Positions 1 to 64,000 of a stretch of 64,000 nt of DNA are shown here, one piece after another (positions within the stretch are counted from its first letter, which is position 1; each line of letters starts with the position of its first letter). The DNA lies in assembly GCF_040958095.1 (NCBI RefSeq), contig NC_091158.1:41186647-41250646 (forward strand), read 5' to 3'. The position numbers and the translations under genes are program-made. The stretch comes from Procambarus clarkii. Its lineage: Eukaryota > Arthropoda > Malacostraca > Decapoda > Cambaridae. The notes under the pieces are model-generated. The model saw nothing but the letters and a program-made list of their open reading frames with translations. It made no database searches and had not been told where the DNA came from.

Positions 1-526
1 GATTACCAAACTACCACTTCCAGGCAGCACGCTTCTGATTGGTGAATCGGCGACTCCACTCGACTTCAGCGCCATCTGCATAGCCGATGACGAAGCGTGC
101 ATGAGCCATTGGATTTAGAATATTCTGTGCTCTCAAGGCTGATATATCTATCTAGCATACGCTCTGTGTAATAGTGGAGGTTTTCAGCCAGCCAATATTC
201 TCAGCACCTATTAATTCATTTTTTGTCTTGTTCATTGTAGAGTAACGTAACCATTGTTTTATTTTATATTATTTTTTGACTTTTGTAATTTTGTTTATTC
301 GCACTGTACATAGCCAAGGGCTTATCTTTGTTCATATTTGTTTCCAAGTCATTTAATGTTTCATTGTTCATACGATTTGTTTTGCATGTTTTTCCCTTTT
401 ACTTGACCACAGGAGGCAACAGCCACGCAGTCAACTTTTTTTTCTCTTTTTTTTTTTGTAAATGTGATTGGCATTGACACCAGCCGTTGGGAGGACTGCA
501 GTACACCTACATTTATTTCCATCACA
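1..526 (+). repeat. Gypsy-1 5' LTR (5' part lies outside the window)
   Basis: Positions 1-201 repeat at 12776-12976 in the same orientation. The LTR ends in CA at 525-526, a few bases before the primer-binding-like site. The end was placed by comparison with Gypsy-2, whose LTR also ends in CA about six bases before the same TGGGG motif. Positions 202-526 (R/U5-like) are missing from the truncated 3' LTR. Confidence 0.75.
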
Positions 527-531
527 TTTAA

Positions 532-548
532 TGGGGGCCTGTCCTAGG
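532..548 (+). promoter_or_regulatory. Primer-binding-site-like motif of Gypsy-1
   Basis: TGGGGGCCTGTCCTAGG starts with the TGG expected for pairing with a tRNA CCA end. It recurs, with one change near its start, just after the LTR of Gypsy-2 at about 43484. The conserved stretch continues as AGCCTCACTC in both. The priming tRNA was not identified. Confidence 0.5.
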
Positions 549-604
549 AGCCTCACTCAGGTACTGATACTAGAACATCAATTTGTGGTACGTGTACTTG
601 GCCT

Positions 605-1671
605 ATGGAAGATGCCATGGAAGACAAACAAAATGCTGATGTAATTTACACAGATTTCGCAAAAGCCTTTGATAAATGTGACCATGGTGTTATTGCACAT
701 AAAATGCGTTCAAAAGGAATTACCGGGAAAATAGGCAGATGGATCTACAATTTCCTGACTAACAGAACCCAATGTGTAATAGTCAACAAAATAAAATCCA
801 GCCCATCAACCGTGAAGAGCTCAGTCCCCCAGGGTACTGTGCCTGCTCCAGTACTTTTTCTCATCCTCATATCGGACATAGACCAGAACACAACCTATAG
901 CACTGTATCATCCTTTGCAGATGACACTAGGATTTTCATGAGAGTTTGCAACATAGAGGACACGGCAAACCTCCAATCAGATGTAGATCAGGTCTTTCTA
1001 TGGGCTACAGAAAATAATATGGTGTTTAACGAGGATAAGTTCCAGCTCATGCGCCATGGAAAAATTGAAAATATAAAAACAGAAACCACGTACAAAACTC
1101 AGGTAAATCATAACATAGAACGAAAAGGCAATGTAAAGGATCTGGGTGTACTCATGTCGGAAGACCTTACCTTTAAAGAACACAATAAAGTAGCCGTCAC
1201 AACTGCAAGAAAAATGACAGGTTGGATAACAAGAACTTTTCACACTAGAGATGCTATACCGATGATGACAGTTTTCAAAACGCTTGCGCTCTCTAGAGTG
1301 GAGTACTGCTGCACAATGACAACCCCTTTCAAAGCTGGAGAAATTGCTGACCTGGAGAGCGTGCAGAGATCCTTTACTGCTAGAATCCCCTCAGTAAAAC
1401 ATCTAAATTACTGGGACCGACTAAAGAGCCTAAATCTGTACTCCCTTGAGCGCAGGCGGGAGAGATACATAATAATTTACACGTGGAAAAATAATTGAGG
1501 GGCTGGTCCCAAACCTGCACACAGAAATAACATCACATGAGACCAGGAGGCATGGCAGGATGTGCAGAATACCCCCGTTGAAAAGCAGAGGTGCAACAGG
1601 TACTCTGAGAGAGAACTCTATCAACATCAGAGGCCCGAGACTGTTCAACACGCTTCCGCTACACATAAGGG
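605..1671 (+). pseudogene. CR1-like reverse transcriptase fragment (first part)
   Basis: An open frame at 605-1498 encodes the RT palm: FAKAFDKCDH (motif A region), VPQGTVPAPVLFLILISDI (motif B region) and FADDTRIF (catalytic box). It lacks the endonuclease and RT fingers because of 5' truncation. Around 1483-1495 a one-base change shifts the frame. The conserved C-terminal segment then continues through the frame open at 1560 to RLFNTLPLHIRG, where the I-like LINE interrupts it. The family uses target-primed reverse transcription; this copy cannot encode a complete enzyme. Confidence 0.8.
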
Positions 1672-1672
1672 G
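1660..1672. repeat. Left target-site duplication of the I-like LINE
   Basis: TACACATAAGGGG at 1660-1672 recurs at 7982-7994. The first T is ambiguous because the LINE tail also ends in T. Confidence 0.85.
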
Positions 1673-2159
1673 CCCCCTCCCCTTCCGGCCCGTTGGCGTC
1701 GTGAGGGGGCTTGGTGGACGGCTGCCGGAGTGTGATGCTCCGTTGGGCGGTCCTCTGTCCTTTTCTGGCCTTGCACTCCTGCTGCTGTCTTCTCCAATTG
1801 TGCCGGATCGCTTTTCCTTTTCCTTATGTTTCGTTTTTCTCCCCCCTCTTCTCCTATCTGCTTGTCGTTTCCTGCCGACCTTTTGCTTGTTTTGGATTCT
1901 TTCTTTGGACTACTTCTATTTTGACGCCCGGGTGCTTGAGGAGGCATACTCTTGCACCCGTAGAACTGTAGTACCCGACGTCTCGAGCGAGGGGAACCTT
2001 TTATTGTCAATCCCCCTTTCGTCGCTGAACCCGATCTCGACGGACTGACGGTTCTTAAGGTGGCGTTTGTGGGGCGTATACTCACGACGCACCCCTAGGG
2101 GGCCCCGGCATGATCAGCGATAGCTTCCTGTTGGGTGTCCTGCCTCTAATTGTGGCTCC
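1673..2159 (+). other. 5' region of the I-like LINE with a possible upstream ORF
   Basis: The segment is pyrimidine- and GC-rich and precedes ORF1. It would hold the internal promoter of such a LINE, but I cannot point to promoter elements. A short frame ending in GRILTTHP is open in the related copies at 58337-58573 and 62252-62488. In this copy the same frame is broken near 2015 by a one-base change. It could be an upstream ORF or an N-terminal extension of ORF1. Confidence 0.5.
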
Positions 2160-4146
2160 ATGGTGGGTATGGGGGCACATTCGTGGATGAATTTGTCACT
2201 TTTCGTCTCTATGTCGTTGAATGTTTCCGTTGTACCCTCTCAGGCTCGTGGGGTGGGCGACCAAGCCCCCGAGTCGGCCTGTATTGGAAGACCAGGCTCT
2301 GTAGCTCCCGCTGCGTTGGGCCCCGACCTTGCTCCTCCTTTGACCGCCCCGACTTCTTCCCCCAGCTCCCCTCCCTCCTCTGAGGTTGGGTCGAGCCTCC
2401 AGCCCCCGGTGGTGACCACTTCGTCCCCTGGTGTGGCTAAGTCTTTCGTTGTGACTACTGCGCCTTTTGACCCCTCTCTCTCTAGGGGTTCTCAACGCCG
2501 TTCGCGCCCCAACCGCACTCGCTCGATTCCTTCCCGTGCTGATGCGTATCAGGCCTTGTTTGGTCCTGCTTCATGGGCCAAATATTTTGATCTCCTCCCT
2601 CTTGATTCTGCGCCTCCTGACGATTTCTCCCTCCATCGGCATCTTGTAGATTCCGTGGATGCGTGTGTTACTTTCAACCCCACTCGTCTCGGTACACGTG
2701 TCGTTGCTGCTCCTTCTCAGGATGCGGCTTCCCGCTTGGCTGCCTTATCTTGCCTTGGCGAGGTCCCTGTTCGGGTCTCCAAGAACGTTCAGTTGAATTC
2801 CAGTGTTGGCACTATTCTCCTCCCACCCCATGTTGCAACCGGTGTTCGGAATCTGCAGGATTGCCACGATGATATTCGGCATATCCTTGATGCCCAAGGC
2901 CATTCTGTCCTCCAGGTTGACTCGTTTACTCGTCCCCCTCGTGGTCGTCGCCGTCAACCCCTTCGCGTTGTGAAGATCACCTTTGATGGTAGGACCCTTC
3001 CATCCTCTGTCATTCTTGCTGGTGCTAGGTGCTCTGTCCAGGAGTATATTCCTTCTCCTCGACTTTGTAATAAGTGCTGGAGGTTTGGGCATGGTGCCCT
3101 CCGCTGCTCTGGGGCTGTCTCTCTCTGTCCTTTGTGTGGGAGTGAAGGTCACTCTAAGTCGGAGTGCACTTCTTCCCAAGCTCGCTGCCTCAACTGCGGT
3201 GAGGCCCATCCTACGTTCTCCCGTGCCTGTGTCCATTACAAGCTTGAGGCGGCCGTCCTTAACCTGAAGCACCGGGAGCGTTTGTCTTTTCCTGAGGCGA
3301 GGCGCCAGGTTCGCCGGCTCCCGCCTTATACTAACATCTCTTATGCTCGCGTGTTGCGCTCTTCCTCTCCTCGTCCTTCCCCCCCTTCCTCAGACTCTCA
3401 ACCGTTTCCGGGCCTTGGACCCTGATACGCCCACTGCCCCCTCCTCTGTTCCTTTGAGTTCTTTCCCGAGGGGTCCCCCTCCTGGTCCTCTGTCTGGGGT
3501 TCCCCTTCTTTCGACCCGGTCTGTCATGTCTCCTGTGTCTTCTTCCTCGTCCCCCTCCGATCCTCCTTCCCATCCTCTTCCTCCATCTATCGGCTCTCCC
3601 CGCCGCCTGTCGGTGCAGGCGGATGTCCATCGCTCTCCTAACGGCCGTCGTGTGTGCTCTCGTTCGGCTTCTCCTGTTGAGACACTGGAATCCGTTGCCC
3701 GGTACGTAGTTGCTGGGACACCTGTCTCTTTAAGTCAGAAGCGTAAGCCTGGCTCCTCTCCTTCCTCTTCCCCGGCGGGTAAGAAGGCTTCGCTTTCTTC
3801 CTTAGCTCCTACTTCTGGCTCTGTTGCTCCTTCCCCTCCCGTTTCAGTGGTTGCGCCCCCTGTTCCTGCTATGGAGGTTTCTTTGGCCCCTGCTTCCCTT
3901 TCGGTTGCTGCTCTTGCTGGGGTGCGCTCCCCTCTTTCTACTCCCCCTCTTCCTACTCCCCCTCTTCCTACTGCTGTCCTTGACTGCTCCTCTCCGTTGT
4001 CTCCTCCTCTTCCTCCTCCTCCTCCGGACCCCGCCCGCCCACCTCTGATCTGTTCTCCCGTCTCCTTCCCTCCGTCTTTGCTCAGTTTACCCATGCCCCC
4101 TAACCCTGACTTTGCTGACCCTGATCCCGACCCTGATATTCTTTAA
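2160..4146 (+). pseudogene. I-like LINE ORF1 (gag-like, zinc knuckle, one frameshift)
   Basis: An ATG at 2160 opens a 421-residue frame. Its C-terminal third holds three cysteine-rich knuckles, beginning CNKCWRFGHGALRC, CPLCGSEGHSKSEC and CLNCGEAHPTFSRAC, as in ORF1 RNA-binding proteins of I-like LINEs. The frame ends at 3425, but a Pro/Ser-rich frame (3343-4146) overlaps it and carries on in the same style. I read this as one ORF1 with a frameshift near 3380-3425. The N-terminus matches the partial copies at 58635 and 62550. The protein would package element RNA. Confidence 0.75.
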
Positions 4147-7100
4147 CGTGCTCTGTTGCTCTTTCGCCTTTGTTTCTTCCTTGTTCTCTGTTTTTGTCCT
4201 TTCTCTTCCCGTCGTTGTCCATTCTTCAATGGAACGTTCGGGGTTATTATGCCAATTTCCTCGAACTCCAACTTCTGATTTCGCGGTTTTCGCCCCTTTG
4301 TGTCTGTCTCCAGGAGCCAATGCTTGGTGCTCGTCCTGGTCGTTTTCGTGGCTATTCCTTTCTCTCCCCCCCCCCCCCAGCCATTGCTGGGGCTTCTAAT
4401 TCTTCTGCTCTCTTGATTCGTGCAGATGTTCCCTTTGTTCCTTTACTTTTTCCTTCGCCTCTCCATTGTTCTGCTGCTCGTATCTTTGTGGGGAAATGGT
4501 ACACAGTTTGTTCCATTTATCTCCCCCCGAGTGTCCCGCTCTCTCTTCCTGATTTGAAACACCTCCTAGACTCCTTGCCGGAGCCTGTGCTCCTGCTGGG
4601 TGACTTCAATTGTCGTCATTCTCTTTGGGGTGACGTTCTGACGAATACCCGGGGTCGCCTCCTTGAGCCGTTTCTCCTATCTTCTTCCCTGTCTCTTCTG
4701 AATTCTGGTGAGCCCACTCATTTGGACTCTCGGACTCGCGCCCTTTCTTGTCTTGATCTTTCTCTCTGCTCTTCTTCTCTTTACTTGGATTTCACGTGGC
4801 AGGTCCTTGATGACCTCCATGGAAGTGATCATTTCCCCATCCTTGTTTCCTTTTTCTCTTTTCGCCCTTCCCTCTCTTTCCCTAGGTGGCAGTTTGCTAA
4901 GGCAGACTGGACCCTATTTACCCTCAGTGCTGCTCTCTCTGACCTCTCCCTTCTGCCTCTCTCTCGCGCTCTCCTCCTTTTTCATGACACTGTCTTCAAC
5001 GCTGCCCTCCGCTCTATTCCTCGCTCTTCCTCTCGGGGTCCACGGAAGTGCGTTCCCTGGTGGAATGCGGACTGTGCTCGGGCTGTCCGCTGTAAGCGTG
5101 CAGCCTGGAAGAGGCACCGCCGTAGGCAGACGACCGATTCTTTTCTTTTCTTTCGGAAAGCGAGTGCAGTGGCCCGTAGGGCCATCCGTACGGCTAAACG
5201 TGAATGTTGGGCATCTTATGTCTCAACAATTACGTCCGAAACCCCTCTGGCCCAGATCTGGAAGCGTATCCGCAAGATAGCGGGTAAGTTCGTTCCCGAT
5301 GTTTCACCGGTCCTTCACCTCCATGATACTCTTGTGGCGGACCCGTTGCAGGTCGCTTCCGAACTGGGTTCCCACTTTTCTTCTGTTAGCTCTGGTCTTC
5401 ATCTTCCCCAATCTTTCCTTCTTCGCAAACCTATCCTTGAGTCTCGTCCTTTAGATTTCTGCACTCATCTTCAGCTTCCCTATAATGATCCCTTCTCCCT
5501 CTCTGAACTTCGTTCTGCTCTGGCCCTCTGCGGTTCTACGGCGGCGGGCTCCGATGGTATTCATTATGAGATGCTTCGCCATCTCCCTCCGAGCACGTCT
5601 CAGTATTTACTGAGTCTGTATAATCGGATCTGGGAGTCGTCGTCAGTCCCTGAGGACTGGCTCGATGCCGTTGTCCTCCCTGTTCGCAAACCGGGGTCTC
5701 TGGGTACTTCCCCTAAGGACTTTCGCCCTATTGCTCTCACAAGTTGTGTCTGCAAGCTTTTTGAACGTATGGTTAACGTTCGTCTGATGTGGTTCCTGGA
5801 ACACCATCACCTCCTCTCCCCTTCTCAATTTGGTTTCCGCAAGTGCCGCAGCACGACAGATGTCCTGGTGAACTTGGAGGTCTATATTCGTACTGCTTTT
5901 GCTGCGAAGACCTCCGTTGTTGCCGTCCTTTTTGACCTGGAAAAGGCTTACGACACCACTTGGCGTTATCATATCCTATCTCAACTTCATTCTTTTGGCC
6001 TTCGTGGTCATCTCCCTCTCTTTCTCCGCAGCTTCCTCTCTCGTCGTTCCTTTCGGGTGCGCCTTGGTACCGCTCTCTCTCCCTCTTTTCAGCAATATGA
6101 AGGTGTGCCCCAGGGTAGTGTTCTGAGCACTACTCTTTTTCTGGTTGCCCTCAATGGTCTTCTTTCCTCTCTTCCTTCTGGTGTCTTCTCCGCTCTCTAT
6201 GTCGATGATCTTACCCTTTGTTGTCAGGGTGATGATTCGCCTCTCCTTCAACGCCGGCTTCAACTTGCAATTGATGCCGTGTCGTCTTGGGCCACTGATC
6301 ATGGCTTCAAGTTCTCTACTTCTAAGACTTGTGCCATGACATTTACGCGGAAACGGGTTGTTCTTCGTCCCTCTTTGTCACTTTATGGTCATCCCCTTGA
6401 ATACAAAGATTCCGCGAAGCTTTTGGGGTTATTCCTTGACACTCGTTTGTCTTGGTCTCCCCATATCTCTTACCTCCGTGTTGAGTGCTCTAAGGCCCTT
6501 ACCCTCCTTCGGGTCTTGTCCCATACTTCTTGGGGGGCAGATAGGCGCACTCTCCTTGCTTTACATTCTTCTCTCGTCCTGTCTAAGCTCGATTATGGTT
6601 GCCCTGCTTACTCGTCTGCTTCTCCTTCTACTCTTCGCCGTCTTGATGCTTTGCACCATACTGGGTTGCGCCTCAGTTCTGGTGCCTTTCGTTCGACTCC
6701 CGTCCTTAGCTTGTATGTTGACACTGGCTTCCTGTCTCTCCAGGACCGCCGTGATCGCTACTGTCTTCGCTATCTTGCGCGGTCCTTGCAACATCCTTCC
6801 TCTCGCCTCTGTCGTGCTTTAACTTTTACCCCTCCTGCGGTTCCTGTTCCTCTTCACCACCTCCCTCTTTCTGTCCGGTTATCTCGCCTGCAGGATTCTC
6901 TTTCCGTTCGTATTTCTGATGTTTCTCCTCGTGTTGTTCCTTCTTTGCCCCCGTGGAGGGTCCCTCTTCCGCGGTTTTGTACTTCCTTGACCCGTATCAC
7001 TAAAGCTTTTACCCCTCCTACGGTTCTCAAACGCCTTTTCCTCGAGCACTTTTCTTCTCACTCCCGCTCCGTTTCTGTCTTCACCGATGGGTCTAAGTCA

Positions 7101-7898
7101 GCGGACGGTGTTGGCTACTCTGTTGTTTTTCCTGATCGCACTTATATGTGTCGCTTGCCTCCGGAGACTAGCATCTTTACAGCGGAACTTTATGCTATTC
7201 TCTATGCTCTTCGTCTCCTACTTTCTCGTTGTCAGTCTTCCTTTGTAGTTGTTGTTGACTCTCGTAGTGCCCTCATGGCTCTCGGGTCCTTTAATCCAGT
7301 TCATCCAGTGGTTGTCGAGATCCAGCATTGGCTGTTTCTCGTTCATAGTAAATTTAAGTCGGTTGAGTTTTGTTGGGTTCCCAGCCATATTGGTGTGTCT
7401 TTAAATGAGCGTGCGGATGCTGCCGCCAAGGAAGCTGTCCGCTCTTGTCCCATCTCTCGTAAGGGCATTCCGTATTCCGACTTTTACCCGGTTATCCATT
7501 CCTCAGTCCTTACCCGTTGGCAGGCTTCTTGGTTGTCTGTTACTGGTAACAAGCTACGTACTCTTAAATGTTGTGTTTCCTCGTGGCAGTCCTCCTTCCA
7601 CCGTAACCGGCGGTGGGAAACAGCTCTGGCGAGGTTGCGTATTGGCCATACTCGCTTAACCCATGGTCACTTGATGGAGCGCCGCCCTGCTCCTTATTGT
7701 CCTAGTTGCATTGTCCCTCTTACGGTCGTGCATGTCCTTCTTGAATGTCCTGACTTCCAGGACGAGCGTATGTCTTGCTTTCCGACCGCCCCTCGCGGTC
7801 ACCTGTCCCTCGATAGAATTCTTGGTGACTCGGATACTTTTGATATCGTTCGCCTTATGCGTTTTTGTTCTCGTATTGGCATCCTTGGTGATATTTAG
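4137..7898 (+). CDS. I-like LINE ORF2: endonuclease, reverse transcriptase, RNase H
   Basis: One uninterrupted frame runs from the TGA at 4134 to the stop at 7896-7898. Counting residues from 4170, it has an N-terminal APE-type endonuclease (LQWNVRG; GDFN at 144; SDHFPI at 219) and RT with FDLEKAYDT, GVPQGSVLS and the catalytic YVDD at 677. RNase H follows with FTDGS at 971, FTAELYAI, VVDSRSALMAL and WVPSHIGVSLNERAD, then a C-terminal CPSC...HVLLECP zinc motif. The catalytic residues I can check are intact. No ATG precedes the endonuclease motif, and the frame opens ten bases before the ORF1 stop (4144-4146). Translation may therefore rely on reinitiation, a non-ATG start or frameshifting. 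Confidence 0.88.
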   Translation, partial: YSLTCSVALSPLFLPCSLFLSFLFPSLSILQWNVRGYYANFLELQLLISRFSPLCVCLQEPMLGARPGRFRGYSFLSPPPPAIAGASNSSALLIRADVPFVPLLFPSPLHCSAARIFVGKWYTVCSIYLPPSVPLSLPDLKHLLDSLPEPVLLLGDFNCRHSLWGDVLTNTRGRLLEPFLLSSSLSLLNSGEPTHLDSRTRALSCLDLSLCSSSLYLDFTWQVLDDLHGSDHFPILVSFFSFRPSLSFPRWQFAKADWTLFTLSAALSDLSLLPLSRALLLFHDTVFNAALRSIPRSSSRGPRKCVPWWNADCARAVRCKRAAWKRHRRRQTTDSFLFFRKASAVARRAIRTAKRECWASYVSTITSETPLAQIWKRIRKIAGKFVPDVSPVLHLHDTLVADPLQVASELGSHFSSVSSGLHLPQSFLLRKPILESRPLDFCTHLQLPYNDPFSLSELRSALALCGSTAAGSDGIHYEMLRHLPPSTSQYLLSLYNRIWESSSVPEDWLDAVVLPVRKPGSLGTSPKDFRPIALTSCVCKLFERMVNVRLMWFLEHHHLLSPSQFGFRKCRSTTDVLVNLEVYIRTAFAAKTSVVAVLFDLEKAYDTTWRYHILSQLHSFGLRGHLPLFLRSFLSRRSFRVRLGTALSPSFQQYEGVPQGSVLSTTLFLVALNGLLSSLPSGVFSALYVDDLTLCCQGDDSPLLQRRLQLAIDAVSSWATDHGFKFSTSKTCAMTFTRKRVVLRPSLSLYGHPLEYKDSAKLLGLFLDTRLSWSPHISYLRVECSKALTLLRVLSHTSWGADRRTLLALHSSLVLSKLDYGCPAYSSASPSTLRRLDALHHTGLRLSSGAFRSTPVLSLYVDTGFLSLQDRRDRYCLRYLARSLQHPSSRLCRALTFTPPAVPVPLHHLPLSVRLSRLQDSLSVRISDVSPRVVPSLPPWRVPLPRFCTSLTRITKAFTPPTVLKRLFLEHFSSHSRSVSVFTDGSKSADGVGYSVVFPDRTYMCRLPPETSIFTAELYAILYALRLLLSRCQSSFVVVVDSRSALMALGSFNPVHPVVVEIQHWLFLVHSKFKSVEFCWVPSHIGVSLNERADAAAKEAVRSCPISRKGIPYSDFYPVIHSSVLTRWQASWLSVTGNKLRTLKCCVSSWQSSFHRNRRWETALARLRIGHTRLTHGHLMERRPAPYCPSCIVPLTVVHVLLECPDFQDERMSCFPTAPRGHLSLDRILGDSDTFDIVRLMRFCSRIGILGDI

Positions 7899-7982
7899 CG
7901 CCCTCTGATTATTTTGCGTATTTGATGGTGCTACATAGCCTTCCCGGTTTGGTGCCTTCTTTTGATAATTACTTACTTACTT
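7899..7982 (+). other. 3' end and (TTAC)n tail of the I-like LINE
   Basis: This is an 84-base 3' region with the motif GTGCTACATAGCCTTCCC, ending in about three TTAC units against the right target-site duplication. The same motif marks tiny 3'-end copies at 37750 and 38421. It is the probable recognition end for reverse transcription. Confidence 0.75.
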
Positions 7983-7994
7983 ACACATAAGGGG
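7982..7994. repeat. Right target-site duplication of the I-like LINE
   Basis: This copy matches 1660-1672. The CR1-like coding frame resumes directly after it. Confidence 0.85.
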
Positions 7995-8210
7995 CATAAC
8001 TGGCCGACCCCTCACAGTGTTCAAGAGAGAACTGGATAAGCACCTCCAAAGGATACCTGATCAACCAGGCTGTGACTCATACGTCAGGCTGCGAGCAGCC
8101 GCGTCTAACAGCCTGGTTGTTCAGTCCAGCAACCAGGAGGCCTGGTCGACGACCGGGCCGCGGGGACACTAAGCCCCGGAAGCACCTCAAGGTAACCTCA
8201 AGGTAAGGTA
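7995..8210 (+). pseudogene. CR1-like LINE C-terminus and 3' end (second part)
   Basis: The frame left at 1671 resumes here with RPLTVFKRELDKHLQRIPD-type sequence typical of CR1-like C-termini, and ends with TAA at 8170-8172. The last roughly 70 bases (8141-8208: GGTCGACGACCGGGCCGCGG, then a purine-rich end and CTCAAGGTA repeats) match the tail of the SINE at 41150-41398. This 3' end is the likely recognition site of the LINE's own RT. Confidence 0.82.
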
Positions 8211-8215
8211 GGCCT

Positions 8216-9045
8216 TGATACAGTTTTCAATATTTTCATAACTTTTAATATTCATATGGTGCTGTGTATTTTGTGCATTCCGAGGGTAACATATTGTGGG
8301 TGTTGGATAACTGTGGATTACGTGGTGACTGGAGGCCTCAGTCACGCTCTTAATTGGTCGTTCCTCCCTCAGTGTTATTACTCGTGTATTCCACCTTTTT
8401 CGTCCCTAGAATATTTTTCAATTAAGGCAGATCATCATTTTGGTACCCTGGTACTTTGGTTTGTCTTCGGGCCACGTACCCTATCTTCTGCAATCCGACC
8501 GAAGGAGGATAAAGAGGGCCATAGTTCCTCTAGCACGGACTACGCTGTTGAGTTGGGACCTCAACAGCAGTTCTCGTCACCAGTTGACACTCGCACTCCT
8601 ACACATCGGTCAGAGATTATGATATTTACTCAGGGAATTGAATTGGCTTTCTTTTTCAGAGCACAAAGAACGCTAATTCTGTAAGTATCTTCTAGTTAAG
8701 TAGGAAACCCCTTGCTTCTGTCCTATAGAGACCCGGCAAGGTATCCCTACATTCTTCGACTACCCTTTCATTTTTGAAACAATTAAAAGTTTCATTTGTT
8801 TTTGAAACTATCAGTTTCATTTATTTAGTAGGATTTTCTTGCCCTTATTCTCGTATATAGAGTGCCGGGTACAAGATTTCCTGCGATTTTGATTGAATAA
8901 TTATTTAACATCTAATATTAACGTTAATTGTTTTTATATTAACGATTGAATTTCCACAGGATAGTCACCAGTTGCCACGTCATCCTGTTACTGACACTTA
9001 TAATATCACAGGTATATTCGCTGTACATTTATTTGCTATCTCAAA
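8216..9045 (+). other. Gypsy-1 untranslated leader
   Basis: There is no coding sequence in this stretch. It aligns piecewise with the Gypsy-2 leader (43500-44413), for example GGCAGATCA followed by TTTGGTACCC and later GTACAAGATT. It lies between the primer-binding-like site and the gag ATG. Confidence 0.7.
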
Positions 9046-10731
9046 ATGTTTCATCTCCCAGCATTTCGTAGTGATCCAGCAAGTGAAGTAGGGAACTTAA
9101 TTCGTGCCAAGAGGACAGAATTACTAATTCTAGCACTTGAGTATCAATTAGATGTTCCCCATGGAGCCAACAAAAGTGACTTGCACAACATTATCCTGGA
9201 CCACCTCTTAGAAGAAGGAATTATAGACTCTGATTCTAACGAAAACTATTCTATTGCAGATCGGCATGCACTGGCAGCTATGAAGTTAAAGCTCGAACTA
9301 GCGAAAGTAGAGCGTGAACAACAAAAAGAAGCTCTAAAACAACAGAAAGAAGCTCTCCAGATAAAGAAGGAAGAGCCTGCCCTAAAGAAGGACGAACTAG
9401 AACGCGAGACTGCCCAACAACGTGAGCGTGAGAGGGAACAGCTTGAAGCAAGAAAACGTCACCTGGAGATGCAACGTGAGCACGATAAGAAGCAAGCTGA
9501 TAGTGTTCTAGAATACCGTCGACAAGAACTTGACTTAGAAACTACACACCACACTCGGCGCCAACAAGCTACAGCTAGTCTTCCAGTAAGCTTCAATGTC
9601 TCCCAGGCAAGTAAGTTAATGCCACCATTCGTTGAGACAGAGATAGATGTGTTTTTTACTACTTTTGAGGCCCTAGCTAAAAGACTTAGCTGGCCTGAAG
9701 ATCATTGGTCTACACTTCTCAGAGGGCATCTCACAGGTAGAGCTGCGATTACTCTCGGTACCTTAGCGTCTGAGAATGACTACAAGACCCTAAAGCAAGC
9801 AGTTTTAGACGCCTACCTTCTCTCCACCGAAAGCTACAGACGAAAATTCCGTGATTGTCTAAAGGCAAGTGCCACCACCTATTTAGAATTTGCCAATGAT
9901 AAGAAAATATATTTCATGAAATGGCTGGAAGCAGCCCATGTTTCTACATTTTCAGACCTTGTCAACCTTATTCTAGTCGAAGAATTTTTTCTACGTATTC
10001 CTGCTTCCATCCGTCTTCACTTAGCGGATAGGGAGGAAACCGACTACATCAGATGTGCGAAGTCGGCTGACACCTACAGCCTTATACACAGCTTGACAAC
10101 TGACACATCTTCCAGTAAGAAATCTTGGCCTGATTATGACAAAGTGAGTACCCATCAAGCAACCTCCCAATTATATTGTATATATTGCAAGCTCTATGGA
10201 CATACTATAGATAAATGTAGAAAAGCCCAGTGCAAAGGCTATAGTGAAACTCCTAATCCCAAACCGACTTCTCCTAAGTCCAGTAAGCCTGTGATGAATG
10301 TTGATGTTCCTGTTAATGATCTTTCTCTCTTCAGCAAACACCTATACCCTGGAACTGTCTCTGCCAACAGAACAGATTCGAAGGGAAGTTCTAAAGTGAA
10401 GATCTTGAGGGACACAGCTGCTCTTCAGTCTATCATTTTGAAATCGGCAGTGCCTAACATCACCTACACCGGGGAGACGGTCCTTATCACTAACCTCACT
10501 GCTACCACTCCGTATCCACTCGCCAGAGTCCATCTGGATTGTCCCTTCGTGACCGGTGAAGTTCAAGTCGCCATCCGGGAAAAGCCTTTTCCCATGAAAG
10601 GACTACAACTTTTCCTGGGCAACGACTTGGCCGAAGATCTGCAACCTTCCAACTTGATCATCATGGACAAAACCCAGGTATGTGCCTCAGTTTCTTCAAA
10701 ACTTAAAACACATTCTAGAGAAAGTACGTAA
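9046..10731 (+). CDS. Gypsy-1 gag-protease
   Basis: The frame starts at ATG 9046 and encodes about 561 residues. Residues about 75-170 are a charged Glu/Lys/Arg coiled coil, followed by a capsid-like region. A zinc knuckle CIYCKLYGHTIDKC begins at residue 378. An aspartic protease motif RDTAALQS has its catalytic Asp at about 456; the usual DTGA/DTSA reads DTAA here. The last residues run out of family sequence because a deletion removed the integrase front and joined the frame to pol near 10685. Gag would form particles and protease would cleave the polyprotein. The Gypsy-2 homologue is frameshifted. Confidence 0.82.
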   Translation: MFHLPAFRSDPASEVGNLIRAKRTELLILALEYQLDVPHGANKSDLHNIILDHLLEEGIIDSDSNENYSIADRHALAAMKLKLELAKVEREQQKEALKQQKEALQIKKEEPALKKDELERETAQQREREREQLEARKRHLEMQREHDKKQADSVLEYRRQELDLETTHHTRRQQATASLPVSFNVSQASKLMPPFVETEIDVFFTTFEALAKRLSWPEDHWSTLLRGHLTGRAAITLGTLASENDYKTLKQAVLDAYLLSTESYRRKFRDCLKASATTYLEFANDKKIYFMKWLEAAHVSTFSDLVNLILVEEFFLRIPASIRLHLADREETDYIRCAKSADTYSLIHSLTTDTSSSKKSWPDYDKVSTHQATSQLYCIYCKLYGHTIDKCRKAQCKGYSETPNPKPTSPKSSKPVMNVDVPVNDLSLFSKHLYPGTVSANRTDSKGSSKVKILRDTAALQSIILKSAVPNITYTGETVLITNLTATTPYPLARVHLDCPFVTGEVQVAIREKPFPMKGLQLFLGNDLAEDLQPSNLIIMDKTQVCASVSSKLKTHSREST

Positions 10732-12553
10732 ATTTGCTATTGATAATTTATTGAAAGCTCAAGATAGGATGAAGACTCATTTTGACCAACGCAGCAAAAT
10801 CAGGAAATTTAAAACAGGAGACTTCGTGTTGGCATATTTTCCGATCCCTGGTTCTCCATTGCAAAATAAGTTTTCAGGACTTTACAGCATCAAGGAGTGC
10901 AGAAACAACCACAACTACGTTCTTGAGACTCCAGATAGGCAGCGGAACACCCAGTTGTGCCACGTCAATCTTTTGAAGGAGTATAAAGGTATTCCCCCCA
11001 CTGTGCTAATATTTCTCTCCACTTTTAAAGATCCATACCTCCACAGTGAGACCTTCCTTGCACTCCTGAAAGCACTAACTCTGAGTCAGTGCCTTCCAAC
11101 TCAGAAATCCTTACTGATCTTCCTAAATATTTACAGGACTGTAATAGTGCTCCTCTCATCAAAGTTCTTCAAGAACATCAGAAGTTGTTCAGCGATGATC
11201 CCCCAGGAGTGTAATGTGGTTCAGCATGACATTCAGCTGCTTCTTGACACTCGGCCGATTCGTCAACCCTTCTACCGTATCAGCCCGTACAAAGAGGAAG
11301 TTATGCGTGCTGAAGTACAGTACCTCCTGGATCATGGGCTGGCCACCCCTTGTGAGTCCCCTTGGGCCTCACCCTGCATCTTGGTGCCGAAACCGCACGG
11401 TAAAGTACGACTATGTTCTGACTATAGGAAACTGAACCTTGTGACCGTCAAGGATGCTTACCCTTTACCTCGCATAGATGATATCCTTGAAGCAGTAGGT
11501 GATGCTAATTATTTGACCCAAATTGATTTGTTAAAGGGCTATTACCAAATCAGTCTGACAGAGCAGGCTAAGGAAATATCTGCCTTCACCACTTCTTTTG
11601 GCCTGTACAGATATGAACGCCTTCCTTTTGGACTGTGTAATGCCCCGGCCACCTTCCAGCGAGCTGTCAACCGCGTCATCCATGGCCTAGATCACACCTA
11701 CGCCTACTTGGATGACATCATTGTGGCAACTAACACCTGGAACGAACATCTGCTCCAGCTGCAACGATTGTTCTCCAAGCTCCTGACAGCCGGCCTTACC
11801 ATCAACTTGGGCAAGTCCACCTTTGCCAAAGGTAAAGTGCGTTATCTTGGTCATGTGATTGGGAGTGGCAGCATTTCTCCTTTAACCATTCACACTCAAG
11901 TAATTCAGCATTATCTACAACCTACAACCAGGAAGCAGCTCCTGCGCTTCCTTGGCCTTGCATCTTACTATCGTAGGTTTGTGAAAATTTTTAGTACGGT
12001 AGCGACACCATTGATTAATCTGATCAGCCCCAAGCAACGGTATCATTGGACCATTCAACAGACCGTTGCCTTTGAACAACTTAAGTCTCTGCTATGATCT
12101 GATCCCATTCTCGCCTCTCCAGATATTACGAAGCTCTTCATCATCAATGTCGACGCAAGTGGCACTGGCATCGGGGGCGTCCTAATGCAACAACGTGGCG
12201 AAGAGGTTCTTCCTGTCAGCTACTACAGCTACAAGTTGAAGCCTCACCAAAAGAATTATAGCACTATAGAAAAGGAACTCCTCTTCATCATCCTGAATCT
12301 GCAACATTTCGAATCTTACCTACAGGGGAATTGGTCTATTACCATCTACTCAGACCACAATCCCCTACGGTTCCTGCAACAGGCCCAATTCAGCAATCAA
12401 CGTCTTCTACGCTGGGCTCTGTACTTGCAGAATTTTAATCTGGAGCTCTTCTTCATCAAGGGTTCGGACAACATCATAGCTGACGCCCTCTCCAGAGTCT
12501 ACGAGGTAGAGACAGCTACTCGTACCACTCTACCATCTACTGAAGTAACTTAA
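10682..12553 (+). pseudogene. Gypsy-1 pol: integrase C-terminus, RT and RNase H
   Basis: The first roughly 100 residues are a Ty3/gypsy integrase C-terminal module (AQDRMKTHFDQRSKIRKF, TGDFVLAYFPIPGSPL, CHVNLLKEY). RT follows with LCSDYRKLN, FGLCNAPATFQRAV and the catalytic YLDD at residue 342 of this frame. A TGA at 12095-12097 interrupts the frame. RNase H continues in the same frame with VDASGTGIGGVL, NYSTIEKELL, YSDHNPL and ADALSRV, ending at 12551-12553. Integrase upstream of RT is the Gmr1-like arrangement. The integrase zinc and catalytic regions are absent, which with the nonsense codon makes the copy non-functional. Confidence 0.85.
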
Positions 12554-12571
12554 CCGGTAAGAGCAGGCTTC

Positions 12572-12581
12572 GGGGTAGAGC
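12572..12581 (+). promoter_or_regulatory. Polypurine-like tract of Gypsy-1
   Basis: GGGGTAGAG lies directly before the TG that opens the 3' LTR. A related GGGTAGAGGGGGAG precedes the Gypsy-2 3' LTR near 51999. It would prime plus-strand synthesis. Confidence 0.55.
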
Positions 12582-12976
12582 TGTGATGATAATCTCCTTC
12601 AAGAGAGATTTGGCCTGCTCTTTCCTTCATCATGTTACTTCAGTACATCTACAACATCTAGATACTACTATCAAGAGTAGTACACATTTAGTAGAATACG
12701 TTTCTACAGGGGGTATACGTACCCTACACTTGCTCTCCACCTCCCCCTCCTCGCTGTCGCCACTCCATCTTCATCGATCACCAAACTACCACTTCCAGCC
12801 AGCACGCTTCTGATTGGTGATTCGGCGACTCCAATCGACTTCAGCACCATCTGCCTAGCCGATGACTAAGCGTGCATGAGCCATTGGATTTAGAATATTC
12901 TGTGCTCTCAAGGCTGATACATCTATCTAGCATACGCTCTGTGTAATAGTGTAGGATTTCAGCCAGCTAATATTCT
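12582..12976 (+). repeat. Gypsy-1 3' LTR, truncated
   Basis: It starts TGTGATGATAATC after the purine tract. From 12776 it matches window positions 1-201 and then stops at AATATTCT, losing the last 325 bases present in the 5' LTR. The loss occurred after insertion or through 3' truncation. Confidence 0.75.
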
Positions 12977-13343
12977 TTTAAAACCAAAAAAGCATAAAAA
13001 ACGCATTGAGTAAAATCAGCTTTCTGCTGTCCAAAATAAATATAATTTTTTAAATGATATTTATGCGTGTCTAGTCAATCTCCATCTCCACTTCATTCAA
13101 CACAAAATAATTATTACTGTGTGACAGATTTTTACACCTTGTAACAAACAATGTAACGTAATGCAGAAAATCAGCTATCTGCTGTCCCAAAATATATATC
13201 ATTTTTGAAATGTAAAGCACAATCGACTTGAGAATGGTCCAGGCTAGACCGAAACATCGTCGTCACTTCATTCTCTAGTGTGTGGATTGGTCAACATGTA
13301 AAGCGTGTCTAGTCCATTACATCCAACACCAAATAAATATTAC
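12977..13343. repeat. AT-rich direct repeats with a small insertion
   Basis: Two related units start at about 13015 and 13166. Both contain AATCAGCT, CTGCTGTCC, a run of AATATAT-type sequence and later GCGTGTCTAGTC, ending near TATTACTGTGTG. The second unit is interrupted by 13219-13295. There is no coding sequence. Confidence 0.6.
13219..13295. mobile_element. 77-bp insertion flanked by a 9-bp target-site duplication
   Basis: ATGTAAAGC occurs at 13210-13218 and 13296-13304 around a 77-bp segment containing GAATGGTCCAGGC. The first AT-rich unit lacks the segment and acts as an empty-site comparison. The size suggests the extreme 3' end of a retroelement, but the family is not identified. Confidence 0.55.
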
Positions 13344-13362
13344 TGTGTGTGTGTGTGTGTGT
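13344..13362. repeat. (TG)n tract at the 3' end of LINE copy A
   Basis: About nine TG units join the AT-rich repeat to the 3' end of LINE copy A. The paralogous AT-rich unit near 13120 has only TGTGTG at the equivalent place. Confidence 0.8.
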
Positions 13363-15973
13363 ACTCACCTAGTTGTGTTTGCGGGGGTTGAGCGCTGGCT
13401 CTTTGGTCCCGCCTCTCAACTATCAATCAACAGGTGTACAGATTCCTGAGCCTATTGGCCTCTATCATATCTACACTTGAAACTGTGTATGGAGTCAGCC
13501 TCCACCACATCACTTCCTAATGCATTCCATTTGTCAACCACTCTGACACTAAAAACGTTCTTTCTAATATCTCTGTGGCTCATTTTGCCACTCAGTTTCC
13601 ACCGGGTCCCCTTGTTCGTGTGCCCCTTGCGTTAAATAGCCTGTCTTTATCTACCCAACCAATTCCCTTCAGAATCTTGAATGTGGTGATCATGTCCGCC
13701 CCTAACTCTTCTGTCTTCCAGCGAAGTGAGGTTTATTTCCCGTAGTCTCTCCTCGTAGCTCATACCTCTCAGCTCGGGTACTAGTCTGGTGGCAAACCTT
13801 TGAACCTTTTCCAGTTTAGTCTTATCCTTGACTAGATATGGACTCCATGCTGGGGCTGCATACTCCAGGATTGGCCTGACATATGTGGTATACAAAGTTC
13901 TGAATGATTCTTTACACAAGTTTCTGAATGCCGTTCGTATGTTGGCCAGCCTGGCATATGCCACTGATGTTATCCTCTTGATATGGGCTGCAGGAGACAG
14001 GTCTGGCGTGATATCAACCCCCAAGTCTTTTTTTTTTCTCTGACTCCTGAAGAATTTCCTCTCCCAGAAGATGCCTTGTATCTGGCCTTCTTCTCCCTAC
14101 ACCTATCTTCATTCAACCCGTCCTCATAAAAATAACGTCACTTTTCGCTCGTATGCGCGTTATGGCCAAATTTAGACGTAATTTGAAATTAAATCGACTC
14201 ACAAAAGTGACGTACTGTCCCGCTTTCTGTTTGAGTCGTCCGGCTTACTCAGCAAGCTTAGAAAAGGAAATTTTCCATTAACGTTTTTCATACCATTTTG
14301 AAACTTTATGAGAAATTCCTGCCCACCTAACCTATCAGAGGACCCTTAACTTACTGTTGTTGAAAAAAAAATCCCAAATTTATATTAATTTTTTTTCCAT
14401 TTTCAAATTACGTCCATATTCGGCCATACAGGCAAACGGCCATAAGTGACGTTCTTTTTAAGAGGACAGGTTGCTTCATTACATTACATTTGGTTGGGTT
14501 AAACTCTAACAACCATTTGTTCGACCATTCCTTCAGCTTGTCTAGGTCTTCTTGAAGCCTCAAACAGTCCTCTTCTGTCTTAATTCTTCTCATAATTTTG
14601 GCACCGTCCGCAAACATTGAGAGAAATGAAACTATACCCTCCGGGAGATCTTTTACATATATCAGAAACAAGATAGGACCCAGTGCAGAGCCCTGTGGGG
14701 CTCCACTGGTGACTTCACGCCTATTGGAGGTCTCACCCCTCACCGTAACTCTCTGCTTGCTATTGCTTAGGTACTCCCTTATCCACTGGAGCACCTTACC
14801 AGCTACACCTGCCTGTCTCTCCAGCTTATGTACTAGCCTCTTATGCGATACTGTGTCAAAGGCTTTCCGACAAACCATGAAATGCAATCCGCCCATCCTT
14901 CTCTTTCTTGCTTAATCTTTGTCACCTGGTTGTAGAATTCTATTAAGCCAGTCAGTCAAGATTTACCCCCCCCCTGAATCCTTGTTGGCGATTTGTCACG
15001 AAGTTCCTACTCTCCAGATGTGATACCAGTTTTTTTTCTCACGATCTTCTCCATCACCTTGCATGGTATCCAAGTCAAGGACACTGGCCTGTAGTTCACT
15101 GCCTCTTGCCTGTCGCCCTTTTTGTATATGGGGACTACATTCGCCATCTTCCATATTTCTGGTAGGTCTCCCGTCTTCAGTGACCTACTATACACTATGG
15201 AGAGTGGCAAGCAAAGTGCCTCTGCACACTCTTTCAGTACCCATTGCGAGATCCCGTCTGGACCAACAGGCTTTCTAACATCCAGATCCAGCAGGTGTCT
15301 CTTGACCTCCTCTCTCGTAATTTTGAACCCTTCCAAGGCCGCCTGGTTTACTTCCCTTTCTCCTAGCGTAGTGACCTCGCCTTGTTCTGTTGTGAAGACC
15401 TCCTGGAACCTCTTGTTGAGTTCTTCACGCACCTTTTTGTCATTCTCTGTATACCTGTCCACGCCGGTTCAAAGTTTCACTACCTGTTCTTTCACTGTTG
15501 TTTACCTTCTGATGTGACTGTGGAGTAGCTTTGGTTCGGTCTTGACTTTGTTTGCTATATCATTTTCATAAGTTTTCTCTGCTTCTCTTCTCACCCTGAC
15601 ATACTCATTCCTGGTTCTCTGCTATCTCTCTCTGCTTTCAGTGTTCTGATATTCCGGAAATTCCTCCACGCCCTTTTGTTCAGTTTCTTTGCTTCCATAC
15701 ATGCCCTATTATACCATGGATTCTTCTTTTGCTTCTCGGATTTTTCCTTTTGGGCCGGGATGTATCTGCTTACTGCCTCCTAACACTTTTGGGCGACATG
15801 GTTCATCATATCTTGTACAGACTTAGCTCTGAGGTCTGTGTCCCAAGGTATTTCCCTTAGGAAGCTTCCCATCTCCTCATAACTTCCCTTTCGGTATGCC
15901 AGCCTTTTGTTTCCTAGTTCCTTTTTGGGGGAGATAATTCCTAGCTCTACCACGGAAACAAGGGTAAACAAGA
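13363..15973 (-). mobile_element. Array LINE copy A (CR1-like, 5'-truncated, minus strand)
   Basis: Read on the minus strand, the LINE starts inside the region between endonuclease and RT (about 15971), passes through RT and ends at ACTCACCT at 13363. Frames at 15007-15462 (NYRPVSLTW), 14408-14896 (SGAPQGSALGPILFLIYV; the catalytic box reads FADGAKIM instead of FADD) and 13647-14024 (YTTYVRPILEYAAPAWSPYL) are separated by frameshifts and by the MITE at 14114-14473. The damaged catalytic box and shifts make it a pseudogene. It belongs to a subfamily slightly different from copies B-E and closer to F. Confidence 0.85.
14114..14473. mobile_element. MITE with about 75-bp terminal inverted repeats and a 7-bp target-site duplication
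   Basis: CTTCATT at 14107-14113 recurs at 14474-14480 around a 360-bp non-coding insert in LINE copy A. The left end CAACCCGTCCTCATAAAAA and the reverse complement of the right end CAACCTGTCCTCTTAAAAA pair, and similarity continues for about 75 bases to GACGTAATTTGAAA. No transposase is present, so it is non-autonomous. The superfamily is uncertain. Confidence 0.8.
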
Positions 15974-15988
15974 ATGTGTGTGTATGTG
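15974..15988. repeat. (TG)n tract between LINE copies A and B
   Basis: This is a short TG tract with one TA, marking the 3' end of copy B next to the 5' side of copy A. Confidence 0.75.
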
Positions 15989-18900
15989 CTCACCTATTTG
16001 TGCTTGCGGGGGTTGAGCTTTGGCTCTTTGGTCCCGCCTCTTAACTGTCAATCAACTGGTGTACAGATTCCTGAGCCTACTGGGCTCTATCATATCTACA
16101 TTTAAAACTGTGTATGGAGTCAGCCTCCACCACATCACTGCCTAGTGCATTCCATCCGTTAACTACTCTGACACTGAAAAAGTTCCTTCTAACGTATCTG
16201 TGGCTCATGTGGGTACTCAGTTTCCACCTGTGTTCCCTTGTTCGCGTCCCACCAGTGTTGAATAGTTTATCCTTGTTTACCCGGTCGATTCCCCAGACGA
16301 TTTTGTAGGTTGTGATCATGTCTCCCCTTACTCATCTGTCTTCCAGTGTCGTAAGGTGCATTTCCCACAGCCATTCCTCGTAACTCATGCCTCTTAGTTC
16401 TGGGACTAGTCTAGTGGCATACCTTTGGACTTTTTCCAGCTTCGTCTTGTGCTTGACAAGGTACGGGCTCCATGCTGCGGCCGCATACTCCAGGATTGGT
16501 CTTACATATGTGGTGTACAAGATTCTGAATGATTCCTTACACAGGTTCCTGAACGCTGTTCTGATGTTAGCCAGCCTCGCATATGCCGCAGACGTTATTC
16601 TTTTTATGTGGGCTTCAGGAGACAGGTTTGGTGTGATATCAACTCCTAGATCTTTCTCTCTGTTTGTTTCATTAAGTACTTCATATCCTATTCTGCATCC
16701 TGTGTTTGGCCTCCTATTTCCACCACCTAGTTTCATTACTTTCCATTTATTCGGGTTGAACTTCAACAGCCATTTGTTGAACCATTCACTCAGTCTGTCT
16801 AGGTCATCTTGTAGCCTCCTACTATCGTCCTCAGTTTCAATCCTCCTCATAATTTTTGCATCATCGGCAAACATTGAGAGAAACGATTCTATACCCTTTG
16901 GGAGATCATTTACATATATCAGAAACAGTATAGGTCCAAGGACTAACCCCTGCGGTACTCCACTCGTAACGTCTCGCCAATCTGAGACCTCACCCCTCAC
17001 ACTGACTCCTTGTCTCCTGTTACTTAGGTACTCCTGTATCCAACGGAGTACCTTCCCTTTCACTCCAGCCTGCATCTCCAGTTTTTTCACTAGCCTCTTG
17101 TGTGGCACTGTATCAAAGGCTTTCTGACAATCTAAAAATATGCAGTCTGCCCACCCTTCTCTTTCTTGCCTTATTTTTGTTGCCTGGTCGTAGAATTCAA
17201 GTAACCCTGTGAGGCAGGACCTGCTATCCCTGAATCAATGTTGATGCTGTGTTACAAAGTTCTTTCGCTCCAGGTGCTCCACTAGCTTTCTTCGCACAAT
17301 CTTCTCCATCATCTTGCATGGTATGCAGGTTAGGGACACTAGTCTGTAATTCAGTGCCTCCTGTCTATTCCCTTTCTTGTATATCGGGACTACGTTAGCT
17401 GCTTTCCAAATTTCTCGCAGTTCCCCTGTTGCCAGTGATTTGTTATACACCATGGAAAGCGGGAGGCACAGTTCTTCTGCTCCTTCCTTTAGTATCCAAG
17501 GGGAGATTCCATCTGGGCCTACAGCCTTTGTCACATCCAATTCTAGTAAACACTTCCTTACTTCCCCACTGGTAATCTCAAACTCTTCCAGTGGTTCCTG
17601 GTTAGCTATTCCTTCTCTTATCTCTGGGATTTCTCCTTGCTCTAAGGTGAAGACCTCTTGGAATTTCTTACTCAGTTCCTCACACACTTCCTTGTCGTTT
17701 GTAGTGAATCCTTCTGCCCCTATCCTTAATTTCATAACCTGTTCCTTTACTGTTGTTTTTCTCCTGATGTGGCTATGCAGCAATTTAGGCTGAGTCTTTG
17801 CCTTGCTTGCGATGTCATTTTCGTATTGTTTTTCTGCCTCTCTTCTCATCCTGACATATTCATTCCTGGCATTCTGGTATCTTTCTCTGTTCTCCAGTGT
17901 CCTGTTATTCCTATAGTTTCTCCATGCCCTTTTACTTTGCTGCTTAGCTAGCCTACATCTCTGATTAAACCATGGGTTTCTCATCTTCATTTCACTGTTT
18001 TCCTTTTGGACTGGGACAAACTTTTTTGCTGCGTCCTTGCATTTTTGCGTGATGTGTTCCATCATATCATGGGCCGTCTTTTCCCTGAGCTCTGTTTCCC
18101 ATGCTATATCTGCTAGGCATTTTCTTATCTCCTCATGGTTTCCCTTTCGGTATGCTAACCTTTTGGTTTTGGTATCCCTCCTCGAGTTCAACAACCCTTC
18201 TTCAATCAGGTACTCAAACACCAATACACTGTGGTCGCTCATTACTACTGGGTCCTCAAAACTGATTTCTCTTATGTCAGAGTCGTTCAGGGTGAAAACC
18301 AGGTCGAGTCTTGTTACGGACCCGGATCCAGCATCCGAGCACGGAGCAGTGACGACCACGCCATCTGTGGGTCAGCTCCCGAAACCCCCTCCAAACGGAC
18401 GACGACACCTGGTGAGGACGACGTGTACTGGCTACGAGGGCCAGTTTCCAGTCCCGTTCAGCGCTCAACACAGCCACTGCTGACCTCTGGTGAGGTGGTG
18501 CTCGGCCGACAACGCCATCTAGGGAGTGGATAGGTGGGCGTTTGGGTCTGAGCCTGTAAGTGAGGTGCTTTAGTGTGTCCCTGTTATTGATGACGTGTCT
18601 GCTTACAGAGTCGACCTGGGACTGCTGTAAGGGAAGTTGAGTCAGTCTACCCAAGGCAGCCGTCCCCATACCTTGTGCTTTGCTACAGCAGCTGTGAGTC
18701 GTCTCCCGGAGGAACACTGTGGTGTTACCCTGCCTGTGAAGCGGCAGTGAAGGATTGTCATTCCCGGGACCGACTGCTGGAGACGATTAACCACTGGGGT
18801 ATTGTAGACAGGAGAGTGATCTGTGGTATCACACGAAGCTCCTGACTAGGGAGCTACCCTAGTATCGCTCGTGGAGTGGCCTGACCAGCGTTGCTGATCC

Positions 18901-20495
18901 GGAACCTGCCAGCTGTGTTGCTGGACTTGTGGTTGATGGCCTCCACAGCGGTGCCCCCAGTGGAACTGTTTTGGCTGGCCTGTGGCCGGGGTAAACTCAG
19001 CTTCTCAAAGGATTCGTTGTGAGGCCACGAAAGCACCGAGAGCTTGGATCCAGAGTCTCCAGGAGAAGACGTTTGTGTAAATAATTCCCCTGTACAGTGT
19101 TAATACCCCCTCCCCCCGTGTAATCTTTTTATATATTTATTGTTGATGGAAATAATTATAGTATTAAGTTCTTGACTTTATTTCCCTTCCCCTTTTAGTT
19201 TACTTGCGTCACGGATCACATCCCTTGAAAGCCACTACTGGCTTGGGGCCGGATACCCTTCCTCGAGCAACATCAGAGTAAGAACCCCGTTGCGACCCGA
19301 GAGGGCCGTAACAAGTCTCACTGGTTCGTCATTTCCTCTCATCCTTGTGGGTTCACTGACATGCTGGGTTAAGAAGTTTCTAGTCGCCACCTCCAGTAGT
19401 TTGGCTCTCCACGTATCCTCGCCTCCATGCGGTTCCCTGTTCTCCCAATCAATCCTGCCGTGATTAAAGTCCCCCATGATGAGCAGGTGGGATCTATTTC
19501 TACAGGCAGAAGAGGCTGCCCTCTCAATTATAGTGTTAACTGCCATGTTGTTGCTTTCGTACTCTTGACTGGGTCTTCTGTCATTTGGTGGAGGATTATA
19601 TATTACTGGTACTACTATCCTTCGTCCTCCCATTGTCATGGTGCCTGCTATGTAGTCTCTGAAACCCTCACAGCCCAGGATAGCCATCTCCTTAAAATTC
19701 CATTCCTTTCTCATGAGTAGGGCCACTCCGCCTCCTCCCCTACCTTCCCTCTCTTTCCTTATTATTGTGTACTCCTGGGGAAACACGGCATTCGTTATGA
19801 TTCCAGAGAGTTTTGTTTCAGTGAGTCCAATTACATCTGGGTTCACTTCTTGTGCTCTTTCCCTTAGTTCACTTGCCTTGCTTGTGATCCCATCTATGTT
19901 CGAGTACATTGCCCTGAAACTAACTCTCTTCTGCTTCTCCTCTGGGGGGGACCTGTGGTGTCTGGGGGTGAGCAGGAGCTGGGAGGATCTGGTATGGGGA
20001 GACTGGTGGAGGAGGAAGGGCTTGGGGGGTATGGGGGAGGGGGAGGGTAGGGGGGGGGGTGGGGGGGTGGGGGGATGGGGGGATGGGGGAGAAAGGAGGG
20101 TTTGGGGGGGCAATAAAGTGGGGAGGGCTTGGGGGGCGTGGGGGGAAAGGGAAGGCTGAGGTGGTTGAGGAAGAGGGGAGGGTTTTGGGGAGTGGTGGAG
20201 AGGGGAAGGCTTAGGTGGGGTGGGGGAGAGTGGGGAGCTTAGGGGGGTGGGGGAGAATGGAGGGCTTGTGGGTGGGAGGGACGGAAGGGCATGTGGAAGA
20301 AGGGAGGGCTTGGGGGATGGGGGAAAAGGGAGGTCCTGGGGGGATGGGGGAGTGGGAGGAGGGGGGTGAGTGGGAGGAGAGGGGTGGGTGGGGGGAGGGT
20401 GCCTTAGGTGGGTACTTAGTGGGGGGCTGACAGGGGTTGGGGCAGGTAGGGTATCTGTTGGGTGGAATGTGGGGGTGGTGCCGCACTCCCTCTGT
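15989..20495 (-). mobile_element. Array LINE copy B (full-length layout, about 3.5 kb without its insert)
   Basis: On the minus strand it starts near 20495 with GGGAGTGCGGCACCACC, has a Pro-rich segment (about 20470-19960), then an APE endonuclease (YSNIDG, LTETKLSG, GDFNHGRIDW) to about 19319. After the solo LTR insert, SDHSVL and the RT continue at 17235-18359 and 16332-17108 (DCQKAFDT-type palm, SGVPQGLVLGPILFLIYV, FADDAKIM), ending with CRYDRAQ at 16077. Frameshifts or stops occur near 17235 and 16330. It is closest in sequence to copy D rather than to its neighbour C. Confidence 0.85.
18312..19313. mobile_element. Solo LTR (1002 bp) inside LINE copy B
   Basis: The segment starts TGTTACGG and ends CCGTAACA, an 8-bp inverted pair with TG...CA ends. 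It is flanked by AGTCT at 18307-18311 and 19314-19318. It has no long ORF and splits the endonuclease frame of copy B exactly. These are the marks of a solo LTR left by recombination of an LTR retrotransposon. The parental family and orientation are not determined. Confidence 0.8.
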
Positions 20496-20502
20496 GTGTG
20501 TT

Positions 20503-20830
20503 TACTAGTTGTGTTTTTACGGGGGTTGAGCTTTGCTCTTTCGGCCCGCCTCTCAAGTGTCAATCAACTGTTTACTAACTACTTTTTTTTTTTTTTTTTT
20601 TTTTTTTTTCCCACACCACACACACACACACCCCAGGAAGCAGCCCGTGACAGCTGACTAACTCCCAGGTACCTATTTACTGCTAGGTAACAGGGGCATT
20701 CAGGGTGAAAGAAACTTTCCCCGTTTGTTTCTGCCTCGTGCGGGAATCGAACCCGCGCCACAGAATTACGAATCCTGCGCACTATCCACCAGGCTACGAG
20801 GCCCGTAGCCTGGACCACAGCCCACAGCCT
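20503..20830 (-). mobile_element. SINE-1: tRNA-derived SINE with the tail of the array LINE
   Basis: On the minus strand a tRNA-like head has an A-box-like TAGCCTGGTGG (20786-20796) and a perfect B-box GGTTCGATTCC (20743-20753). A five-pair anticodon stem gives anticodon CGT (Thr-like). The body, containing TACCTGGGAGTTAGTCAGCT, is shared with SINE-2 at 41150. An A-rich run (20583-20609 on plus) and a roughly 62-bp tail follow; the tail matches the 3' end of the array LINEs (GGCGGGNCC..AAGAGC..AGCTCAACCCCCG) and ends in a short CA repeat. It is not a functional tRNA gene, because it is embedded in a longer repeat. Confidence 0.82.
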
Positions 20831-20867
20831 GTGTGTGTGTGTGTGTGTGTGTGTGTGATTGTGTGTT

Positions 20868-20913
<46 letters not shown>
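20830..20913. repeat. (TG)n tract between LINE copy C and SINE-1
   Basis: An 84-bp tract, mostly TG, with ATTGTG and TTTGTTTG interruptions. It is the 3' tail of copy C. Confidence 0.9.
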
Positions 20914-20915
<2 letters not shown>

Positions 20916-21586
20916 CTCACCAAATTGTACTCACCTAATTGTGCTTGCGGGGGTTGAGCTCTGGCTCTTTGGTCCCGCCTCTCAACCGTCAATCAACTGG
21001 TGTACAGATTCCTGAGCATACTGGGCTCTATCATATCTACATTTGAAACTGTGTATGGAGTCAGCCTCCACCACATCACTTCCTAGTGCATTCCATTTAC
21101 TAACTACTCTGACACTGAAAAAGTTCTTTCTAACGTCTCTGTGGCTCATTTGGGTACTCAGCTTCCACCTGTGTCCCCTTGTTCGCGTCCCACCAGTGTT
21201 GAATAGTTTATCCTTGTTTACCCGGTCGATTCCCCTGAGGATTTTGTAGGTTGTGATCATGTCCTCCCTTACTCTTTTGTCTTCCAGTGTCGTAAGGTGC
21301 ATTTCCCGCAGCCTTTCCTCATAACTCATGCCTCTTAGTTCCGGGACTAGTCAAGTAGCATATCTTTGGACTTTTTCCAGCTTCGTCTTGTGCTTGACAA
21401 GGTACGGGCTCCATGCTGGGGCCGCATACTCCAGGATTGGTCTTACATATGTGGTGTACAAGATTCTGAATGATTCCTTTCACAGGTTCCTGAACGCCGT
21501 TCTGATGTTAGCCAGCCTCGCATACACCGCAGACGTTATTCTATTTATGTGGGCTTCAGGAGACAGGTTTGGTGTGATATCAACTC

Positions 21587-22210
21587 CTAGATCTTTTTCT
21601 CTGTTTCATTAAGTACTTCATCTCCTATTCTGTATCCTGTGCCTGGCCTCCTGTTTCCACTGCCTAGTTTCATTACTTTGCATTTACTCGGGTTGAACTT
21701 CAACAGCCATTTGTTGGACCATTCACTCAGTCTATCCAGGTCATCTTGTAGCCTCCTACTATCATCCTCTGTTTCAATCCTCCTCATAATTTTTGCATCG
21801 TCGGCAAACATTGAGAGGAACGAATCTATACCCTCTAGGAGATCATTTCCATATACCAGAAACAGAATAGATCCAAGGACTGACCCCTGCAGGACACCAC
21901 TTGTGACGTCTAGCCAATCTGAGACCTCACCCCTCAAACAGACTCGTTGTCTCCTGTTGCTTAGGTACTCCTCTATCCACCGGAGTACCTTCCCTTTCAC
22001 TCCAGCCTGCATCTCTAACTTTCGCACTAGCCTCTTGTGTGGCACTGTATCAAAGGCTTTCTGACAATCCAAAAATATGCAGTCTGCCCACCCTTCTCTT
22101 TCTTGCCTTATTTTTGTTGCCTGGTCGTAGAATTCAAGTAACCCTGTGAGGCAGGACCTGCCATCCCTGAACCCATGTTGATGCTGTGTTACAAAGTTCC
22201 TTCGCTCCAC
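21587..22210 (-). pseudogene. LINE copy C ORF2, RT palm
   Basis: The frame resumes with NFVTQHQHGFRDGRSCLTGL, then LDCQKAFDTVPHKRL (motif A), SGVLQGSVLGSILFLVYG (motif B; VPQG in other copies) and the intact catalytic box FADDAKIM. It ends near 21600, where four bases are missing compared with copies B and D. The remainder of the ORF follows in another frame. Confidence 0.85.
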
Positions 22211-23843
22211 ATGCTACACTAGTTTTTTTTCGCACAATCTTCTCCATCAGCTTGCATGGTATGCAGGTTAGGGACACAGGCCTGTAGTTCAGTGCCTCCT
22301 GTCTATCCCCTTTCTTGTATATCGGGACTACGTTAGCTGCTTTCCAAATATCTGGCAGTTCCCCTGTTGCCAGTGATTTGTTATACACAATGGAGAGTGG
22401 TAGGCACAGTTCTCTTGCTCCTTCCTTTAGAACCCAAGGGGAGATTCCATCTGGGCCTATAGGCTTCGTCACGTCCAACTCTAGTAAACACTTCCTTACT
22501 TCCCCACTGGTAATCTCAAACTCTTCCAGTGGTTCCTGGTTAGCTATTCCCTCACTTACCTCTGAAATTTCTCCTTGCTCTAAGGTGAAGACCTCCTGGA
22601 ATTTCTTATTCAATTCCTCACAAACTTCCTTTTCATTTGTAGTGAATCCTTCCGCCCCTATCCTTAATCTCATAACCTGTTCCTTTACTGTTGTTTTTCT
22701 CCTAATGTGGCTATGCAACAATTTAGGCTGAGTCTTTGCCTTGCTTGCGATGTCATTTTCGTATTGTCCTTCTGCCTCTCTTCTCATCCTGACATATTCA
22801 TTCCTGGCATTCTGGTATCTTTCTCTCCTCTCCAGAGTCCTGTTATTCCTATAGTTTCTCCATGCCCTTTTACTTTGCTGCTTAGCTAGCCTACATCTCT
22901 GATTAAACCATGGGTTTCTCATTTTCATTTCTTTGTTTTCCTTTTGCACTGGGACAAACTTGTTTGCTGCGTCCTTGCACTTCTGCGTGATGTAATGCAT
23001 CATATCTTGGGCCGTCTTTCCCCTGAGCTCTGTTTCCCATGCTATATCTGTTAGGAATTTTCTTATCCCCTCATAGTTTCCCTTTCGGTATGCTAACCTT
23101 TTGGTTTCGGTATCCCTCCTCGAGTTCAATAACCCTTCTTCAATCAAGTACTCAAACACCAGTACACTGTGGTCGCTCATTCCTACTGGGTCCTCAAAAC
23201 CGATTTCTCTTATGTCGGAGTCGTTCAGAGTGAAGACTAGGTCGAGTCTCGCTGGTTCGTCATTGCCTCTCATCCTTGTGGGTTCTCCGACATGCTGGGT
23301 TAAAAAGTTGCTTGTCACCACCTCCAATAGTTTGGCACTCCACGTATCCTTGCCTCCATGCGGTTCCTTGTTCTCCCAGTCAATCTTTCCGTGATTTAAG
23401 TCCCCCATGATGAGCAGGTGGGATCTATTTCTACAGGCAGCAGAGGCTGCCCTCTCAATTATAGTGTTAACTGCCATGTTGTTGTTTTCATACTCTTGAC
23501 TGGGTCTCCTGTCATTTGGTGGAGGGTTGTATATTACTGCTACAACTATTCTTGGTCCTCCCATTGTTATGGTGCCTGCTATGTAGTCTCTGAACTCCTC
23601 ACAGCCCGGGATGGCCATCTCCTTAAAACTCCATTCCTTTCTCATGAGTAGGGCCACTCCGGCTCCTCCCCTACTTTCCCTCTCTTTCCTTATTACTGTG
23701 TACTCCTGGGGAAACACTGCATTCGTTATGATTCCAGAGAGTTTTGTTTCAGTGAGTCCGATTACATCTGGGTTCTCTTCTTGTGCTCTTTCCCTTAGTT
23801 CACTTGTCTTGCTTGTGATCCCATCTATGTTCGAGTACATCAC
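22134..23843 (-). pseudogene. LINE copy C ORF2, N-terminal part: APE endonuclease and RT fingers
   Basis: A 569-residue frame begins MYSNIDG and contains TETKLSG, GDLNHGKIDW (GDFN in other copies), LDLVFTLNDSDIRE and SDHSVLVFEYL. These are the metal-binding and catalytic motifs of LINE endonucleases. A basic linker follows (RCRLAKQQSKRAWRNYRNN) and then the first RT block YRPVSLTCIPCKLMEKIV. A homopolymer expansion near 22215 throws the frame off before the palm. A functional copy would nick target DNA and reverse transcribe the element RNA there. Confidence 0.85.
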
Positions 23844-23859
23844 CCTGAAACTGACTCTC

Positions 23860-24490
23860 TTCTGCTTCTTTTCTGGGGGGGACCTTTGGGATCTGGGGTG
23901 AGTGGGAGCTGGGGGGACCTGGCACGGGGAGTTTGGTGGAGGAGGGAGGGCTTGGGTGGTGGGGGAGAAGGGGAGGGTACAGGAGGTGGATAAGAGGGGG
24001 AGGGTACAGGGGGTGGGTAAGAGGGGGAGGGTACAGGGGGTGGGTAAGAAAGGGAGGGATGGGGAAACATGCGGGGAGGAGAGGCTGTGGGGGATAGGGG
24101 AGATGGGGGGGCTTGGGGGGAGAGAAAAGTGTGGAGGGCTTGGGGGGCGTGGGGGAAAAGGGAGGGCTGAGGTGGGTGAGGAAGAGGGGAGGGTTTAGGG
24201 GAGTAGGGGAGAGGGGAAGACTTAGGTGGGGTGGGGGAGAGTGGGGGGCTTACGGGGGAGGGGGGGAGGGAGGGCATGGGGGTGGGAGAGACGGGAAGGC
24301 ATGTGGGAGAAGGGAGGGCATGGGGGATGGGGGAGAAGGGAGGTCCTGGGGAGAGGGGTGAAGGGGAGAAGGGTGGTGAGTGGGAGGAGGGGGGTGGGTG
24401 GGGGGAGGGTGCCCTATCTGGGTACTTAGTGGGGGGGCTGACAGGGGATGGGGCAGGTTGGGTGTCTGTTGGGTAGAATGTGGGGGGTGG
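23860..24490 (-). other. Pro/Ser-rich 5' segment of LINE copy C
   Basis: The minus strand is C-rich and encodes Pro-Ser-His-rich low-complexity sequence in an open frame up to the endonuclease. The same kind of segment opens copies B and D. It may be a degenerate ORF1 or an untranslated leader; no zinc knuckle is visible. The frame runs on into the (CA)n tail of the neighbouring copy D. Confidence 0.5.
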
Positions 24491-24505
24491 TGACACACAC
24501 ACACA

Positions 24506-24538
<33 letters not shown>
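24506..24538. repeat. (TG)n tract between LINE copies C and D
   Basis: The tract is preceded by an (AC)n run at 24492-24505, so the junction holds two opposite dinucleotide runs. It is the 3' tail of copy D next to the 5' start of copy C. Confidence 0.88.
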
Positions 24539-24540
<2 letters not shown>

Positions 24541-27500
24541 CACCTATTTGTACTCGCCTATTTGTGCTTGTGGGGGGCTGAGCTCTGGCTCTTTGGTCCC
24601 GCCTCTCAACCGTCAATCAACTGGTGTACAGATTCCTGAGCCTACTGGGCTCTATCATATCTACATTTAAAACTGTGTTTGGAGTCAGCCTCTACCACAT
24701 CACTGCCTAATGCATTCCATCTGTTAATAACTACTCTGACACTGAAAAAGTTCCTTCTAACGTCTCTGTGGCTCATGTGGGTACTCAGTTTCCACCTGTG
24801 TCCCCTTGTTCGCGTCCCACCAGTGTTGAATAGTTTATCCTTGTTTACCCGGTCGATTCCCCAGACGATTTTGTAGGTTGTGATCATGTCTCCTCTTACT
24901 CATCTGTCTTCCAGTGTCGTAAGGTGCATTTCCCGCAGCCTTTCCTCGCAACTCATGCCTCTTAGTTCTGGGACTAGTCTAGTGGCATACCTTTGGACTT
25001 TTTTCAGCTTCGTCTTGTGCTTGACAAGGTACGGGCTCCATGCTGGGGCCGCATACTCCAGGATTGGTCTCACATATGTGGTGTACAAGATTCTGAATGA
25101 TTCCTTTCACAGGTTCCTGAACGCTGTTCTGGTGTTAGCCAGCCTCGCATATGCCTCAGACGTTATTCTTTTTATGTGGGCTTCAGGGGACAGGTTTGGT
25201 GTGATATCAACTCCTAGATCTTTCTCTCTGTTCGTTTCATTAAGTACTTCATCTCCTATTTTGTATCCTTGTGTCTGGCCTCCTCTTTCCACAAACTAGT
25301 TTCATTACTTTGCATTTACTCGGGTTGAACTTCAACAGCCATTTGTTGAACCATTCACTCAGTCTGTCTAGGTCATCTTGTAGCCTCCTACTATCGTCCT
25401 GAGTTCCAATCCTCCTCATAATTTTTGCATCATCGGCAAACATTGAGAGAAAGGATTCTATACCCTCTGGGAGATCATTTGCATATATCAGAAACAGTAT
25501 AGGTCCAAGGACTGTCCCCTGCGGGGCTCCACTTGTAACGTCTCGCCAATCTGAGACATCACCCCTCACACTGACTCGTTGTCTCCTGTTGCTTAGGTAC
25601 TCCTGTATCCAACGGAGTACCTTCCCTTTCACTCCAGCCTGCATCTCCAGCTTTTTCACTAGCCTCTTGTGTGGTACTGTATCAAAGGCTTTCTGACAAT
25701 CCAAAAATATGCAGTCTGCCCACCCATCTCTTTCTTGCCTTGTTTTTGCTGCCTGGTCGTAGAATTCAAGTAACCCTGTGAGGCAGGACCTGCCATCCAT
25801 GAATCCATGTTGATGCTGTGTTACAAAGTTCTTTCGCTTCAGGTGCTCCACTAGCTTTCTTCGCACAATCTTCTCCATCAGCTTGCATGGAATGCAGGTT
25901 AGGGAGACTGGCCTGTAATTCAGTGCCTCCTGTCTATCCCCTTTCTTGTATATCAGGACTACGTTAGCTGCTTTCCAAATTGCTGGCAGTTCCCCTGTTG
26001 ACAGTGATTTGTTATACACAATGGAGAGTGCGAGGCACAGTTCTTCTGCTCCTTACTGTAGTATTCAAGGGGAGAATCCATCTGAGCCTATAGCCTTTGT
26101 CACATCCAACTCTAGTAAACACTTCCTTACTTCCCCGCTGGTAATCTCAAACTCTTCCTGTGGTTCCTGGTTAGCTATTCCCTCTCTTATCTCTGGGATT
26201 TCTCCTTGTTCTAAGGTGAAGACCTCTTGGATTTTCTTATTCAGTTCCTCACACACTTCCTTGTCGTTTGTAGTGAATCCTTCTGCCCCTATCCTTAATT
26301 TAATAACCTGTTCCTTTACTGTTGTTTTTCTCCTGATGTGGCTATGCAGCAATTTAGGCTGAGTCTTTGCCTTGCTTGCGATGTCATTTTCGTATTGTCT
26401 TTCTGCCTCTCTTCTCATCCTGACATATTCATTCCTGGCATTCTGGTATCTTTCTCTACTCTCCAGTGTCCTGTTATTCCTATAGTTTCTCCATGCCCTT
26501 TTACTTTGCTGCTTAGCTAGCCTACATCTCTGATTTAACCATGGGTTTCTCATCTTCATTTCACTGTTTTCCTTTTGGACTGGGACAAACTTGTTTGCTG
26601 CGTCCTTGCATGATGTATTCCATCATATCTTGGGCCGTCTTTTCCCTGAGCTCTGTTTCCCATGCTATATCTGCTAGGCATTTTCTTATCTCCTCATAGT
26701 TTCTCTTTCGGTATGCTAACCTTTTGGTTTCGGTATCCCTCCTCGAGTTCAATAACCCTTCTTCAATCAGGTACTCAAACACCAATACACTGTGGTTGCT
26801 CATTCCTACTGGGTCCTCAAAACTGATTTCTCTTATGTCAGAGTCGTTCAGGGTGAAAACCAGGTCGAGTCTCGCTGGTTCGTCATTTCCTCTCTTCCTT
26901 GTGGGTTCACTGACATGCTGGGTTAAGAAGTTTCTAGTTGCCACCTCCAGTAGTTTGGCTCTCCACGTATCCTCGCCTCCATGCGGTTCCTTGTTCTCCC
27001 AATCAATCCTGCCGTGATTAAAGTCCCCCATGATGAGCAGGTGGGATCTATTTCTACAGGCAGAAGAGGCTGCCCTCTCAATTATAGTGTTAACTGCCAT
27101 GTTGTTGCTTTCGTACTCTTGACTGGGTCTTCTGTCATTTGGTGGAGGATTATATATTACTGCTACTACTATCCTTGGTCCTCCCATTGTCATGGTGCCT
27201 GCTATGTAGTCTCTGAAACCTTCACAGCCTGGGATAGCTATCTCTTTAAAATTCCATTCCTTTCTCATGAGTAGGGCCAATCCGCCTCCTCCCCTACCTT
27301 CCCTCTCTTTCCTTATTATTGTGTACTCCTGGGGAAACACAGCATTCGTTATGATTCCAGAGAGTTTTGTTTCAGTGAGTCCAATTACATCTGGGTTCAC
27401 TTCTTGTACTCTTTCCCCTAGTTCACTTGCCTTGCTTGTGATCCCATCTATGTTCGAGTACATTGCCCTGAAACTAACTCTCTTCTGCTTTTCCTCTGGG

Positions 27501-28096
27501 GGGACCTGTGGGGTCTGGGGTGAGCGGGAGCTGGGAGGATCTGGTATGGGGAGACTGGTGGAGGAGGAAGGGCTTAGGTTGGGGGGTAGGGGGGAGGGGG
27601 AGGGTAGGGGGAGTGGGTGAGGGGGGGGAGGGGGAGGGTAGGGGGAGTGGGTGAGGGGGGGAGGGTTGGGGGGGTGGGTGAGAGGGGGAGGGTTGGGGGG
27701 GTGGGGGAGAAAGGGGGGTTTGGGAGGGCAATAAAGAGGGGAGGGCTTGGGGGGCGTGGGGGGAAAGGGAAGGCTGAGGTGGTTGAGGAAGAGGGGAGGG
27801 TTTTGGGGAGTGGTGGAGAGGGGAAGGCTTCGGTGGGGTGGGGAGCTTAGGGGGGTGGGGGAGAATGGAGGGCTTGTGGGTGGGAGGGACGGAAGGGCAT
27901 GTGGGAGAAGGGAGGGCTTGGGGGATAGGGGAGAAGGGAGGTCCTGGGGGGAGGGGGGAGTGGGAGGAGGGGGGTGAGTGGGAGGAGAGGGGTGGGTGGG
28001 GGGAGGGTGCCTTAGGTGGGTACTTAGTGCGGGGCTGACAGGGGTTGGGGCAGGTAGGGTGTCTGTTGGGTGGAATGTGGGGGTGGTGCCACACTC

Positions 28097-28098
<2 letters not shown>
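24539..28098 (-). mobile_element. Array LINE copy D (full-length layout, about 3.56 kb)
   Basis: On the minus strand it has a Pro-rich start near 28098 (GGGAGTGTGGCACCACC), an endonuclease frame at 26561-27463 (YSNIDG, TETKLSG, GDFNHGRIDW), a linker at 26065-26559, RT at 25249-26019 (SGAPQGTVLGPILFLIYA, FADDAKIM) and C-terminal pieces at 25107-25292, 24900-25088 and 24642-24887. A small deletion near 26610 and other shifts break the ORF. Its sequence is closest to copy B. Confidence 0.86.
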
Positions 28099-28129
<31 letters not shown>

Positions 28130-28141
28130 TTGTGTGTGTGT

Positions 28142-28218
<77 letters not shown>

Positions 28219-28223
28219 TGTGT
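28099..28223. repeat. (TG)n tract between LINE copies D and E
   Basis: At 125 bp this is the longest dinucleotide tract in the window, with two GATTGTG interruptions and one TTTG. It is the 3' tail of copy E. Confidence 0.9.
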
Positions 28224-30071
28224 ACTCACCTATTTGTACTCGCCTATTTGTGCTTGTGGGGGTTGAGCTCTGGCTCTTTTGTCCCGCCTCTCAACCGTCA
28301 ATCAACTGGTGTACAGATTCCTGAGCCTACTGGGCTCTATCATATCTACATTTAAAACTGTGTTTGGAGTCAGCCTCCACCACATCACTGCCTAATGCAT
28401 TCCATCTGTTATTAACTACTCTGCCACTGAAAAAGTTCCTTCTAACGTCTCTGTGGCTCATGTGGGTACTCAGTTTCCACCTGTGTTCCCTTGTTCGCGT
28501 CCCACCAGGGTTGAATAGTTTATCCTTGTTTACCCAGTCGATTCCCCAGACGATTTTGTAGGTTGTGATCATGTCTCCCCTTACTCTTCCAGTGTCGTAA
28601 GGTGCATTTCCCGCAGCCTTTCCTCGTAACTCATGCCTCTTAGTTCTGGGACTAGTCTAGTGGCATACCTTTGGACTTTTTTCAGCTTCGTCTTGTGCTT
28701 GACAAGGTAAGGGCTCCATGCTGGGGCCGCATACTCCAGGATTGGTCTCACATATGTGGTGTACAAGATTCTGAATGATTCCTTTCACAGGTTCCTAAAC
28801 GCTGTTCTGATGTTAGCCAGCCTCGTATATGCCGCAGACGTTATTCTTTTTATGTGGGCTTCAGGAGACAGGTTTGTTGTGATATCAACTCCTAGATCTT
28901 TCTCTCTCTGTTCGTTTCATTAAGTACTTCATCTCCTATTCTGTATCCTGTGTCTGGCCTCCTATTTCCACTGCCTAGTTTCATTACTTTGCATTTACTC
29001 GGGTTGAACTTCAACAGCCATTTTTTGGACCATTCACTCAGTCTGTCTAGGTCATCTTGTAGCCTCCTACTATCGTCCTCAGTTCCATCCTCCTCATAAT
29101 TTTTGCATCATCGGCAAACATTGAGAGAAATGATTCTATACCCTTTGGGAGATCATTTACATATATCAGAAACAGTATAGGTCCAAGGACTGACCCCTGC
29201 GGGACTCCACTCGTAACGTCTCGCCAATCTGAGACATCACCCCTCACACTGACTCGTTGTCTCCTGTTGCTTCGGTACTCCTGTATCCACCGTAGTACCT
29301 TCCCTTTCACTCCAGCCTGCATCTCCAGCTTTTTCACTAGCCTCTTGTGTGGCACTGTATCAAAGGCTTTCTGACAATCCAAAATTATGCAGTCTGCCCA
29401 CCCATCTCTTTCTTGCCTTATTTTTGTTGCCTGGTCGTAGAGTTCAAGTAACCCTGTGAGGCAGGACCTGCCATCCCTAAATCCATGTTGATGCTGTGTT
29501 ACAAAGTTCTTTCGCTCCAGGTGCTCCACTAGCTTTCTTCGCACAATCTTCTCCATCAGCTTGCATGGAATGCAGGTTAGGGCCACTGGCCTGTAATTCA
29601 GTGCCTCCTGTCTATCCCCTTTCTTGTATATCAGGACTACGTTAGCTGCTTTCCAAGTTGCTGGCAATTCCCCTGTTGACATTGATTTGTTATACACTAT
29701 GGAGAGTGGGAGGCACAGTTCTTCTTCTCTTTACTTTAGTATCCAAGGGGAGATTCCATCTGGGCCTATAGCCTTTTTCACATCCAACTGTAGTAAACAC
29801 TTCCTTACTTCCCCGCTGGTAATCTCAAACTCTTCCTGTGGTTCCTGGTTAGCTATTCCCTCTCTTATCTCTGGGATTTCTCCTTGCTCTAAGGTGAAGA
29901 CCTCTTGGAATTTCTTATTCAGTTCCTCACACACTTCCTTGTCGTTTGAAGTGAATCCTTCTGCCCCTATCCTTAATTTCATAACCTGTTCCATTACTGT
30001 TGTTTTTCTCCTGATGTAGCTATGCAGCAATTTAGGCTGAGTCTTTGCCTTGCTTGCGATGTCATTTTCGT

Positions 30072-30073
<2 letters not shown>
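28224..30073 (-). mobile_element. Array LINE copy E (5'-truncated)
   Basis: On the minus strand it begins in the basic linker before RT (about 30073) and continues through frames at 29731-30030 and 29047-29697 (LDCQKAFDTVPHKRLV, SGVPQGSVLGPILFLIYV, FADDAKIM) to C-terminal pieces at 28581-28766 and 28327-28572. A two-base loss near 29090 and further shifts disrupt it. The 5' end abuts another TG tract rather than a full LINE start. Confidence 0.85.
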
Positions 30074-30105
<32 letters not shown>

Positions 30106-30199
30106 TACCTAAGTGTAGTTACAGGATGAGAGCTACGCTCGTGGTGTCCCGTCTTCCCAGCACTCTTTGTCATATAACGCTTTGAAACTACTGACGGTG

Positions 30200-30230
<31 letters not shown>

Positions 30231-30240
30231 GTGTATGTGT
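30074..30240. repeat. Two (TG)n tracts around a 94-bp repeat fragment
   Basis: TG tracts at 30074-30102 and 30197-30240 flank 30103-30196. The fragment contains TTACCTAAGTGTAGTTACAG and TCATATAACGC and looks like the 3' end of a different repeat family that also ends in (TG)n. The family is not identified. Confidence 0.6.
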
Positions 30241-30653
30241 ACTCACCTAGTTGTACTCACCTAGTTGTACTCACCTAGTTGTGCTTGCGGGGGTTGAGCT
30301 CTGGCTCTTTGGTCCCGCCTCTCAACCGTCAATCAACAGGTGTACAGGTTCTTGAGCCTACTGGGCTCTATCATATCTACACTTGAAACTGTGTATGGAG
30401 TCAGACTCCACCACATCACTTCCAAATGCATTCCATTTGTCAACCACTCTGACACTAAAAAAGTTCTTTCTAATATCTCTGTGGCTCATTTGGGCACTCA
30501 GTTTCCACCTGTGTCCCCCTAGTGCGTGTGCCCCTTTTGTTAAATAGCCTGTCTTTATCAACCCCGTCGATTCGCTTGAGAATCTTGAATGTGGTGATCA
30601 TGTCCCCCCTAACTCTTCTGTCTTCCAACAAAGTGAGGCTCAATTCCCGTAGT
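30241..30653 (-). mobile_element. Array LINE copy F (3' end only)
   Basis: This is the 3' roughly 410 bases of the array LINE on the minus strand, with three short near-identical ACTCACCTAGTTGTG starts in tandem at 30241-30285. The coding remnant (30358-30685) includes KNFFSVRVVDKWNAFGSDVV, the family C-terminal motif. The sequence stops at 30653 against a 62-bp tandem repeat. Confidence 0.8.
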
Positions 30654-30836
30654 CGAAGTCTACAGTGCCCAACCACAGTGCTCAACTAGCCCACTTGGCT
30701 AGTACCTTCCAGAATCGAAGTCTACAGCGCCCAACCACAGTGCTCACCTAGCCTCACTGGCTAGCACCTCCAGGAGAGAAGTCTATAACACTCAACAGCA
30801 GCGCTCAACTAGCCCACTTAGCTAGCACCTTCAGGT
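30654..30836. repeat. Tandem repeat, about three 62-bp units
   Basis: Units start at about 30654, 30716 and 30777, each beginning GAAGTCTA and containing CTAGC..CACTTGGCTAG-type sequence. They are diverged by point changes. No coding role is visible. Confidence 0.75.
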
Positions 30837-31001
30837 CGACCCAAGTCTTCCACTGTCCCGACTTCACTGACTCCCATCCCTCGTCCGTGTTACTCGTCAT
30901 CTTTCAGCCTGGCCGACTACAAGATGGGAAATTGATTAATGGGAGGGTCAACTGCTGTAGTTCGGCCACTGAATCGTAGATGGCGCCAAGGTCCGTGACA
31001 G
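30837..31001. other. Unassigned sequence
   Basis: I recognise no coding or repeat structure here. Confidence 0.4.
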
Positions 31002-31145
31002 AAGTGATGTGGTGGAGGCAGACTGCATGCACAGTTCCAAGTGTAGATATGATTGAGCGACTAGGCTAAGGAACCTGTTCACCAGTTGAAAGGCGGGGAC
31101 CAAAGAGCCAGAGCTCAACCCCTGCAAGCACAACTAGGTAAGTAC
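31002..31145 (+). mobile_element. 3' end of an array-type LINE, plus strand
   Basis: This is the reverse complement of the terminal roughly 140 bases of copies A-F (GAGCCAGAGCTCAACCCC and CACAACTAGGTAAGTAC). It ends in a weak CA-rich tail (ACATACACAAG) directly before LINE copy G, so the tail-to-start junction of the array is repeated here on the other strand. Confidence 0.72.
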
Positions 31146-31210
31146 ATACACAAGAAACACAGGTAGCGACAACAAACTTTTTAAGGCAGCATGTCAGGGA
31201 ATCCACAAGC

Positions 31211-32811
31211 GTGAAAGGAATCGATGAACAAGCGAGACTCGAACTAGTCTTCACTCTGAACGACTCCGACATAAGAGAAATCGGTTTTGAGGCCCCAGTA
31301 GGAATGAGCAACCACAGTGTACTGAAGGTTGAGTATCTGGTTGAAGAAGGGTTAATGAACTCGAGGAGGGGAACTGAAACAAATTATTCATGGCTGTCAT
31401 TCCGAAATGGAAACTGTGAGGAGATAAGAAAATTCCTAACAGATGTTACATGGGAAACAGTGCTCAGGGGAAACACGGCCCAAGACATGATGGAATACAT
31501 CACGCAGAAGTGTAAGGAGACAGCAGACAAGTTTGTCCCGGTTCAAAAGGATAAGAATGAAATACAGATGAGAAACCCATGGTTTAATCAGAGATGTAGG
31601 CTAGCTAAGCAGCAAAGTAAAAGGGCGTGGAGAAACTACAAAAATAACCGGACACTGGAGAGCAGAGAAAGATACCAGAGAGCCAGGAATGAATATGTCA
31701 GGTTGAGAAGAGAGGCAGAAGGGCTATACGAAAATGACATCACAAGCAAGGCAAAGACTCAACCTAAATTACTGCACAGCCACATCTGGAGAAAAGAGCA
31801 GTAAAGGAACAGGTAATGAAAATGAGGATAGGGGCAGACAGGTTCACAACAAATGACAAGGAAGTGTGCAAGGAACTGAATAGGAAATTCAAAAAGGTCA
31901 TCACATTAGAGCAAGGAGAAGTACCAGAGATAGGAGAGGAAATAGTTAACCAGGCACAACTAGAAGAGTGTGAGAGTACCAGTGGGGATGGAAGGAAGCT
32001 TTTGCTAGAGTTGGTTGTGACAAAGGCTATATGCTCAGAGGGAATCTCCCCTCTGATACTAAAGGAAGGAGCAGAAGTATGGTGCCTTCCACTCTCCCTA
32101 ATGTATAACAAATCACTGGTAACAGGGGAATTGCCAAAAATTTGGAAGAAGGTTAATGTAGTCCCGATATACAGAGGGGAAAGACAAGAGGAACTGAATT
32201 ACAGACCAATGTCTCTAACTTGCATACCATGCAAGCTGTTGGAGAAGCTTGTGCGTAAGAAGCTAGTGGATCATCTGAAGATAAAGAACTTTGTAACACA
32301 ACATCAACATAGGTTCAGGGATGGCAAGTCCTGCCTCACAGGATTAATTGAATCCTACGACAAGGCAAAAAAAAAAAAAAATCAGGCAAGAAAGAGAGGG
32401 GTGGGCAGACTGCATATTTTTGGATGGCCAGAAAGCCTTTGACACAGTGCAACACAAGAGGCTTGTGCAAAAGCTGGAGATGTAGACACGAGTGAAAGGG
32501 AAGGTACTCCATTGGATAAGGGAGTACCTAAGCACCAGAAGACAGCGAGTCACTGTGAGGGGTGAGGTCTCAGATTGGAGAGGCGTCACCAGTGGAGTGC
32601 TGCAGGGGGTCAGTCTTGGACCTATACTGTTTTTGATATATGTAAATGATCTCCCAGAGGATACAGAATCATTTCTCTCAATGTTTGCTGACGATGCCAA
32701 AAATATGAGGATTAAAACAGAATAAAATAGTATGAGGCTACAAGATGACCTAGACAAACTGAATGAATGGTACAACAACTGGCTACTAAAGGCTACTACT
32801 AAAGGCTACTA
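31211..32811 (+). pseudogene. LINE copy G ORF2 fragment
   Basis: Frames at 31211-31804 (LVFTLNDSDIREIGF, RCRLAKQQSKRAWRNYKNNR), 31816-32442 (NYRPMSLTCIPCKLLEKLVR) and 32492-32725 (SGVLQGVSLGPILFLIYV, FADDAKNM) carry the end of the endonuclease and most of RT. Small deletions, an A-run expansion near 32370 and stop codons separate them. The block stops at 32811, where a piggyBac start codon abuts. Confidence 0.82.
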
Positions 32812-34709
32812 ATGGCTACTCCATCCAAGATTCCCGACGTTGTTGAAGCCTTTTCAGGGTCTTCTGATGATGATTTTGAGGTTGACGAACCTGAAAATGA
32901 TGTGTTATATGAGGTTTCCACAAGTGATGATGATATTTCGAGTGAAAGTGAGGATGAGAGTGAAGAAGAAGCCCCAGCCCCGCCACACGGGAACCGCACG
33001 TGTCCGGTACCAAAGAGGGCTAGGCTGGGTGATGAGTGGAATCGTAGCAATACTCCTCCCATCGTTGATGACTTTACTGCAAACCCTGGCCTAACAATTC
33101 CACTACCTACTACTCCATTGCAGTTTTTACAACTATTTTTCACTAGAGCAGTGGTTGAATACTTAGCGTATGAAACCAATTTGCATGCCACACACATCAT
33201 ACATCTCATGGCTGACTCAGCAAGAAAATCGTGGAAACCAGTGTCTGTGAAAGAAATGGCCTGATATTTGGCCCTGTGCATACTGATGGGCATAGTGAAG
33301 ATGCCTACAATGAGGATGTACTGGCAGACGAATCAGATGTGGCATTGTCGATTCTTCAACTTGTTTATGTCGTCTGCTCGGTTCCAACACATATCTAAGT
33401 TCTTCCACATGTACAACAAAAAAGGCGTTCCAGTGAATAATAGTGACCGATTGATAAAAGTTAGACCACTAATGGACTATTTTTCAGAAAAATTTGCATC
33501 TGTATATATCCCCAAAAAAGAATTGAGTCTCGATGAGGGTACAATGGCATGGCGCGGCCGCCTCTCTTTCAAGGTCTACAATCCCAACAAGCCTGATAAA
33601 TATGGTGTAAAATTTTATATGTTGGCCGAAGGGACATCAGGCTACATATATAAATTTGATGTGTATTGTGGAATTGGAAAACGACAGTGGAAACCGTGAT
33701 GGGTTTGATGGCACCCCTAGTCAACAAGGGTTATCATTTGTATATGGATAACTACTATAACTCGGTAAGCGTAACAGAACAATTACGTGAAGTGGGTGTT
33801 TACACATGTGGCACACTTAGACTCCAACGTGGCGCCCCCAAGGATCTGCAACAAGTGGTAAAGGGTAAAATGGCAACCGACACGACCCTATACATGAGTA
33901 AGGATAACACCTTTGTTATAGTTTGGAAGGACAAGCGCCCCGTCTCTGTCATCACCAATATCCACAATGCCGACACTACTCAAGCACAGCGCAGGAAACG
34001 CGTTCGTAAACGTGACGGGAGAACTGGACTAGAACTTGTGAAAATGAACAAACCAAAGGCCATAGTGGATTACAATAAGTTCATGAAAGGTGTTGATCAT
34101 TTTGATCAAATGGTCAAATATTATGAGTTTGCAAGAAAAACATACAAATGGACCAAGAAGATCACTTTCTATTTTCTGCAAATGGCCATGCACAATGCAT
34201 ACGCATTGTATAACCACTACTCAACAGACACAAAAAAACTAACACTATTTGAGTATCACGCAGTAGGAATAAAAGCCTTATTGGCGTGGAACAGCGAGGA
34301 CTGGCCAACAACAACAAGCATACCACATGTTCCCGACATAGATGCCAGCGCAGCTCCTCCTGCTGACGCGGCAGTTTCAACACCCGGGCCATCTGGTGCG
34401 AGGCGTCCTCTGTTCACCTCAACACTTCAAGCCCACTCATCAACCACAAATTCTGAAATGGACATTGAGGACATAGAACCACTTGATGTTTCTGATTTCA
34501 TAGAAGATTCTACTACAAGTTTGGTGGTTCCTGTAGAAGACAATATTCCTCCAGTGCATCCAAGAAATAGAAGAATTATAGATTCAGAACAACGTCTGAA
34601 CTACAAGTTGACGCATGAAATCGTGAACTTGGCTAAAAAAAAGAAGATGCCGTATTTGTTTCAAGTCTGGCATAAGGAGGGACGTGCGACTTGGATGCAA
34701 AACTTGTGA
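32812..34709 (+). pseudogene. piggyBac transposase (one stop, one frameshift)
   Basis: The ATG at 32812 starts an acidic N-terminus. A TGA at 33262-33264 interrupts, and the same frame continues at 33268-33699. A one-base shift near 33690 leads to 33666-34709. All three catalytic Asp regions of DDE/D piggyBac transposases are visible: SLDEGTMAWRGR, LYMDNYYNS and VDYNKFMKGVDHFDQ. The C-terminus ends YLFQVWHKEGRATWMQ without the cysteine-rich finger typical of many piggyBac proteins. It would excise and insert DNA at TTAA without footprints if intact. Confidence 0.87.
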
Positions 34710-34959
34710 TGTGGCACTGTGCGCTGCGCCTTGCTACACAAGGTACCACCGAAGAAAGATATTTTGGGTGGAGAAAAAATAACCACCGCCAACAGCTTCA
34801 CTCCACCTAAGAAACATCAGATGAGCAACTTCAGGATCAGAAGCCTGAAGATGGTGGAGTGAAGAAAAAATGCTCAACTGTTGATCTTCAATTAACATAG
34901 ACACGGTAAGTACACCTATTTGGAATTTTTTATCATCTATAAGAAGTTATATTATATAC

Positions 34960-35800
34960 GTTTTGTAGAGAATTTATTTGCGAATTTTTTGGTACCAGAA
35001 TGAATATTATATCACATAAACCTCTATGAGTAAAAAAAAAAAAACACAAAGTATGTTTGGGGGTGTGGCTCTGGGTGTGGCGGTCGTGTGACAGTGGGTT
35101 CCCTTTAGCCGTTGATATATCCAACACGTGGGAAATATTTGTATGTGTTATGTATATGTCTGTGTAGGAAATTTTACTGCGATCACTGTGATACAAATTA
35201 TAAAATGTTTCAACAAGTATAAACATGAGAAACATCAAACGAACGAAAACAATGCGTTTGTTTCTGCCGCGAACGCATACTGAGCGACGTGGTTCTATAT
35301 TTGGCGCTTCTCTTACACATGCTTTGTACAATTGTTATACATTTCATCTTATAGAAAATTGTATTGCGAACACATTGGTATAAAAAAGAAATACGTATAT
35401 AGAAAAGTAGGGTCAGGAAACGTATAAATGTATAAACTTTCCAAGCATGATTTCCCCCCTGTGTTTTCGCCAGTGCGCTCGCGGCTAACTACTCTCCACT
35501 TCCCACACTCTTGCGGGTGGGCAATTACCTTTATTATACATTCATATGCATATGTCCGTGTAGAGAATGTTATTGCGATTCCAATAATACCACAATTAGC
35601 AATGTAGGACAACTGTAGGCTTCGCAACCATTAAGAGAGTGGAAACATTTTGTTGCTGTTTGGCGCTCTCGGCGAGTGATCTCAATAGTTTTTTATTTGG
35701 TGTTGATAGTCCTTATGCTTGGGCGGCTCTTTATAGGTATGCTCTTATAGACAATTTCATTGCGAACACAGTGATACCAAATTTAAATACGTGCGCTTTC
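34960..35800. repeat. Degenerate tandem repeat of about 195 bp in the piggyBac 3' region
   Basis: A motif like TATAGA-AAT-T-ATTGCGA-CAC-GTGATAC recurs near 34966, 35164, 35350, 35560 and 35745, each time followed by a short GCGCTC-type segment. The spacing is 186-207 bases. No reading frame is shared. Confidence 0.55.
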
Positions 35801-35922
35801 AATTATTGTCAGGACAGTCAAAAGAGTGTACACTTTTTTGGTCTTACCGCGTAGGCGCGCGAAGCACTGAAAGCATCTAGGGTATTATTTTTTTTTGAGC
35901 GCCGAGAGCGCGAAAGTGTTAA

Positions 35923-36136
35923 ACCAGAGTAAATGTAAGAAAATAAAACTAGGCGGTGGAAACAGGAGCCCTGACAGAGGATACAGAATGGGAGATGAAG
36001 CACTTCATGAAACGGACAGAGAGAAAGATTTAGGAGTTGATATCACAACAAACCTGTCTCCTGAAGCCCACATAGAAATAATTACATCTGTGGCATACGC
36101 GAGGCTGGCTAGCATCAAAACCACTCATCAGGACCT
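35923..36136 (+). pseudogene. LINE copy G, middle block
   Basis: It encodes NQSKCKKIKLGGGNRSPDRG and DLGVDITTNLSPEAHIE, the region just after the RT palm in array copies. It continues the frame lost at 32811 after a gap made by the piggyBac. It stops at 36136 against a DNA element. Confidence 0.8.
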
Positions 36137-36914
36137 AGATTCAGGAAGCTCTGTGTATTTCTTCGTAAGTGGGTTTGCTACGAAGGTTCCTAAGTGCGCC
36201 CTAAGAAGATGCTTAGGTGCGATTCAATAAGGTATACTTAGGAAGAAAATTGTTGGTTCACCTGCGTGCCGATAGAGGTCACTACTGCGTTTCGTTTGGC
36301 CAATCAGAGAGCAGCAACATTCTTCATATTGAAGATTTAGCGCTGGCTTATCGGAGCTCAACTGCCTCCTATTTACGTCGAATTTTCTTATAAAATTAGT
36401 ATATTTCGAAGTAAAACAATGTTTTTTCAACTTCTACAGCCAGCACCGACATTGTAGTAAACAAATATGTTACATTTGTTGTTTACCTACGTAATTCTAA
36501 GAGATACTGTGTAGCTGTCCTTGTTGCTCGGAAGATGCGCTGACAATTATTGTATATATTTACTGAATTTACCCAAGGGCCACTAACTATCTAGTGACCT
36601 CGAAGAGGACAGAAAGCCGGCGGCTTGTTAAAGGGCTCGCCAATTGTCTTAATGATGTTTTTTAGCTGGAATTTGGCATTTACGGCTTAAGGGGGTAGGC
36701 GGTTCCATGGGTTTATAGCCCTCTTGGTGGAAAAAAAAAACATGTTTTCAGTCCTACTTCAGAGAACATACTCTCCAACACTATATCTGTGATTGTCCTG
36801 TTATCAGTGACTTCATACCAAATGGTATGAGGTATTTTGAGCTCTGTAATTACTTCATACACTCAGGAATATTGGAAGATATTCTTGTGCTGCACCCAGA
36901 TTTTGCCAGTGGAG

Positions 36915-37374
36915 GCTAATAGATCAGCATTAAGTATTTTGTTCTCTCCTAATTCCATGTATGACTGGCCATCATGTGAGGTGAGGATGTTGGGTGAGCT
37001 TGTAGCTGGTTTTTGATCTACACTGTGTGGTCCTTTATACAGAATAGGGAAGCAGCACATTGCTGTGTATACCTAAACATGTTTAAAAATACATTGTTTG
37101 AGAGGAGTTTTGTAGAAACTGGTAAGAGTAATTATAATATAATGTTTCCATGATTCAGTGCTTACCTCTTGTGAAAATTGCTTAGAGTTGTTTAGTCAGA
37201 GTTTATTTGTTTTTTGTATTGAGGCTGGTATTTTCTAAATTGATTCCATGTACAGTATGTCTAACCATCCTGTGAGATGGGAGTATTTGATAAACTTATA
37301 GCTAGTTTTTTATCTACACTGTGTAATATTCCATATAGAATAGGGTAGCAGCACATTGCTGTGTATACCTAATC
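36915..37374. repeat. Diverged direct repeat, about 160 bp, two units
   Basis: 36915-37077 and 37222-37374 share TTCCATGTA, CATC-TGTGAG, TTTTTGATCTACACTGTGT-like sequence and GCAGCACATTGCTGTGTATA. They lie inside the non-coding DNA element. Confidence 0.6.
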
Positions 37375-37749
37375 TTCTTAATAAAAAAAATCAGTAATAA
37401 AGATTTTAAATTATAGTTTGTATTATTACAAATACAGTACTGTATTATCCTTATTAAATCATGTTGACCATGGATCATTAAGATCTCATGTTGATATGTA
37501 TTAGTCATATTTCTTTTGAACTGCTAATCCATGCTAATCATTCATTAAATTGTGCATTATGTCTCAATTTTTCACTTCCTTGGATATACTGTACAGTACA
37601 AAAAGATAGGATAAAAATAAACCAGTAATATTTCTTTCATTATATTTTTCATTTAAATAACTGCATCAATATTTTTTCAGCTGACAGGATTTGTTTTCCC
37701 ATACAGGTGCATTATTTGTTAAAAAAAAATTGGTTTATTGTTACACACA

Positions 37750-37799
37750 ATGGTGCTACATAGCCTTCCCAGCTTGGTGCCTTCTTTTAATACTTACTG
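37750..37799 (+). mobile_element. 3'-end fragment of the I-like LINE
   Basis: GGTGCTACATAGCCTTCCCA followed by TTGGTGCCTTCTTTTAATAC matches the 3' end at 7926-7975. Only about 50 bases are present. Confidence 0.65.
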
Positions 37800-37802
37800 A
37801 TA

Positions 37803-38346
37803 AAAAAATAAATAATAAATACATTTTATTCAGGAAAAGTACATACAGTTGATTTACAAACATAATGTTGGATTTATAGGCAGAGCTAGTACATACAATA
37901 CCTAAAGCCACTAATACTCATAGCATTTCGGGCAAGGTGTGGGGGGAAAAAAACACTGACTAAAACTTAATAGTAATCGGGATTAAGTATAAATTGTGTT
38001 GAAAGAAGGAATAAAAAATACAAAAAGGGGGTTAACATAGCATAAATCAGCAATTGCACATGTTGGTGAACAGCGTTGTTTAAAAAATAGCAAGACATGG
38101 GTTGACATTTAGGAGGTAAGTTAGGTTACATGGAGTTAATTAGGCAGTACTTGGTTTAACTCTTAAACTGGTTGAGAGAGGTACAGCCTTTGACATGATT
38201 CGGGAGGTCATTCCACATTCTGGGTCCCTTGATTTGTAGAGCACTTCTAGTTTGGTTACACACAGCCAAATTGAGTAACAGGAAGAGGTCTTGGACACAA
38301 ATTTGTTCCATGCTAAATGTAGAGGAATCAGCTGAGTATTCCTCAA
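37803..38346 (-). mobile_element. 3' end of another CR1-like LINE
   Basis: On the minus strand the frame at 38140-38346 has CGMTSRIMSKAVPLSTSL, a shifted form of the conserved WNDLP..C-SLNQFK C-terminal motif of CR1-like LINEs. It is followed by a 3' region ending in CTGAATAAAATG and TATT repeats near 37803. The match is by eye only. Confidence 0.5.
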
Positions 38347-38420
38347 ATAAAATAATTTGCCTCAGCTTATAAGGTAAATAAAATAAGCATTTCTCAAATA
38401 AGTAGCTGCCTCACCTCACT

Positions 38421-38466
38421 GCTACATAGCCTTCCCGGCATGGTGCCTTCTTTTGATAATTACTTG
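38421..38466 (+). mobile_element. Second 3'-end fragment of the I-like LINE
   Basis: GCTACATAGCCTTCCCGGC through TTTGATAATTACTTG matches the I-like LINE 3' end again. It is a very short 5'-truncated copy or tail. Confidence 0.62.
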
Positions 38467-38499
38467 TTCCACACCCAAATTGTTTAACAGGAAGAGGTC

Positions 38500-39100
38500 T
38501 TGGACCCCTACTTCCCTCTCTCTTTTTTAATAATCTATATAGTCATAATTATAGCTTTAAGTATTCAATGAATAAAGTTTTTGACATTTTTACCCTTTTC
38601 CTTACCTAACATCATTTGTGCAGCATATTTTTATTTTATGTCTCACCCAGATTTAATTTCAAAATAAAACCAAATTAAATAAATTAGAAATGGGTATGTA
38701 TAGCTAAGGTACACCCTTACTACTAGGTGAACAGGGGCATTTGGTGATAGTAAATGATCCCATCAGGCAGGGCTCATCACCTTCTCTCATATTTCATGTT
38801 CACCAGTGTTTATTTACTTAATAACTACGGGTATAATATCTTGCTATTATAAAACTAATTCTACTATCATCAAACACATATTTACTTCAAGTTTCAAGCA
38901 GAGAATGCATATATAACTAACACGAAGGATTCCTCTTCACTAGATTAACCAGCTATAATATTTTGGTAATGTTCCAATATCATAAATCGATCCCAGTGTT
39001 TTGTAGTAGAGAAAAAAATGACTTATATCCAGTTTATGTAAAGCTACGAGTGGTCGAAACCACACTTAAATCCCGGAATGAACTTACGAAGGTTTTTCCA
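38500..39100. other. AT-rich sequence, nothing recognised
   Basis: This is interior sequence of the 36137-39210 element. I find no coding frame of note. Confidence 0.4.
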
Positions 39101-39210
39101 CTTAGGGTAGTTAATTGAATACGGACGTAGCCGCCACGAAGGCGGTAAGACGGAAAACGCTCCTAGCTAAGAGGAAAAACCTTCGTAAGTACCTTCCTGA
39201 ATCCGGACAC

Positions 39211-39593
39211 AGGAACCTGAGTAAGGAATCATTCAGAACATTGTATACCACATATGTAAGACCAATCCTGAAGTATGAGGCCCCAGCATATAGCCCGTAC
39301 CTTGTCAAGCACAAGACTAAGCTGGAAAAAGTTCAGAGGTATGCCACTAGGCTAGTCCCTGAACTAAGAGGCATGAGTTGTAAGGAAAGGCTGCGTGAAA
39401 TGCAAATCTCACGACACTAGAAGACAGAAGAGTAAGGGGAGACATGATCACAACCTACAAAATTCTCAGAGGAATTGACAAGGTAGAAAAGGATAAATTG
39501 TTTAACACGGGAGGTACACGAACAAGGGGACACAGGTGGAGACTGAGTACCCAAATGAGCCACAGGGACATTAGAAAGAACTTTTTCAGTCAA
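39211..39593 (+). pseudogene. LINE copy G, last block
   Basis: It encodes RNLSKESFRTLYTTYVRPIL, SPYLVKHKTKLEKVQRYATR and, after a one-base shift, the segment ending KNFFS, the C-terminal part of the array LINE ORF2. It continues directly from 36136. The family sequence stops at about 39593, where piggyBac element 2 begins. Confidence 0.8.
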
Positions 39594-40309
39594 AAACGAA
39601 AGCCAAAACGAAAGGAAATGCCTGTGTTTGACACTGCTATGCAAGTTGGTGATTGCGAGGTAAGAAAAAGTGCTGCAATGCTTTAAGTGCGGTGGAAAGA
39701 CAGACGTGAAGTGAACATGTTCACCACCATTCACCCTGGAACACTGGTGGACAGTGCAAGGTGAACAGAACAACAAAGCAAATAATATATAAGCCAGATT
39801 GTGTGATGGACTACAACATCAACATGCGTTTAGTTGATAAATGTGACATGATGGTGGGTGCTGTAGAGTGTGTACGGAAAACAGTGAAGTGGACAAAGAA
39901 AATGATTTTTCTCCTTATTGACGTAACAATGTTGAACAGTTACAACATGTTTCTTGTGAAGACAGGTAGAAAACCATATTTCCGTTCGTTTAGTTTTCAA
40001 GTTGTGAAACAGTTACTAGGTAAATTTGGCAAGGACACACCTGGCATACAAAGACACATTCGAGACCCAATATTGAACCATGCTCCTGCACCCAGGCTTG
40101 CTTACAGGGAGGCCTTTCTGATACACCAAATCAAGAAATTACCACCAACTGGAGCTCGTGCAGCAGGCCAGCGTCGGTGTGTTGTGTGTTCCAGTACCAA
40201 ATTGAGGCCACAGAAACGTAAATTGGTGTTGACATGGTGCGAAGCGTGTGCCGTCCCTCTGTGCCATATCGACTGTTTCGCACAGTATCACAGTCTCCAG
40301 GACTACTAA
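39594..40309 (+). pseudogene. piggyBac transposase C-terminal part with cysteine-rich finger
   Basis: After a broken lead-in, the frame at 39761-40309 carries the third catalytic region (VMDYNINMRLVDKCDMM) and a VKWTKKMIFLLIDVTMLNSY helix. It ends with a cysteine-rich domain, CVVCSS..WCEACAVPLCHIDC. This finger is typical of piggyBac transposases and is absent from element 1. The first two catalytic Asp regions are missing. The protein is clearly from a different piggyBac lineage than element 1. Confidence 0.82.
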
Positions 40310-40838
40310 ATGTGTAATTCTTTGGTAAATAAATGTACATATCAAGTTAATTTTTGTGTTTATATTGAAAAAACAAATACATTGAATATTTCCTGTAAAT
40401 TATACCATTTTGGTGGGCATACTTGTGACACTAATATGTGAGCGCCTAGTGAGTTTATACCATTTTTATTATAATACAACGTCTATTGCTAATAATTGGA
40501 ACAATACTAGCGAAAAAAAATTGTGTAAAATGACCCAAAAATACTGTAAATAATTCCGCGAAAATAAATTCACGGCAACTGGGGCCGCGTGAGCGGCCAT
40601 GAGTGACGGCTGGCTGACGCAGTACCCTTGAGCGCTCACGTTCTGTGACGTCATCGGCCAACTTCTCGGCTCAATTGTGTCATTGGTATGTATAATAGAA
40701 TTTTTTTTATTATTTTTCCCGTGCTCAGGGGACTCAAATTAACATGTTTAGAAAACGAAAAAAAAAATTTGAATTATTTTTTTTCTTGCTCACAGGGATG
40801 TAAATGTCCCCAGGGCCCCTGAGCAGTGTAAGGGTTAA
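39594..40838 (+). mobile_element. piggyBac element 2, 5'-truncated
   Basis: The 3' part of a piggyBac element ends GTGTAAGGG against TTAA (40835-40838). A subterminal inverted pair (TGCTCAGGGGAC near 40722 and CCCCTGAGCA near 40823) is visible. The left flank is LINE copy G and the right flank is an L1/Tx1-like LINE, so the left end and some flanking DNA were lost together. Confidence 0.78.
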
Positions 40839-40848
40839 AGGAGCCTTT

Positions 40849-41140
40849 TTTCGGGCGATCAAGGAGTGTCCATTGATCGTCCCCCCGCCCCCCCGACTGC
40901 GGTCGGGTCTTCGGTTGCCCATCTGCGACTATACGGATGATACCGTCCTGTCCGGGGCTTTGGAGGGGTTGGTTGGGGCTGTCCAGGTCGTGGTTGAGAG
41001 GTTTGAGTTGGCCACTGGGGTCCGGGTTAACTTTGAGAAGTCCGGTCTTCTGGGTCTTGGTGGGTGGTCCTCTCGCCGTGTGTGGGTGGGGTCATGGTTT
41101 CCAGTTCTTGCTTCTATGTGGGTTTTGGGGCTTACCAAAA
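40849..41140 (+). pseudogene. L1/Tx1-like RT fragment
   Basis: The frame open from 40804 encodes FFRAIKECPLIVPPPPRLRS, then DYTDDTVLSGALEGLV with the catalytic box changed from YADD to YTDD, then RFELATGVRVNFEKSGLLGL. The latter is the typical segment after the palm in L1/Tx1-like RTs. It breaks at about 41140, where SINE-2 starts. Confidence 0.72.
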
Positions 41141-41149
41141 CCGGCTTAG

Positions 41150-41398
41150 GGAGCTGGTCGGCCGAGCGGACCGCACGCTGGACTTGTGATCCTGTGGTCC
41201 TGGGTTCGATCCCAAGCGCCGGCGAGAAACATTGGGCAGAGTTTCTTTCACCCTATGCTCCTGTTACCTAGCAGTAAAATAGATACCTGGGTGTTAGTCA
41301 GCTGTCACAGGCTGCTTCCTGGGGGTGAAGGCCTGGTCGAGGATCGGGCCGCGGGGACACTAAAAAGCCCCGAAATCATCTCAAGATAACCTCAAGAT
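41150..41398 (+). mobile_element. SINE-2: tRNA-derived SINE with a CR1-like LINE tail
   Basis: The tRNA-like head has TGGTCGGCCGAGCGG (41155-41169, A-box-like) and B-box GGTTCGATCCC (41203-41213). The body matches SINE-1 (GTTACCTAGCAGTAAAATAG, TTAGTCAGCTGTCAC, GGCTGCTTCCTGGGGG). The 3' tail (about 41330-41398) matches the end of the CR1-like LINE at 8141-8208, including GGGCCGCGGGGACACTAA and the repeated CTCAAGATA end. It lies in the L1/Tx1-like ORF2. Confidence 0.83.
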
Positions 41399-41432
41399 AT
41401 ACCTGGTTCGCTTCCTATTAGCTGTCTGGTTC

Positions 41433-42386
41433 GTGGCTCGGTGCTTCCCCCTGGATCGCATGCTGGCTTTCGGGTTGGAACGCCAGGTTTATCATTATGT
41501 GTGGTGCGGTCGTTACCACCCGGTTCGTCGGTCGACATTGGTGTTGGCTGTGCGGGAGGGTGGGGTGGGCATTCCTTATGTGTTTACCAGGGCTCGGGCG
41601 CTGTTCTGGGTCTCGTTGTGTCAGGGGTTCGAGTTGGGTGGGGGGCTCAATGCTTTAGGTATTTATTATTGCTCTGTTCAGATTAGCTTTTTGGTGAATT
41701 TTGGTGTTTGTCAGGAGGCGGCCTTCTGCACCCCTTCTGTTTACTCTTGGGCAGTGGCCATTTTCCGGGAGGTCTGCCGTTGTCCGGGTTTCATGTCCTT
41801 GTCGTTTAAGGTGGTGTATAGGGTTTTATTTTATCGTGTTCCACCGCGGGTGGAGGGTTTGTTCCCATGTTGGGATTAGGGGGTGGTGTGGGTGGCGTTG
41901 GGGGCTCGGTTTTTGGCACCGCAACAGCGGGAATTGTTGTTTCGGTTCTTGCATTTGTCGTTGGCGACGAATGCGCGGTTGTGCATGCTGGGTTTGCGTG
42001 CCTCTGACGCGTGTGTGCACTGTGGCCTCCCTGAGAGTCAGTTGCATGTCTTTTCTTTTTGTGAGCGGTTGAGGGGCTTGCTTGATTGGTTTCGGGACGT
42101 GTTGGTTGGGGTTTGTGGGCCGGGGTGTCGGGGTGGCCTTTTGAGGTTTTTGTTTTTGTCCTTTCTGCGGCGGTTGTGCCAGGTGCGCAATACGTTATGT
42201 CTTCTCGTTGCTGACTATGTGTATTGTGTGTGGTTGGGTTGGAGGGAGGGTTATGGGGTTGTTAGGCTTTCAGAATTTTTGAGAGGCCGTTTGTGTTTCA
42301 CGTGGTGGTGGGTGCAGCGCTCGTTTCCGAGCGAGTTTTGTGGTTGGTTCATGGGTGGGTGTTTGCGTGGGGTTGTTTTTGGGTGA
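41433..42386 (+). pseudogene. L1/Tx1-like ORF2 C-terminus
   Basis: One frame, interrupted by TAG at 41877-41879, encodes the post-RT thumb-like region and a C-terminal zinc motif CVHCGLPESQLHVFSFC, as in L1/Tx1-type ORF2 proteins. The frame ends at 42386. A single nonsense codon and the YTDD box upstream argue against activity. Confidence 0.72.
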
Positions 42387-43083
42387 GTGGTCGTGGGTCG
42401 GGCTTTTGGTTGTGGGGCTTTTTCGTTTTTGTCTTCGGTCCCCGGCCCTCCGGTTGGCCTCCTTGGAGGGGGTTGGGCTGGGTGTGTGAGTGGTTGCTCC
42501 TGTGGTTGTGTGTTCGGTTTGTTGTGTGGACGTGTGTGGGGGTGTTGTTATGCTTCTTTGCTGGCTCCTGCGTGGGCCGTTGTTTGTGCCCTGTGTTGGT
42601 TGGTGCAGCTGTTTTATTGCTAAATTGATGTTCTTCCTAGTGTGAGTGTTTTTGTGGTGCGTGTGTCTCGGTGTTTTGCTGTTCGCCCCTGGTTCTTTCT
42701 TGGGGTTGTCAAGTTGTTGTACCTGGGCCTTGGCCGTAATTTGTTTTATGTTACTTATATGTTTTGTGTGCAGTGTGACTCTGCTTTGTGTTATTTATGT
42801 GATTGTGTGCGTCTTGTGTGAGTGCGTGTGTGTTGGTTTATTATGTGAACGTTATTTTGTGTCTTTCTATGTACATGTGTTTGTTGTGTGTCCATTTTTT
42901 TTGTTTAACTTTGTATTCAGCCTCATGTACCAGGAGTTTCTAGGTTCTCGTGATGTTTTGTTTTCTTCTGTACCTGTGATTATTATTATGTTCTTATTAT
43001 TATGTTCTTGTTATTATGTTCTTGTCTTGTGTCTTGTGCTATACTTTGTATATTTCTTTTATAAAAATAGAAAAATAAAAACT

Positions 43084-43477
43084 ACCAGCAGAATACTCCT
43101 CAGTGCTCAAATTGCTAGACCTGCTCCCACACTATCCTGTGTGCTAGTAGATTTACGCAGCCACTACTCAGTATTTTCAGCACCATTTAATTTATGTACT
43201 TTAACGTAAGGTTAACTTGCCTGATTGATTGTTTTTTGTTTTGATTCTTGATTGATGGCTTATTTTTATTAATTTTGTCAGTTTGTTAAGATGATTTTTT
43301 TCATAATTAAAGAATTAAAATTTTTCCAGTTTCCTGTATTTTATCCTACATTTACCACACCATGAAGAAGTCACCATAGCAGTTTTATGTTAATTTGTTT
43401 TTACTTTTTTTTTTGTTTATGTGTTCGTGGCATTCCATTTGCCCAAAGCCACTGCACTTAGTCATTTTACCGTAACA
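43084..43477 (+). repeat. Gypsy-2 5' LTR, 5'-truncated
   Basis: From ACCAGCAGAATACTCCTCAG onward it matches the 3' LTR (about 52304-52512 and 54731-54904), ending CA. The first roughly 290 bases of the LTR are missing, replaced by the L1/Tx1-like LINE tail. Confidence 0.78.
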
Positions 43478-44413
43478 TATATTTGGGGACCTGTCCTAGG
43501 AGCCTCACTCGGGTATGCGCCTAGACGCTTCATATAAAGTTGTGTAAGTGTACTTGGCTTTATTATAAGTTTGCCTTTGTCTTTTCAGAACTACTATTTT
43601 GAGTGATTTTGATGGTGCTTAATACTGTTTACATTCCAGATGTAGCATTATATGACTGTTGGATGACATTGGATTACGTGGTGTCTTATGGCACGAGTCA
43701 TACTCGTAATTGGCTGTTTAATAATCTTTGCTATATCCTGTGATTTCCACCATATTCTTCTCCCTAAAGGAGAACTTCTCATTACGGCAGATCACCCACT
43801 TTGGTACCCCTGGTACTTTGGTCTGTCTCCGGGCTAATACGCCCACGTCTTTACAACCAGAACATAGGAGGACACAGGGGGCCATAGTTCCTCTAGCATT
43901 ACAGACTACGTTGTACGGTTAGGACCCATACAGCAGTTCTCGTCATAAATTAATACTTTCCGCACCCCTACGCGTTGGTCAAAGATATGGTATTTACACA
44001 GGTAGGGAGTTAGCATTTTTTTCCAGAGCACAATGAGTGATAACTCTGTAAGTACTATTTAGTTTTAGTAGGAAGCCACTTACCTTTGTTCTCGTCAATT
44101 AGAGACCAGGTAAGAAATCCCTAAATTTTTTGGACTACATTCGAGACAATTATGTTTCACAATTCCAGTAGGATCCCTCTTGCCCCTGTCCTCATCATAT
44201 AGAGTACCGGGTACAAGATTCCCTACGTATTCGTTTCACTTTCGATCTAAATAATCAATTCAATTACTAAAGTTAACTGTTGTAAACTTGACTCTAAAGT
44301 TTAAACAGGATAGTTTACAGTTGCCATGTCATCCTGTCAGTCTGACATCTCATATTTTGGTACATCAACTGAGGTATTTTCTTTGCACATTATTTTCTAT
44401 CATTCTATTCACC
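43478..44413 (+). other. Gypsy-2 leader with primer-binding-like site
   Basis: TGGGGACCTGTCCTAGG at about 43484-43500 corresponds to the Gypsy-1 site. The rest is untranslated leader similar to 8216-9045. Confidence 0.65.
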
Positions 44414-45728
44414 ATGTTTCGTCTAACAGCGTTCAGGCAGAATCCAAACGATGAAGTGGGGCACACTAATTCGTGCCACCAAGGCGGAGATGCTAACTCT
44501 TGTAAATGAGTACCACATTACTGCCCCCCATGGAGCCACTAAAACTTATCTCCATAACCTTATACTTGACCACTTATTAGATAATGATAATATTACATCC
44601 GAATCTCATGAAGAGCGCCTTAGCAGCCATGAAATTGAAGATAGAGCTTTCCACTCTAGAACGCGAACGTCAGAAGAAAACTCTCAAGATACAGAAGGAA
44701 CAACTTGCTCTACAAAAAAAAAACAAGCTGAACTGCAACGTGAACGTGAGAAGGAACAACTAGAGTTCCAACGTGAACGTGAGAGGGAACAGCTTGAACT
44801 CCAACGTGAGCGTGAACAGGAAGCCCTTAAAGTAAGAGAAAGAGAACGTGAACTCCAACGTGAACATGCTGAAAAACAAGCCGCCATTGCTCTACAAAAC
44901 CGTAGAAAAGAGCTTGACTTGGAAACTACACACCACACTCAGCGCAAGGAAGCGGAAGCTAACCTCCAGGTACGTTTCAATCTTTCTTATGCAATTAAGT
45001 TGATGCCATCTTTTGTCGAGACAGAAAATTATATATTATTTACTTCATTTGAGGCTCTAGCTAACCAACTCAGCTGGCCTCAGGATCAGTGGTCTGTACT
45101 TCTCAGGTGCCATTTGACATGTAGGGGATGCCGTGACTCTCAGTACTATGGCGTCTGAAACCGACTACAAGGTATTGAAACAGGCAGTGGTAGATGCCTA
45201 CCTCCTATTTATCGAGAACTACAGACGTAAGTTTAGGAATTACCTTAAAGCGAGTGCTACTACTTACCTAGAGTTTGCAAATAACAAAAAGAGATATTTC
45301 ATGAAGTGGCTGGAAGGAGCACAAGTCTCCACCTTTACAGATCTCATCAACCTGATCCTGATGGAAGAATTCCTTAGGCGTGTACCTAATTCCATACGTC
45401 CTACCTAGCAGACAAGGAAGAAACCGACCCTACTAGATGTGCACAGTTGGCTGACTCCTACAGTCTCATTCACAGAGTACCATCCGACACACCTTCTAGT
45501 AAGACGTCTTGGTTTACTCCAGCCAAAGTGAGTACCAGTAATGAAAACTCCGCGTTGTATTGTCATTATTGCAGAACCTTTAGACATACAATAGAAGAGT
45601 GTACCAGCCCTCACTGTAAAGTCAGCAGTAAGACATAGCCCAAATCACCTCCTCCTAAAATTCATAAAAGTCCTAAGCCTGTGATGAATATTTTTGTTTC
45701 AACCACTGATCTTTCTCTCTTCAACAGA
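44414..45728 (+). pseudogene. Gypsy-2 gag (several frameshifts)
   Basis: It starts at ATG 44414 (MFRLTAFRQNPNDEVG). Frame changes near 44460, 45125 and 45400 connect frames at 44451-45158, 45133-45408 and 45447-45638. The charged coiled coil is longer and more repetitive than in Gypsy-1 (QREREREQLELQREREQE). The capsid region and a zinc knuckle CHYCRTFRHTIEEC follow. It cannot encode intact Gag. Confidence 0.82.
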
Positions 45729-45733
45729 CACCT

Positions 45734-46620
45734 TGTTGTGAATCTGTGTTTCATTCTAACATTCATCATGATAAATATGTATGTCCATTATTTCTTTTCC
45801 CCGTTAAGTAAATATAACATGATATCCAGTTGTGTTCCAGTATAATTATGTTTGATGTAATTGTAGCATGCTGTAGTGTGCCTGTATTGAATATTTTGTT
45901 AGGCTATTTGCATGTTTATTCCTGTGGGGGGAGTCGGTGGCGTCTCATTGGGGGGATGACCATATTTGGGATGTTCCAGTGTGCGGGCCGTGTATCAAGC
46001 TAGCGTCAATGTTTCACCTTTGGAATTATTCCTGTTTATTGATTGTACTTAATTTCTTTTTACACCTTAGTAGTGTTATATACACATAAGTTTACTTATA
46101 ATTATGTTCTAAATTTGTTAGCTTTGTTCTTAATCTGTTAGCTTAATTTCTCTTTGTTAGCTGAGTATCATGAGGTTTCATGTGGGTTTTAGTTTGGTCT
46201 TTTTTGGTAGACACAATGCCGCGAATGCTGGAGGAACGCTAGTCCCGTTGGTAGAGCTGGCAGGCGGGGACATGTGTTGAGCTAAGTCTGTGGTATTTGT
46301 TTATTGTTTAGTAACATAGCTAATTTCCTGGTTAGACCGTTATGTGCAAACCCATCTATTCATTTATGTTGTAAAGAAATGACCGGTGCTTATATAAGGA
46401 TATTGTAATATTAATTACTAGTGTATTAATATTTCTGGCTACCTGCATTTTCCATTTATGTTATTTGTGTGTTCTTTGTTACCCTTACTTTAAGTATATT
46501 GCTTTGTTACGTAAGCAGTTTGTTTTTACCCCTAGACACTTATTGAGGCAAGGCCGTATTATTACATATGTTTAACAACAGCAACAGAGGAACCATACCC
46601 AGAGGTCTAGGGTCGTAACA
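45734..46620 (+). mobile_element. Solo LTR (887 bp) inside Gypsy-2 gag-pro
   Basis: It starts TGTTGTGA and ends TCGTAACA, flanked by CACCT at 45729-45733 and 46621-46625. Gypsy-2 sequence is continuous without it when compared with Gypsy-1 (10336-10360). A TATATAA at 46391-46397 fits a plus-strand promoter. No internal coding region remains. Confidence 0.83.
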
Positions 46621-46625
46621 CACCT

Positions 46626-46960
46626 GTACTCCGGAACTCTCTGCCAGCGGTGGAGATTCGGAGGGAAGGTTGAAAGTGAATATATTGAGGAACACAGTTG
46701 CTTTACAATATATTCTTCTGAAGTCAATTGAACCCAACGTCACCTACACCCGAGAGACTGTCCTCATTACGGATCGCACTGCAGCTGCCCCTTATCCACT
46801 TGCCAGAGTCTGCCTGGATTGTCCGTTAATATAAGGTGAAGTCCAAATCGCCATCCGGGAAAAGCCTTTTCCCATGTCAGTTCAACTCCTCCTGGGCAAC
46901 GACTTGGCAGAAGACCAATAACCTACAAATCTAATCATCAAAGAAAAACCCCAGGTATGT
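46626..46960 (+). pseudogene. Gypsy-2 protease-region remnant
   Basis: It is similar to Gypsy-1 10350-10680, including GCCATCCGGGAAAAGCCTTT and CTCCTGGGCAACGACTTGG. In-frame stops (for example near 46834 and 46918) and a shift make it non-functional. Confidence 0.75.
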
Positions 46961-46969
46961 GACTCATCA

Positions 46970-47731
46970 ATGGAAAATCCTATCTCGCAGTTTGTTAAAG
47001 AAGAGATACAAGCAACAGATAATTCTGATGACGTCTCCCATCCTGTCCTAGTGACGACACGTGCACAATCCGTACTCCCACAACCAGCTGCTCTATCTGC
47101 TTCAGCTGTACCTCAAGATTCACGGAGCCTCCCACCGAGTCTCACCATGCTGGAGTTCCGTAAGTTGCAGAGAGAGGATTTCTCGCTAACATCTTTATTC
47201 TTACAGGCTGAGACACAGCCTAACTCTATCCCTGGGTTCTTTGTGGTGAATAAAGTGCTCTACCGCTATTATATACCCGGCAAAGTGAAGGAGGACAACA
47301 ATCGGGCTAATGTCAAACAACTAGTAGTTCCCACCAGCCTACGGTCAGATATCTTGCATCTGGTCCATAGATCTCTCTCACACTGCAGTTTCTACAAGAC
47401 CTACAAGACCCTGAAACAAGATTACTACTGGCCAGGAATGATTCGTGATATGAAAAGCTTAGTGAAAAATTGCAAAAAGTCTCAGATGACAGGTAAGCCG
47501 AACGCTCCTCTATTCAAGGCACCACTAATGCAGGTATCAGAGTCTTCTGAGCCGTTCAGCCTTTCCATCAACAACCATGACGAGCTTCTGTCTCAGACAA
47601 GCTCAGGTAACGTACATATAAGTAATATCTCGTGTTCTACCACCAGGTTTTCACAGCTGTTTCCGTCCAGGAACTGTGAAGCACCTCAGGAAGCAGTGCG
47701 GACATGCCCAGGAAAGTCAGAGCAAATGTGA
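46970..47731 (+). pseudogene. Gypsy-2 integrase N-terminal part
   Basis: The frame contains a linker and then the integrase zinc-binding region, HRSLSHCSFYKTYKTLKQDY followed by YWPGMIRDMKSLVKNCKKSQ. The final Cys of the HHCC set reads Ser. The catalytic core is absent, and from about 47520 the sequence loses family resemblance. It lies between the protease remnant and the RNase H remnant, which fixes the domain order. Gypsy-1 lacks exactly this part. Confidence 0.8.
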
Positions 47732-47949
47732 TCACATCTTCTCTAACGACATGTGTAAGACAATCAATGTCTCTCAGGTATTGTCTGGTCCTTCTTGTTG
47801 TACTTTGCCTGACTGCAATGGTTCTAAATTCTCGATCTGTTCCACCACCAGGAAAGATCCTGCTCTATACGAACCTAATCCAAATAAACGTGCTCCTCCA
47901 GACAACTTTACCAGCCCTCAGCTAAAATATTGTTAGACAAATTTACCTT
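47732..47949. other. Unassigned degenerate gypsy sequence
   Basis: There is no confident match here. It lies where the integrase core and RT should be. Confidence 0.35.
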
Positions 47950-48275
47950 TTATTGCATTTGAAAGGCGTAAATCCTTGTTTTATACTAACTCCATTCTCG
48001 CCCTGCCAGGTATTAGAGAACCTTCAGTCTTCCACCCTAGCGATAGGAACACCATCATGCCACAGCGAGATGGGATCATGCACTCCAGCTACAATCATCA
48101 TCGAGGAGCCACATAACATCCTGCCAGGCGTGCAGCACAACGAACTATCAAATCTATTAGGTTACAACTTCATCTCCCCGGACTTCAACATTCTTCGGTT
48201 GCAGATGCCCCAGTTCAACAACAATCTAGTACTTCGCTGGGTCCTGCAGCACAACCTCAACATCCTCTAGGACCA
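47950..48275 (+). pseudogene. Gypsy-2 RNase H remnant
   Basis: The frame at 47953-48270 aligns with the Gypsy-1 RNase H C-terminal half. TIIIEEPHNILPGVQHNELS matches STIEKELLFIILNLQHFES, and FNILRLQMPQFNNNLVLRWV matches NPLRFLQQAQFSNQRLLRWA. Catalytic residues are mostly lost. The end runs into a tandem repeat of its own last segment. Confidence 0.7.
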
Positions 48276-48690
48276 CCACATTCGTCGGTCCCTACATTAG
48301 GATCAGTGCTCGAAACTACGCTGACTCCTGTAGCACCATGTGAACATCTTGTATCACAACCTCATTCGGTTCCTATTGCTGACCCATTTCTCCAATCAGC
48401 ACTTGCTACGCTGGACCTTGCATCTGATGAACCATCTCACAATCTCCTCGGATTACCACTCTCGCTGATCCATTCAGTAGGCTCGTCTGTACAACAAACT
48501 TGTACTTCACTGAGTCCTGGAGTGCTACCTCAACATCTTCCACAAGCACCATTCTCTTCAGTTCCTGCAGCATACACAGTTCACCAACCAGCACCTACAT
48601 TTGCTTCGCTGGGCCATGTATATGCAGAATATCAACATCTTCTTTATCCAGGGCTCCAACAACGTCGTCGCCAATGCGCTCTGCAGAGTC
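48181..48690 (+). repeat. Tandem repeats (about 80-97 bp) derived from the RNase H coding segment
   Basis: Five diverged units start near 48181, 48277, 48360, 48453 and 48550. Each contains a TTCGGTTCCT-like start, a middle with CAGTTCACCAA-like sequence, then TTCGCTGG-CC-TG and CTCAACATC. The last unit reads as RNase H in frame (QFLQHTQFTNQHLHLLRWAM) and passes into FFIQGSNNVVANALCRV, the domain end. Confidence 0.65.
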
Positions 48691-48708
48691 CACTAGGTGG
48701 ACTCTTCC

Positions 48709-48722
48709 ACTTCAACTCAACA
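48709..48722. repeat. Left target-site duplication of ORF1-only element 1
   Basis: ACTTCAACTCAACA recurs at 51948-51961. It lies in the Gypsy-2 region between RNase H and the 3' LTR. Confidence 0.85.
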
Positions 48723-48880
48723 GGTCAGTTGTCGTTTGCCGTTGCTGAGTGGTGGTTTGCTGTGGGAGGTGTGGAGCGTCCTCGTTCTGTGCAGGTGCCT
48801 GGTGTGGTTCCTGCGGCGGTTCCAGCTGTCACTCCGTCTGGACCTGATCTGTCTGCCCCACCAGTGAGCTCAGGGGACCT

Positions 48881-51144
48881 ATGGGCGCCTGCTTTGGACC
48901 TTCGCCGTTCGGTGGATGTGAAGGTGCATCCTCATCCGGTTGCTTCGTGGTGGCCTTGGATGGTGCTGTACGAGTGGCGGCTGCATCTCCTGCAGAAGAA
49001 CATGTGCTTGTCGGGCCGGTGGTGAGTATGACTCCGCCCATGCCCTCTGCATCGTCGCCTCTGGTAGTTTCCTCGTTGACGCGTGCCTCTTCTCCTCTGC
49101 CGGTTCCGTCGCCCTCGCTGGATACCTCACGTGTGCTGGAGTCTACCCTTCTGCCTGCTGTGTCTCTTCCTTCTCCGAATCCGGTCTCCTTGGATGGTAG
49201 TGGCTTTTTGCCCTGCGTCGCTGAGGCTGCTGTTCTGCGTGGTCATGCTGCCCCGGCTTTGGGGCCGCCTGCCGATGGTTCTTTTGGGACACCGCTTGTA
49301 TGGGGTGACAGTTCCGACGATCAACGACCTATTTCTATGCGCCGTCGTTCGGCTCGGGATGCGTCACCTCACCAGACGTGGGCAGAAGAGCGTGATGCCT
49401 TGGATGATGATGCTGTGGGCGGCGATGTGCTGCCTTCTGTGTTGGACACTGTGCCCCCTGCTGGTGGCTCTCCTCAGTGGGCGGTTGTCCCTTGTGACCG
49501 CGACCTCGTCGTGGTGTTGTCGAAGGATGTGCGACAGGGGTACTCTGCTCCTGTTCCGGTTGGCAGAGGCCCTGAGGCGCCTGCGGTGCCACCCTCTGCT
49601 GGGCTCGGTGCGATGACCGGCATAGAACTGTAATGGTATATGCACACCATAGCCCCTTCCCCCTTTCTCTTCTCCTTCCTCTTCCCCTTCCCTTCTCTCG
49701 CTTGCCTACTCTCCCTTGGGTCATTTCTGTCTTTTGTCACGGGGGTCATAAACAGCTTGAAGCCACTTGCTCCCCTCTCTCTCCTGTCCTCCGGGCCAGT
49801 GACGAATTTGGGTATATTACCCCAGGGCTAATAAACTTGTGATCTCAAGTTACACGTGGGTGCCCAGCCAGGAAAGTCGTTGGTGTCTTCCCAGTTTTTG
49901 GAGTTTTCTGTCAAGAGCAATTGACCCTTATGGTCAAGCCTGATCTGGATTGGTTAAAGACATGTAGGCCTGGGGAGGCGGGGCCTCACAGGGTAGTGCC
50001 TGCCCATGCCATTGACCCGGTTTCTAGAGCACCTAGTCATGGTAAAATCCATTGGCCATAGGCTTGGGATAGGCGGAGTTAATGTGGGCCTAGGAACTAG
50101 GGGGTGGAGCCTGTCCCACTGGTGAGCGTTTTTAAGAAAGAAGTGTTAGGGAAGTTGTCTGGGGACCTCGGCTGAGGTACATACAGGTCAACTGACCTGT
50201 GGGCAGCCAATCAACATCCTTTGGCAAGCTGCAGTATTGAAGGTATAGTGCACTTGAGTTGTAACACTGGTATTACAGGCCGTGCCTCATAGGAGATTTT
50301 AATTTTTTATTAGAGTAGGCTATGTTTCAATTTTGATTTAAATATACTGGTTCCAATAAATAAAAAAATATTAATGTAATTTTTGTTTAGTTATCTGTTC
50401 CCTTTGATTAATGACTGTATTATTCATTCTTGTGATTCTCATTTGCTGTGCTAGAAATTCCCCTGTGTTCTCCATCTTATGAATAGTAAAGTCGCTCTAG
50501 AATCTCCCGTTCAGTTCCGTAAGACTACAGGTTTAATCCATTAAGAGTCATTTACTTTGAGTTCCCTGATTATTGAGTCCCTTCCCTCCTAGGGTCTCAA
50601 TAATTTTAGACACATTCATTTATGTTTGGAAGGTGGTGGCAGAGTTTAATGTTTTTATTTTATAATTAGTAATAAATTAATAACCCCTATCCTTGTTATG
50701 CCCTCCTCATTTAATATTCAGTTTATATTCGTGGCCGTCCAATGAGGGGTCATAATGGACTGTAACAGAGTTAAGCTGGGGTATTGAGCGAAGAGAGAGC
50801 CGTTCACAGAGTACAGAGAAGGGTTACAATTGAAAGGTTCAGGGTGATAACAAAAGGGACATTGAGGGTTTAATACAGAACGAAGTGTGCGCCCTCGTGT
50901 GGGGCCCGATGGGCGGCCTCCGCCCGCTGTTCCGGTATCTCCTGCTTCCTCGGCGGCGATGTCCCGGCCTTCCGTGTTGGGTCGGTGGCGCCCGCTTCCG
51001 CCGGATGTGGTAATCCCCGAACATATGGAGTACCCGCAAGTTCGTGAGGGCCGTGCCCCTACGGAACTGGAGTATTTGGTATGGGAAGCTTATAAGCGGC
51101 GGTATCCGCTGTATACATACCCTGAGAAATATCCTCCTGTATGA
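48881..51144 (+). pseudogene. ORF1 of ORF1-only insertion 1, split by a solo LTR
   Basis: The frame from ATG 48881 to 49628 is Pro/Ser/Val-rich and includes GGSPQWAVVP, matching EGSPQWGVVAP of element 2. After the solo LTR the frame continues at 50882 and ends with LVWEAYKRRYPLYTYPEKY, matching LLWEAYCVRFPAAEWPDKY. Ignoring the insert and one GAAC copy, the two parts join in frame. The N-terminal RNA-binding part and zinc knuckle seen in element 2 are missing here. Confidence 0.75.
49629..50877. mobile_element. Solo LTR-like insert (1249 bp) inside ORF1-only insertion 1
   Basis: It starts TGTAATGG and ends TTTAATACA, flanked by GAAC at 49625-49628 and 50878-50881. Removing it restores the ORF1 frame exactly, which supports the ends. 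It has no coding region of note. The 4-bp duplication and TG...CA ends suit a gypsy-type solo LTR. Confidence 0.65.
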
Positions 51145-51274
51145 CTTTTGTGTGTTCTGTGTGATTGGCTTTGTGGTTGGGTGTGGGTCTATACTTGCAG
51201 CTTTGTGTGTCTTATGTGTGGCTGGTTGTGCTATTGTGCTGCTGTAGTGGTGTGTTTCGTGTGGTGATCGTTTA

Positions 51275-51562
51275 TTTTATGTACTTGTATCCTTACGGCC
51301 TTTTGGTCGTTTGCATGTATTTGGGCTTTGTTTTCTGTATTTTCAGTTCCCTGTGTGGTTCTGTTTTTTGTTATTAATGCCTTGTGTTTCTTGCCTTGGG
51401 TATGTGTCATGTATTGCTTTTAGCTTTGTCTATAGTTTCTATTATGTACTTGTGTCCGTACGGCCTTTTGGTCGTTGGCATGGTTTTTGTGCATTTTGTT
51501 TTTGTCTTTTCAGTTCCCTGTGTGGTTCTTTTTTTGGTATTATTGCCTTGTGTTTCTTGCCT
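51275..51562. repeat. Direct repeat of about 123 bp in the 3' region of ORF1-only insertion 1
   Basis: 51275-51398 and 51441-51562 share TATGTACTTGT, TACGGCCTTTTGGTCGTT, TTTTCAGTTCCCTGTGTGG and GCCTTGTGTTTCTTGCCTT. A short ACGGCC..GGTCGT stem is found in each unit. Confidence 0.75.
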
Positions 51563-51947
51563 TAAGTGTGTGTGTGTAATTATTTTTTTGTCCTTGAAAT
51601 TGCTTTATTCTTTGTACGTAATTTATGCTCTTTATGTTCTTATGTGTAGTTTTTGGATTTCCTGGTCATTTGTTGTAACTTTTGTGTATTTTTTCTTATA
51701 CATTTTTGTTATTGTACTTATGTCATTTATTTGTTGTGTATTGTATGCATTTTATGTCCCATGCTGTTTGTGGGTTTCTTGCTTGTGTCCTATGTGCTTT
51801 CCTGTGACCTCTTGTTTGTATTTTAATGTCTGTTTTTCTGGTGTTTGCTTTATTTCATGTATTAGCACGATTGTTTGTATCTATCTGTTATTTCGTACTT
51901 GTTCCCTGTTTTTGTACTTTGTTTTTTTTATCTATGAATAAAAAAAA

Positions 51948-51961
51948 ACTTCAACTCAACA
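51948..51961. repeat. Right target-site duplication of ORF1-only element 1
   Basis: This copy matches 48709-48722. Gypsy-2 sequence continues after it towards the purine tract. Confidence 0.85.
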
Positions 51962-51997
51962 TTCTACTGCAGTCGAACAAGCAATAGGACCAGGCTT

Positions 51998-52013
51998 TGG
52001 GTAGAGGGGGAGT
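51998..52013 (+). promoter_or_regulatory. Polypurine-like tract of Gypsy-2
   Basis: GGGTAGAGGGGGAG precedes the TG of the 3' LTR, as in Gypsy-1 at 12572. Confidence 0.55.
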
Positions 52014-52461
52014 TGTCACAAGGTTCTCCCTAGAGAAGAAGATTGAGCCTGTTCCATCATCACTTGTTCTACCACCACGTCTGCATATTCAAGAATTATA
52101 GCAAGAGCAAGAACTAGTGGTCAGACTTCTACTCCACCCTACTCTCCAATACCCGTGACCCCCAGCACACCTGGTTGTGGCCAGCTCACACCACCGGCGT
52201 CGAACAAGCACTCTGCTAGTTTGTCTGAGCCGGCTCCCAGTTACCGTCACACCAGCGCCACCTACATTGGTCCAGTCCCATATAAATAGACGCCGACCAC
52301 CATCACCAGCAGAATACTCCTCAGAGCTCAAATTGCTAGACTTGCTCCCACACTTTCCTGAGTGCTAGTAGATTTACGCAGCCAGTACTCAGTATTTTCA
52401 GCACCATTTATTTTAAGTAATTTAATGTAAGGTTAACTTGTCTGATTGATTGTTTTCTATT

Positions 52462-52512
52462 TCGATTTTTGATTGATGGCTTATTTTGATTAATTTTGTC
52501 AGTTTGTTAAGA
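52462..52512. repeat. Left copy of a 51-bp target-site duplication
   Basis: 52462-52512 and 54680-54730 are identical by eye over 51 bases. The uninterrupted version is present in the 5' LTR near 43241-43292. Confidence 0.88.
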
Positions 52513-54679
52513 CTGAGTTGCTCCTGAGCTACCGTGCAGTGAGGACGTGTCGCCTGCTCGCTCCGGTAGTTTGAGGTGGTTGCCGTTTTCGCCGGCAGGG
52601 GGTGTGGGTGTCTCTACCCTCCCTGCTGTTCCTGGTGGTGTGGACGTGGCGCTTTTACGATGGGCGGCCATCTTCCCCCTGTCGTGAGGGTAAACTCCAT
52701 CGGATTGGAGTTTACTGGCCATGCTGGATACCCGCTGGTGGACGTGGTATTGAGTGCCATGCTTCGTGTCCCGGTTGGGGACGTATATGGCATTGAGCTG
52801 GTAACTGCTCACCGTGTTGTTGTCAAGTTTGTGGGTGAGGCGGTGTACCGTGCTTTCTTATGGAGGTACGAGGGACGAACTTTGCAGCTACAGGACGGCA
52901 CCGGGTCTGTGACCATTTCAGACCGTAGTGGTGCTGTGACGTATGTCAGTGTTCATGGCGCCCCCATGGAGTTTCCTGAGAGACTCCTCCGGCGATTCTT
53001 CCAGAGGTACGGCTCCGTCATCAGTGTGCGGATGAACTCGCTGTCGTCTGGCACGTATTCGGGTGTGAAGACCAACATTCGGACCCTCGGGATGCGACTG
53101 AGGTCGGACATACCGTGCTCTGTCCGGCTGTTGGGTTACTACGTGCGTGTGTTTTATGCCCGGCAACGCCGTACTTGCTTCCGGTGTGGCTTGTTGGGGC
53201 ATCAGGCTGCCGGGTGTACTGCTGATCCGGTCGCTCCTGTGAACTTGTTCCGTGAGGAGGATTTCCCGCCGCTCCCTCTGGAGGAGGACTCCGGGGGTTG
53301 GGAGGTGAGCGTCCCGTTCGCTGCTGCGGCTCCCCCAGTGTCACCCGACGTTTCCCCAGTTGTTGCAGACCCTCCTCCGGGTGTTGCGGTGCCGTCGGAT
53401 GTTCCTCCTGACCATGTCTCTGGCCCTGCTGTTCCCGTGGACTTTCCTGGTGATCCCTGTGGAGCGTCGCCGTCGGCTTCCTCGTCTTCGACTGTGGACC
53501 CTGGCCCTGCGTCCTCCCCTCGGGTTCCTCCTGTGCTGGGTGCTGGGGTGGCTGCGGTGCCTCCTGCTGTGTGTGGTCCGGTTCCCCCTGTGGTAGAGGC
53601 TGCTGCCGTTCTGCGACGGGCGTCGGTTCGCCCGGTTCGTGAGGCCCATGGTTCTGGGTCCGCCTCCGGCTATGAGGATGTGCGGCCAGTGCCCAAGCGG
53701 TCCAGGCGTTCTTCTACTGCTTGGGCTGATGCGGAGGACTACGACGCAGGTGGAGCTTTGGGAGATGATGTGGCGCCTCCGGGTGCTTCGCGCTCTACGT
53801 CGCTGGTGGTGGCTGACGTCCATGTGTCTGCTGTTGACGATGTTTGTACCTATGATTTACCTCCTGTTCTTTCTCCTGCAGAAGGTTCTCCGCAGTGGGG
53901 GGTGGTCGCTCCTACTGACATGGATGGTGAGAGTTCTGGTGTGCACCGAGGCATCAAGCTGGTACTGAAAAAGGATGCCAAGCATGGGGGGTCCCGGCAG
54001 GAACAACGTCCGGTGGTTGACGCGGAGCGCTCCCTTTGTGGGAAGGAGCCTCTCCCTCTCGTCTTGGCCTCCCTAGTGGCGCATGATGCGCAGCATTCTT
54101 TGCGGTTTGACATTATTGACCGCGTGCATCCTGTTCCGTGGTGCCCTTCTTCCATCTGGGTACAGCGGGCTCGGTGTTTTGTTGTGGGTGTGCCGGAGTT
54201 AATGCCTGATCCTCGTACTGTTAATACTGTGCCTGTTCCGGATGACGTCATGTTACTGTGGGAGGCATATTGTGTTCGGTTCCCGGCAGCGGAGTGGCCG
54301 GATAAGTATGAACAATTTGAGTAGTCTGTGTGCTTGCTGTGACCTGTGGTTTGTTTGCAATGTATTGTACCTATTGTGAGCCCTTCAGGCCGGTGTTGTG
54401 TTTTTCATGACTGTTGTTCTGTTGTATTTATTGTATTTCCGTTACCCTTCTGTCAAGTATTGTTTTCTTTTTCCTGTGTTTCATTGTGTTTATGTTCATT
54501 GTTGTGATTTTGTTGTCGGCCCTTCAGGCCGGTATTTAGTGTATTTGTGTTACTTTGTGTTAATTTGCTTTGTGCTTTTGTATTTTTTTGTTGTTTGATT
54601 GTTTGTTATTGGTTTCTTATTTTATTATATTTATTGTATTGTATTTATTCGCATGTTCGCATGTAAAAATAAAAAAAAA
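52513..54679 (+). mobile_element. ORF1-only L1/Tx1-like insertion 2
   Basis: This is a 2.17-kb insert in the Gypsy-2 3' LTR with a 51-bp target-site duplication and an A-rich 3' end (AAAAATAAAAAAAAA). It has a complete ORF1 and a T/G-rich 3' region, with no ORF2. The intact ORF and identical duplication suggest that it is recent. Confidence 0.83.
52660..54324 (+). CDS. L1/Tx1-like ORF1 protein (RNA-binding, one zinc knuckle)
   Basis: The first ATG in the long frame is at 52660 (MGGHLPPVVRVNS); the frame is open upstream from 52576 but without ATG. The predicted 554 residues begin with an RRM-like region (VYVSVHGAPMEFPERLLRRF-type pattern around VSVHGAPMEF, then RYGSVISVRMN) and a CCHC knuckle CFRCGLLGHQAAGC. 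A Pro/Val/Ser-rich middle and a conserved C-terminal block (EGSPQWGVVAP; LLWEAYCVRFPAAEWPDKY) follow. This matches L1/Tx1-type ORF1 layout. The frame is intact, and no partner ORF2 follows it. Confidence 0.8.
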   Translation: MGGHLPPVVRVNSIGLEFTGHAGYPLVDVVLSAMLRVPVGDVYGIELVTAHRVVVKFVGEAVYRAFLWRYEGRTLQLQDGTGSVTISDRSGAVTYVSVHGAPMEFPERLLRRFFQRYGSVISVRMNSLSSGTYSGVKTNIRTLGMRLRSDIPCSVRLLGYYVRVFYARQRRTCFRCGLLGHQAAGCTADPVAPVNLFREEDFPPLPLEEDSGGWEVSVPFAAAAPPVSPDVSPVVADPPPGVAVPSDVPPDHVSGPAVPVDFPGDPCGASPSASSSSTVDPGPASSPRVPPVLGAGVAAVPPAVCGPVPPVVEAAAVLRRASVRPVREAHGSGSASGYEDVRPVPKRSRRSSTAWADAEDYDAGGALGDDVAPPGASRSTSLVVADVHVSAVDDVCTYDLPPVLSPAEGSPQWGVVAPTDMDGESSGVHRGIKLVLKKDAKHGGSRQEQRPVVDAERSLCGKEPLPLVLASLVAHDAQHSLRFDIIDRVHPVPWCPSSIWVQRARCFVVGVPELMPDPRTVNTVPVPDDVMLLWEAYCVRFPAAEWPDKYEQFE

Positions 54680-54730
54680 ATCGATTTTTGATTGATGGCT
54701 TATTTTGATTAATTTTGTCAGTTTGTTAAG
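54680..54730. repeat. Right copy of the 51-bp target-site duplication
   Basis: Identical to 52462-52512. The Gypsy-2 3' LTR resumes after it. Confidence 0.88.
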
Positions 54731-54904
54731 ATGAATTTTTTCGTAATTAAATTTTTCCAGTTTCCTGTATTTTATCCTACATATACCACACCGTGAAGAA
54801 GTCACCATAGCAGTTTTATTTTAATTTGTTTCCTTTTTTTCGTTTTTATGTTCATGGCATTCCATCTGCCCTAATCCACTGCACTTAGTCATTTTACCGT
54901 ATCA

Positions 54905-55856
54905 CTGTGTAAAGATTTTCTTAAGTATTTCTTCACAGTGCCTTCCATGCGCTCGTAAAATCCTCCTTGCCACGGTGCTCTAGGAGTTATAAATTTCCAT
55001 TGGCACAGTCTGTTTGAGCACTGAACGTACCTCTGGATGGTTCCATATTCCTCTTAAGCAAGCCTCTCCTGCCACAAAATTAGATCCATTATCAGAGATC
55101 ATCAGTTTGGGACAAGATGAACGGGCTGCATACCTACGAAAGTCTTGTAGGAACACTTCTGCACTTATGTCAGAAGTTACTTCAAAGTGTACGCCTCGTG
55201 TGTTTGCACACATGAAGGAACATATATAGGCTTTCACAGGAATTTTATCTTGAGTGCCTTATTAAAATAAGAGTTCCTGTGTAATCTACACCTATGGTCT
55301 CAAGGGACGAAGGTGGACAACTCTCTTTAGAAAGTGGTGGAGGCCCTGGGTAAGGACACACTCGAGCACTATACCTCCTGCAGATCACACAAGATTTAAT
55401 AAGGGATTTGACAGTTTGGCGACCTTGGGGAAGCAAAATATTTGTCGTAAATCAGTGAGTGTCTAGCACTCCACCATGTAATGTACCATGTTCATGTTGA
55501 TGTAAAACTATAAGTTTAGTTATGATGTGGTGACGAGACAAAAGCATAGAATTCTTAGCTTCGAAGTCAATTTCTACATGAAGCAGACGTCCTCCACGCC
55601 TTAAGATGCTGTTATTATCAGAATCAAACCAAATGCCCAGGGACTTGGTTAATTTGTCTGGAAGATGTTCATAATTTCTTCCATAAGTGTCTATTTGAGC
55701 TTGTTTGACCCAGTATTTGAGGGGACTTGGAAATTGATATTTAATTCCTAGATTTTTAAGGAAATCAAATACAACTTGAGTAACTCCTAGCAATTTACAA
55801 AAGCTAGAATAATGGTTAGGATTAATAGCTAATGTTCGAGGGGTCTCTGGATCCAC
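54905..55856 (-). pseudogene. BEL/Pao integrase region
   Basis: Frames at 55452-55856 (pre-integrase region, HHIITKLIVLHQHEHGTLHG), 55245-55436 (SCVICRRYSARVCPYPGPPP; IGVDYTGTL with the first catalytic Asp) and 54980-55237 (YICSFMCANTRGVHFEVTSD; LMISDNGSNFVAG with the second) carry the integrase. A shifted ITPRAPWQGGFYE-like segment lies near 54960-54990. Three frames and a truncation at 54905 make it inactive. Confidence 0.8.
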
Positions 55857-56046
55857 AGTGGGGACAGTTTTATTTTTCAGGGTTATTCCTGCGGGGGCCC
55901 TAAGCCTCTAGCTGGCCCACTAAGTATTGCTTGTTTCTGTTTTACTTGGGCGGAGTATGAGTATTTATGACTCTTATGGTTGCTTTAGTAAGATTTTGAG
56001 TGGGGACAGAAATATTGGTCACTATGACTTGTGGCTTCTGTTTAGG

Positions 56047-56638
56047 TCACTGACCACTGACCAACCATTGGGATCCTGTAAACCACATCTCGGTTTTCAC
56101 TATTTGTTTTAAAGTTAAACCTAATAAATAGTCAGCTGGATTGTCCTTGGTGGGAACATGTCTCAATTTAAAGTCAGCTGCTAGTTCTCGTATTTCCCTA
56201 ACTCTGTTACTGACGTAGGGAGTTTTATTGTTGTTTTTTACCCATTGTAAGATTGCCTCGTTGTCTGACCACACTACTATCTCACCAAATTAAATATTAT
56301 TGAGTGTCTTAATCAGGCAATGAGTCAGTCTTACACCCATTAATAAAGCTGTTAACTCCATTTGGGGTAGTGACCTTTTTCTTAATTGGAGCAACTCTAG
56401 CCTTAAAAGTAAGTATAAAAGATTGTTGAATGTTTACTAAATAGGCAACTAACTGCGCCATATGCTTTGCCTGTAAATTGCCAGATGTGAGTGTGTTCAG
56501 CTTCCATGGCAATTTAACCCAATATTGGTTATCTTGATAGATGGCTGAGTTGAGATACTGTTGGTAAGTCCATGTGTCATCTGGACTTGGTTGTTCAGGG
56601 ACGATACCAAAGGTGTCTAAATCCCATAATTTATACAC
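56047..56638 (-). pseudogene. BEL/Pao RT N-terminus joined to RNase H
   Basis: The frame at 56309-56638 starts YKLWDLDTFGI and WVKLPWKLNTLTS (RT entry region), then passes within a few residues to ILTFKARVAPIKK, which belongs to RNase H. The frame at 56047-56274 continues WSDNEAILQWVKNNNKTPYV and VPTKDNPADYLLG. The RT palm with its catalytic box is therefore deleted near 56420. Confidence 0.75.
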
Positions 56639-56799
56639 GGCGGGGGGGGGGGGGTGGGGATTAGAATCATCCTCAGCTATGTCTCTGAGTTGTAGTGGTG
56701 ACTATTCTAAGCCTAGTCACGCTACTATGATTGAATTATTATGCTGGTTAATTGTGGGTGTAGATTTTTTGCTGAGGTAGCACCGGTCCTGTAAGTAAT

Positions 56800-58143
56800 T
56801 TTCCTCCAACTGACAGCAACAAATTCATTCCACGTTGTTTGGTCCAGTAATAAACCTCTGATAATAATCTGCCCCTACAAGAATACCCACGTCGGTGATG
56901 CAGTCAGAATTCATCTTATAATCAGTTAGCTTCATGCTGCTGCATTTAAGAAGTTTAACTGTATTCCCAAGACATGATACATGAAGATCAGATTAGATCG
57001 TGTCAACGACGATGGCTTGTTTTCGGTTAGTATAGCCTCTTAGACGTACCAAAATTCTTACAACTTGGTAATCACGAGGTCCACTAATTGGTCAAGAATT
57101 CTGAAATATTCAGTTTCACTCAACTTAAAATTTCTAATTTTAACTGATCCACCAGTTGTTGAGTAATGAAGGTCCTTTGAGAACCTTGGTTGAAAAGACC
57201 ACGAGTGGAGATCCTAGACTTCATGCTAATTAATTTCAGTTGCTCTGTAGGTAATGTGGTGGTATAACCTGATTCTGTAGGAAGTACATTTACTTCCTGA
57301 TGTACTTTGCAATATTGTACCGATGAGGAGTTGCTTGAATCTTTATGGGGATTTGTTGATCTTGGTCAGATATCTCCACACAAAATATAATGATGTCGAC
57401 CTTTGTGGCACTTATTTCACACACGTAGGGTAACGTTACAGTTATTAGGGTCATGAGAACCCATGCATTTTGTGCATCTGCGAAATCCTTGAAGACGTTT
57501 AATCCTGGAATTACGGTACTGCACTTGTAAGCGAGGTGTTCCTTATTGCAGAAAAAAACATTCTCTATCTCTCCTTCAGGGTTAGTCGTCTTAGCAGGTC
57601 TATTAACTACAGTTTCAGTGGGAGTCAAAGAATAATTACCTATGTTACTACTCTCACATCATGCTGCGGGAGTAGTGAATTTAGTTTTGCATTTATTAGA
57701 CTTAACTGAAGTCAATTTTGTTTTCACTGAATTCTCAGTATTAGGCTGTTTGGGTTCAGATTTAATTTTTTCATGAGCCTTTAGCCTATTGATAGTGATT
57801 TTCAGTCCCTAAAATATATGTTCAAGAGAGATAATCTCTGTCTTGTAATGGGAGCAGATTTCTGCTAAAATATTACGAGGAAGTTACCTCCGAAGGAGTA
57901 ATTAAAGTGACCATTCGGAAGATTATACATTTACTTTAGTACCTAATGCTTTCACGAGAGACTCTACTTCTAATCTGAAGTTCTGAAGGGAGTCTGGTCT
58001 GTTACAGGGTGAACTTATATCTACTAATTGACAATATAAATTAGCTACATTTCTCTGTTGCAGTAATTAACTTCCAAGAAATTGTATAGCTTCATCATAA
58101 TTACTATCTGTGAGGGATAAGTTAGCTGTTACCTTCTTATCTT
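56800..58143 (-). pseudogene. BEL/Pao gag end and protease region
   Basis: SLTDSNYDEAIQFLG near 58075 is a gag motif. FFCNKEHLAYKCS near 57540 is a zinc knuckle, followed in shifted frames by CTKCMGSHDPNNC-like and C..CHKGRHH-like sequence. VGILVGADYYQRFITG near 56870-56920 matches the end of the protease region. A run of G at 56642-56654 lies just after. Numerous stops are present. Confidence 0.65.
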
Positions 58144-59188
58144 TCCTCCCTCCCCGCTCAGCTCGTTGATGCCGTGAGGGGGGGCTTAGTGGGCAGCTGC
58201 CGGAGTGTGATGCTCCTTGGGGCAGTCCTCTGTCCTTTTCTAGCCTTGTGCTCCTGCTGCCGTCCTCTCCAATTGTGCTGAGCACCTTTTCCATTTCCTT
58301 CTGTTTCGTTTTCCTCCCCCCTCTTCTCCTATCTGCTTGTCGTTTCCTGCCGACCTTTTTCTTGTTTTGGATCTTTCTTTGGACTTCTTCTATTTTGATG
58401 CCCGGGTGCTTGAGGAGGCATACTCTTGCACCCGTAGAACTGTTGTACCCGACGTCTCGAGCGAAGGGAACCTTTTATTGTCAATCCCCGCTTTCATCGC
58501 TGAACCCGATCTCGACGGACTGACGGTTCTTAAGGTGGCGTTTGTGTGGCGTATACTCACGACGCACCCCTAGGGGGCCCCGGTCTGATCGGCGATAGCT
58601 TCCTGTTGGGTGTCCTGCCTCTAATTGTGGCTCCATGGTGGGTATGGGGGCACATTCGTGGATGAATTTCTTTCTCTTCGTCTCTATGTCGATAAATGTT
58701 TCCGTTGTACCCTCTCAGGCTCGTGGGCTGGGCGACCAAGCCCCCGAGTCGGCCTGTATTGGAAGACCAGGCTCTGTAGCTCCTGCTGCGTTGGGCCCCG
58801 ACCTTGCTCCTCCTTTGACCGTCCTGACTTCTTCCCCTGGCTCCCCTCCCTCCTCTGTAGTTGGGTCGAGCCTCCAGCCCCCAGTGGTGACCACTTCGTC
58901 CCCTGGTGCGGCTAAGTCTCTCGTTGTGACTACTGCGCCTTTTGTCCCCTCTCTCTCTGGGGGTTCTCAACGCCGTTCGCGCCCCGGCCGCACTCGCTCG
59001 ATTCCTTCCCGTACTGCCCGATATCAGGCCTTGTTTGGTCCCGCTTCATGGGCCAAATACTTTGATCTCCTCCCTCTTGATTCTGCGCCTCCTGACGATT
59101 TCTCCCTCCATCGGCATCTTGTTGATTCCGTGGATGCGTCTGTTACCTTCAACCCCACTTGTCTCGGTACACGTGTCGTTGCTGCTCC
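58144..59188 (+). mobile_element. I-like LINE 5' fragment (copy in duplication unit 1)
   Basis: It aligns with 1673-2717: GAGGGGG..CTT, the 5' region, and ORF1 from ATG 58635 (MVGMGAHSWMNFF) to RVVAAP at 59185. It stops there against an LTR-like TGTTGGATA. A LINE fragment with a 5' end but no 3' end must have been cut after insertion. The upstream frame 58337-58573 is open. Confidence 0.82.
58635..59188 (+). pseudogene. I-like LINE ORF1 N-terminus, truncated
   Basis: It encodes about 185 residues identical or nearly identical to the N-terminus at 2160 (PESACIGRPGSVAPAALGPD; FGPASWAKYFDLLPLDSAPP). The zinc knuckles are missing because of truncation at 59188. The last codons before the next stop at 59244 come from the adjoining LTR-like sequence. 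Confidence 0.8.
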
Positions 59189-61427
59189 TGTTGGATATTT
59201 CCAACACCGAATACAACATTGTTGTATTCTCATTACTTATTACTAACCATACTAAATATTGTAGCAAGTAAAATTAACAACTCGTAGAATTCTCATGTAC
59301 TAATAATTCATCTGTGCAGTAGGCTAGAATTCTCACGTCACCTGACGCCAGTATTGCGTCAGATTTCCTTACAGTAAACACATTATATCCAATTTGTGTG
59401 AGAATTAAATTCGATTCTCCATAATTAAAGCATTCTGTATGACAACTGATTGCAGACGAATTGTTCTCTAACTAAAAGCCGAATAGAGCTTTAGAATCAT
59501 AGCGTCTACCTCGCGATAGTGTTAACGTCATCAATGAATGCCATGGGGAGACATTAATTCCTCTCCCTTATATATTTACTATTCTTAAATCGGTAAATAA
59601 TAATATTTCGTTCCTCTAAATAATAAACCCGTCCAGTCTTTAAAGTTTCAAGCGTGAATGCGAGAAATATTAATGTTCAAGACAATAATTTGTGTTATGA
59701 ACGTCGACTCGGCGTGGGTTGGAGGGATGCCACCCTCCTCAGTACACGGACACGTGCAGAGCCGAAAGGAAGCAGAACTGTGCTTACCGTGCTCATAAAA
59801 GACGCCATTGCCCAGCAAATCGGGCAGGTGTTATCCATCCTCAGATGAAAGCCGCCACTGTGAGGCGTGAATGACCTTGCAGATAATATCTTCAACTAGT
59901 GCTGGTGTTAAATAAGGGACCTCTTGACTTGGTTCCTGACGACACGTGATCAGCCAGCTTGAAGCGCATCACTATCCAGGATAGGATCACCGGAGCCTGG
60001 GATGCGAATTACGGCAATCTTAATACTTATACAGTGCCCACAGCTAAGTACTCCTTTATTTGATGCATCATTTACAGGTCTGATAATAGCCGGGTGATTG
60101 TTCGTTACGCAGCGCGATAACACCTAATAACAGGTGATTAGAATTTCATCTGTAGATCTTAATATTTTTGAATATAAATTGAGTAGTTAAATCAATTGCT
60201 ACTGGAAATTATTTATCTTGCAGCCCGAGAGAAGAATTCCTCAGGCTGCCTCCTCCATGTTAACCCGTACCACTCGTCAGTGTACCGAATCTGGAGAATA
60301 AGGAGACTTCTATGGTTATCTAAAGGAATCTTCTTCAAGCTAAGGCTTATTTCTTTTTTATCCATTTCCTTGCAATTTGATTTATTCAGAATGTTTGATA
60401 TTAATGAGTGATTTACTGTAACTCATTATTATGCTCATATTCATGTTCTTCTTTATGTGAATGATATTATATTCAGCATTATTTATAGGATTAAATTATT
60501 ATTAATTGAATTAGTGAACGAACCACACTGATTCCTGGACGTACTTACCTCCAGTAATAACCCCCCAATGTAGGTGTTTGAGGTTTGTTTCCTTTAATAA
60601 TACAGCCCATTAATTATTCTTATGATCATGCTTTCTAGTTATATCCATAGTCACTGGTTTCCTCTAGAATTTTATCCAATGATCTGAAATTCTCAGTTTC
60701 CCTCTTTACTTTAAAAGCGGGTGGTCCTTCGTAATTTAATTTACTACATTAATTATTAATTAATCAGAATCAAGCCCAAATATCCCACATTATGGTCCTT
60801 ATCGAACCGGATAGGCATTAAATTTATAATTAAAATATTAACCATTAATAACTAATCCTTGTGTGATAGAAGCTAGACTAACTATTTAATTAATTGTGTC
60901 AACTAACAGTGAAACACATCAGTTAGCCTAGATCACACTAACAGCTACCTTATACATAGCTTTAGTGGGTCATAGCCAATTACCCACAACATTTAGACCT
61001 ACACTTCATACTGAAGTAGAATCCTTAGGTCACCAAGAGCAACAGCTCATAACCTTATATTAATCACTAACACCAATTAAGTGTTAACCATTTAGGCTAT
61101 ACCAATGCTTCAATATATGGCTGTCAGCAGACTGTCCATTATAGCCTGAATCCATGTTATAATTACTGATTCACTCAAGTCAGTGGATCATTAACATTTA
61201 GGGATCCAGTACACTCATATAAATTACTGATCTCATACTAGTTAATCATTACTAACCCTGATAATATTTTATTCCACAATTAGGAGTACATTCAGGAGTT
61301 AGATAATATTTACGGCAGTAGAATACTTGCCAAACACAATTAATTCCTTTGTGTTCATTTAATTTCTTATACACATAATTACACAAGTGTATATTATATA
61401 AAATACAAAAAACCCAAAACGTGCAGT
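59189..61427. other. AT-rich block opening with an LTR-like end
   Basis: It begins TGTTGGATATTTCCAACAC, a TG start followed by a short palindrome as seen in BEL/Pao-type LTRs, and cuts the I-like ORF1. No matching CA end could be placed. The rest (to 61427) is AT-rich without a convincing coding region; a minus frame at 61252-61476 has several Cys but no recognised domain. It could be an LTR plus leader of another element. Confidence 0.4.
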
Positions 61428-62058
61428 ACGGTACTGCACTTGTAAGCGAGGTGTTCCTTATTGCAGAAAAAAACATTCTCTATCTCTCCTTCAGGGTTAG
61501 TCGTCTTAGCAGGTCTATTAACTACAGTTTCAGTGGGAGTCAAAGAATAATTACCTATGTTACTACTCTCACATCATGCTGCGGGAGTAGTGAATTTAGT
61601 TTTGCATTTATTAGACTTAACTGAAGTCAATTTTGTTTTCACTGAATTCTCAGTATTAGGCTGTTTGGGTTCAGATTTAATTTTTTCATGAGCCTTTAGC
61701 CTATTGATAGTGATTTTCAGTCCCTAAAATATATGTTCAAGAGAGATAATCTCTGTCTTGTAATGGGAGCAGATTTCTGCTAAAATATTACGAGGAAGTT
61801 TTCTCCGAAGGAGTAATTAAAGTGACCATTCGGAAGATTATACATTTACTTTAGTACCTAATGCTTTCACGAGAGACTCTACTTCTAATCTGAAGTTCTG
61901 AAGGGAGTCTGGTCTGTTACAGGGTGAACTTATATCTACTAATTGACAATATAAATTAGCTACATTTCTCTGTTGCAGTAATTAACTTCCAAGAAATTGT
62001 ATAGCTTCATCATAATTACTATCTGTGAGGGATAAGTTAGCTGTTACCTTCTTATCTT
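61428..62058 (-). pseudogene. BEL/Pao gag fragment (second duplication copy)
   Basis: Same content as 57513-58143, including the zinc knuckle start FFCNKE near 61450 and TDSNYDEAIQFLG near 61990. It differs by AC to TT at 61803. Confidence 0.75.
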
Positions 62059-63103
62059 TCCTCCCTCCCCGCTCAGCTCGTTGATGCCGTGAGGGGGGGC
62101 TTAGTGGGCAGCTGCCGGAGTGTGATGCTCCTTGGGGCAGTCCTCTGTCCTTTTCTAGCCTTGTGCTCCTGCTGCCGTCCTCTCCAATTGTGCTGAGCAC
62201 CTTTTCCATTTCCTTCTGTTTCGTTTTCCTCCCCCCTCTTCTCCTATCTGCTTGTCGTTTCCTGCCGACCTTTTGCTTGTTTTGGATCTTTCTTTGGACT
62301 TCTTCTATTTTGACGCCCGGGTGCTTGAGGAGGCATACTCTTGCACCCGTAGAACTGTTGTACCCGACGTCTCGAGCGAAGGGAACCTTTTATTGTCAAT
62401 CCCCGCTTTCGTCGCTGAACCCGATCTCGACGGACTGACGGTTCTTAAGGTGGCGTTTGTGGGGCGTATACTCACGACGCACCCCTAGGGGGCCCCGGTC
62501 TGATCGGCGATAGCTTCCTGTTGGGTGTCCTGCCTCTAATTGTGGCTCCATGGTGGGTATGGGGGCACATTCGTGGATGAATTTCTTTCTCTTCGTCTCT
62601 ATGTCGATAAATGTTTCCGTTGTACCCTCTCAGGCTCGTGGGCTGGGCGACCAAGCCCCCGAGTCGGCCTGTATTGGAAGACCAGGCTCTGTAGCTCCTG
62701 CTGCGTTGGGCCCCGACCTTGCTCCTCCTTTGACCGTCCTGACTTCTTCCCCTGGCTCCCCTCCCTCCTCTGTAGTTGGGTCGAGCCTCCAGCCCCCAGT
62801 GGTGACCACTTCGTCCCCTGGTGCGGCTAAGTCTCTCGTTGTGACTACTGCGCCTTTTGTCCCCTCTCTCTCTGGGGGTTCTCAACGCCGTTCGCGCCCC
62901 GGCCGCACTCGCTCGATTCCTTCCCGTACTGCCCGATATCAGGCCTTGTTTGGTCCCGCTTCATGGGCCAAATACTTTGATCTCCTCCCTCTTGATTCTG
63001 CGCCTCCTGACGATTTCTCCCTCCATCGGCATCTTGTTGATTCCGTGGATGCGTCTGTTACCTTCAACCCCACTCGTCTCGGTACACGTGTCGTTGCTGC
63101 TCC
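62059..63103 (+). mobile_element. I-like LINE 5' fragment (copy in duplication unit 2)
   Basis: It repeats 58144-59188 with about five substitutions. ORF1 opens at ATG 62550 and is cut at 63103. The upstream frame 62252-62488 is open and ends GRILTTHP. Confidence 0.82.
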
Positions 63104-64000
63104 TGTTGGATATTTCCAACACCGAATACAACATTGTTGTATTCTCATTACTTATTACTAACCATACTAAATATTGTAGCAAGTAAAATTAACAACTCGT
63201 AGAATTCTCATGTACTAATAATTCATCTGTGCAGTAGGCTAGAATTCTCACGTCACCTGACGCCAGTATTGCGTCAGATTTCCTTACAGTAAACACATTA
63301 TATCCAATTTGTGTGAGAATTAAATTCGATTCTCCATAATTAAAGCATTCTGTATGACAACTGATTGCAGACGAATTGTTCTCTAACTAAAAGCCGAATA
63401 GAGCTTTAGAATCATAGCGTCTACCTCGCGATAGTGTTAACGTCATCAATGAATGCCATGGGGAGACATTAATTCCTCTCCCTTATATATTTACTATTCT
63501 TAAATCGGTAAATAATAATATTTCGTTCCTCTAAATAATAAACCCGTCCAGTCTTTAAAGTTTCAAGCGTGAATGCGAGAAATATTAATGTTCAAGACAA
63601 TAATTTGTGTTATGAACGTCGACTCGGCGTGGGTTGGAGGGATGCCACCATCCTCAGTACACGGACACGTGCAGAGCCGAAAGGAAGCAGAACTGTGCTT
63701 ACCGTACTCATAAAAGACGCCATTGCCCAGCAAATCGGGCAGGTGTTATCCATCCTCAGATGAAAGCCGCCACTGTGAGGCGTGAATGACCTTGCAGATA
63801 ATATCTTCAACTAGTGCTGGTGTTAAATAAGGGACCTCTTGACTTGGTTCCTGACGACACGTGATCAGCCAGCTTGAAGCGCATCACTATCCAGGATAGG
63901 ATCACCGGAGCCTGGGATGCGAATTACGGCAATCTTAATACTTATACAGTGCCCACAGCTAAGTACTCCTTTATTTGATGCATCATTTACAGGTCTGATA
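63104..64000. other. LTR-like AT-rich block (second duplication copy)
   Basis: Same as 59189-60085, beginning TGTTGGATATTTCC, and cut by the window end. Two substitutions were seen, near 63650 and 63705. Confidence 0.4.

Follow-up and report, generated by a model that had tools for sequence, protein, structure and literature searches.

Introduction

Waldo is an R1-clade LINE that targets AC-type repeats, and the EN-RT protein of Mino and Waldo carries a CCHC motif. CR1 elements encode a protein with EN and RT, and HeT-A and TART of Drosophila are telomeric elements that form one-way head-to-tail chains.

Portions of the published record describe Mino as an R1-clade LINE on AC-type repeats, reported from the shrimp Penaeus monodon (PMC3124438), and Togen as (TG)n-specific fish LINEs grouped near NeSL, a restriction-like-endonuclease clade (PMC4640811). 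They also describe the snake CR1-L3, whose 3' end seeds an AATAG microsatellite (PMC6050309), and, in Lepidoptera, RTE microsatellite families together with DONG and TRAS, which are repeat-targeted LINEs (PMC2887409). CR1, the commonest TE family in birds and turtles, has in amniotes a conserved 3' hairpin and an octamer repeat, according to part of PMC4316615. Here we describe an array of CR1-like LINEs joined by CA tracts in the window (the whole 64-kb stretch of DNA from the crayfish Procambarus clarkii that was analysed), and the flanks of related copies elsewhere in the same genome.

Structure of the array

Self-BLAST, sequence reading and junction printouts placed six CR1-like LINE copies (A–F) on the minus strand with two short elements between them. 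On that strand the order is F > short element > E > D > C > SINE-1 > B > A, which confirmed the predicted series of six copies in a single orientation joined by CA/TG tracts. The features are as follows.

13344..15975, minus strand: LINE copy A, 5'-truncated within ORF2; 3' tail (CA)9 at 13344-13361
About 14018-14475: insert of ~460 bp that breaks up copy A
15976..20493, minus strand: LINE copy B, long and with the common 5' start; its CA tail is short and degenerate
18312..19313: solo-LTR-like insert in B, 1,002 bp, reading TGTTACGG...CCGTAACA, with TG...CA ends and AGTCT on both sides (direct reading)
20494..20829, minus strand: SINE-1, tRNA-like head and LINE-derived 3' end, between the tail of C and the 5' end of B
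20830..20911, minus strand: CA tract, the tail of C, adjoining the 5' end of SINE-1
20912..24506, minus strand: LINE copy C, open frame 22134-24194 (686 aa) with EN and N-terminal RT
24507..24536, minus strand: CA tract of 15 units, the tail of D, adjoining the 5' end of C
24537..28098, minus strand: LINE copy D, long, with stops in common with E and with B
28099..28223, minus strand: CA tract with AATC interruptions, the tail of E, adjoining the 5' end of D
28224..30073, minus strand: LINE copy E, 5'-truncated in ORF2; ACA overlap at the join to the next CA tract
30074..30196, minus strand: short element (SINE-2), 5'-truncated, ending in GGTAATTAC(CA)14, between F and E
30197..30237, minus strand: CA tract, the tail of F, adjoining the 5' end of the short element
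30238..30654, minus strand: LINE copy F, 5'-truncated, the 5'-most array member; flank not CA (run 3)
31001..31146, plus strand: LINE 3' end U, degenerate CA tail; own 5' flank not CA (run 3)
31161..32784, plus strand: LINE copy G, 5'-truncated, beginning directly after the degenerate tail of U (CA run 5)

Seven of the eight array members (six LINEs and two short elements) start directly in a (CA)n tract. The CA-alternation runs 5' of the members are 8 for A, 8 for B, 31 for C, 30 for D, 29 for E, 28 for SINE-1, 26 for the short element and 3 for F, and a pattern search of the 64-kb window for CA/TG runs of 16 nt or more gave eight, all of them within the array. The expectation that every copy ends in its tail plus (CA)n needs correction at B, whose 3' end is GGTGAGCAC plus a short degenerate tail. 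An additional same-strand junction joins U and G on the plus strand, and the pieces at 35918-36121 and 39210-39590 are likely further parts of G.

The alignment lengths of B (3502, minus its 1.0-kb insert), C (3585) and D (3563) agree with the predicted size of about 3.5 kb, and A (2156, minus its insert), E (1850) and F (417) are all 5'-truncated, as had been proposed. B and D begin at the common 5' start GGGAGTGYGGCACC; C, which had been assigned the same start, differs over its first ~15 bases and has the junction (CA)15-TTG-(TG)n-TCACC. In the alignment, the in-frame stops of B fall at C positions 22174 and 21275. Within the window, no second copy of the solo-LTR-like insert of B was found, and no further copy of the 95-bp body of SINE-2. 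The head of SINE-1 resembles tRNA-Thr(cgt) at 20732-20802 (Rfam tRNA, E=9.2e-07), and its 3' end aligns with the LINE tails at 80–85%. That the 5' ends carry a self-cleaving ribozyme was rejected, the sole Rfam match above the gathering score in 13000-41500 being a tRNA.

Family assignment

The sequence features of the LINEs fit the CR1 label. Copy C and a 1124-aa open frame from a second locus, L016 (described below), both matched an N-terminal apurinic-type endonuclease (PF14529 and PF03372) of the exo/endo-phosphatase type and a reverse transcriptase (PF00078). No RNase H match at E<=0.1 and no CCHC pattern were found in the L016 frame. The 3' end is a short repeat and not poly(A), its last 14 bases occurring as one to three tandem copies followed by the CA tail.

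Among the best 120 of 1743 protein matches (8000 candidates scored), relatives were mostly unnamed, and the matches themselves carry no CR1 label. The named ones were mainly from the stork Mycteria americana (35–46%), with others from the crane Grus (43%), the turtle Caretta (40%) and the crayfish Cherax (61%). One relative in the same 120 is filed as a bacterial MAG (P0131).

The data gave no clear statistical support for a conserved 3' hairpin or pseudoknot: a two-helix model paired 94.0% of cells, but between 46 and 494 of 500 shuffles attained its values on the five measures, and RNAalifold gave just 5 pairs on the LINE 3' end.

5' flanks and further arrays in the genome

A blind sample of 30 stretches of 10 kb (300 kb) from the genome of the window was scored for CA runs of 8 nt or more in the 40 bp 5' of each element start; starts were set partly by eye, and the query library was drawn partly from L016 itself. 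Such runs preceded 17 of the 29 family 5' ends, compared with 0.58% of background positions; in this 300-kb sample the outcome favours the original prediction over random flanks. A second score, based on a slightly different 17 copies, again gave 17 observed; in 2000 stretch-matched permutations the mean was 0.61 and the highest value 4. On the element strand (n=29), the upstream runs comprised CA 17, TG 1, AG/CT 1 and AT 0, while the tract content of the sample was 878 bp for CA/TG, 1706 for AG/CT and 3352 for AT. Of six scored copies of a control SINE with a different tail (SINE_w41), none was preceded by a CA run of 8 nt or more.

SINE_w41 copies were excluded from the 29, those with readable heads serving as the control, save L025:2078, which adjoins a LINE tail and is counted in both the 29 and the six controls. 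Also excluded were SINE fragments of 72–78% (L017), head-only or antisense sub-matches (L010, L016), L015 (5' end outside the stretch), the weak or distant L023, L024:4755 and L024:8140, the L008 plus-strand SINE and the L025:845 SINE (5' end within a TG tract), and sub-pieces of counted copies in L012, L016, L020, L024, L025, L026 and L029. Both L030 pieces were retained though they may be one interrupted copy, which works against a CA-targeting reading.

A same-strand family 3' end lay within 110 bp upstream of 12 of the 29 copies by script, and of L025:5890 by eye. For eight of the 17 CA-flanked copies no family tail was recognised upstream on the same strand, so CA of other origin seems usable too. 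Another eight of the 29 5' ends had no CA run of 8 nt and no family tail next to them; among these are both L030 pieces and one 5' end (L026) that adjoins (CATA)n. L016 and L025 together contributed 16 of the 29 copies; with both removed, 5 of 13 were CA-flanked (L008, L010, L012, L020 and L029). Of 18 CA/TG tracts of at least 16 bp, 16 were no more than 40 bp from a family copy, a figure that includes some copies' own tails or internal TG runs of SINEs; copies with 40-bp margins covered 27,932 of 300,000 bases. The patterns used found no family copies in the viral contigs and genome contigs collections.

L016 and L025 are two further arrays, in which LINE subfamilies alternate with SINEs. Neither is telomeric: L016 lies at 5.0 Mb in a 51.9-Mb contig and L025 at 10.0 Mb in one of 45.1 Mb, both megabases away from the contig ends. 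The L016 LINE has the open 1124-aa frame with EN and RT, and its 5' start follows (CACG)n(CA)22, a plain CA microsatellite. Many internal members are 5'-truncated at differing points (A, E and G in the window; 6281, 7209 and 7865 in L016; 421, 703, 1152 and 3344 in L025). Copies with widely varying truncation points adjoin CA too, and on this ground the idea that the 5' CA belongs to the start of the element itself was rejected.

Relationships among the copies

Over common columns, identities were 96.6% for D-E, 96.1% for B-D, 95.6% for B-E, 93.1% for C-E, 92.1% for B-C and 91.7% for C-D. B and D are therefore closer to each other than either is to C, as the original prediction stated, but the argument drawn from this is weakened by shared stops and by 16 sites that link D to E. 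A and F are 92.2% identical, and relative to B–E they stand at 74–76% (A) and 83–85% (F); they are a distinct subfamily within the array. Coding changes that separate C from B/D/E are concentrated at third positions (74 of 134, p=1.6e-7), which indicates a different active source for C.

D and E are adjacent sisters with a tail variant in common; they agree against B and C at the 16 sites, an in-frame stop included, and have 26 and 25 private sites. One other in-frame stop is shared by B and D and a third by C, D and E. Six more sites split B/D/E otherwise (three B+D, three B+E), and within the final ~350 columns of the alignment seven B/D/E alleles are missing from all of the 5 to 7 further copies that could be compared at each site. 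The shared stops and the 16 D/E sites mean that not all units are simple independent insertions from an active source; local exchange (conversion), duplication or a common dead source is part of the B/D/E history. The D branch carries 13 changes in 1119 sites versus 43 in 1833 (p=0.025), which is only suggestive of a mosaic D with a 3' half out of the E lineage; the B branch is similar but insignificant (15 versus 37, p=0.20).

Origin of the arrays

It is likely, in our view, that CR1-like LINEs and tail-sharing SINEs use tail-matched target-primed reverse transcription to insert into CA tracts. The tails, the CA-flanked 5' ends with their strand and motif specificity, the three array loci, the tail-sharing SINEs and one open EN+RT frame were directly observed. 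The players would be CR1-like LINE subfamilies and tRNA-derived SINEs with the LINE 3' end, the RNAs of both terminating in a CA repeat. We infer that, within a CA tract, the TG strand would be nicked by the element's endonuclease, or captured by the RNA tail, and that the (CA)n RNA end would pair with the TG strand and prime target-primed reverse transcription. The cDNA, full-length or 5'-truncated, would then be joined to CA on the opposite side, and each new copy, probably added one at a time, would supply its own CA tail as a fresh landing strip for later LINEs and SINEs. Because CA RNA would always pair with TG DNA, orientation would be fixed and arrays would grow one-way and head-to-tail. 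No empty site or target-site duplication came to light. The proposal of repeated insertion into (CA)n, including earlier tails, is supported by the excess of CA-flanked 5' ends over background and by the alternating arrays.

The same geometry would arise by template jumping, in which the reverse transcriptase passes from the 5' end of one RNA to the CA-tailed 3' end of another and lays down several elements in a single event. The long D is joined by its 5' start to the tail of E, the outer member E is truncated, and the shared and private sites of D and E resemble those of copies of one dead source; the R2 reverse transcriptase, moreover, can jump templates in vitro, as portions of PMC8857657 describe. 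Jumps are expected at template ends, yet many internal members are 5'-truncated at varied points, and the authors of PMC8857657 suggest, in the same portions, that jumping is perhaps unnecessary for retroelement spread. The eight CA-flanked sample copies without a recognised same-strand family tail upstream also speak against it, and CA targeting would be required even with template jumping. We regard this route as unlikely.

Less probable still is the multiplication of one copy into an array through unequal crossing-over, or through segmental duplication, between CA tracts. The sisters D and E, with their common stop, 16 sites and tail variant, the stop shared by B and D, and the seven B/D/E alleles absent from other comparable copies are in its favour. 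It would account for B, D and E at most, among which six sites split otherwise, whereas C is of a different active lineage, A and F form a distinct subfamily, SINE-1 and the second short element are interposed, and unlike families alternate in L016 and L025. Alternating LINE subfamilies and SINEs cannot be built by unequal crossing-over of a single unit, and in the three arrays only D and E show the alike, mutually closest neighbours expected of tandem duplication; on account of interleaved families and the separate active ancestry of C, simple tandem duplication was rejected as the array builder. Chance clustering of CA-tailed LINEs in a CA-rich, repeat-rich genome is very improbable given the 17 of 29 flanks versus 0.58%, the strand and motif specificity and the 0 of 6 control; in its favour is the frequency of CA/TG tracts near the elements, which themselves produce them.

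Comparison with described systems

Insertion into CA tracts by tail-matched priming would place the crayfish LINE beside Mino and Waldo, with which it shares an AC/CA dinucleotide-type target and an apurinic-type endonuclease (the R1-clade type in the relevant part of PMC4640811). It differs from them in lacking a CCHC motif in the L016 frame, in its named relatives, mostly from birds and also from a turtle and a crayfish, and in a tail that is itself CA, so that it produces its own target. Togen, in the portion of its description cited above, is alike in (TG)n specificity, whereas the crayfish endonuclease is of the exo/endo-phosphatase type. CR1-L3 of snakes is likewise a CR1-group LINE whose 3' end seeds a microsatellite, but this is AATAG on the 3' side, and the relevant passages of PMC6050309 mention neither 5'-side insertion into repeats nor arrays. 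Amniote CR1 shares the EN+RT protein and also a 3' end of short repeats (PMC4316615), whereas the crayfish LINE has a CA tail, a 14-nt repeat and a CA-tract preference.

In the sections cited for RTE, DONG and TRAS, LINE 3' ends form simple repeats and simple repeats serve as targets, as here; seeding (RTE) and targeting (DONG, TRAS) are found there in separate elements, whereas the crayfish family seems to combine both. The head-to-tail chains of HeT-A and TART are similar, but the L016 and L025 arrays are internal and not telomeric. No CA-targeting CR1 element and no crayfish report of this family appeared among the titles and abstract beginnings listed, Repbase and subscription journals being outside that scope.

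Implications

On balance we favour, with less assurance than for the insertion mechanism, a CR1-clade lineage that has acquired CA-repeat specificity with its own tail as target, and whose self-feeding one-way LINE/SINE arrays would be behind almost all of the genome's long CA microsatellites. Since tail and target would be the same, microsatellite birth, LINE spread and SINE spread would be coupled in a single loop, which is directly testable in a sequenced animal with one open EN+RT frame (L016). CA targeting might also explain why CA microsatellite markers lie within multicopy repeats.

Array organization

We read the minus strand of window 13344-30654 as an array that runs, 5' to 3', F, a short element, E, D, C, SINE-1, B and A, where A-F are CR1-like LINE copies and SINE-1 is a tRNA-headed short element. 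The LINE products comprise an exo/endo-phosphatase-type endonuclease and a reverse transcriptase (RT). Seven of the eight members start directly behind a CA tract, with runs of 8 to 31 nt within 40 bp upstream of the 5' end; F, the 5'-most, has an upstream CA run of just 3. This array also contains every CA/TG run of 16 nt or longer found across the 64-kb window, eight in all. The junctions listed for it in the original prediction were borne out, and one plus-strand junction was missing from that list:
31001-31146, plus, LINE tail U with a degenerate CA tail (run 5), adjoined by the LINE at 31161

At the tail of A, the flank (13313-13349) reads ATTACTGTGTG... and has a 33-bp, 85% relative about 230 bp off (13087-13119); this relative reads ATTACTGTGTGACAG, so the pre-insertion site may have had only about three TG units.

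Further features of the array were as follows:
30653-30835, 62-bp repeat of about three units, just past the F 5' end, separating the minus-strand from the plus-strand array
24496-24520, C 5' junction, (CA)15-TTG-(TG)n, where CA changes to TG on one strand; a comparable short switch precedes a SINE/LINE chimera in the sampled stretch L029
14018-14475, insert of ~460 bp in LINE A, MITE-like, with inner ~75-bp inverted repeats (82.7%)

Further arrays were found in 10-kb stretches sampled from the same genome (L numbers; a number after a colon is the position of a copy). The L016 array lies 5.0 Mb into a 51.9-Mb contig and has eight members in a single orientation, each past the first starting after its predecessor's CA-type tail, which is locally degenerate CA/CT.
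L016, in order: 3.4-kb LINE, SINE, truncated LINE, two SINEs, LINE with internal deletion, truncated LINE, SINE
L025, minus, chain 1: 6019, 5890, 3344, 2078
L025, minus, chain 2: SINE, 703, 421
L025, plus, short chain 3: 932, 1152

The start of the L016 LINE is preceded by (CACG)n(CA)22, which was not recognised as a family tail, and its 1124-aa stop-free frame, encoding endonuclease and RT, extends from upstream of the CA tract to 5823, with the first Met at residue 173. The L020 LINE, a longer member of the A subfamily, carries an extra upstream frame without a Pfam match, presumed from its position to be ORF1; the 5' end of this LINE comes after a CA-rich tract (run 8), which itself follows what appears by eye to be the 3' end of another LINE. 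Among named crustacean proteins, those closest to the LINE products came from Cherax quadricarinatus (52% at 56% query coverage and 61% at 65%), and Procambarus clarkii gave a short match (81% over 6%), pointing to a crayfish or close decapod as the source. A JGI-sourced protein from a 2,365-base contig was 100% identical to the L016 LINE over 73% of the query (690 aa long), so a public metagenome probably contains crayfish-like DNA.

CA flanks of family copies

Thirty 10-kb stretches of the genome were sampled at coordinates fixed beforehand, content playing no part in the choice (300,000 bases, 5,525 of them N; 25 contigs of 42.9-65.5 Mb), and the query library combined window copies with LINE/SINE units recognised later in L016. 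The 5' end was readable in 29 copies; element starts were set by eye at BLAST borders. Of these 5' ends, 17/29 had an unbroken CA alternation of 8 nt or more within 40 bp upstream, compared with 0.58% of positions sampled at every 7th base on both strands. A dinucleotide score likewise gave 17/29, gaining L026 and L016:7209 and losing L025:1152 and L029, against a mean of 0.61 and a maximum of 4 in 2000 stretch-matched permutations. Other upstream motifs on the element strand were rare (TG 1, AG/CT 1 and AT 0 of the 29), although AG/CT and AT tracts outnumber CA/TG in the sample. A control SINE with another tail had no upstream CA run of at least 8 nt in any of its scored copies (0/6), one of which adjoins an L025 LINE tail and is also counted in the 29. 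L016 and L025 contribute 16/29 copies, the library was drawn partly from L016, and the L016 SINEs were recognised by reading, hence not blind; the CA-flanked share was 12/21 without L016 and 5/13 without both stretches.

Twelve copies lacked a run of 8 nt, four of them behind a degenerate family tail and eight behind neither. In L026 the copy sits behind a (CATA)n tract, and a single interrupted copy may account for both L030 pieces. By script, 12/29 5' ends had a family 3' end on the same strand within 110 bp upstream, L025:5890 being a thirteenth by eye. Since 8/17 CA-flanked copies had no recognised same-strand family tail upstream, CA tracts from other sources also seem to be used as targets.
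Degenerate family tail, no 8-nt run: L016 6420, 6801, 7209; L025 2078
Neither run nor tail: L009, L010:7957, L024, L026, L027 (two), L030 (two)
CA-flanked, no recognised family tail: L008, L010, L012, L016:2540, L020, L025:932, L025:6019, L029

CA microsatellites in the sample belong to the LINE/SINE family

Within the 300-kb sample, 16/18 CA/TG tracts of at least 16 bp had a family copy no more than 40 bp away, compared with 5/22 AG/CT and 1/55 AT tracts; the copies with 40-bp margins occupy 27,932/300,000 bases. The 16 include tails of the copies themselves or TG runs internal to the SINEs, so the figure reflects both making and entering CA.

SINE partners and shared 3' end

SINE-1 has a tRNA-like head, and its last ~65-80 bp match LINE 3' ends at 80-85%. 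Aligning 30 LINE and SINE 3' ends gave the majority sequence GGCGGG...CTCAACCCCCGCAAGCACAACTAGGTGAGTAC; a two-helix fold is compatible with this sequence, with no support from covariation. SINE pieces joined to LINE pieces exceeding the usual shared tail occur at L012 467-677 and L029 8562-8769. These chimeras look like joined SINE and LINE RNAs and are possible snapshots of new SINE birth.

Insertion or duplication

The greater resemblance of B to D than to C had been advanced against duplication; similarity alone cannot decide the matter. The preference for insertion as array builder was upheld by the interleaving of different families. Coding changes between C and B/D/E fell at third positions in 74/134 cases (p=1.6e-7), and those private to B, D or E showed no such bias (34/107), so C came from a different active source and is a separate insertion.

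D and E agree against B and C at 16 sites over 1.6 kb, including an in-frame stop, and 6 sites split other ways; at one of the 16 (column 3458), A and F match D and E. A second stop is common to B and D (E is deleted there) and a third to C, D and E. We took the TAG of A, B, D and E, which is TAT in C, for the natural frame end. Over the last ~350 columns, seven B/D/E alleles occurred in none of the other copies that could be compared (5 to 7 per allele). B, D and E thus have a non-functional past in common, whether through duplication, conversion or trans mobilisation of a dead source.

Template jumping, which would deposit several elements in a single event, is a credible alternative, most of all for D and E. 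The R2 reverse transcriptase jumps templates in vitro, though the authors of that work doubt that retroelement spread needs it (PMC8857657).

Other elements in the window

2124-7898, plus, second LINE of a different type, with open frames of 433 aa and then 1253 aa, the latter with endonuclease, RT and RNase H-like sequence named by eye
57512-60085 and 61427-64000, duplicate copies with 99.65% identity across 2574 bp, spaced 3915 bp, the latter cut by the window end
1675-2714, 93% relative (stretch shared with the second LINE)
32785-40310, piggyBac-like transposase pieces (by eye; 32803 and ~39591 onwards), adjoining and separating parts of LINE copy G

A 3' part related to the second LINE lies upstream of the L020 LINE and had no Pfam match. 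The 99.65% pair has a stretch in common with the second LINE, and is either a recent duplication or an assembly effect.

Proposed mechanism and comparison with known systems

Serial insertion into CA tracts is our first choice. The CA end of the element RNA would anneal to TG-strand DNA at a CA tract and start target-primed reverse transcription. This model fits the CA tail, the CA that precedes complete as well as truncated copies, and the single orientation; the nicking preference and tail pairing are putative. Every insertion would then be flanked by CA on both sides, providing a fresh landing site.

Among known LINEs, Mino (AC repeats; PMC3124438), Togen ((TG)n; PMC4640811), and DONG and TRAS (PMC2887409) target repeats, and CR1-group LINEs of snakes have tails that seed microsatellites (PMC6050309). 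Repeat targeting and tail seeding are thus each already known. Among the paper titles and abstract starts listed in our literature search, none described a CR1-type LINE that does both and builds LINE/SINE arrays; by that search, the novelty in the crayfish would be a CR1-type LINE that generates CA repeats and also inserts into them.
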